From contig JAOZRQ010000005.1 of NCBI GenBank assembly GCA_029940115.1, positions 1 through 35,539 of the forward strand: a stretch of DNA of 35,539 nucleotides. Direction: 5' to 3'. Positions within the stretch are counted from its first letter, which is position 1; every line of letters starts with the position of its first letter. Of the stretch, positions 1 through 35,539 are shown piece after piece. Below the pieces are notes generated by a model. It did not search any database. It saw only the letters and a program-made list of their open reading frames with translations, and had not been told where the DNA came from. Source of the DNA: Desulfobacterales bacterium (GTDB taxonomy: Bacteria; Desulfobacterota; Desulfobacteria; Desulfobacterales; 4be13). The translations under genes were made by a program, and so were the position numbers.

Positions 1-1
1 A

Positions 2-172
2 GATATTTTAGCATTGCTAAAATATCGCCTGGGGGCTCATTTCAGCACTCCCTTTTTCGGAACTGACTGGGACAATGTGAGTTCCCAAGATGAAGACAAT
101 CTGGAATTTGGAGAGGAGTTTCAGGAGGATTTCAAATCGATGAAATTCAATTTTGTCGAGAAGGATGTTTGA
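2..172 (+). CDS. C-terminal end of a CDS that starts before the window; unknown product
   Basis: Open frame from position 2 ends at TGA 170-172 (…FFGTDWDNVSSQDEDNLEFGEEFQEDFKSMKFNFVEKDV*). Confidence 0.5.
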   Translation, partial: DILALLKYRLGAHFSTPFFGTDWDNVSSQDEDNLEFGEEFQEDFKSMKFNFVEKDV

Positions 173-278
173 ACATGGGGACTTAAAGATCAGGGTGTCT
201 TTCCGGCAGGAAAACCCGGATTTTATCGGAAAAAGCCGGGTTTCCCATCAGCAACTTTTTACCAAAAGGAGGTATTGC

Positions 279-1046
279 ATGAAATTTATCAAACCGATAT
301 GTGTAATCCTGCTTCTGAGTCTTTTCCATACGGCCGCATTGGCTGAGGAAACGATTCGGATAACAAGCGGGGAGTGGCCGCCTTATCTTTCTGAAAAGCT
401 GAAATGTTATGGTGTAGCTTCGCGCATTGTTACAGAAGCCTTTACGTTGGAAGGCGTCAAGGTCGAGTACGGCTTCTTCCCCTGGAAACGGTCTTTTCTT
501 TTGGCTCAGAAGGGAAAATGGGACGGGAGCGTGGTCTGGGCTCATACAGAAGATCGGGCCAGAGATTTTTATTACAGCGATCCGGTGGTTGAATCCAAAT
601 GGGTCTTTTTCCATCTGAAGACCACATCCTTTGATTGGAAAGCAATTGAGGATCTCAGGGGATTCAAAATCGGAGGGACATTGGAATACAAATACAACCC
701 GGATTTCAAAGCCGCGGAAGAAGCGGGAAAAATAACTGTTTATCGGGTTCCCAAAGATGAACAGAATTTCGAGAAAGTGATCAAAGGCAGAATTGATATT
801 TTTCCCCAGGATATAGATGTGGGATATGAAATGCTGAATAGCCTTTTCTCAAAAGAAGAAGTCAGCTTGTTCACACACCACCCCAAGCCAATCAAAGATA
901 CAAGTTTTCACCTGCTTTTATCTAAGAAATCTGAGAAAAGCAAGAATATGCTTACGCTGTTTAATAAAGGGCTGAAACGGTTAAGGGAAAGCGGAAAAAC
1001 CGAACAGTATCTCAGAGAATCCCGAGTAGGTGAGTATAAAAAATGA
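279..1046 (+). CDS. Periplasmic solute-binding protein, family 3 (transporter substrate-binding domain)
   Basis: Internal ATG at 279 preceded by AAAGGAGG; signal peptide MKFIKPICVILLLSLFHTAALA, then ITSGEWPPYLSEKL…GVASRIVTEAF, typical of SBP_bac_3 proteins. The ORF-track start at 153 is probably too early. Confidence 0.85.
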   Translation: MKFIKPICVILLLSLFHTAALAEETIRITSGEWPPYLSEKLKCYGVASRIVTEAFTLEGVKVEYGFFPWKRSFLLAQKGKWDGSVVWAHTEDRARDFYYSDPVVESKWVFFHLKTTSFDWKAIEDLRGFKIGGTLEYKYNPDFKAAEEAGKITVYRVPKDEQNFEKVIKGRIDIFPQDIDVGYEMLNSLFSKEEVSLFTHHPKPIKDTSFHLLLSKKSEKSKNMLTLFNKGLKRLRESGKTEQYLRESRVGEYKK

Positions 1047-1165
1047 CAGTGGTTGCCGGTTGCCTGTTGTTGGTTCTTGGTTTTGTCCATCGCAATGAAC
1101 CACTGACAACCGACAACAAACTGACAACAAACCACAAACAACCGACAACAAACAACCCACCGACC
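1038..1165. repeat. Intergenic short-period repeats (GACAACCGACAACAAACTGACAAC type)
   Basis: Repeated CTGACAAC/CCGACAAC/CAAACAACC words between the SBP stop and the next start. Confidence 0.7.
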
Positions 1166-1178
1166 AAAGGCTGTGCTT

Positions 1179-3005
1179 ATGCGAATCCCTTTCCGTCACA
1201 GACTTTCATGCCGCCAGGCAGTGAACACCGTCCTGATCGCCTTCATACTCGGGGCTGTGTTGAGCTGTGTTCAGATCGGCTATGATCTTTTCAAAGAACG
1301 AAGACAGGTGGATTCCACCGTTTCTCAGGTGATCGGAATGTTTCGGGAATCGGCCACCCAAGCTGTCTTCAATGTTGACAGATCAATGACCAATACAGTA
1401 GTCAATGGTTTATTTGAATATCGGCAGATCCGTGAGGCGCGTATTATTGATGAGTTCGACACGCTTCTTGCTCACAAGGAACGTCCCGCGGTCGAGGGCC
1501 ATCTGAAATGGTTGGCAGATATGGTTTTTGACCAGGAGATCAGCTATACGATCCCACTTTTCTATAATGATAATGATGGGAAAGAACCGATAGGGAGTCT
1601 CAGTATTTCAGTGGATAATTATCTCATCGCGAAGAATTTCATCAGCCGCTCGGGGCTAATCCTTATCGGCGGTTTTATCCGGAATATTGTGCTTTCCTGC
1701 ATACTTATGCTATTTTTCTTCTATACGCTCACCCAGCCGCTTCTCAGAATGGTAAAGCATGTCTCATCCGTGGATCCTTACGGTTCCGTAGGAGAACGCA
1801 TTGAGGTTCCCCAAGGACATGAAGAAGACGAGATGGGATTGCTCGTCCGAAACATCAACAGCCTGCTGGAGGGATTCAGCGAGAACCTGACCTGCCGCCG
1901 GGCCGCGGAAAAAGAGCTGGAGAGACACCGGGATCACTTGGAGCAATTGGTGACAGAGCGTACCTCCGAACTTCAAAAGTCCCTGGACCGGGAACATGAA
2001 ACCAATCTCAGGTTGAACCAGACCCTTGAAAAAATCGAAGCCGCGAATAAGGAGATTATGGCGGGCATTCGTTACGCTGAACTGATTCAGAAATCTCTGC
2101 TGCCCAACCTCAATGAAGTTAAAACCGTTCTTCCTGACAGCTTTTTTATCTGGATGCCCAAAGAAATCGTGGGAGGAGACATTTTTTTTGCGGATTTCTT
2201 TGAAGACGGCTTTGTCATGGCCGTCGTTGACTGTACCGGTCATGGTGTTCCAGGCGCATTTATGACCATGCTTGCGTACTCCGCGCTGAGGCGGATCGTT
2301 CGGGACGAAGGTTGCCATGATCCGTCCCGGATTCTGAAACGATTGAATTTTATCGCCAAAACCCTGATCCACCAAGACCCTGAGCGCGTCTCCGATGACG
2401 GCATGGACGTGGCTGTATGTTTTGTCAGTGGTCGGTTGGCAGTGGATAATGGTCAGTTGGCAGTGGATAATGGTCAGTTGGCAGTGGATAATGATCAGTT
2501 GGCAGTGGATAATGATCAGTTGCCAGTGGATAGTGATCAGTTGGCAATGGCCAGTGGTCAGCGCTCAATGGGTCATAGTAACGAACAACAGCCCGCAGCC
2601 AATGAGCGACAAACCACTGACAACCTCCGGCTCATCTTTGCCGGCGCAAAGATGCCGCTCATTTATGTCCAAGATGGTCAAATAGAGCTAATCAAGGGTG
2701 ACAGGCAGAGTATCGGTTACCGGATATCCAACTTGGACTTCGACTTTACCAATCATACCATCTGTATTGAAAAGGGAACGGCTTTCTATATATCAACCGA
2801 CGGTTTCTGGGATCAGATGGGAAAAGATGAGCGCAGCCACTTCGGATTACGTTCTTTCGGCAAGAAACGGTTTAAAAACCTGCTCGCGAAAATCAGCGAT
2901 CTTCCTTTTGAAACACAGCAGGAGAAATTTGTCGGCGCATTCCATGCGCATAAAGGCGACAAGGAGAGGCAGGATGATGTGACGGTGGTCGGGTTTGGAT
3001 TTTGA
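1179..3005 (+). CDS. Membrane-anchored SpoIIE/PP2C-family protein phosphatase with HAMP-like region and coiled coil
   Basis: N-terminal TM, second TM (ILIGGFIRNIVLSCILMLFFFYTL) followed by HAMP-like segment, then GGDIFFADFFEDGFVMAVVDCTGHGVPGAFMTMLA…FAGAKMPLIYV…YISTDGFWDQMG, typical SpoIIE/PP2C motifs. GTG 1173 is an alternative start. Confidence 0.85.
   Translation: MRIPFRHRLSCRQAVNTVLIAFILGAVLSCVQIGYDLFKERRQVDSTVSQVIGMFRESATQAVFNVDRSMTNTVVNGLFEYRQIREARIIDEFDTLLAHKERPAVEGHLKWLADMVFDQEISYTIPLFYNDNDGKEPIGSLSISVDNYLIAKNFISRSGLILIGGFIRNIVLSCILMLFFFYTLTQPLLRMVKHVSSVDPYGSVGERIEVPQGHEEDEMGLLVRNINSLLEGFSENLTCRRAAEKELERHRDHLEQLVTERTSELQKSLDREHETNLRLNQTLEKIEAANKEIMAGIRYAELIQKSLLPNLNEVKTVLPDSFFIWMPKEIVGGDIFFADFFEDGFVMAVVDCTGHGVPGAFMTMLAYSALRRIVRDEGCHDPSRILKRLNFIAKTLIHQDPERVSDDGMDVAVCFVSGRLAVDNGQLAVDNGQLAVDNDQLAVDNDQLPVDSDQLAMASGQRSMGHSNEQQPAANERQTTDNLRLIFAGAKMPLIYVQDGQIELIKGDRQSIGYRISNLDFDFTNHTICIEKGTAFYISTDGFWDQMGKDERSHFGLRSFGKKRFKNLLAKISDLPFETQQEKFVGAFHAHKGDKERQDDVTVVGFGF
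2429..2630 (+). repeat. About 21-bp tandem repeat (GGTCAGTTGGCAGTGGATAAT) inside the phosphatase CDS
   Basis: At least five near-identical consecutive units encoding (QLAVDND/G)n, then degenerate related words. Confidence 0.9.
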
Positions 3006-3163
3006 AGCTTGGGCCGGATTAAGATCAAGATTTGGTATTAAATCATACACTCCCCCGAATGGCAAACGAATACGCTCGTCTCACCCCTTTCGGCACGGAA
3101 GGCTGTTCCGGCTTTGTTGGAAGATGCGACGATGGGTGGGTGTGCTCATAAAGAGGCAGACAA

Positions 3164-4525
3164 ATGACACATAAACAAATCCTTACGCCATGGCTTTTCC
3201 TTTTGATCGTTCTCCTTCTGCCAGACTGCTTGGCGATGGCCCAAACGCCGGAGGATGAGCCGGATGTCATCGAGCGGATCGAGATCCCCTCGTCATTCAA
3301 TCCGGTGGGATCCGGAGCAAGGGCTTTGGGGATGGGGAGCGCGTTCATCGCCGTGGCTGACGACGCGACCGCGGCCTCATGGAATCCCGGAGGGCTGATC
3401 CAATTGGGCCGTCCCGAAGTTTCGGTGGTGGGCGAGTTCTTCCATCGGGACGAAGATAATCATTTCGGAGCCAATCCCGAAGCCTCGGGCGGGCAATCGG
3501 TGAAAGATGCGAACATCAACTACTTCAGCATCTCCCATCCGTTTTCCCTTTTCAAACGGAACATGATTGTCTCCCTCAACTATCAGCATCTTTTCGACTT
3601 CAATCGGGAGTGGGGATTCTCCTTTTTGGAACGCTCGGAGAGACTTTCCCAGCTCCGCGATTTTGATTACAGCCAAAAAGGGAACCTCCACGCGATCGGG
3701 CTTGCCTACTGCATCCAGGCGACCCCCTCCCTTTCCTTCGGGTTTACGCTCAACTTCTGGGAGGACTGGCTCAAGGAGAATTATTGGGAGCAGACCAGGC
3801 AGCAGAAGATCAAGGGGATAGACCATCTCGAAAATGCACTCTTCACCCATGAAATTGACAGCCGGAGCCGCTATTCATTCAGCGGGTTCAATCTGAACAT
3901 GGGCCTGTTATGGACTGCGAATGACTGGCTCACACTCGGGGCGGTGTTGAAAACGCCGTTTACCGCGGACTTGAGGCATGAGGCATGGACTGAGTATGTC
4001 AGCCGGTACCCGACATATGAATCAGCTGGTTCGGACACCTCATCTGACAATGAGACGCTCGACATGCCCATATCCTACGGCATCGGTGTCGCGTACCGTC
4101 TCTCTGACCGGCTGACGCTCTCCGCAGATGTTTACCGGACCGAATGGCAGGATTTTCTGCTACAGGATGCGGAAGGGAGAAGAACCTGCCCCATCAGCGA
4201 CCGGCCCGTTGAAGAATCGGATGTTGACCCGACCCATCAGGTTCGGGTGGGAGCCGAATATCTCTTTTACGATCCGGCCACATCCAAATATGTCATTCCG
4301 ATCCGTTGCGGGATATTTTACGACCCCGCGCCTGCAGAGGGAAGCCCGGATGATTTCTACGGCTTCAGTCTCGGCACAGGCATCGTGGTGGGAAGATTTG
4401 TCTTCGACATCGCGTATCAGTACCGCCACGGCGATGACGTGGGGGGATACATCCTCCAAAACCGGGAGTTCTCACAGGATGTGAAGGAGCATACGCTCTA
4501 TTCGTCAGTGATCATTCATTTCTGA
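3164..4525 (+). CDS. Outer-membrane protein, OmpP1/FadL/TodX-like beta-barrel
   Basis: Signal peptide, GARALGMGSAFIAVADDATAASWNPGGL motif, alternating beta-barrel pattern and terminal aromatic residue (SSVIIHF). Confidence 0.8.
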   Translation: MTHKQILTPWLFLLIVLLLPDCLAMAQTPEDEPDVIERIEIPSSFNPVGSGARALGMGSAFIAVADDATAASWNPGGLIQLGRPEVSVVGEFFHRDEDNHFGANPEASGGQSVKDANINYFSISHPFSLFKRNMIVSLNYQHLFDFNREWGFSFLERSERLSQLRDFDYSQKGNLHAIGLAYCIQATPSLSFGFTLNFWEDWLKENYWEQTRQQKIKGIDHLENALFTHEIDSRSRYSFSGFNLNMGLLWTANDWLTLGAVLKTPFTADLRHEAWTEYVSRYPTYESAGSDTSSDNETLDMPISYGIGVAYRLSDRLTLSADVYRTEWQDFLLQDAEGRRTCPISDRPVEESDVDPTHQVRVGAEYLFYDPATSKYVIPIRCGIFYDPAPAEGSPDDFYGFSLGTGIVVGRFVFDIAYQYRHGDDVGGYILQNREFSQDVKEHTLYSSVIIHF

Positions 4526-4559
4526 CATGGGACGATAAGACGGGTAATTCCGGGCGGCA

Positions 4560-4645
4560 GTTTGTAGTTCCGCCTTCAGGCGGTCTGAAGGCGGAACTAC
4601 AAACTGAAATGTGTGAACCACCTTTCAGGCAAAATGAAGGATGCC
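4560..4645. repeat. Palindromic repeat, core GTTTGTAGTTCCGCCTTCAGGCGGT…GCGGAACTACAAAC plus right arm ending GGATGCC (partial copy of the 29411-29563 element)
   Basis: Perfect inverted arms; right arm AACCACCTTTCAGGCAAAATGAAGGATGCC matches the arm of the full element at 29411-29563. Confidence 0.8.
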
Positions 4646-4652
4646 GAAAGCT

Positions 4653-5138
4653 CTAGCAGTATCTTTTGATAATTCTTTGGATGATCTGGGACGTCGATAT
4701 CCCCGGGACAGCTGTGATCCGCTCCACTTTGCCTTGGTTTGCCTTTACAAAGTCTCCGCCGACGATCTCCGCCTCGGACCAGTCAGATCCTTTCACGAGA
4801 ACATCGGGAATGAGGGTCTGAATGAGGTGCAAGGGATCCGGTTCATCAAAAAGGGTGACATAATCCACGCACGCGAGGCTGGCGAGCACCTCTGCCCGGT
4901 GTTCCTGACACACAATGGGCCGCTTCTCCCCTTTTATGATCCTGACAGACGCGTCGGAATTCAGACCCACCACCAGCCTGTCCCCTTTGCTTCTCGCGGC
5001 GGTGAGATAACGGACATGGCCACTGTGCAGGATGTCAAAGCATCCGTTGGTAAAGACAATGCGGCATCCCTCGGTGCGAAGGATATCCAACTCATGAACA
5101 AGGGCCTTCCGGTCAAGTATTTTAGAACTGGTATGCAT
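4653..5138 (-). CDS. rfaE2: D-glycero-beta-D-manno-heptose 1-phosphate adenylyltransferase (RfaE/HldE C-terminal domain type)
   Basis: GCRIVFTNGCFDILHSGHVRYLTAARSKGDRLVVGLNSDASVR…KGEKRPIV is characteristic of the RfaE domain II family. Confidence 0.92.
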   Translation of the reverse strand: MHTSSKILDRKALVHELDILRTEGCRIVFTNGCFDILHSGHVRYLTAARSKGDRLVVGLNSDASVRIIKGEKRPIVCQEHRAEVLASLACVDYVTLFDEPDPLHLIQTLIPDVLVKGSDWSEAEIVGGDFVKANQGKVERITAVPGISTSQIIQRIIKRYC

Positions 5139-5156
5139 TCGGCATTATTTAAACAG

Positions 5157-5250
5157 GTTAAAGGGTTAAGGGTTAAGGCTAAGGGCTAAGGCTAAGGGTT
5201 GAGGGTTGAGGGCTGAGGGCCAAGGGTTAAGGGTTAAGGGTTAAGGGTTC
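5157..5250. repeat. Short tandem GGTTAAG/GGCTAAG repeats
   Basis: Repeated GGTTAAGGGTTAAGGCTAAGG units upstream of rfaE2. Confidence 0.85.
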
Positions 5251-5394
5251 TTTCTGGTCTCAAAAAAATTTCAGAGTGTCAAACAAAGTAGAACGATTTT
5301 TTAAATCGTGTGTGTCAATCCCTTTGGTATCAAGAAAAACTTGAAATGTCAAACAAAGTGTCAAGCATCAAGCATGCATGATGCCATTCTTGTG

Positions 5395-5554
5395 CTGATT
5401 ATAACGGATTTAGGGGAGCCCTGTGAACGTGCCCGCAAACTTGAGCTTGAGCTTGAACTTGAATCCTGACGTGAACATTCATTCATGTGCATGTTCATGT
5501 TCACGTGCACGTTCACGTTCACGTTTAAGGCTCCCCTAAATCCGTTATAATCAG
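5395..5554. mobile_element. MITE-like element, TIR CTGATTATAACGGATTTAGGGGAGCC, 8-bp TSD TTCTTGTG
   Basis: Left end 5395 CTGATTATAACGGATTTAGGGGAGCC; right end GGCTCCCCTAAATCCGTTATAATCAG at 5554; TTCTTGTG at 5387-5394 and 5555-5562; interior rich in GTTCACG words. Confidence 0.9.
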
Positions 5555-5633
5555 TTCTTGTGCAATGATTCTTGTTCGTGGGTCTTGGGTTGTGGGGGAG
5601 CTACAAACATGTCGGCCCCTACGGGCCTCTGTT

Positions 5634-5760
5634 CGGTGTCATGGACAAAAAGTCGGGAACGGGCAAGAAACCCGGCTTTTTTCCCCAACGGGCCGACCTC
5701 CCGGCTGCAAGAAAAAGCCGGGTTTCTTTCCTCGGTCACTTTTTTTGTCCTGTACTCAGT
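5634..5760. mobile_element. MITE-like palindromic element (degenerate copy of 10251-10374 family)
   Basis: ATGGACAAAAAGTCGGGAACGGGCAAGAAACCCGGC…GCCGGGTTTC…TTTTTTTGTCCTGTACTCAG; same architecture as 10251-10374. Confidence 0.65.
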
Positions 5761-6024
5761 TTAAGTTTATACTTATGATGCCTCGCTTTCTGCTTAGGAA
5801 CCGTGACCAAATGACTTCCCCATTTCCAGCTCCTGCCGGATTGCCAAATCCGGCAGATGTTTCGGATTTGCCAATCCGAAACGAGCGTGGGATGTTGTTT
5901 GGTCATGGTTCCTTAATTTTCATGTTGACATAACCTTGCAAATGCGCTTAAAATGTTCTTTTCTGATGCTGGGCTTCTGGGTGCAGAAGCCGAGAACCCA
6001 GAATTGAGGATTGAACAAAATCAT

Positions 6025-6633
6025 ATGCCCATGAAAAAACAGAATCGATGGGAAGATCATTATTCCCGCAAAGCGAAAAAGGAAAAATTTCCTGCGCGGT
6101 CGGTTTACAAACTCCAAGAGATACAGCGCAAAACCCATCTGATAAGGAAGGGGGACAAGGTGCTTGACTTGGGATGTGCGCCTGGTTCTTGGCTACTTTA
6201 TGTGGCGGAGCTGGCAGGAAAAAAGGGGGAAGTGGTGGGGGTTGATTTGAAGCCGCTTTCCGTAAACATTCCATCCGGTGTAAGGGTTTACACAGGAGAT
6301 ATCCTTTCGCCAGATGAGGACCTGCTTCTCTCCATGGGAAAAGATTTTAATGTGGTAATGAGCGACTTGGCCCCGGTCACCACGGGGAACAGGCATGTGG
6401 ATACAGCAAGATCTTTCAATCTGGCCCAAGCCGCGCTCACCATTGCCCATGAGGTGCTGGTACCCGGTGGATCCTTTGTCTGTAAAATATTCCAAGGAGA
6501 AGACTTTAAAGCCTTTTCCGATACAGTAAAAACAGGTTTCAAAAAGCATAAGATTTTCAAACCACAAAGTAGCCGAAAAGGAAGCAGGGAGATATATATC
6601 ATAGGAATTGGCAAATTGAAACGTGAGGCGTGA
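6025..6633 (+). CDS. rlmE: 23S rRNA (uridine-2'-O)-methyltransferase, RlmE/FtsJ family
   Basis: WEDHYSRKAKKEKFPARSVYKLQEI…VLDLGCAPGSWLLY…SDLAPVTTGNRHVD…GSFVCKIFQGEDF: FtsJ SAM-binding and catalytic motifs. ORF-track start 5953 likely too early. Confidence 0.92.
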   Translation: MPMKKQNRWEDHYSRKAKKEKFPARSVYKLQEIQRKTHLIRKGDKVLDLGCAPGSWLLYVAELAGKKGEVVGVDLKPLSVNIPSGVRVYTGDILSPDEDLLLSMGKDFNVVMSDLAPVTTGNRHVDTARSFNLAQAALTIAHEVLVPGGSFVCKIFQGEDFKAFSDTVKTGFKKHKIFKPQSSRKGSREIYIIGIGKLKREA

Positions 6634-7010
6634 GGCGTGAGAGATGATGCGTGAGGCGTGAGAGATGATGCGTGAGGCGTGAGAGGTGATGCGTGGGATG
6701 TGATGCGTGAGGCGTGAAACGTGATGCGTGAGGCGTGAGAGATGAGGCGTGAGAGGTGATGCGTGAGGCGTGAGAGATGATGCGTGGGATGTGAGGCGTG
6801 ATGCGTGAGAGGTGATGCGTGAGGCGTGAGAGATGATGCGTGAGGCGTGAGAGGTGATGCGTGAGGCGTGAGAGGTGATGTGTGGGATGTGATGCGTGAG
6901 GTGTGAAACGTGATGCGTGATGGATGAAGCATGACACGATGGATCAAAACGTAATTTTCACGCCCCACGTTTCACGCCTCACGTTTCACGTCTCACGTCT
7001 CACGTTTCAC
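6622..7010. repeat. Dense tandem repeat of GCGTGAGGCGTGAGAGATGAT-type units, with the complementary wording near 6960-7008
   Basis: Dozens of about 10-bp GTGAGGC / GTGAGAG / GTGATGC words; 6960-7008 carries the complementary CACGCCTCACGTTTCACG words. Confidence 0.9.
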
Positions 7011-7027
7011 AAACAGGAGGGTTAAAC

Positions 7028-7771
7028 ATGTCAGGACATAGCAAATGGTCAACGATAAAGCACAAAAAAGGCGCGGCAGACGCCAAACGAGGAAAGATTT
7101 TCACCAAACTGATCAAGGAGATAACGATTGCGGCACGAATGGGGGGGGATCCCGCGGCGAATCCGAGGTTGCGGACTGCGATCCTTGCGGCAAAGGCTGA
7201 GAACATGCCGAAGGACAACATTGAACGGGCCGTCAAAAAGGGGACCGGTGAGCTGGAGGGCGTGAATTACGAAGAGACCACTTATGAAGGATACGGTCCC
7301 GGAGGGGCCGCGATTCTTGTGGAATCCCTGACGGACAACAAAAACCGGGCTGTCGCAGATATCCGCCATATTTTCAGCAAAAGAGGCGGGAACTTGGGAG
7401 AGAACGGATGTGTGGCTTGGATGTTCGACAAGAAGGGATATATCGTCATTGAAAAGGAGGCGGTGGATGAGGAGACGCTTATGGAGACCGCGCTTGAAGC
7501 CGGCGCGGAGGATGTCAGGGAAGACGGGAAGAATTTTGAGGTGATCACCGCACCGGAAGATTTTGAGGCGGTAAGGGATGCCATTGACGAACAATCCATC
7601 CCCTGCATCACCTCGGAGGCCACCATGCTCCCCAAGACCACCACAAACCTCAAGGGAAAGGAAGCCGAGCAGATGATTCGCATGATGGAGGCTCTTGACG
7701 ACTGTGAGGATGTCCAGAAGGTTTACACCAACGCGGACATCCCTGATGACATTGTCAGCAGTCTCAGCTAA
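7028..7771 (+). CDS. yebC: YebC/PmpR family protein
   Basis: [32 protein letters not shown]…[17 protein letters not shown]: canonical YebC N-terminus; SD AGGAGG upstream. Confidence 0.96.
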
Positions 7772-7780
7772 CGGGCCATC

Positions 7781-7815
7781 AGACCTGCGAGGTTTTCAAA
7801 ACCTCGCAGGTCTTC
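7781..7815. repeat. Palindrome AGACCTGCGAGGTTTT…AAACCTCGCAGGTCT (terminator-like)
   Basis: Perfect arms around a short loop directly after yebC; two further copies at 13467-13553. Confidence 0.8.
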
Positions 7816-7818
7816 TGA

Positions 7819-8253
7819 TATAGCCTTCAACAATATGACTCAGACATTGATGTGGCCATTGTTTCAAAAGAGTTGTATGAAAAGATACTGAGACTGATTT
7901 GCCGATATCAGATGGAACTGAGAAGATCCAGAAGGTCGGTGAGCATCCGAGAAATCAACATCTATCATGAATTCCTTGAATACACCGCAATAGGCTGGAT
8001 AAGACCTGACAAACTCCCCTTTTCATTCCGTCTCAGAGAACTGAAGGATGAATGGTTCGATTTCTTCAGATCAGTCTCTTACGGCAAGTCCGAAGTCGGA
8101 AACCACAAAGTCTCTGCCGGAATCTTCAAGGACTACAGGTTTTTTGAGCAGTATGCGTCAAGCGGACTGAGAGAATTGAGGGAATCATTGAGGAACGGAG
8201 GAGAACATGTCAACACAGATCAGACCGTCAGTCACGAACCCGACAATCGCTGA
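7819..8253 (+). pseudogene. 5'-truncated nucleotidyltransferase-like gene
   Basis: Open frame YSLQQYDSDIDVAIVSKELYEKIL… contains the DSDIDVAIVS portion of the NTP_transf_2 active site, but the upstream GS-motif segment and a normal start codon are missing. Confidence 0.6.
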
Positions 8254-9196
8254 TTTGTACCAGGGCATCGCAGCGGGAAAGATCGTGCTGAGACCCGACT
8301 TTCAGCACAGATTTGTCTGGACGCATGACCATCAGCAGGAGTTCATAGAGACGATCCTGAACGGATATCCGTTTCCGGAGATTTATGTCTGTCATGGTGA
8401 CACGGACATCGGAAGTCCGGGAACCGCAAAGCATGTCATTGACGGACAGCAGCGGCTCGCAACCATAAAGAGATATATTGAGGGCGATCATGACAGACCG
8501 CTGACAAAAATCCCGAAATATGAGAAGATGGACAAGGATCGGAAAGAGCGTTTTCTGTCCTATCAGGTTGTTGTGCGGGACATTGGAAAAACCGGGGATG
8601 AGTCCGTCAGGGAGATTTTCAGAAGAATCAACCTGACAAAATTCAAACCGGAGGATGTGGAAATCCGTCAAGCGATCTATGACGGCCACTTCATCAGAAC
8701 GGCCAGAAGCATCCTTGACAATGCGGTTTCGGAAGATTATGGCCTGTTTCATGAATCAGAGTTCACCCGCATGGCCGACCTGCATTTCATCCTTCTTGTG
8801 ATGGCCACGATTGAGAATGGCGGGTATTTCTCAAGGGACAATGAAACGGAGAGGGTCATTGCGGAATATAACGACGAATATCCGAGCCGGGATCGGATGA
8901 GGGCGTTGCTTGAGAATACATTTGCCCTGATAGGGGATATCCGCCTCCCGCCTGATTCCCTATGGCTCAGAAAGTCGAATTTCTACACGCTCGTTGTCGA
9001 ATTTGCGAAGCACATCGATGCCATGCCAGACGATATGAAATCCCGTCTGAAAAAAATGGAGGCAGACATCATGGAACACAGACATGACAAGGAGTCGGAA
9101 CTCGGTCAATATTATTCCTGCATGTATTCGGGAACAAACTCCAGAAAGGCGAGGGTTGTGAGGGCGGAGATATTTGGCAGGCATGTTTTTGGGTGA
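8207..9196 (+). CDS. DUF262 (GmrSD N-terminal / ParB-like fold) domain protein
   Basis: TIADLYQGIAAGKIVLRPDFQHRFVWTHDHQQEFIETILNGYPFPEIYV…VIDGQQRLATIKRYI: DUF262 hallmarks, including DGQQRLATI; SD GGAGG. Confidence 0.85.
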   Translation: MSTQIRPSVTNPTIADLYQGIAAGKIVLRPDFQHRFVWTHDHQQEFIETILNGYPFPEIYVCHGDTDIGSPGTAKHVIDGQQRLATIKRYIEGDHDRPLTKIPKYEKMDKDRKERFLSYQVVVRDIGKTGDESVREIFRRINLTKFKPEDVEIRQAIYDGHFIRTARSILDNAVSEDYGLFHESEFTRMADLHFILLVMATIENGGYFSRDNETERVIAEYNDEYPSRDRMRALLENTFALIGDIRLPPDSLWLRKSNFYTLVVEFAKHIDAMPDDMKSRLKKMEADIMEHRHDKESELGQYYSCMYSGTNSRKARVVRAEIFGRHVFG

Positions 9197-9199
9197 AAA

Positions 9200-9505
9200 C
9201 ATGATCCTGCGGCGCGGGTTCCCAAGCCCTATCTGCTGGCGCATCTCAACAATCTGGTCAGCGGTGCCATTGACAATCCTGAAATTTTGAAGGATCAGGC
9301 CGCCTCATCCTACCTGAAGGACCCGCGGGCCTTTCTCTCCATGGACCAGGTGAGCGCCTATGAAATGAAAAGGAACAAGTTGCGCCCGCTCAAGGACGAG
9401 GACTACGGCATTCGATGGGACACATTGAGCGATGTCTCATCCGACATTCAGCAAAAGTATTTTGAAATTCATGAAAAAGAGGAAACCATCCACGAAGAAG
9501 GGTAA
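9200..9505 (+). pseudogene. Start-less open frame, gene fragment of unknown family
   Basis: Frame …HDPAARVPKPYLLAHLNNLVSGAIDNPEILKDQAASSYLKDPRAFLSMDQVSAYEMKRNKLRPL… has coding character upstream of the first TTG at 9287 but no convincing start. Confidence 0.35.
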
Positions 9506-9794
9506 AAGCCCCTCGGCCATGTTGAGACAGAAGTGGAACCGGCTGGACTGGCACACGTTCAACTTTCTGGAGAATCTCCTGATATTCTGTGCCATGCCCG
9601 AACGGAGAGTTCCGAAAGAGAGCGGTGTGCATTTCTCGATCAGCTCAACGTCCGCAGATCAGGCTCTCAGCCTTCTGTTTCAAATAGACCGAAAAGATGA
9701 TCCACTCATTGAGGCAGGCAGTGTGAGACCGGACTACATGGCCCTTTACGTCAAGGGAGGCAGCTATGAGGAGATTCTCCAACCTTTTTGTTGA
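9474..9794 (+). CDS. Hypothetical protein, probably 3'-truncated
   Basis: KKRKPSTKKGKSPSAMLRQKWNRLDWHTFNFLENLLIFCAMPERRVPKESGVHFSISST…; stop codon lies inside the TIR-like TTTTTGTTGAAGGCTATA at 9785-9803. Confidence 0.45.
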   Translation, partial: KKRKPSTKKGKSPSAMLRQKWNRLDWHTFNFLENLLIFCAMPERRVPKESGVHFSISSTSADQALSLLFQIDRKDDPLIEAGSVRPDYMALYVKGGSYEEILQPFC

Positions 9795-10046
9795 AGGCTA
9801 TAGGTCAGCTTCTCTTCGGGTCGGATCTGTCCATCCCCTTGTCAATTCAGGACAAACATTCTGAAAATACGCATTTTCCGGTGCTGAAACCTCATTTCTC
9901 GGTTCAAAGTCATCACCGTCCGACTTGCTAGGACAAAAAACTGTTTGACAGAGATGGAAAAGTCTGTTACAGATAGCGGGTTGCTTGACAGGTCAAGTGA
10001 GGTTCTCCAGATGTTCTGGAAATATCGGGGGATCAATATATACTTA

Positions 10047-10237
10047 CTCAAGTTTCGCACCCCTATGTGAGCCCATTTTTCAAGGGTTTCAGGAGATGGT
10101 CGACCTCGAAAACCCACTTTTTGGGCAATGTGAAATCAGACACTTGCACCCCATCATGACCAAAAATTGAATCAGAGGGACCCAAAATTGACTTGACCAT
10201 CTGTATTTACTCAAAAATTTGGGTGCGAAACTTGAGT
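10047..10237. mobile_element. MITE-like element, 17-bp TIR ACTCAAGTTTCGCACCC, copy 1
   Basis: ACTCAAGTTTCGCACCC…GGGTGCGAAACTTGAGT; near-identical about 190-bp copy at 28455-28646; flanks give ACTT/ACTT (or TACTTA/TACTTA) duplication. Confidence 0.9.
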
Positions 10238-10250
10238 ACTTATATAAGGG

Positions 10251-10374
10251 CTGTGTACAGGACAAAAATTCGGGAATGGGCGAGAAACCCGGCCTTTTCC
10301 CAAACGGGCCGACTCCCCAACCGCAAGAGAAAGCCGGGATTCCCTCCTCAAATCATTTTTTTGTCCCGTACACA
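10251..10374. mobile_element. MITE-like palindromic element, TIR CTGTGTAC[A/G]GGACAAAAA
   Basis: CTGTGTACAGGACAAAAATTCGGG…GAGAAACCCGGC…GCCGGGATTCCC…TTTTTTTGTCCCGTACACAG; related copy at 5634-5760. Confidence 0.75.
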
Positions 10375-10376
10375 GA

Positions 10377-10544
10377 TATAGAGTTCAACAAAAAGATTGT
10401 CCGGAGTGCAAAGCTTGCTTTGTGAGTCGTGTCCGGAGTGCAAAGCTTGCTTTGTGGAGTGCAAAGCTTGCTTTGTGAGTCGTGCGTGAACAAAGCAAGC
10501 TTTGCACTCCGAGCTGACAAAGATTATGTTGAAAGCTCTATATA
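10377..10544. mobile_element. MITE-like element, AGAGCTTTCAACA-type ends
   Basis: TATAGAGTTCAACAAAAAGATTGTC… and …GACAAAGATTATGTTGAAAGCTCTATA; internal TCCGGAGTGCAAAGCTTGCTTTGTG repeats; related elements at 27376-27480 and 34491-34750. Confidence 0.75.
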
Positions 10545-10614
10545 TGGATTAATTTCACAGCCAAGCGGATTCCTGTTTTTTGGGAATGCGCCCATCTATG
10601 ATGTGAGGTGTTAA

Positions 10615-13455
10615 ATGAGTGGAACAGAATGCCCCAAATGCCACCAATGGGAATTGAAAAGTAATGACAATTACTGCGGGTACTGCGGTCATCAGCCCAT
10701 ATCCATCGAACTGACACCGGATGAAATCATTCTGATTTCTCAGATTGTCACCCAGAAAAGGGTCACCTTCATCAATTCCAGCGCGAAAAAGACTTCCATC
10801 AGACTGGTGTGTGTCGGCCCCACACCCGATTTCATTTGTTTTGAACCGACAGGTGATTTCATTGTAAAGGGGGATTCACAAGCTAAAATTGGCATTTTGT
10901 TGAATGAAAGGCGGCTCCCATCCGATTTTATGGAACAGGATTACAGATTCCTGTGCATCATCAATAATGACGACCGAAAATCGGTTGACCTGTCTGTAAA
11001 GGTGAAAACAGGCCCCAGACCCGTCCTTTTGACAGAAGAAATTGATTTTCAAAGCATCAAGGAGGGGACAATCGGCCGGAAGATGCTGAAACTTGAGAAT
11101 CAGGGGGCCATCCCGTTGAAGTTGAAGGAGATCAGGGCAGAGGGCTGTGACCATTTGCAGGTGGAAGAGGATGTCAAATTCCCTGTGAAGATCATGGGAA
11201 ATCAGACGGCCAGAATTCCCGTCCTGTGGGACCCTGACCGTCACAATCCTGCCACTGACCTGAACAAAATCGGGTACCGGCTCATCTTCGAAAATTACAA
11301 AGATGACCTCTTTGTGCCTGCCAAGGCAAGAGTGGTCCAAATGGAGCTCCATGCGGACAAGCAGGAGATACTGATTGATCCCTGTCTCTCCAAACAGAAT
11401 TACACCGAAAAGATCAGGCTCACAAACACCGGAAACATGGATGTTGAGATCAGCGCCATAGAGGCAGATGAGGATTGCAGGGATTGGCTCCAGATTGTTC
11501 AGGGGCAAAAGACATTCACCCTTCTCTCATCCGATTCCGCGGCTCATCCCGGGCCGACAGTTTTTGTGGAATATGGTTTCAAGGTCATCATACGCCCCCG
11601 CGAGCTGAACAAAGGATGGAACCGGGGAAAAATTTCTGTTTACACCGCGCAGCAGGAATATGTTCTGGAGATTCCGGTCAGGGCGAATGTCATACTTCCG
11701 AAAGATTGCGAGGATTACATCGGCATTGATTTCGGGACGACCAATTCCGTGATTGCCATATATGACAGCAGAAAAGATGACACCCATGTGGTCCAGATCC
11801 ACAAGAGCCCGGACAAAAAAACCCCCCTGATACCGAGTGTGCTGGTGTTTGAAGGCGGCCATGACAATTACAAGATCGGCTGGGACGCGCAGAATGAGGC
11901 GATTGTGTCACCGGAACTGGCCGTACGTTCCATCAAAAGGGTGATGGGGTACGGCAACGACCGGGAATTTTACGACAAAGTATTCTCTCCGGATGATCTT
12001 GCCGGTTGCATCATCAAAAAACTGGTCGAGCTTGCCGAAACCGAATATTATGATATGACCCAGACCTATTATAATATAAGACATGCGATTGTCACCGTGC
12101 CTGCCAATTTTTTTGACTTGCAGATCCGGGGGATACTGAAAGCATGCGGACTGGCCGGACTGGATACAGAGGAGGAGCTTGTTCGGGAGACATCCAGGAG
12201 TTTGCGACAGCGAATCGGAAAAAATGTTCAGGTCGGGATCATCTTGGATGAGCCTTCGGCAGCAGCCCTTTTTTACTTGGACATATTACTTTACGAAAAA
12301 GCGCTTCTGGGGGAAAAGTTTGATGCCCAAGGAAGTGCCAACTTCCTGGTTTTTGACTACGGCGGCGGAACCTTGGATGTTTCCGTGGTTGAGGTTCTGA
12401 AACTCCCGAAAGGGGGGACAGGATTAAGGGTGCTGGCCAACAAGGGGGACAATCTGCTCGGAGGAGACAGCATTGATCTGACGTTGATGAGGCAACTGTT
12501 GGAGGAATGCAGGGCGGAGATCCCCGAATTTGATGGTGCCACGATCATCTCCTGCAACTTCAACGAGCTCCAGAATCGCAGAAGGAAAGAGAACTGGAGC
12601 GAGGATGTGTGGAAGAAGGTGTTGCTGTGGAGATATTATTGGAAAAAGGCCGCGGAGGATGCCAAAGTTCATCTTTCGACCGATGCGGAGGCATTTTTTG
12701 ATACCGGCGGTGAACTTCTGCTACCGATATTCCGCATCAAAGACGGCGAGATCCGTGAACTCAGGGGAGAAAGATACAGCACCACGATCTCACGCTACAT
12801 GTTCGAGGGATGGATCGAGGGGATCCTTTCGGGCTGTGAGAGGCTTGTCAGGGATGCGCTTGACTTTGCCGGCACCGATGCGGATGCGGTGGATTACATC
12901 ATCCACACCGGACGATCCAGCCTCATCCCCTCAGTTCGGGGCCGTGTCAGGAGCATCTTTCCCCATCTTCCTGAATCAGGCGACATTCTTGACGAGGAGC
13001 ATCTGAAAGTCTGTGTCGCCAGGGGCGCGGCCATGTACGGGGCCCAGAAAAGGGCAATCAGCGCAAGCGGGGTGCATCTGATCGCTGAGGGAAGAAAATT
13101 GCCGCACAGCTACGGGATAGCCAAGCAGAAAGGCACACGGCGGATATTTGATGAGATCATCCCCCTTGGTTCAACCTATCCGACTGAAGAGACAAGACAT
13201 TACGGCGAGGAACAGATTATCGGCCGCATCTTGCATCTGACATTCTTTCAGAACTCCGGAAAGAATCAGTACATCCGTGAAAATCCTGATATCAAACGGA
13301 TAGGGGAGATTACCACCTCCCTGCCCCAAAACAATCCGACCTGCGATGTCAGGTTTGTCATTGATGCAAACAGAAAGCTGGATGTGTTTGCAAATGAAGC
13401 GCCTGTGGAGATCAAGCCGGAGCGTCTGGAAGAGGAAGAACGCTGGATCGGATAA
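10615..13455 (+). CDS. Zinc ribbon + Ig-like domains + Hsp70/DnaK-like ATPase
   Basis: N-terminal CPKC…CGYCG; beta-rich Ig-like region; IGIDFGTTNSVIAIY (phosphate-1), ILDEPSAAALFYLD, NFLVFDYGGGTLDVSVV (phosphate-2), DYIIHTGRSSLIPSVR (adenosine-like). Confidence 0.9.
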   Translation: MSGTECPKCHQWELKSNDNYCGYCGHQPISIELTPDEIILISQIVTQKRVTFINSSAKKTSIRLVCVGPTPDFICFEPTGDFIVKGDSQAKIGILLNERRLPSDFMEQDYRFLCIINNDDRKSVDLSVKVKTGPRPVLLTEEIDFQSIKEGTIGRKMLKLENQGAIPLKLKEIRAEGCDHLQVEEDVKFPVKIMGNQTARIPVLWDPDRHNPATDLNKIGYRLIFENYKDDLFVPAKARVVQMELHADKQEILIDPCLSKQNYTEKIRLTNTGNMDVEISAIEADEDCRDWLQIVQGQKTFTLLSSDSAAHPGPTVFVEYGFKVIIRPRELNKGWNRGKISVYTAQQEYVLEIPVRANVILPKDCEDYIGIDFGTTNSVIAIYDSRKDDTHVVQIHKSPDKKTPLIPSVLVFEGGHDNYKIGWDAQNEAIVSPELAVRSIKRVMGYGNDREFYDKVFSPDDLAGCIIKKLVELAETEYYDMTQTYYNIRHAIVTVPANFFDLQIRGILKACGLAGLDTEEELVRETSRSLRQRIGKNVQVGIILDEPSAAALFYLDILLYEKALLGEKFDAQGSANFLVFDYGGGTLDVSVVEVLKLPKGGTGLRVLANKGDNLLGGDSIDLTLMRQLLEECRAEIPEFDGATIISCNFNELQNRRRKENWSEDVWKKVLLWRYYWKKAAEDAKVHLSTDAEAFFDTGGELLLPIFRIKDGEIRELRGERYSTTISRYMFEGWIEGILSGCERLVRDALDFAGTDADAVDYIIHTGRSSLIPSVRGRVRSIFPHLPESGDILDEEHLKVCVARGAAMYGAQKRAISASGVHLIAEGRKLPHSYGIAKQKGTRRIFDEIIPLGSTYPTEETRHYGEEQIIGRILHLTFFQNSGKNQYIRENPDIKRIGEITTSLPQNNPTCDVRFVIDANRKLDVFANEAPVEIKPERLEEEERWIG

Positions 13456-13466
13456 CCGGATATAAG

Positions 13467-13553
13467 ACCTACGAGGTTTTGGAAACCTCGCAGGTCTCCG
13501 AACACAATATGGGATATAAGACCTGCGAGGTTTTGGAAACCTCGCAGGTCTCC
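13467..13553. repeat. Two tandem copies of the about 50-bp AGACCTGCGAGGTTTTGGAAACCTCGCAGGTCTCCGAACACAA palindrome unit
   Basis: Near-identical units between the two Hsp70-like genes. Confidence 0.9.
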
Positions 13554-13589
13554 GAACACAAAAAGCGTTATAATCAGCAAGGATTTGAC

Positions 13590-15155
13590 ATGCATCCTCA
13601 TCTGATAATAGATTTTTCAAGCAGGAACATTCTCCCCCTGATCGTCACTCCAAAGGGGAGGGTGATTCCGTGTACCCTCAGACGGCAGGGGATGACATCG
13701 CGCTGCTTCTCTGCTGAAATTTATCTGGCCCCCGAGCGATATCAAAAAGGGGAAAGCGGATGGCTGCCCGAGTTGAATCGTATCATTGAGGAGAATGGTT
13801 CGGATATTTTTTTCCGAGGAGAATCAGCGGGCTGGTTCAGACCGCATCAGATATCAGCGGAGGAGAGTGTCATGCCGGTCCGGCATCCGCTGTATGCGCT
13901 CTCCTCACACCGGATCACGGAAGGCACAGACCTGAGCCTTGTGGCGAATGCATCTTCGGCGTTTCTCGCTTTTCTGTTGCAACCGGTTCTGAACACTCTC
14001 CGTGACATGGGATTTCAGCCGGAAGAATTGAATGTCATCGCGCTTGTGCCTGCCTATCTGAGTCGTCTCGCTGAAAGAATAGTGTACAAGGTGTTGAAGA
14101 AGATGGGTTCCCGCCGGGTTATCCTTCTAAACCATGCGGTGGCCTTGGCCATGCACTTTCTGAAGTTGTCATACATGCAGAAGGTCGGGGTGCTGCATAC
14201 CGACGAGAACGCCCTGCATGTCAGCAGGATCGCTATTGAGAGGGAAGATGGGGATCATGTGACGCTGGAACATGCGGGTTCCCGTTCCATAAAAGAAGCG
14301 GGGTGGGACTCCATAGCCAATCAGATCGCCTTGTCCCTGTACCGGGATGCGTTGCTCCCGAGGCCGGACAAAAGGGTGTTGACCTGTCTGAACAGGGCTT
14401 TGTCGGGTCTCTTTGGCGGCATGCTTCCGACTGACATCCCGACAGATCCGGGTTTGCCTCTCAGCTATGGGATGCTCACGAAGAAGCTTGGCCGGGACAT
14501 GGGCGAGCGTATCCGTGATGAGACATCCGTGAAACTGAGGCGTGCGATGGACGCTCTCGAATTGAATGACGCGCCGTTTTTCATCACAGCGGGTCCCTTT
14601 TTTATGATCGGTCAGTTTGAGAAACTGATGCTGAATCCTGTGGGAAAGTGTCAGCCGGCCAAGGTCCGGCATATGCTTGCCATGGAACGCACGGCTCACG
14701 GGATTGTGGCCATGCTGAACTGGCTTCGGGAGACGGAGAGCCGGCGAATCACGGTTCGGCATAAGTATTCCATCGGAATCGCCGCAACAGAGGATTGCAG
14801 CATTGAACTGATCCCGGGCAGCCTCCTCCAATTTGGGAGGGAAAGGCGCACGATCAAGCAGATTCTCTCCTTGGATTCGGAGTATGCCATGGATCGGGAT
14901 CTGTTGGTGGTGGATATCTTATGGGGGAACAACCCGATTCCGAGACATAACACGAGCCTATGCACCTTGAGCTATGAAGTGACCGGAGATGATATCCGGA
15001 ATGACACTATGCTGGAGCTGATGTTTGATGTAAAGGCGACGGCCCACGGGCTGAGGGGCAAGGTTACCGCAACATTGGGCGGACGGGAACCCAAACCGCC
15101 GAAAGTGCTTGATTTTACGAGGTCGGGGCGCACTGTGGTGTTGAACGGTTTATAA
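13590..15155 (+). CDS. Divergent Hsp70-like protein
   Basis: LIIDFSSRNILPLIVTPKGRVIPC, LNVIALVPAYLS, VILLNHAVALAMHFL, and a C-terminal SBD-like stretch (HKYSIGIAATEDCSIELIPGSLLQFGRERR…). ORF-track N-terminus (from 13479) is repeat-derived; ATG 13590 is more plausible. Confidence 0.65.
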   Translation: MHPHLIIDFSSRNILPLIVTPKGRVIPCTLRRQGMTSRCFSAEIYLAPERYQKGESGWLPELNRIIEENGSDIFFRGESAGWFRPHQISAEESVMPVRHPLYALSSHRITEGTDLSLVANASSAFLAFLLQPVLNTLRDMGFQPEELNVIALVPAYLSRLAERIVYKVLKKMGSRRVILLNHAVALAMHFLKLSYMQKVGVLHTDENALHVSRIAIEREDGDHVTLEHAGSRSIKEAGWDSIANQIALSLYRDALLPRPDKRVLTCLNRALSGLFGGMLPTDIPTDPGLPLSYGMLTKKLGRDMGERIRDETSVKLRRAMDALELNDAPFFITAGPFFMIGQFEKLMLNPVGKCQPAKVRHMLAMERTAHGIVAMLNWLRETESRRITVRHKYSIGIAATEDCSIELIPGSLLQFGRERRTIKQILSLDSEYAMDRDLLVVDILWGNNPIPRHNTSLCTLSYEVTGDDIRNDTMLELMFDVKATAHGLRGKVTATLGGREPKPPKVLDFTRSGRTVVLNGL

Positions 15156-15156
15156 A

Positions 15157-15815
15157 ATGAGAAACAAAACCGGATTGTCTGAAAGACAGATTGAATATTG
15201 TTTGCAGGCATGGGAGTTTTTGTGCGGAGGAATGAATATAAGACTTGTAGCTTCGGAAGCCGCCAAACATGCTTCGCGAACATGCTTCAATGAAGACCGT
15301 AATGTAGTCTTTCTGGGAGCAGATGTTTATCCGGGTGACGGATATTGACGCCAATTCAAGAATGTCAGTGGTTGCCTGTCTCGCTCATGAATGTGCTCAC
15401 ATTGAACGATTCAAACTTGGGTTTCGGAGACCTGTCAATTTGCCGGATGTTTTAATTGATGAAGCAGAAGCAATCCTTCATGCATCTTTTATACTGATTA
15501 TAACGCTTTTAGGGGAGCCCGTATCCGTGAACGTGAGCGTGAACGTGCCTGCAAACGCGGATGTTTGCGGGCCACGGGCATCCGGGGGTGTCCACGCCCA
15601 CATTCATGGGCATGTGCCCACGTTCACGGGCACGTTCACGTTCACGGGCACGTTCACGGGGCTTCCCCTAAATCCGTTATAATCAGCTTTTATATCTGTG
15701 TTGAATGAAAAAGACCGTGATTAGTCGAAGATGCACGAGACCGATTAATCCGTTGGATTGCCAAAATACGAGAAGGAAAGGATAGGGGCACTAAAGTTTT
15801 CTTAACAAAAGCTTA
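15157..15815 (+). pseudogene. HExxH-containing protein gene, interrupted by a MITE and apparent frameshifts
   Basis: 15157-15345 reads …NVVFLGADVYPGDG; next frame …IDANSRMSVVACLAHECAHIERFKLGF…HASFI up to the MITE at 15494; after it SVLNEKDRD, then another frame …EDARDRLIRWIAKIREGKDRGTKVFLTKA*. Confidence 0.7.
15494..15686. mobile_element. MITE-like element, CTGATTATAACG family, 8-bp TSD CTTTTATA
   Basis: Ends CTGATTATAACGCTTTTAGGGGAGCC and CCCCTAAATCCGTTATAATCAG; CTTTTATA at 15486-15493 and 15687-15694; interior GTTCACGGGCACGTTCACG repeats. Confidence 0.92.
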
Positions 15816-15845
15816 GACCTTTTTATCTCAAAGGAGGGATTTAAG

Positions 15846-16268
15846 ATGAGCTTAAAAAAATCGGCTGATCAGATAATATTACACGACAGTGTTGTCAATA
15901 AATATACATATAATTCAGATGATAAGCGATTATGTCTTTTACTTGAATTGTGCAATTTCATGCAGCCTTGGTATAAGGAAGGGGAACCGGAGAATCTCTG
16001 CGGTCAGTTCGTATTCTCAGGGGTGAGAAAGCGGAGATCCGAGCCAGAAGTCGCTTTTGTTGACTGGAACAATGCCGACGGCCAGATTTTGGACATTTCC
16101 CTAACTCCGAACAAAAGGGGAGAATATGAGGTTGAAATGGTGTTGGAAATTTCAGACTATGTTAGACATTCAGAAGATATTTTTGTCGCTCGTTTCGAGG
16201 CGGAAAATTTTGAATGGATTTCTGAGTTGTCAGACGTCATTGTGAATCAGAATTTGGTAGCTGCCTGA
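15846..16268 (+). CDS. Hypothetical protein
   Basis: Strong SD (AAAGGAGGG) before ATG; 140 aa; partial duplicate at 18580-18693. Confidence 0.65.
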   Translation: MSLKKSADQIILHDSVVNKYTYNSDDKRLCLLLELCNFMQPWYKEGEPENLCGQFVFSGVRKRRSEPEVAFVDWNNADGQILDISLTPNKRGEYEVEMVLEISDYVRHSEDIFVARFEAENFEWISELSDVIVNQNLVAA

Positions 16269-16319
16269 CATAATAACGGAAGGAGCGCAAGATCATCTTG
16301 TGTTGTGCTGGATTGAAAG

Positions 16320-16514
16320 ATGCTGAAAAAAATTTATATCCATAATTTCCGATGCTTTGAAAATTTTGAACTTGAGATCGGCAGACTCGGTCTGTTCATC
16401 GGACCGAACGGCGCAGGCAAGTCCTCTGTTTTTCATGTCATCAGAAAAATTCAGAGACTTATCAGCGGCATGGACTCTTTTGAACTGGTGAGATTGCCAT
16501 TCTGCTGGAATTGA
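16320..16514 (+). pseudogene. Truncated AAA/SMC-like ATPase
   Basis: MLKKIYIHNFRCFENFELEIGRLGLFIGPNGAGKSSVFHVI: Walker A region only; no Walker B. Confidence 0.65.
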
Positions 16515-16617
16515 AAAATTGTTGACAGACATCCGGTTTCGTGATACGCATTATACATATTCAGGTCAGGAGCCGTTTTAAGCCCTCTGACCCCACAATT
16601 GCAAAGAGGAGTCCTGA

Positions 16618-17670
16618 ATGACTATCAGAGCACTTTATATTGACGGCCAGACTGACAAAAGCCATCATAAACTCGGGGAGCTTCTTCATGTGCCGGACAA
16701 ATTCGAGTGTGAATCGCGTCAGGCCCCCGGAAACTTGGACAATTTCGCGGGCCTGATCTCGGAAGTGCCGGATGTGCTCATGATTGACTCTGATCTCAGT
16801 GCCCGGTCTGACAACGGAAACGCGGTCAGTTATTCCGGCATCACCCTGGCCGCGGAAGTCCGAATGCACAGACCCTCCCGTCCCATCATCCTGATCGCTG
16901 GCCCCCATGAAATCAGAGAACCGCAGATCACCAAGGCAAGTGTTGACTTTGACCTGATCGTGTATGAGGATGATGTTCGTCGGCATTCCGAAAAAGAGCG
17001 GAAAAAAATCGCGGCCCTGATTGATGGGTTCAAGATGTTGGAGAGCATCAAGGGGCAGAAATGGTCCGGAGTTCTGGAGCAGATGGGGGCCGGTCCCGAT
17101 GAGGTGCGTCTGCTCGGGGAAGCCGGTCCCCCGGTTGAAAGGAAACAGTGGACAATTCCCCAGACCGCGAGATGGATACGCAATGTGATTATGAGGTTTC
17201 CCGGAATTCTGTATGATGAGATCACCGCGGCCACACGGCTCGGCATCAGTCCGGAGTCTTTTCGGACACCTGACATGCAGGGACTGACGGAATCGTGCAG
17301 ATATTCGGGTGTGTTCGGCAGCTGCAAGGCGCGCTGGTGGCGAGGCAGACTCTTTCACAAAGCAAGGGAACTCATGTTGCGCCATAAGACAGAGGGCAGG
17401 TTGTCAGACAAGTTCAGACATGCGTTCGCGGCCGAGTTCGGAGAGGAGTTGGCCCCGGCAGTCTGCGTGGCTGACGGAAAGGCAGCCGCGGACTGGGTGT
17501 GTCACATTCTGAGGAAGCCTGTGAGACAGCGGAATTCGATTCCCTATTATCCTGACAACCGCCCGGCTGTCATGGATCAGGCGCGTGTGTCCTTTAAGGC
17601 GGTCAGAGAATCTGATGATTTTGATGAAACTCTGGCTGACGCAGACAGCTATGAAATCATCCGGGGCTGA
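16618..17670 (+). CDS. Receiver-like N-terminal domain protein with unknown C-terminal domain
   Basis: IRALYIDGQ…PDVLMIDSDLS…SGITLAAEVRMHRPSRPIILIAG…DLIVYEDDV has a receiver-like alpha/beta rhythm; SD GAGG upstream. Confidence 0.5.
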   Translation: MTIRALYIDGQTDKSHHKLGELLHVPDKFECESRQAPGNLDNFAGLISEVPDVLMIDSDLSARSDNGNAVSYSGITLAAEVRMHRPSRPIILIAGPHEIREPQITKASVDFDLIVYEDDVRRHSEKERKKIAALIDGFKMLESIKGQKWSGVLEQMGAGPDEVRLLGEAGPPVERKQWTIPQTARWIRNVIMRFPGILYDEITAATRLGISPESFRTPDMQGLTESCRYSGVFGSCKARWWRGRLFHKARELMLRHKTEGRLSDKFRHAFAAEFGEELAPAVCVADGKAAADWVCHILRKPVRQRNSIPYYPDNRPAVMDQARVSFKAVRESDDFDETLADADSYEIIRG

Positions 17671-17680
17671 CAGACTTTTA

Positions 17681-17794
17681 CTGATTACAACGCTTTTCGA
17701 GAGGCCTGAACTTGGCCCGAACCTGGGCATGTCCGTGAATGTGAGTCCGTGAATATGACTAAGTTGGAGGTTTCCCTAAATCCGTTATAATCAG
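17681..17794. mobile_element. MITE-like element, CTGATTATAACG family, 8-bp TSD GACTTTTA
   Basis: CTGATTACAACGCTTTTCGAG…TTTCCCTAAATCCGTTATAATCAG; GACTTTTA at 17673-17680 and 17795-17802. Confidence 0.9.
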
Positions 17795-17875
17795 GACTTT
17801 TAACAAAAGGCGGGTTTTTCAGAACAGATCAGTGACCACCAGCCGGGCATCAAAAAATCTGACATTGAGCAATGT

Positions 17876-18181
17876 ATGAATGTTGAGCGTGTAAAGCGGT
17901 CATTAAATCTGATCGCCAAGATTTACCGTAAAATCCTTGATCCGACTTTCCAGAATGTGATTCCCATAGCGGTGGCAACTGTGGAAACCTCAAAGAAGGA
18001 TTATGACTACGCCAAAAGAAATCAGGCAAGGACAGCATTGCATGCTCTGATTTACCATGCTCAGTCCGAGGATTATACTTTGTGTATAGACGAACCCCAG
18101 AATTTTGTGACGCTGCCGGAAATACAGCCTTGGCATGAGGACAACAATGCTTATGATGTCCGTTTTGAGGATTACCACTGA
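17876..18181 (+). CDS. Small hypothetical protein upstream of HigA-like antitoxin
   Basis: 101 aa; stop overlaps next start (TGATG at 18179-18183). Confidence 0.6.
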   Translation: MNVERVKRSLNLIAKIYRKILDPTFQNVIPIAVATVETSKKDYDYAKRNQARTALHALIYHAQSEDYTLCIDEPQNFVTLPEIQPWHEDNNAYDVRFEDYH

Positions 18182-18564
18182 TGACACAAAGGAGGCTGCC
18201 CAAAAACAGACCGACCCATCCCGGCGAATTTGTCAGAGAGGATATCCTCAGAGAATTCTCTCTGACAGAGAATGATTTTGCGAAGGCAATCGGTGTGTCG
18301 CCTGAAACCGTTCACCGGATCGTTGATGAGGCGGAGCGAATCACCGCTGACATGGCCCTTCGTCTGGGCAGGTTCACAAAGACAAGGCCCGAAATGTGGC
18401 TGAACCTCCAGACCGCCGTTGACCTGTGGGATGCCTGTCATTCCCCGCACTTTGAAGTCATCAGAATGATAGAGCCTTATGGTCAAGGGGCGAAAAATAT
18501 TGAAGCGATGGCAGAGAACAAAATGAATCACGAAATGAACGAAGTGCATGAGGTTTTGCAATAA
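18181..18564 (+). CDS. higA: HigA-family addiction-module antidote (XRE HTH)
   Basis: RPTHPGEFVREDILREFSLTENDFAKAIGVSPETVHRIVDEAERITADMALRLGRFTKTRPEMWLNLQTAVDLWDA: canonical HigA signature. Confidence 0.88.
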   Translation: MTQRRLPKNRPTHPGEFVREDILREFSLTENDFAKAIGVSPETVHRIVDEAERITADMALRLGRFTKTRPEMWLNLQTAVDLWDACHSPHFEVIRMIEPYGQGAKNIEAMAENKMNHEMNEVHEVLQ

Positions 18565-18579
18565 CGCTCCTGAATTAAA

Positions 18580-18693
18580 CATTCAGAAGATATTTTTGTC
18601 GTTTATTTCCAGATCGAAAATTTTGAATGGATTCCTGAATTATCAGGAGTCGTTGTGAATGCGAGTCAGACAGGAAGTTGGGCTAACCCTTAA
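18580..18693 (+). pseudogene. 3'-end fragment related to the 15846-16268 gene
   Basis: HSEDIFVVYFQIENFEWIPELSGVVVN versus HSEDIFVARFEAENFEWISELSDVIVN. Confidence 0.75.
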
Positions 18694-18731
18694 ATCCGTT
18701 ATAATCAGAAAAAATCTATGTGAGGTTTACC

Positions 18732-21371
18732 ATGAAATTATTCCATAAAAACTATGTCTTTCTGTTCTGCCTGTTTGGCCTTGCGCTATTGAGTTTCAAT
18801 TCTGTTTATGCACAAACCGAATGTAAGGTTGTTGATGACTTTGTTAATGAAGAAAAGTTAAAGAGATATATTTTTTACGCTGATGAAGTGCCGTTTGCAA
18901 CAATAACACCTGAGATAAGTGACGAAACACTGAATAAGCAAATTGATGAGTGTTGGCGAGAAGGAACAAATTGTACCGAGGGAAAGGAGAACTGTGCCGA
19001 AAAATTGGGAACCTTGTTTGCCGAGTTCGCTTTAAAAATCGAAGACACACAGTATTATGATAAACTTGAGTATCATCAGAAACTTGCCAAACTGATAACA
19101 TTTATAAATAGTATAATGGGCAGGTTTGGTAGCCGTGATATCCAATTTTACACTGCTTACCGTAAATCCTATCACAGTTTCATAGCGCAGATGGCATCAA
19201 AATTTGATGATTACAAGAAACTTTCTGAAATAGTTACAAAAAAAAGCCTGAATGAGAACGGAGATTACTGGGCAGATGCTATAAAAAAAAAAGGTGATGA
19301 TTCAAAAAATCCTTTGAATCAGTTTCCCCGGCTGAGAGACAAAATCAATGATGCGATCAAGGGATACGCGTGTCAGCATATTGACAAAATCGTTGATGCT
19401 GATAAATTAGAAAGTTATGCTTTTGACAACAATCAGAAACTGCCTTTTCCGAAAACGCCTGAGAAGGGTGAAGTCAAAGATGCGGTCGAGGCGAAATGGA
19501 ATGGCGGAAAAGCCGAAGAATTGGGAAAACTGCTTGCTGACATCGCTTTGAAAATAGAGAATGAAAACTATCCTGCTACTTCTGGATCAGGGTATCATCA
19601 GAAATTCAAAGGCCTTATAACTCTGACAGATGAACTGCTGAAAAAATTGGAGGAACATGGATTTACAGAGGCTTACGGCAAAGTTTACCACAGCTTTGTG
19701 ACAGGGCTGTCATCAAAGTTTTCCAATCATATGGAATTAAAAGAGATAGTCAGTCAAACCGACCTAAGTGGCGGTGGGAAATATTGGGCAGAAAATTATA
19801 CTGAAGCCAAAGAACGATTCCCTAATTTAAAAGCAATTATTGAAAAGAGTCAGCCAGCAATATCAGGAGACGGTGAGGGACAACTGACAGGAGACGGTGG
19901 GGGACAACTGACAGGAGACGCTGAGGGGCAACAAGCAGGAAACGGAGGAAAGGGCAATAGGCCGATTCCTGTCATTTATTTTGTTGCTATTATCTTTTTA
20001 GTGATATTTTGTGGTTTACTGTATCTTTCTAACAGAAAACTGGGAAAGGAGGTTCGGATGGCAACCAACGATCTGAAAGACTTGAAGAATTTGCCTGCTA
20101 ATATGGCAGTCAGACGATTGGAAGACCATGCAGATGCTTTAAGCCGGGAAATAGATGAATTAGAGAAAGAGCTTTCAAAAAAATTTGTGAAAGACAGTGC
20201 GATTGACAAGCTTGAAAGCATAGAAAAGAAATTCGATGACTTGAAAGAAGGTGTCGAAAAATTCTCTCCTCCTGAACATGATCCAGTCATCCGGCGGAAA
20301 CATAAAAAATTGTCGGATGAAACGGTTGAGAGCTTAAATAAAAGGATAGCCGATTTGAAGGCTCAGATTAGCCAGAAGACACAGGCGAATCATATTGTTG
20401 ATGACTCCCATATATGGAAGGAAGAAATAAAGGGACTGCAGGAGACAGTTGAGCAAATTCAGAAAGACCTTGCCCAATTGAAGAATACCCCAGCAGGGCC
20501 AAACATAAAAGAATTTAATGTGTTAAAAGGAATGGTTGGGGGAATTCAGAAAGCCCTTAAAGAACAACCTCAACGCGAACCGATTGTTTCAAAGAAACCA
20601 CCGGAAACGGTCAGGCAGGAAGCTGTTCCACCTAAAGACGCCATCTTCTCCGCAATCATAGAGATGGAGAAATCCATGCTGCTCACCAAATGGGAGCGAT
20701 TCGAGAAAGAGCATAAAGACGTTTTCGATCTTTCCAAGGAAACCAGGGACTCTGAGGAACTGAAGTTTTATCTGAGTGTGTTGTCGTCAGAAAAGGGTAA
20801 CCTGCCGAAACTCCTGGCCGCGGATCCGGATGAGGAAAAACTTGTTTCGCTGTATAATGACATATCGTTGCAACTGAAGGAACATTATCCCCAACTGATC
20901 AAGTTGCCGATCATTGACAGGTTCGCAGAAGGAAAGCTGAAAAGACAGGAAGACCCGGAGAAGGAGCTCTCCAATCTCCGTGCCTGGTCCCAACTGCTGA
21001 CATCGCTGGAAGATAACCCCAGGCAAAAGCGGAGGCTCCTCGACTTCAACCTCAGCCGATGGATTCGCGAGCATTTTCTCGAAATCGCGGACAAAGTTTT
21101 GCTCAGATACCATGAGACCAAACCGGACAAAAGAGCAGAATCGCTGAATTCGCTTCACGAGACGGTCCTTCGGGTCCTCAAACAGGGGAACCTGAGGCCC
21201 GTGGAAATCGTTCCGGGGCAAACCCCCTTTGACAGCAACCTCCATATTGCCCGTTCCACCATAAACGACCCTTCCCAAGCGGACAAGGTGATTGTCGAAG
21301 TCCAGAGAAACGGCTTCATGCTGGGGAAGAGGGTGATTCAGCAACCGCAGGTGATTATCAACAAAACATGA
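18732..21371 (+). CDS. Signal-peptide, TM, coiled-coil protein with duplicated periplasmic domain
   Basis: Signal peptide MKLFHKNYVFLFCLFGLALLSFNSVYAQ (ATG 18732; 18720 alternative); two related segments; Gly-rich linker; TM IPVIYFVAIIFLVIFCGLLYLS; long coiled coil; globular C-terminus. Confidence 0.8.
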   Translation: MKLFHKNYVFLFCLFGLALLSFNSVYAQTECKVVDDFVNEEKLKRYIFYADEVPFATITPEISDETLNKQIDECWREGTNCTEGKENCAEKLGTLFAEFALKIEDTQYYDKLEYHQKLAKLITFINSIMGRFGSRDIQFYTAYRKSYHSFIAQMASKFDDYKKLSEIVTKKSLNENGDYWADAIKKKGDDSKNPLNQFPRLRDKINDAIKGYACQHIDKIVDADKLESYAFDNNQKLPFPKTPEKGEVKDAVEAKWNGGKAEELGKLLADIALKIENENYPATSGSGYHQKFKGLITLTDELLKKLEEHGFTEAYGKVYHSFVTGLSSKFSNHMELKEIVSQTDLSGGGKYWAENYTEAKERFPNLKAIIEKSQPAISGDGEGQLTGDGGGQLTGDAEGQQAGNGGKGNRPIPVIYFVAIIFLVIFCGLLYLSNRKLGKEVRMATNDLKDLKNLPANMAVRRLEDHADALSREIDELEKELSKKFVKDSAIDKLESIEKKFDDLKEGVEKFSPPEHDPVIRRKHKKLSDETVESLNKRIADLKAQISQKTQANHIVDDSHIWKEEIKGLQETVEQIQKDLAQLKNTPAGPNIKEFNVLKGMVGGIQKALKEQPQREPIVSKKPPETVRQEAVPPKDAIFSAIIEMEKSMLLTKWERFEKEHKDVFDLSKETRDSEELKFYLSVLSSEKGNLPKLLAADPDEEKLVSLYNDISLQLKEHYPQLIKLPIIDRFAEGKLKRQEDPEKELSNLRAWSQLLTSLEDNPRQKRRLLDFNLSRWIREHFLEIADKVLLRYHETKPDKRAESLNSLHETVLRVLKQGNLRPVEIVPGQTPFDSNLHIARSTINDPSQADKVIVEVQRNGFMLGKRVIQQPQVIINKT

Positions 21372-21381
21372 CGCGTCAAAA

Positions 21382-21435
21382 TTTGTAGTTCCGCCTTTAG
21401 GCGGTTTCACACCGCCTAAAGGCGGAACTACAAAC
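21382..21435. repeat. Palindrome TTTGTAGTTCCGCCTTTAGGCGGT…ACCGCCTAAAGGCGGAACTACAAAC
   Basis: Perfect inverted arms between two CDSs; same core as 4560-4604 and 29464-29520. Confidence 0.85.
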
Positions 21436-21473
21436 TGTAAGAAAAGGATTGAGTTAAGCATATATATACAATA

Positions 21474-23447
21474 ATGAAACCATTGAACCGCGACACATTT
21501 TCTGATTTGCAGGACTTTTTCATCGGTGGACTGAACGAGCCAGTAAAAGTATGGGTGACACGTGTCAGAGAGCCGCATCTCCATTTAAACGGCCCGGGTG
21601 TGGACCATCAGGGTGGAGAATGGATTCTGGACTACGGGTCTGTGCCGGCCGTCGGTACCATCAGGAGACGGGTGAGCATAGAGAACGCGGGCCAGGGGCC
21701 ACTCAAACTCGACGTGGAAGGAGACAGCGAGGATTGGCTGAAACACAGATGGAAAAAGGATCACTCCCAACCCTGTCTGAAAGGCGGGGGAGACCGGGCC
21801 GTGCTGGAAGTGTTTTTCCAGGGAAGGGAAATCGAGGAACAGCGCCTGACCGCTCTCCTGCGGATAAGGACAGCAACCGATTCAGGAGTGGAAAAAACAT
21901 TCCCCCTGCGGATCAGAGTGAACGCGCACATCCGATTCGCTCATGGTCTCTTTGATTTTAACGGAAAAGCAGATAGGGAACCTTATGACTTCGGTCTCAT
22001 CAATCCTGTGAAAAAAGGGGAAAAGCATCAGCCATACCGGCTTTCCATCGAAAACCGCGGAACCGAACCATTGGAAATGACGATTGACACCTCTTCCGAA
22101 TGGCTGACAGTGGAAACCATCAATGTGAAGCCGTCCCGAAACGGACTGAATTTCCGGGTCCATCCCGGGGAGACAAGCATCACCGTCATCAGGCCCATAC
22201 CTTCCAAGAAGTTTATGGGCATCAACAAGGGAGAGATCATCCTCCGGTCCAATGACACCCGCAAGAAATATCAGGAATTTGATATCCCGTTTCAATGTGT
22301 CCAGGAGATTCAGGAACCGTATATCACCTTTAAGAAGCCTCAGACGTCGATTGAGATTGTACCCCATCGCCCTTATGCCATAACCCTATCAATCTATAAC
22401 CGGGGAAAAACTGAGGCTCAACTATTTGTCGCCAGTCAGAGCCAATATGTTCAGTCTCAGCCGGCCCTGCAAGTCCCGGGCGCGGTCGGACAAAAACCGG
22501 GAAAAGCGCCGTTGCCTGTGACCATTCAGGCGGACAGTGAGGTGCCCCCCGGGCCACAGACAATGAATCTGGAATTGAGGCTTGTGAATGGAAATCAGAA
22601 GCCGCTTCATATCCCGGTGGAGATATATGCGGTCAAAATTGAATGGGAACCCGAATCACTCGATTTTGGGGAGGTGAACTTCGGAGAAACCCGGAACCTG
22701 CCGGTAACCTTCAAGCCGAGTGATGATCGTGAACTCCTCATGTGGGCCAAACCGGAACCTGTGTTGCAGGATGATCTGAGTGTGAAGATGGTGAATGACC
22801 ACACCTTGGAAGTGATACTGGAAGACATCCCGATCTCCTCCAACAAAACTTATGAAGGCCCAGGAATCATTGTTTACGACTCCCAACTCGGGTATGAGGA
22901 GAGACTTTTTGTGAAATTCCGGCGCACCACCCCGATTTTTGACGCGGATCCCCGAGAAATTGACATGGGGAACATCGTGGGAGGGGCGAAGGCTTCGGGA
23001 AGTTTCAAAGTGTTTAACAGGGGGGATGGTCTGTTAAAGGTGGTAATGAGCCCGGATTCCGAAAAACTCTCCATTGAGGGACCATTCTCCTTCAATATGC
23101 CACCTGAAAAGGAGGTTGATGTAAAGTTCACCCTCGATTTGAGGGAAAATGATGAACCGATCAGGCATTCAATATTCATCAACACCAATGACCCTGCCGC
23201 AGAACCGGCAGAAGAGATTCTGATTCGGGGGGATGTTCTGCGGCCCGAGGGGAAAGTCTGTCCCAAATGTTCACTGGTGGTTTCTTTAAATGACGCGTAT
23301 TGCCCGATATGCGGCGAACCTGTGCAGGATGTTCCGCCTGTGTCAAAGACAGGTCTGACGGTCTGCCCCAAATGCAAACGCAAATTTAAGACAGAAAGCC
23401 CTTTTTGCTCACAGGATGGAAAGCGGCTGAAGCCATTGGATGCTTGA
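21474..23447 (+). CDS. Multi-Ig-like-domain protein with C-terminal zinc ribbons
   Basis: Repeated beta-rich segments (ESLDFGEVNFGETRNLPVTF; PREIDMGNIVGGAKASGSFKVFNRGDGLLKV), then CPKC…CPICG and CPKCKRKF…CSQDGKRL. Confidence 0.8.
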   Translation: MKPLNRDTFSDLQDFFIGGLNEPVKVWVTRVREPHLHLNGPGVDHQGGEWILDYGSVPAVGTIRRRVSIENAGQGPLKLDVEGDSEDWLKHRWKKDHSQPCLKGGGDRAVLEVFFQGREIEEQRLTALLRIRTATDSGVEKTFPLRIRVNAHIRFAHGLFDFNGKADREPYDFGLINPVKKGEKHQPYRLSIENRGTEPLEMTIDTSSEWLTVETINVKPSRNGLNFRVHPGETSITVIRPIPSKKFMGINKGEIILRSNDTRKKYQEFDIPFQCVQEIQEPYITFKKPQTSIEIVPHRPYAITLSIYNRGKTEAQLFVASQSQYVQSQPALQVPGAVGQKPGKAPLPVTIQADSEVPPGPQTMNLELRLVNGNQKPLHIPVEIYAVKIEWEPESLDFGEVNFGETRNLPVTFKPSDDRELLMWAKPEPVLQDDLSVKMVNDHTLEVILEDIPISSNKTYEGPGIIVYDSQLGYEERLFVKFRRTTPIFDADPREIDMGNIVGGAKASGSFKVFNRGDGLLKVVMSPDSEKLSIEGPFSFNMPPEKEVDVKFTLDLRENDEPIRHSIFINTNDPAAEPAEEILIRGDVLRPEGKVCPKCSLVVSLNDAYCPICGEPVQDVPPVSKTGLTVCPKCKRKFKTESPFCSQDGKRLKPLDA

Positions 23448-23500
23448 TGCTTGATGTTGGATGTTGGATGCTTGATGCTTGATGTTGGATGCTTGACAGC
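23438..23500. repeat. Short tandem repeat GGATGCTTGATGCTTGATGTT
   Basis: Repeated GATGCTT/GATGTTG 7-mers starting at the stop codon. Confidence 0.85.
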
Positions 23501-23600
23501 CGAAAATTTGAATGCTATAAGGGCATGGATGTTGGATAAAAGGACCCGAAATCCTTTCTTACCCACAATCCATGTAGATGAGATGAGATAGGAGGTAATT

Positions 23601-24890
23601 GTGGACTGTCCTTATGTGGATTGCAACGCTGACCATTTCCAAAATGGGGATACCCATTGCGGCAATTGCAGCCGCCAATTGAAACCCTGCAAAAAATGCG
23701 GCATGCCCAATCGTTCCTTTGCGGTTTACTGTCGTGAATGCGGGGGGGCGCTACCCGATTCGGCTTCAGATTGGCCGGTTTTCAAAGGAAGCTCCCAGGC
23801 CATAGGGGTCAATCGGTTTGTCATCTCTGCAAGAGTGTCCGAACTGAGCATTGAAGAGATGGGAGCCTTTCAGCTTCCAGATCGGTGTAAAGCCCTCCTG
23901 ATGTATGAAGATCATCTGTTTGCCATTTCCCAGAGCGGGGAAGTGAAAATCATAGATGTTTCCCAAGAACCTGTAAAGGAGCGGATATCCTTCAATGCAG
24001 GGGGAAACATCTATGCAGTGCCTGCCCTGCATCAGGGATCGTTGTATGTCGGAACAGAGAAGTCCCTTCAAGCGTATTCGCTGGGACACCTGTTTCCCCA
24101 AGCCCCATCTGCGAGACCCCGCTGGGAATTGCCTCTCAGCGGCACACCCATCCGGTCTTTGGTGCCGGTGGAGAACAGACTCTTTCTGATGCTGGCATGT
24201 CCAGACCGGCGTCATCAGATTCATGTCGTCAATGATATTCAGACAGACCCGCCTGAACCACCGATAAAGGTCTATGCCGGCTCCCACCTGAGTTCCATGG
24301 CCGGCCATTTCATGGCCAAAAGCAAAAAGATCTATTTTCTTTCTGATGAGGGGGCCGGAAGAATAAAGTTACATTTTATGGAACACGCGGCCGGATCAAA
24401 TCCGGAACGGGTCAGTCTGCCACTAAAAAGGCCGCCATCCGAATTCAGAAAGCAGATCCCCATCGCGGTCATCGGGGCAAAGATATTCACGGTGTTCAGA
24501 AAAGAGGAGACCCTTTACCGCTTGGATGCCAACAGTGGTGAAATTGATTCCCTGATCTGCAAAAATGTGAAAAATTTCGCCATGGCCAGCATCTCCGACC
24601 CAGTGGTCATCAACTCCAGAGGATTGTTCCTGAAGCGGATGAACCAGCAGATTGATCTCGAAGACGGCCAGACCATCAAAGGCTCGCCGCTGGTCTTGAA
24701 AGACTGTGCGGTGGCCTTGGGCATGGGAGACGGGAACATCCGCCTGTATGACATTCGGAATCCGGGGAGTTTCAAGATTTGTGAAGTCTCTGACCGGCCC
24801 ACCGATCAGATCACGACCATGGCCGCGGTCAAGGATATCATTGCCGCTGGAAATGACAAAGGGGTTGTAAAAATATACAGACTGAGATAA
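23601..24890 (+). CDS. Zinc-ribbon protein with WD40/PQQ-like beta-propeller
   Basis: N-terminal CPYVDCNADHFQNGDTHCGNC…CKKCGMPNRSFAVYCRECGG, then propeller-like blades (LFAISQSGEVKIIDVS…, AAGNDKGVVKIYRLR). Start codon non-ATG (GTG/TTG). Confidence 0.75.
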   Translation: MDCPYVDCNADHFQNGDTHCGNCSRQLKPCKKCGMPNRSFAVYCRECGGALPDSASDWPVFKGSSQAIGVNRFVISARVSELSIEEMGAFQLPDRCKALLMYEDHLFAISQSGEVKIIDVSQEPVKERISFNAGGNIYAVPALHQGSLYVGTEKSLQAYSLGHLFPQAPSARPRWELPLSGTPIRSLVPVENRLFLMLACPDRRHQIHVVNDIQTDPPEPPIKVYAGSHLSSMAGHFMAKSKKIYFLSDEGAGRIKLHFMEHAAGSNPERVSLPLKRPPSEFRKQIPIAVIGAKIFTVFRKEETLYRLDANSGEIDSLICKNVKNFAMASISDPVVINSRGLFLKRMNQQIDLEDGQTIKGSPLVLKDCAVALGMGDGNIRLYDIRNPGSFKICEVSDRPTDQITTMAAVKDIIAAGNDKGVVKIYRLR

Positions 24891-24910
24891 ATCAGATAAA
24901 GGGGAAACTT

Positions 24911-26782
24911 ATGAGAGTATGGAGCATATTTCTTGCATTCTTAATTTGCGGTCTTTTCTTTTTTTCAACAGATACCCGTGCAAAGATAACCCGGGGGAGT
25001 GATCTTGACATCCGTATCCTGTATGACAACTCCGGGAGCATGTTTCCCGGATATCGGCTTGAGGGTGGCGTGGGAAAGTCCCAGTCAGGCGCGCTGTTTT
25101 TCCATGAATACCCTGAATTTCGGGGATGGCTGAAGAACCTGATATCCTCACAAGGACAGATCAATGGAAAACGTATCTCCATAACCGCATTCACCGAACA
25201 TGAGTTGAAAGAAATTCTTCCGCCGACTTTCAGGGAAGATGTTGATGGAGAAAAAATTCTCCAAGCTTTTGAAAATCTGAAAAAAACCGACGGAAAATTC
25301 AGATGGGGCAATTACACTTATCTGACAGAAAATCTTGAGAAGTTCATACAGGGATTCGAGGGGGTGGTCTGGCTGATTACGGACAATATCATTGAGCGGG
25401 AGGGAACGGACAGCTACCAGGATATTGAGAAATTTTTCACAATATTAAGGGACAGATATGAATATAAATCTGTTCACCTTTATAAATATCCCTTTGAAGA
25501 TGTGGGGCGAGGTCAGGAATCCAACTTGGCAATATATGCTATATTGCTATCTCCTCATGAGATTGACACCAGTGTCCTTGAATATTTTGATGAAAAATTT
25601 GACGGTTTAGCAGAACTATTTACCGAAGAGGAGCATCTCAAGTTAAAAGACTTGGCTGTCAGAACTTCCGGCTGGGAGGGTAAGATAAAGGTTGATGTAG
25701 AAGGTAAGAAAGGAAATCTGATATTTCATGAAAGAGCAGAAGTAAAGTTAAAATTTGAAGGAGGTGTTCGCAGTTATCTGACCCATCACACCATAGACAG
25801 CGGCGCGAGATACCGAATGTCGGTTGAAGGGCCTTTCATACCCGATCCGAAGGCTAAAAAGGAATTCGGGGTCAAAGCGATTCCCTCAAGCAAATTCATG
25901 GAAATTGAAGGCACGTTAGTAAGTCCCATTGCCCCGAGGGGATATCGAAATCTGGAAAAGATTATAAAGTCAAAAGAACCTATTACAATTCCTTTTCGGC
26001 GTAGCGGCATCATTTCTTTTATCAAGTCAGCACGCGGGGTGAAGGTGGAGTATAGAGGTAAGATCAGGTTTTCCTTATATAATGTTAAAATAACGCTGGA
26101 GCGTAGCCGTCTTGCAGGCATTTTTGGAATAGACCAAGCATGTTCTGTTTTTGATATTCAGGATGTCAGAGTAATACGCCCCGAACCCCGCACTGTCAAG
26201 CAACGCTTCTCTCTGGAAACCGGAAGCGGCAGAGGCATCTTCCTGCTGATCCTTCTGTTGTTGCTGTTACTGCCGCTCGGCTTTCTGATATGGTATTTTC
26301 TTCAGAAAAAGCCATGTCGCATCCGCGTGGATCAAAAGAGAGACACGATTTCATTCAGCCCCCTCGGCACCCATCCGGTCAGATGTGAGGGGCGGGTGGT
26401 GGGGGTTGTCAAGCGGGGATTGGGAAAGGACTTCACATTTTCCCCGATCCAGGGATTTGCGGACATCACCGTCACCCCCGGATCCCAGACAGGAAAGTAT
26501 AATGCCACCGTTCAGAACAGAACTTTTGCCGTGTCAATTGAGCCGTTAATGGGGGGGACTGTCAATACAGGAGGAGGGCAGGGAGCATCGGGAGGACAAA
26601 CGGGTCCCGGGCCAACTTCAGGATCACGTTCAGGAGGATCACGTTTTCGTCGTCCCGGACCCGGGGGCCAATCTGAACCGGAACCCGGACCTCGTCGGGA
26701 ATCAGGCGGCGGACCGACCGGAGGATCAACGCCTCCTCCGAGCGGCGGCGGAAGGCGGTTTAAAAAGCCGGGGGTCAAATAA
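24911..26782 (+). CDS. Secreted/TM VWA-like protein with Pro/Gly-rich C-terminus
   Basis: Signal peptide; LDIRILYDNSGSMFPGY (MIDAS DxSxS); TM ILLILLLLLLLPLGFLIWYFL; Gly/Pro/Arg-rich tail. Confidence 0.8.
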   Translation: MRVWSIFLAFLICGLFFFSTDTRAKITRGSDLDIRILYDNSGSMFPGYRLEGGVGKSQSGALFFHEYPEFRGWLKNLISSQGQINGKRISITAFTEHELKEILPPTFREDVDGEKILQAFENLKKTDGKFRWGNYTYLTENLEKFIQGFEGVVWLITDNIIEREGTDSYQDIEKFFTILRDRYEYKSVHLYKYPFEDVGRGQESNLAIYAILLSPHEIDTSVLEYFDEKFDGLAELFTEEEHLKLKDLAVRTSGWEGKIKVDVEGKKGNLIFHERAEVKLKFEGGVRSYLTHHTIDSGARYRMSVEGPFIPDPKAKKEFGVKAIPSSKFMEIEGTLVSPIAPRGYRNLEKIIKSKEPITIPFRRSGIISFIKSARGVKVEYRGKIRFSLYNVKITLERSRLAGIFGIDQACSVFDIQDVRVIRPEPRTVKQRFSLETGSGRGIFLLILLLLLLLPLGFLIWYFLQKKPCRIRVDQKRDTISFSPLGTHPVRCEGRVVGVVKRGLGKDFTFSPIQGFADITVTPGSQTGKYNATVQNRTFAVSIEPLMGGTVNTGGGQGASGGQTGPGPTSGSRSGGSRFRRPGPGGQSEPEPGPRRESGGGPTGGSTPPPSGGGRRFKKPGVK

Positions 26783-26800
26783 AACAGATATTAACTCGAA

Positions 26801-27124
26801 ATGACTCAGAATATACTTGATATTGTAAGACAAAGTGCTGAAAAGAGGATATTATTTCTTCCACACGCGGTAAGACAGATGTCCAGACCGGACAGAATGA
26901 TATCTCCTCTTGAAATCAGGAATGTCATTCATAACGGAAAAATCATCGAAAATTATCCGGAAAACGCCCGGGGGCACAGTTGCCTGATTTTGGGCTACGG
27001 TGAAAAAGGACGGCCGGTGCATGTTGTCTGTTCACCCAAGCACGAATATCTTTCGATTATAACCGCTTATCTCCCGAATGTTCGGGAATGGGAATACGGG
27101 TTCAGAAAAAGGAAACAATCATGA
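26801..27124 (+). CDS. DUF4258 domain protein (putative toxin)
   Basis: FLPHAVRQMSRPDRMISPLEIRNVIHNGKIIENYPENARGHSCLILGYGEKGRPVHVVCSPKHEYLSIITAYLP: DUF4258-type sequence. Confidence 0.85.
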   Translation: MTQNILDIVRQSAEKRILFLPHAVRQMSRPDRMISPLEIRNVIHNGKIIENYPENARGHSCLILGYGEKGRPVHVVCSPKHEYLSIITAYLPNVREWEYGFRKRKQS

Positions 27125-27369
27125 AATGTATGTACTGCCAAGGCACAATGAAACGGAGTGTTTCCTCTTTTCATATCAGCAGGAAAGGGTATCATCTCAC
27201 ATTGGACGAAATTTTCGCCTGGGTATGCTGTCAGTGCGGAGAATCCTATTTTGAAGAAACTCAGGTGGAAGTGATTCAGGATATTATCCGTGCAATAGAA
27301 GAACGAACCGAAGAGGTCAGAAAAGCTGCAATAGAGGAACGAGCCGAAGAGGTCAGAAAAGCTGCCTGA
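27121..27369 (+). CDS. YgiT-type zinc finger protein (MqsA-like, putative antitoxin)
   Basis: MKCMYCQGTMKRSVSSFHISRKGYHLTLDEIFAWVCCQCGESYFEETQVEVIQ; overlaps the DUF4258 stop by 4 nt. Confidence 0.85.
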   Translation: MKCMYCQGTMKRSVSSFHISRKGYHLTLDEIFAWVCCQCGESYFEETQVEVIQDIIRAIEERTEEVRKAAIEERAEEVRKAA

Positions 27370-27375
27370 TTTATT

Positions 27376-27480
27376 ATAGCTCTTAACAAAAAGATTGTCA
27401 TGCATCCGGTTCGCGTCCGGTTCGTCACCGCCTAAATGCGGAACTACGAACCGAACAAAGATTATGTTAAAAGCTCTAAC
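27376..27480. mobile_element. MITE-like element with AGCTCTTAACA ends, enclosing a remnant of the CCGCCTAAATGCGG palindrome
   Basis: TATAGCTCTTAACAAAAAGATTGTC…GAACAAAGATTATGTTAAAAGCTCTA; related to 10377-10544. Confidence 0.65.
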
Positions 27481-27495
27481 TAATGGAAGTCTGAA

Positions 27496-27939
27496 ATGAA
27501 TTCTTCAATATTCACTTACAGAAACCTGATCGCTTCATTCATAGAGAAAAAATTGACCGCCGTGCAGTTTGAGGCGGAATATTTGGATTTGTTCAAATAC
27601 GATGAATCCCGTACTGAAGAAATGTATGAAATATTGAATCCTTTGTTTTGGGCAGTTGAAGATTTCTGTCCGGATCCGGAACTAAGAGAAGAAGGTGATT
27701 TGGATGAAAATCAATTGTCAGAAGCAGCTAAAGTCACTTTGAAGAAATTGGACGAACTGAATGAGATCGCCAACCCTGAAAACGGAATTGATACCGAAGA
27801 GTTGGCCGTTGTTTTAAGGAAGCTTTTGCAGGAAATGCTGCCTGATATGCTGAAAGAAGCATTAAAGGAAGTAATGCCGGAGGCACCGGACAGGAAAATG
27901 GCTGGCGGTTTCCAAAAACTGCCCGTATTCAAGGAATGA
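27496..27939 (+). CDS. Colicin-immunity-like (self-protective immunity) protein
   Basis: FIEKKLTAVQFEAEYLDLFKYDESRTEEMYEILNPLFWAVEDFCPDPELREEGDLDENQLSEAAKVTLKKL resembles the Colicin_immun family pattern, from memory. Confidence 0.5.
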   Translation: MNSSIFTYRNLIASFIEKKLTAVQFEAEYLDLFKYDESRTEEMYEILNPLFWAVEDFCPDPELREEGDLDENQLSEAAKVTLKKLDELNEIANPENGIDTEELAVVLRKLLQEMLPDMLKEALKEVMPEAPDRKMAGGFQKLPVFKE

Positions 27940-27943
27940 GGCA

Positions 27944-28281
27944 ATGCGGTTCACAGAAAAACAAAAAGAGCAGTTAAGAAAGGAACTGGTTTTCTGTCTG
28001 AGTTCGGATAAGGAAGTCGTAAAATTGTCATTTTCGGTTCATTTGCTGAGTCTGACAATCCGAATGATATAGACTTAGCCGTTTTTCAGGACAGCAATGA
28101 GGGTTATCTGCCGCTTGCAATGAAATATCGGAAGCAAACCAGACCGGTTTCAAACAGGATTCCTCTTGACATTTTTCCTGTCAGAGCCGAGGCGTGTAAT
28201 GATCCCTTCCTTTTTGGAATAGCCCGTGGAGAAGTGATTTATGAAAGACGAAACAAAAATATGGCTGAAATACGCGGATGA
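27944..28281 (+). pseudogene. MNT-type nucleotidyltransferase with apparent -1 frameshift
   Basis: Start frame MRFTEKQKEQLRKELVFCLSSDKEVVK, then the next frame KIVIFGSFAESDNPNDIDLAVFQDSNEGYLPLAMKYRKQTR…DIFPVRAEACNDPFLFGIARGEVIYERR; GSF…NDIDLAVF is the NTP_transf_2 motif. Confidence 0.8.
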
Positions 28282-28820
28282 AAACCTTCAGTCTGCCAAA
28301 ATACTGGAGGAAAACAGTCTCTTCAATCCGTGTTTGCAGAACATTCAGCAGGCCGTTGAGAAGTCGCTGATTGCAGAATTTTCTATGGAATTCAAAAAAA
28401 CGCACAGTATCAGTGAATTAAGAGCGATGCTGATGGCAGAGGGAAAGAATGCTGACTCAAGTTTCGCACCCCTATGTGAGCCCATTTTTCAAGGGTTTCA
28501 GGAGATGGTCGACCTCGAAAACCCACTTTTTGGGCAATGTGAGATCAGGCACTTGCACCCCATCATGACCAAAGATTGAGTCAGACGGACCAAGAATTGA
28601 CTTGACCATCTGTATTTACTCAAAAATTTGGGTGCGAAACTTGAGTGCTGATATTACGGAGGAAGAATGCGATTTTCTGGATTCTGTCCATCTCCCGTCA
28701 AAGTATCCCATAAGCAGTGCTTTGCCGGATTTTGAGCCTGATGCACAGATTTGCAAGCAATATATCTCTGTAGCCGAGAGATTCAGCGGTTGGGTGGAAA
28801 TAATTCTTCAAAAAACCTGA
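28241..28820 (+). pseudogene. HEPN domain gene interrupted by a MITE
   Basis: MKDETKIWLKYADENLQSAKILEENSLFNPCLQNIQQAVEKSLIAEF…KKTHSISELRAMLMAEGKNAD | MITE | ADITEEECDFLDSVHLPSKYPI…AERFSGWVEIILQKT*; reading frame rejoins on removal of the MITE and one TSD. Confidence 0.9.
28455..28646. mobile_element. MITE-like element, TIR ACTCAAGTTTCGCACCC, copy 2
   Basis: Near-identical to 10047-10237; GCTG at 28451-28454 and 28647-28650 (or TGCTGA if the terminal A/T pair is target). Confidence 0.95.
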
Positions 28821-28840
28821 AAAAAGGAAAGGATGGAACT

Positions 28841-29311
28841 ATGAAACAAGGGATGATTTTCTCTTTCATATTTTATCTCGCATTTGCAAGTGCGATGGAT
28901 ATGCCGGGTGATGACGAATGCTTAAACATCTTTGTGCAAAGCTTGTCCCCGACGTTTTTCATCGGGGGTGAGGCCTTGGCCCAGGAAAATCCGGATGACA
29001 CAGGAAGCGCGAAAAACTATTTTCTCAGAAGTGCTGTGTTTGTCGTCGGCATTGCGCTCCTCTGGTTTGTTTTCTACAAACTGGTTTACCCCTTCCTGCG
29101 GAAATATTATTCTGCCGGATATTCTCAGACACTGTTCTGGTCCATGTTTTTACTTTACTGTCTGGCATGGATGACCATCAGCACTTATGTGATCTTTGAG
29201 GTGGGATTTCATTACCACTGGCTCAAATGGGTCTTTGTCTTTATCGGCGCGATATGGCTGATATGGCTTTTGGTCATATTGCTCAAAAAGGGCGATCAGG
29301 CTTATTCGTAA
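28841..29311 (+). CDS. Small membrane protein with signal peptide and three TM helices
   Basis: ATG 28841 after GGAAAGGA; hydrophobic FFLRSAVFVVGIALLWFVFYKLV-type segment plus two further TM stretches; ORF-track start 28751 overlaps the HEPN gene. Confidence 0.7.
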   Translation: MKQGMIFSFIFYLAFASAMDMPGDDECLNIFVQSLSPTFFIGGEALAQENPDDTGSAKNYFLRSAVFVVGIALLWFVFYKLVYPFLRKYYSAGYSQTLFWSMFLLYCLAWMTISTYVIFEVGFHYHWLKWVFVFIGAIWLIWLLVILLKKGDQAYS

Positions 29312-29410
29312 CGGGGCGAGGAGCGAGGGGCTTCAGAGAAACAGACACACTGGATCATCGCCAATCGCCCATTGCCCATCGCAAAGGTGACAAAAAATGA
29401 TCAAATATAA

Positions 29411-29563
29411 GGCATCCTTCATTTTGCCTGAAAAGTGGTTTGCACTTCCCAAATGAGCGAAAAGTTTGTGGTTCCGCCTTCAGGCGGTGTCACACCGCCT
29501 GAAGGCGGAACCACAAACTTTTTGGCTTGAAAAATGTGAACCATAAATGAAATGAAGGATGCC
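29411..29563. mobile_element. Palindromic MITE-like element, TIR GGCATCCTTCATTT, 8-bp TSD AAATATAA
   Basis: Outer ends GGCATCCTTCATTT / AAATGAAGGATGCC; inner palindrome TTTGTGGTTCCGCCTTCAGGCGGTGTCACACCGCC…; AAATATAA at 29403-29410 and 29564-29571. Confidence 0.92.
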
Positions 29564-29606
29564 AAATATAATCGGAAATCCCTTTTGAAGGAGGTAGAAA
29601 AAACCA

Positions 29607-32600
29607 ATGGCTTTCAATTCTCTTAAAACAGGCAAGTTGCCAGATGAACTTTTGGAGGATGCGCCTGTCGGAAAAACCCTGCTGATCGGGCTGGGCGGGA
29701 CCGGCAAGGAGGTTCTGTTGCGATTCCGGCGTCTGATTGTCGAGCGGTTCGGGAATCTTGACGCGTTGCCATGTGTGCAGTTTCTCCATCTCGACACCGA
29801 CACCACGGCCAATGCCATGCAACAGTACGACAAGTCCACAGCGGATGACCCCCTTTATGAAAAGATCAGGTTTCAGAACATCGAACGGGCCAATCTGACC
29901 ATTGAGGGGGGTGTCAGCAAGTATATCCAGAACATCAACGCGCATCCCCATATCAGGGAATGGTTTCACACCAAAGGCAAGATTGCCGACTTGGGCGATC
30001 TGGGGGAAGGCGCGGGGCAGGTCCGCATGGCCAGCCGCCTCGGGTTCTATGACAAATATGATGACATCGAAGCGGGACTGACGCATGTCGAAAGCCGTCT
30101 CAGCGCTGAAAAGAACCGTGATGTCATTTCCGAGCTCGGTTTCTCCTTTAACCCGAGCATCATGAGCATCTATGTGATCGCGTCCCTAGCTGGCGGAACA
30201 GGTGGCGGAACCTTTCTCGACATGGCCTTTCTTGTGAAAACCATGTTCCCCGATGCCACCCGGATCGGCATCTTCTTTCTCCCCTCCTTTTTTTCCGGCT
30301 ACACCGGTGCGAGTCGGATGAAGGCCAACGGATATGCCGCGCTCAAGGAACTGAACCATTATTCGTTCGGCCATCCGTTCAACGGCGACTGGACTGGCCG
30401 AGGTTCCCAACTGATATACCCCCCGCCCTTTGATTACACCTATCTTCTGGAGGGAAGGAACGAAGCAGGAGAGGCCATCGGTTCCTCCAATGAGGAATAC
30501 TCCATCTACCAGATGGCGGCCGAGACCATATTTCAGGAATTTTCCCTCGGAGATTTCGCGGGGATGAAACGGGCCATACGGGTCAACCTGAAGAACTTCA
30601 TTGACAACGCGTATGTGCATAATTACTGGGACGAGGCCGGAACCGTCAGTGTTCAGGGAGGAAGCGGCAGCGTCAAGGGAGACAGCTATACCACCCGATT
30701 CTGCTCCTTTGGCTTGGCCACCATCTATTTTCCGGTGGAGAGGGTCCACAGGGGGTGCGCGTGTCTGTTGGCAAAGGAGATCCTGGATCTGTGGAAGAGA
30801 AATGTGGTCGGTGATCCGCTGGACGCGCTCTTTGTCTCCTTCCTCACCCGTTCCGAAATCGGATTCGTACAGGGGCGTTACACCCGGCAGGATGGCGGCG
30901 GTGTCATTGAGCGGAACGATGTGGAAAAGGAACTGCTCTGGTACAACAAAGAGGCGGGCCAGGATTTTGCGGGATATCTGTGGCAGAAGGTCCTCGAGGC
31001 CCGAACCGACATGGAAGGCCAACCGGACGGGCGGAAGGCGGCCGCGCTCCGCAACCATCGCGGAGAGTTTGAGCAGGCCCTGGCCCGGGCCGACAGCGAT
31101 GACCCGGATGAATGGGGGCTTGCCATCCGTACGCTCCAGCGGAACATGGAGAGCTATGTGGAAAATCTGGAACGGGGGATTGAAAAACGGACCGACGAAT
31201 TGGCCAACGACCCGCGCTACGGCATCTCCTATTCCCTCTCCCTGCTTCGGGAACTCAAGAAGCTGCTGAAAAGTGAGAACTTCGACTATCTCCCGTATTT
31301 TGAGGAGGCTGTCTCCCATTGGGACGGTGAGACCCAGCATTATCAATATCGGCTGGATCAGTTGGAGCTGGATATCGGCAAACACGAACGCCAGTTGCTG
31401 TTCCGGGACGCGGATATCGCCCGTGACATGGAAATCCTTGCCCCGAACGACACTTCCGGGGACGGGGTCCTGTACAATTATCTGATTGCCAGGGTGATGA
31501 AACAGGTGGCCAAGCGGGGCAGGCAGGTCTGTGAACGGATGGACAAGTTTCTCGGGGAGGACAGCTCGAGTGGGAAAGGGTTGCTGGCCAGATATCATCA
31601 GCTGACCACCGGGCTGGACAGCCTGAAGGTCCGGTTTGATGAGAAGGAGGCCTATTTCTCCAAGGAAGAGGAGTCGGCCACCTTGAAGAGTCTCTATCGG
31701 AAAGGGGATGTGAACGAATGGTACAAGATATGGATGGGAGAGTCGGAGAGTCTCAGGAAACGGAATCTGAAAGAGGTGAGTGGCGGGTTGCTGAAAAGGC
31801 TTTTTGATGTCGAATCCGTGACCGAGGCACTGAACCATATTCAGAACCAGCCCATCGAAAATATCGAAGACCAGATGCTTGAGGAATGCCGGATTTTCTT
31901 TGCCACTCAGTCGAGACAGCCGTCCGCGCTGGAGATGCTGATGGATGAGAAGCGATGTTCCAAACGGGAGCAGGAAAATCTGATCGAAACGGCCTATAAG
32001 CGGGCCAAGGTCTGGATGAAGCCGAATCGGAAGGTGAGCCATGTCCAGTTCAGTGTGGGGCAGCAACAGAAGCCCTGCATCATCGGGGTGGATGAGAATG
32101 ACCGGGTGAGGTTCAACGAGTTTCAGAGGATCCTGAAGAATAAGATGGCCACCGGGGACACCCCGCCCCAGTTCAAAAACATTGACGAGTCCAAGAAGGC
32201 CTTCATTGTCTTCTACAATGAGCTGGGCGGGGCCACCGCGTTTTATCCTTCCACGGTCACGAAGGTGGGCGGACTGAAGCAGAATTACGATGAATTCTGC
32301 AGAAATCCCAAGGAGGTCAGCCCTGAGAATCAGGAGGATGTGCATATAGACAAGAACCGCTTTCAGTTTGGGGACATCATTCCCAAGACCAATGAGGAGG
32401 TTCGCAAGTACAGTGAGTCGATCCGGGCCTTTGTGCTGGCCCGGATACTGGGGGTGCTCAAGGTTCGGGAGATCGTGGAGCCGGATCAGAGTGTGGTCAA
32501 CCGCCACAGCTATGAAGTGGAAGTGGCCTTTGACATCAGGGAGGAGGACTTGGGAGACGAGTTTGCCGCGATTGACATTCTCTATCAGGACACACGCGCT

Positions 32601-34382
32601 TACCATGAAAGCCATCGCAGACTGCTGGCCGACCAAGTGGAGCGGGTGGTCGAGGAGCTTCGCCGGCGGGGACTGGTGGCGGTCTATCTGTTGCTGATCG
32701 AGTTTTATCTTTATCATGTTTACCCCTCGGTGACAGAGGATGACGAGGCTGCCGGAGTATCCATCACCCGATACTCCCCCTGCTACGCGGCCCTGGATTT
32801 TGAACGGAGCCGGCGGATTGACAGTGAACTGATTACCAATGAGGATGAGCGAAGAGAGATAGAGCGAACGCTCCAGGAACTCCGTGGAAACCGGCCCAAG
32901 GGAGAGGATTTGAGCTATGAGGAATATGTGACTGCCCTCAGGCCATATACGAAACCGGCCGGGAAGTTTCAGGTGATCACCCGGAGTGTGACCGGAGAAA
33001 GACGGAGTTTCCGGGATGCACTTGTGCTCGACGGGGATCGTGTATTCTCCGTGATCATTCCCAAGACCAGAGAGGAGAAGCGGAAATACAGCGAGTCGAT
33101 CCGAGCCTTTGTGCTGGCTCGGATGCTGGGCCTCCTGAAGATTCGGGAACAGCTCGGGGAGGATCGTCAGACCGTGACCAACCTCTTCAGTTATGAGAAA
33201 GAGGTGGCCTTTGAAATGATGGAGGAGGAGCTGGGTGAAGAGGCGGGTGCCATCGAAATTCTCTACCAGGATCAGCGGCCTGAGCATGAGACGCATCGGA
33301 AGTATCTCTCCGATCAGGTGGAGACGGTGGTGGACGATATCCGCGGGCATGGTCTCTTGTCGGTGTATCTGTTGCTGATCGACTTCTATCTCACCCACAT
33401 CTATCCTCCGGAGGCAGACGAGAACAAGGCCGCGAAGGCCCAGGCCGGACGATTCACCCCGTATCACGCGCTGGAATTTGAGCGGGATGTGCGGGTGGAA
33501 AAGGAGCTGCTCCGCACGAAAGAGGATCGCCAGCAGGTGGAGATCGCTCTGGAAAACCTGCGGAAAAAGCCCAAGTCCCAGAAGCTGACCTATGAGGAAT
33601 ATGTGAACGCTCTTCGGCCCTATACAAAAGCCGGTGGCAAGTTTCTGAAGATTGAGAAGAGGACGCTTAGGGATAGGCGGCATTGTCTGGACGCGCTCGT
33701 GCTGGACAGGGAGCGTACCCTTGGTATCAAGGATGCCGCTGATGACGCCGTCGAAGATGCGGCGAAATCTGAACTCGAGCCTCTGACGTCCCCGTCTCAG
33801 AAGCAACGTAACCGTCGTTGTCCTGAGTGCCGCAACCCGATCAATGTCCGTGCGATTTACTGCGTCCACTGCAAGAAGCGGGTTGCGGAGCATGTGGTTT
33901 GCGAACATTGCAGGAAGAAGTCCCCGGATGATCTGAAATCCTGTTGGAACTGCGGATGGGAGCTGAAAAAGGAGGAGGAAGAAGAGAAGATGGAATGCCC
34001 GATGTGCTTCTCCTTTGAAGGGTATCCGAGCGAATTTCCCTGCCCGGTCTGCAACTGGGAACCGTCCGCGGAAACGGCCCAAGCTGAGGCGGAACCTGAA
34101 CCCGAGCCGGATGTGTCTCAGCCGGAGCCGGAGGAACCGAAGGTCGAAACGTGGCAGGAGGATGAGACGGATAGGGCAGAACCGAGGCAACAGGAGGCTG
34201 ATTCGGGGTATTCTGACGAGCGAGAATCCGAACCGCCAGCCGATTTCTCCGATCACGCGGAGGAGAAAGAGCCTCTGAAGGAGGATAAGCCATCGGAAAG
34301 TAAGCAGATTGAATGTCCCTATTGTAACGAGATGATGACGCCAATAGACTCGCGGTGCAGTATATGCGAAGGGGAACTGTAA
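29607..34382 (+). CDS. FtsZ/tubulin-like GTPase-fold protein (Tubulin_2-like) with C-terminal zinc ribbons
   Basis: LLIGLGGTGKEVLLRFRRLI (nucleotide-binding N-terminus) and YVIASLAGGTGGGTFLDMAFLVKTMFP (tubulin/FtsZ GGGTGS/T-like signature); C-terminal CPECRNPINVRAIYCVHC, CEHCRKKSPDDLKSCWNC, CPMC…CPVC, CPYCNEMMTPIDSRCSIC. Confidence 0.88.
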   Translation: MAFNSLKTGKLPDELLEDAPVGKTLLIGLGGTGKEVLLRFRRLIVERFGNLDALPCVQFLHLDTDTTANAMQQYDKSTADDPLYEKIRFQNIERANLTIEGGVSKYIQNINAHPHIREWFHTKGKIADLGDLGEGAGQVRMASRLGFYDKYDDIEAGLTHVESRLSAEKNRDVISELGFSFNPSIMSIYVIASLAGGTGGGTFLDMAFLVKTMFPDATRIGIFFLPSFFSGYTGASRMKANGYAALKELNHYSFGHPFNGDWTGRGSQLIYPPPFDYTYLLEGRNEAGEAIGSSNEEYSIYQMAAETIFQEFSLGDFAGMKRAIRVNLKNFIDNAYVHNYWDEAGTVSVQGGSGSVKGDSYTTRFCSFGLATIYFPVERVHRGCACLLAKEILDLWKRNVVGDPLDALFVSFLTRSEIGFVQGRYTRQDGGGVIERNDVEKELLWYNKEAGQDFAGYLWQKVLEARTDMEGQPDGRKAAALRNHRGEFEQALARADSDDPDEWGLAIRTLQRNMESYVENLERGIEKRTDELANDPRYGISYSLSLLRELKKLLKSENFDYLPYFEEAVSHWDGETQHYQYRLDQLELDIGKHERQLLFRDADIARDMEILAPNDTSGDGVLYNYLIARVMKQVAKRGRQVCERMDKFLGEDSSSGKGLLARYHQLTTGLDSLKVRFDEKEAYFSKEEESATLKSLYRKGDVNEWYKIWMGESESLRKRNLKEVSGGLLKRLFDVESVTEALNHIQNQPIENIEDQMLEECRIFFATQSRQPSALEMLMDEKRCSKREQENLIETAYKRAKVWMKPNRKVSHVQFSVGQQQKPCIIGVDENDRVRFNEFQRILKNKMATGDTPPQFKNIDESKKAFIVFYNELGGATAFYPSTVTKVGGLKQNYDEFCRNPKEVSPENQEDVHIDKNRFQFGDIIPKTNEEVRKYSESIRAFVLARILGVLKVREIVEPDQSVVNRHSYEVEVAFDIREEDLGDEFAAIDILYQDTRAYHESHRRLLADQVERVVEELRRRGLVAVYLLLIEFYLYHVYPSVTEDDEAAGVSITRYSPCYAALDFERSRRIDSELITNEDERREIERTLQELRGNRPKGEDLSYEEYVTALRPYTKPAGKFQVITRSVTGERRSFRDALVLDGDRVFSVIIPKTREEKRKYSESIRAFVLARMLGLLKIREQLGEDRQTVTNLFSYEKEVAFEMMEEELGEEAGAIEILYQDQRPEHETHRKYLSDQVETVVDDIRGHGLLSVYLLLIDFYLTHIYPPEADENKAAKAQAGRFTPYHALEFERDVRVEKELLRTKEDRQQVEIALENLRKKPKSQKLTYEEYVNALRPYTKAGGKFLKIEKRTLRDRRHCLDALVLDRERTLGIKDAADDAVEDAAKSELEPLTSPSQKQRNRRCPECRNPINVRAIYCVHCKKRVAEHVVCEHCRKKSPDDLKSCWNCGWELKKEEEEEKMECPMCFSFEGYPSEFPCPVCNWEPSAETAQAEAEPEPEPDVSQPEPEEPKVETWQEDETDRAEPRQQEADSGYSDERESEPPADFSDHAEEKEPLKEDKPSESKQIECPYCNEMMTPIDSRCSICEGEL

Positions 34383-34417
34383 ACTTGGGGCCTCAAGTTT
34401 CGCACCCATGCCATACA

Positions 34418-34453
34418 GGCGAGCGGCGAAGAATGATACCTGTAGCCGCTCGC
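34418..34453. terminator. Hairpin GGCGAGCGGC…GCCGCTCGCC
   Basis: Inverted repeat shortly after the tubulin-like stop codon; no clear T-tract, so function uncertain. Confidence 0.35.
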
Positions 34454-34490
34454 CCATAGCCGCTGGCCGCTGACCATGGTTTCTTTTTAT

Positions 34491-34750
34491 AGCTTTCAAC
34501 AAAAAAATTGTCCGGAGTGCCAAACTTGCAGTTTGGCAAAAAAATTGTCCGGAGTGCCAAACTTGCAGTTTGGCAGACCTCCCGGTTTCCATGCCAAACT
34601 GCAAGTCTGGCACTCCGGAGCGACAAACATTTTGTTGAAAGCTTTAGAAAGCCAAACTGCACTCCGGAGCGACAAACATTTTGTTGAAAGCTTTAGAAAG
34701 CCAAACTGCAAGTTTGGCACTCCGGAGCGACAAACATTTTGTTGAAAGCT
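34491..34750. mobile_element. Composite MITE-like element, AGCTTTCAACA ends, with reiterated end modules
   Basis: AGCTTTCAACAAAAAAATTGTCCGGAGTGCCAAACTTGCAGTTTGGC (module partly repeated) facing GCCAAACTGC…GCACTCCGGAGCGACAAACATTTTGTTGAAAGCT (three successive right ends). Confidence 0.8.
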
Positions 34751-34778
34751 CCAGAAAGACAGAAAAGGAGGAATAAAA

Positions 34779-35539
34779 ATGAATATTCTGATTTTACTCG
34801 TCGGCAGCAATCCGCTGCCCAACTATATTGTGAGTGACTATTTGATGGGAAAAGGGAGAGCAGAGGCAGAAAATGCACTGCCTGAACCGGATAAAATCAT
34901 TCTGGTTCATTCCAACGATACTGAAGAATTTGCAAAACGGGTCAGCAACAAACTGAATATTCAGCCTGAATATGTTGACCTGAATACAGATGAAAGAAAT
35001 CCGTCTGTTATTGTCAAAGGGATTCAGGATAAATTGGACGAACTCGCCAAAGCGGATGCTATAAACACCATCCACCTGAATTACACCGGCGGCACCAAAC
35101 CCATGTCCCTGTATGGCAGTATTGCTGTCAGCGAATGGATTGAAAAAGAGGGAAAAAAGGATACAATCAGGGTCATTCTCTCGGATATTGATCCTAAGAA
35201 CCATAAAATCGTTCTGAGAGATAAACCGGATTATCCGCTTGACGGGGATTTGCTGGATATTGTGAAAGTTAAAACAGACACGGTTCTTGACCTGCATGAC
35301 ATGAAAATGGTCAATCCCGGCACACAGCTTATGACAATTCCGGAAGGTGAATTAATGGAATTCGCATATCAGGCGATTAACAAATACAGAACCAATCAGA
35401 AACAAATATTCCAAATTTTCAGCAATATAAGAATAAGAGGAAGGAGCAGTCAGGACAGAGAGAGGAGCATTGGCAGACAGCAAGCTGATTTTCAGGCGAA
35501 CTTTAATCAAATTTCAACCGAGTTCCCATCGTTGGGGAA
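34779..35539 (+). CDS. CARF-like domain protein (DUF1887/Card1-like), runs off window end
   Basis: SD AAAGGAGGA; MNILILLVGSNPLPNYIVSDYLMG…KIILVHSNDTEEFAKRVSNKLN…NTIHLNYTGGTKPMSLYGSIAVSEW: CARF-like Rossmann pattern with the NYTGGTKPMS motif. Open to position 35539; absent from the ORF track. Confidence 0.75.
   Translation, partial: MNILILLVGSNPLPNYIVSDYLMGKGRAEAENALPEPDKIILVHSNDTEEFAKRVSNKLNIQPEYVDLNTDERNPSVIVKGIQDKLDELAKADAINTIHLNYTGGTKPMSLYGSIAVSEWIEKEGKKDTIRVILSDIDPKNHKIVLRDKPDYPLDGDLLDIVKVKTDTVLDLHDMKMVNPGTQLMTIPEGELMEFAYQAINKYRTNQKQIFQIFSNIRIRGRSSQDRERSIGRQQADFQANFNQISTEFPSLG

Follow-up and report, generated by a model that had tools for sequence, protein, structure and literature searches.

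The locus studied here, a 35,539-nt stretch of Desulfobacterales DNA analysed as a whole (the window), comes from a sulfate-reducing relative of Desulfonema magnum and raises the question of what a very long protein with a tubulin fold does beside chaperone and membrane-protein genes. An initial annotation had placed a 1591-aa tubulin/FtsZ-like protein at 29607-34382. The coordinates of this reading frame were exact; it starts with ATG downstream of a GGAGG ribosome-binding site, and Pfam Tubulin_2 (PF13809) matches aa 25-393 with E=4.4e-66 and 224 bits, against a curated cut-off of 27. Matches of the protein to PF00091 (Tubulin) and to a double zinc ribbon were weak and under cut-off, and NCBIfam and PADLOC gave no match for it. 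The tubulin/FtsZ signatures previously noted in the first 210 aa were located as GLGGTGKE from aa 28 and LAGGTGGG from aa 194.

A conserved gene of the FtsZl1 family

The source assembly is a draft, 54% complete and split into 951 contigs, and on that ground an assembly artefact or a pseudogene, in the form of a fused or chimeric frame, might be suspected. We regard this as extremely improbable. The complete chromosome of Desulfonema magnum 4be13 (NZ_CP061800.1) encodes a full-length orthologue of 1593 aa, 72% identical, with both internal repeats and the entire tail, which refutes such a reading. Comparison of the two genes (NG86) gave a dN of 0.18 and a dS of 1.6, with a dN/dS of ~0.11 that is rough because dS is near saturation, and this too speaks against a decaying gene. 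Judged by the low dN relative to dS, the gene is under purifying selection. The gene is real and conserved. A 1475-codon antisense ORF (30186-34613, minus strand) overlaps it and was discounted as a gene, since 17 codons that would interrupt it are present in the D. magnum orthologue. The tubulin gene contains no TTA, one CTA and no TCA, where ~31 would be expected from usage in six neighbouring genes; the antisense ORF looks like a by-product of codon usage rather than a rival gene. The codon bias itself is strong and has no obvious cause.

The protein is a clear member of the FtsZl1 (Tubulin_2) family and no new kind of tubulin. Makarova and Koonin (2010, PMC2875224) described FtsZl1 proteins as having an FtsZ-like N-terminus, a coiled coil and a mostly helical C-terminal domain, usually encoded with VWA-protein and membrane-protein genes in genomes that typically carry FtsZ too. 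Neither T6-H7 nor an FtsZ-type C-terminal domain could be recognised by these authors, who left filament formation open and predicted that FtsZl1 is the core of an unknown membrane machine with a role in envelope remodelling. Our search of the literature found no laboratory study of any FtsZl1 member. The protein described here has the same N-terminal FtsZ-like domain, helical middle, further C-terminal domain, VWA and membrane neighbours and separate FtsZ, but differs from the published description in its tandem C-terminal domain, its zinc tail of four ribbons, its 1591 aa, and the presence of two Hsp70-type proteins and a membrane GrpE among its neighbours. Unlike the described FtsZl1 neighbourhoods, the 35,539-nt window yielded no P-loop GTPase or OmpA gene. 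With CetZ, FtsZ and tubulin it shares the fold of the GTP-binding domain and the T1-T4 loops, whereas it is about four times longer, has a degenerate T7 and contains at most a putative counterpart of their C-terminal domain. The initial annotation had stressed a size far beyond that of a canonical tubulin; the size is real, but as a novelty it did not stand, being standard for the FtsZl1 family (PMC2875224). In the phylum and order samples the other members measure ~930-1330 aa, with D. magnum at 1593 aa, and the present protein lies at the top of the family's length range and is not unique.

A match over the Pfam cut-off was found in 19 of 292 genomes of the order, and the family is therefore patchy within it. 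The second orthologue considered here, 42% identical, 1333 aa long and with one repeat copy, comes from a genome of a different family in the same order (G448). The family-wide alignment was too divergent for a scan of named genomes; the scan was made with an alignment of the three orthologues, and D. magnum was the only genome found. In the source genome this is the sole Tubulin_2 gene detected, in an assembly that is about half complete, and canonical FtsZ is encoded as a separate 407-aa frame on contig C942, so that a role as the division protein is unlikely.

Table 1 Coordinates of the tubulin-like protein, its parts and the accompanying genes in the window
Feature	Position (nt)	Strand	Basis
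Hsp70, N-terminal zinc ribbon and Ig-like region	10615..13455	+	Pfam HSP70 E=1e-36; 69% identical in D. magnum
Divergent Hsp70-type protein	13479..15155	+	PDB fold search
Membrane GrpE: signal peptide, external part, membrane helix, coiled coil, C-terminal GrpE domain	18720..21371	+	Pfam GrpE E=1.1e-8
HYDIN/choice-of-anchor-D-like Ig protein, C-terminal double zinc ribbon	21474..23447	+	Counterparts in D. magnum and G448
Zinc-ribbon and WD40-like propeller protein	23601..24890	+	Weak family matches
VWA-type protein: signal peptide, MIDAS-like DNSGS, one membrane helix, Gly/Pro-rich tail	24911..26782	+	
Small membrane protein	28751..29311	+	Orthologue upstream of D. magnum tubulin, 54% identical
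FtsZl1-family (Tubulin_2) protein, 1591 aa	29607..34382	+	Pfam; orthologues at 72% and 42% identity
Tubulin/FtsZ-like GTP-binding domain, aa 25-393	29679..30785	+	Pfam, AF2 model, fold search, FtsZ alignment
Loops of GTP-binding domain: T1 aa 28-35, T2 63-67, T3 133-140, T4 194-201			
T6-like N285 and degenerate T7 around D316 (GTP-binding domain)			
Helical/coiled-coil-like middle, aa 438-815	30918..32051	+	AF2 secondary structure
Conserved strand-helix-strand-strand segment, aa 822-880	32070..32246	+	AF2 secondary structure
C-terminal domain copy 1, aa 921-1146	32367..33044	+	Repeat comparison
C-terminal domain copy 2, aa 1147-1372	33045..33722	+	Repeat comparison; G448 orthologue single-copy
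Zinc-ribbon tail, four CxxC pairs, Glu/Pro linker before last	33819..34379	+	Weak Pfam match under cut-off; orthologue alignment

GTP-binding core, helical middle and C-terminal tail

An AF2 model of aa 1-1146, built with 24 sequences, had a pLDDT of 79 and a pTM of 0.68. All 50 PDB fold matches listed for this model were CetZ, tubulin or FtsZ structures; the best was CetZ1 with a TM of 0.53 by target length, a value that fits a match spanning the GTP-binding domain and the core helix rather than one along the entire protein. Profile-profile alignment (hhalign) to 29 FtsZ sequences brought T1, T2, T3 and T4 into register with E=1.7e-4. The tubulin/FtsZ assignment thus passed Pfam profile, profile-profile alignment and fold comparison alike, including the structure prediction that had been proposed as a check, in which CetZ, tubulin and FtsZ came first in the PDB. 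The glycines G28, G30 and G33 of T1 and G196 and G201 of T4 are invariant in all 24 family sequences, and the family consensus YLxxxxN stands at the position expected for T6. The T7 loop was located by the order of predicted helices in the AF2 model, with SLGDFAGMKR between H7 (294-312) and H8 (316-332). The T7-loop Asp (D316) is found in 8 of the 24 members, among them the 1591-aa protein and its D. magnum orthologue; the FtsZ motif NxDxxD/E is otherwise lost, reading SLGDFAG in the 1591-aa protein, and the catalytic acid is not conserved across the family. The initial annotation had made its reading depend in part on this region, and the outcome is divided: the Asp is kept in those members, while the rest of the motif is gone. 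From these sequence features, GTP binding is likely and efficient GTP hydrolysis uncertain, and ordinary tubulin-like turnover appears doubtful because only 8 of the 24 members have the T7 acid.

The C-terminal domain of tubulin and FtsZ normally takes part in polymerisation. Pfam found no FtsZ_C or Tubulin_C match in the 1591-aa protein. The AF2 model continues with H7-, H8-, S7- and H9-like elements, and its predicted order, E365-374, H377-397, a helical insert, E824-828, H833-846, E855-858 and E866-876, equals the FtsZ order S7-H9-(insert)-S8-H10-S9-S10. The segment aa 822-880 may represent the latter half of an FtsZ-type C-terminal domain that has been split, and given this order of elements the coiled coil would be an insertion inside that domain. 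When residues 360-397 and 816-886 were spliced and compared by hhalign with the 29-sequence FtsZ alignment, the score was not above background, the sliding windows used as control likewise scoring at background level, so that the argument for a split domain is drawn from the order of predicted secondary structure alone.

The remainder of the protein largely bore out what had been noted at the outset, namely a charged helical or coiled-coil middle, an internal duplication, about four zinc-ribbon-like motifs and a Glu/Pro-rich linker. In the AF2 model the charged middle (aa 438-815) is almost entirely helix and is followed by a further domain to aa 1141, which is the FtsZl1 layout; PDB sequence matches across the middle were helical bundles only. 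The duplication consists of tandem copies of ~226 aa that are 67.8% identical in DNA (E=8e-52) and 55% in protein. Copy 1 is 76% identical to copy 1 of D. magnum and copy 2 is 74% identical to copy 2, with 55-63% between copies; on this comparison the duplication is older than the split from D. magnum, and it is absent from G448. Eight CxxC knuckles (aa 1405, 1419, 1432, 1446, 1464, 1479, 1570 and 1584) make up four zinc ribbons, and the linker lies at about aa 1490-1565. All eight knuckles are kept in D. magnum, and the G448 orthologue keeps the cysteines of the tail except the second Cys of knuckle 1419. Across many genomes of the class the tail weakly matched frames of ~390 aa, a resemblance treated as generic Cys-rich similarity. 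What is new here is the duplicated domain, the zinc tail and the combined tubulin and Hsp70/GrpE operon; the core belongs to a known family.

An operon conserved in relatives

Genes for two Hsp70-type proteins, a membrane GrpE, putative adaptors (Ig with zinc ribbon, and zinc ribbon with WD40-like propeller), a VWA-type membrane protein and a small membrane protein precede the tubulin gene. The divergent Hsp70-type protein has no Pfam match, but the PDB fold matches listed for its low-confidence model (pLDDT 47) were all Hsp70, the lowest E being 7e-12; the fold search did better than a profile comparison of the two Hsp70-type proteins, which was uninformative with three sequences each. In the GrpE protein a predicted membrane helix (416-434) precedes the GrpE domain. 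The VWA-type protein likewise lacks a Pfam match and aligned by hhalign to a VWA_2 protein with E=4.5e-4. The conserved part of the small membrane protein begins at an internal Met at about aa 31. Several genes in the window interrupt this series. Those at 15323-18564 (plus strand), which include an Xre-like antitoxin gene, have no counterpart in the D. magnum operon and split the junction of Hsp70-type and GrpE genes that is contiguous there, and DUF4258, colicin-immunity-like and HEPN genes (26801-28579, plus strand) lie between the VWA-type and small membrane genes.

The gene order Hsp70-type, GrpE, Ig, WD40-like, VWA-type, small membrane protein, tubulin recurs in D. magnum, which has two GrpE-type genes and in which inserts other than those of the window separate the small membrane gene from the tubulin. 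In the stretch of G448 that was inspected, this order is likewise kept for divergent Hsp70-type, GrpE, Ig, WD40-like, VWA-type and tubulin, with no match to the small membrane protein detected there. More distant FtsZl1 members, too, are preceded by genes of the VWA type and for small membrane proteins, and the VWA and membrane partners named in the initial annotation are accordingly conserved neighbours in relatives. Hsp70 domains are encoded next to other FtsZl1 genes as well; in two further genomes of the order (L073:4433-8134 and L109:540-4289) the Hsp70 forms part of a fusion protein with a protein kinase. The large genes after the tubulin in more distant loci gave no usable Pfam match.

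Downstream of the D. magnum tubulin lie trypsin-membrane, PEGA, peptidoglycan-binding, LysM/SBP3, SPOR, caspase and VWA genes. Within this region (L064:5077-12830 of NZ_CP061800.1), caspase (Peptidase_C14), SPOR zinc-ribbon, VWA_2 and AAA/STAND-like ATPase genes resemble components of conflict systems. The source genome carries trypsin, PEGA, peptidoglycan-binding and LysM genes in D. magnum order on contig C464; the trypsin-PEGA set thus exists in this genome and is not continuous with the tubulin on its contig. In the window, the tubulin gene is followed by palindromic REP-like repeats (34500-34761) in units of 37 and 62 nt with perfect inverted arms of 27 nt, and then by a CARF-domain gene (34779-35539, plus strand; Card1/Csx1 and CARF-PDDEXK models) that runs off the end of the contig. 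Its absence beside the D. magnum and G448 orthologues led us to reject this gene as a part of the system.

A chaperone-regulated scaffold and its alternatives

A membrane GrpE encoded beside two Hsp70-type ATPases and a tubulin-fold protein would put an exchange factor for the chaperones at the membrane, and makes chaperone-regulated scaffold assembly the simplest reading. We tentatively favour, at somewhat less than an even chance, an FtsZl1-type GTP-binding protein that serves as a membrane-tethered, nucleotide-dependent scaffold regulated by Hsp70/GrpE. The N-terminal GTP-binding domain would most likely assemble into a cytoplasmic scaffold, whether filament or small oligomer, with a docking platform extending from it that would consist of the helical middle, both copies of the C-terminal domain and the zinc ribbons. 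The VWA-type protein, the small membrane protein and the membrane-anchored GrpE may anchor this scaffold to the inner membrane. The two Hsp70-type ATPases, recharged by the membrane GrpE, would load it, remodel it or take it apart in response to changes sensed beyond the membrane, the signals being read through the extracytoplasmic VWA and GrpE parts. The present data suggest, rather than show, that the protein binds GTP, assembles, is tethered and is under chaperone control, and the same holds for any part it has in remodelling the envelope; it is gene order that suggests a physical association of the operon products.

The same parts could instead belong to an anti-phage or stress conflict system in which the scaffold is a threshold switch and co-encoded proteases are the effectors. 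Kaur et al. (2020, PMC7159879) described conflict systems centred on a GAP1-N2 GTPase with tubulin and HSP70 components, in which tubulin plus vWA and HSP70 plus GrpE form themes enriched in multicellular bacteria, and this combination is present here. The likeness extends to a tubulin with a C-terminal helical extension, vWA membrane proteins, Ig/FNIII-like and zinc-ribbon proteins, an HSP70 with a second HSP70-like protein and GrpE, and PEGA and trypsin components. The genes that follow the D. magnum tubulin, their counterparts in the same order on C464, and the CARF gene 3' of the tubulin on this contig also fit such a system. Against it, the CARF gene is not conserved beside the tubulin, PADLOC finds nothing in the core genes, and a Pfam scan of 20 window neighbours on this truncated contig and of the D. 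magnum flank genes gave no match to GAP1 or a P-loop DO-GTPase, with the presence of GAP1 models in the library unconfirmed. The locus also differs from the published systems: there the two themes were described as non-overlapping and the tubulin theme as restricted to firmicutes and actinobacteria (PMC7159879), and here tubulin and HSP70/GrpE share one operon in a relative of Desulfonema. We consider a conflict system unlikely, though well worth keeping in mind.

Less probable still is a GTP-binding regulator that does not polymerise, in which the tubulin fold would switch with bound nucleotide and the long tail would connect it to zinc-ribbon and Ig partners. The poor conservation of the T7 acid would suit it, as would the earlier failure to identify T6-H7 and a C-terminal domain in FtsZl1, which allowed that the family possibly forms no filaments (PMC2875224). 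Yet FtsZl1 proteins retain the N-terminal domain of a superfamily that polymerises, and in the model this is continued by elements resembling H7, H8, S7 and H9. We rate as similarly doubtful the bolder proposal of a complete tubulin core whose C-terminal domain is split (S7-H9 at aa 365-397, a helical insertion of ~420 residues, then S8-H10-S9-S10 at aa 822-880) and whose assembly is gated by the Hsp70 pair and membrane-anchored GrpE, joining two themes described as separate.

Returning to the chaperone-regulated scaffold, the conserved cassette, with the tubulin next to Hsp70, GrpE, VWA and protease genes, has a named host with a complete genome, Desulfonema magnum, and so supplies a definite set of components from which the system could be reconstituted. 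Should assembly be controlled by the Hsp70/GrpE pair, the locus would represent a bacterial case of chaperone-regulated assembly of a tubulin-fold protein.
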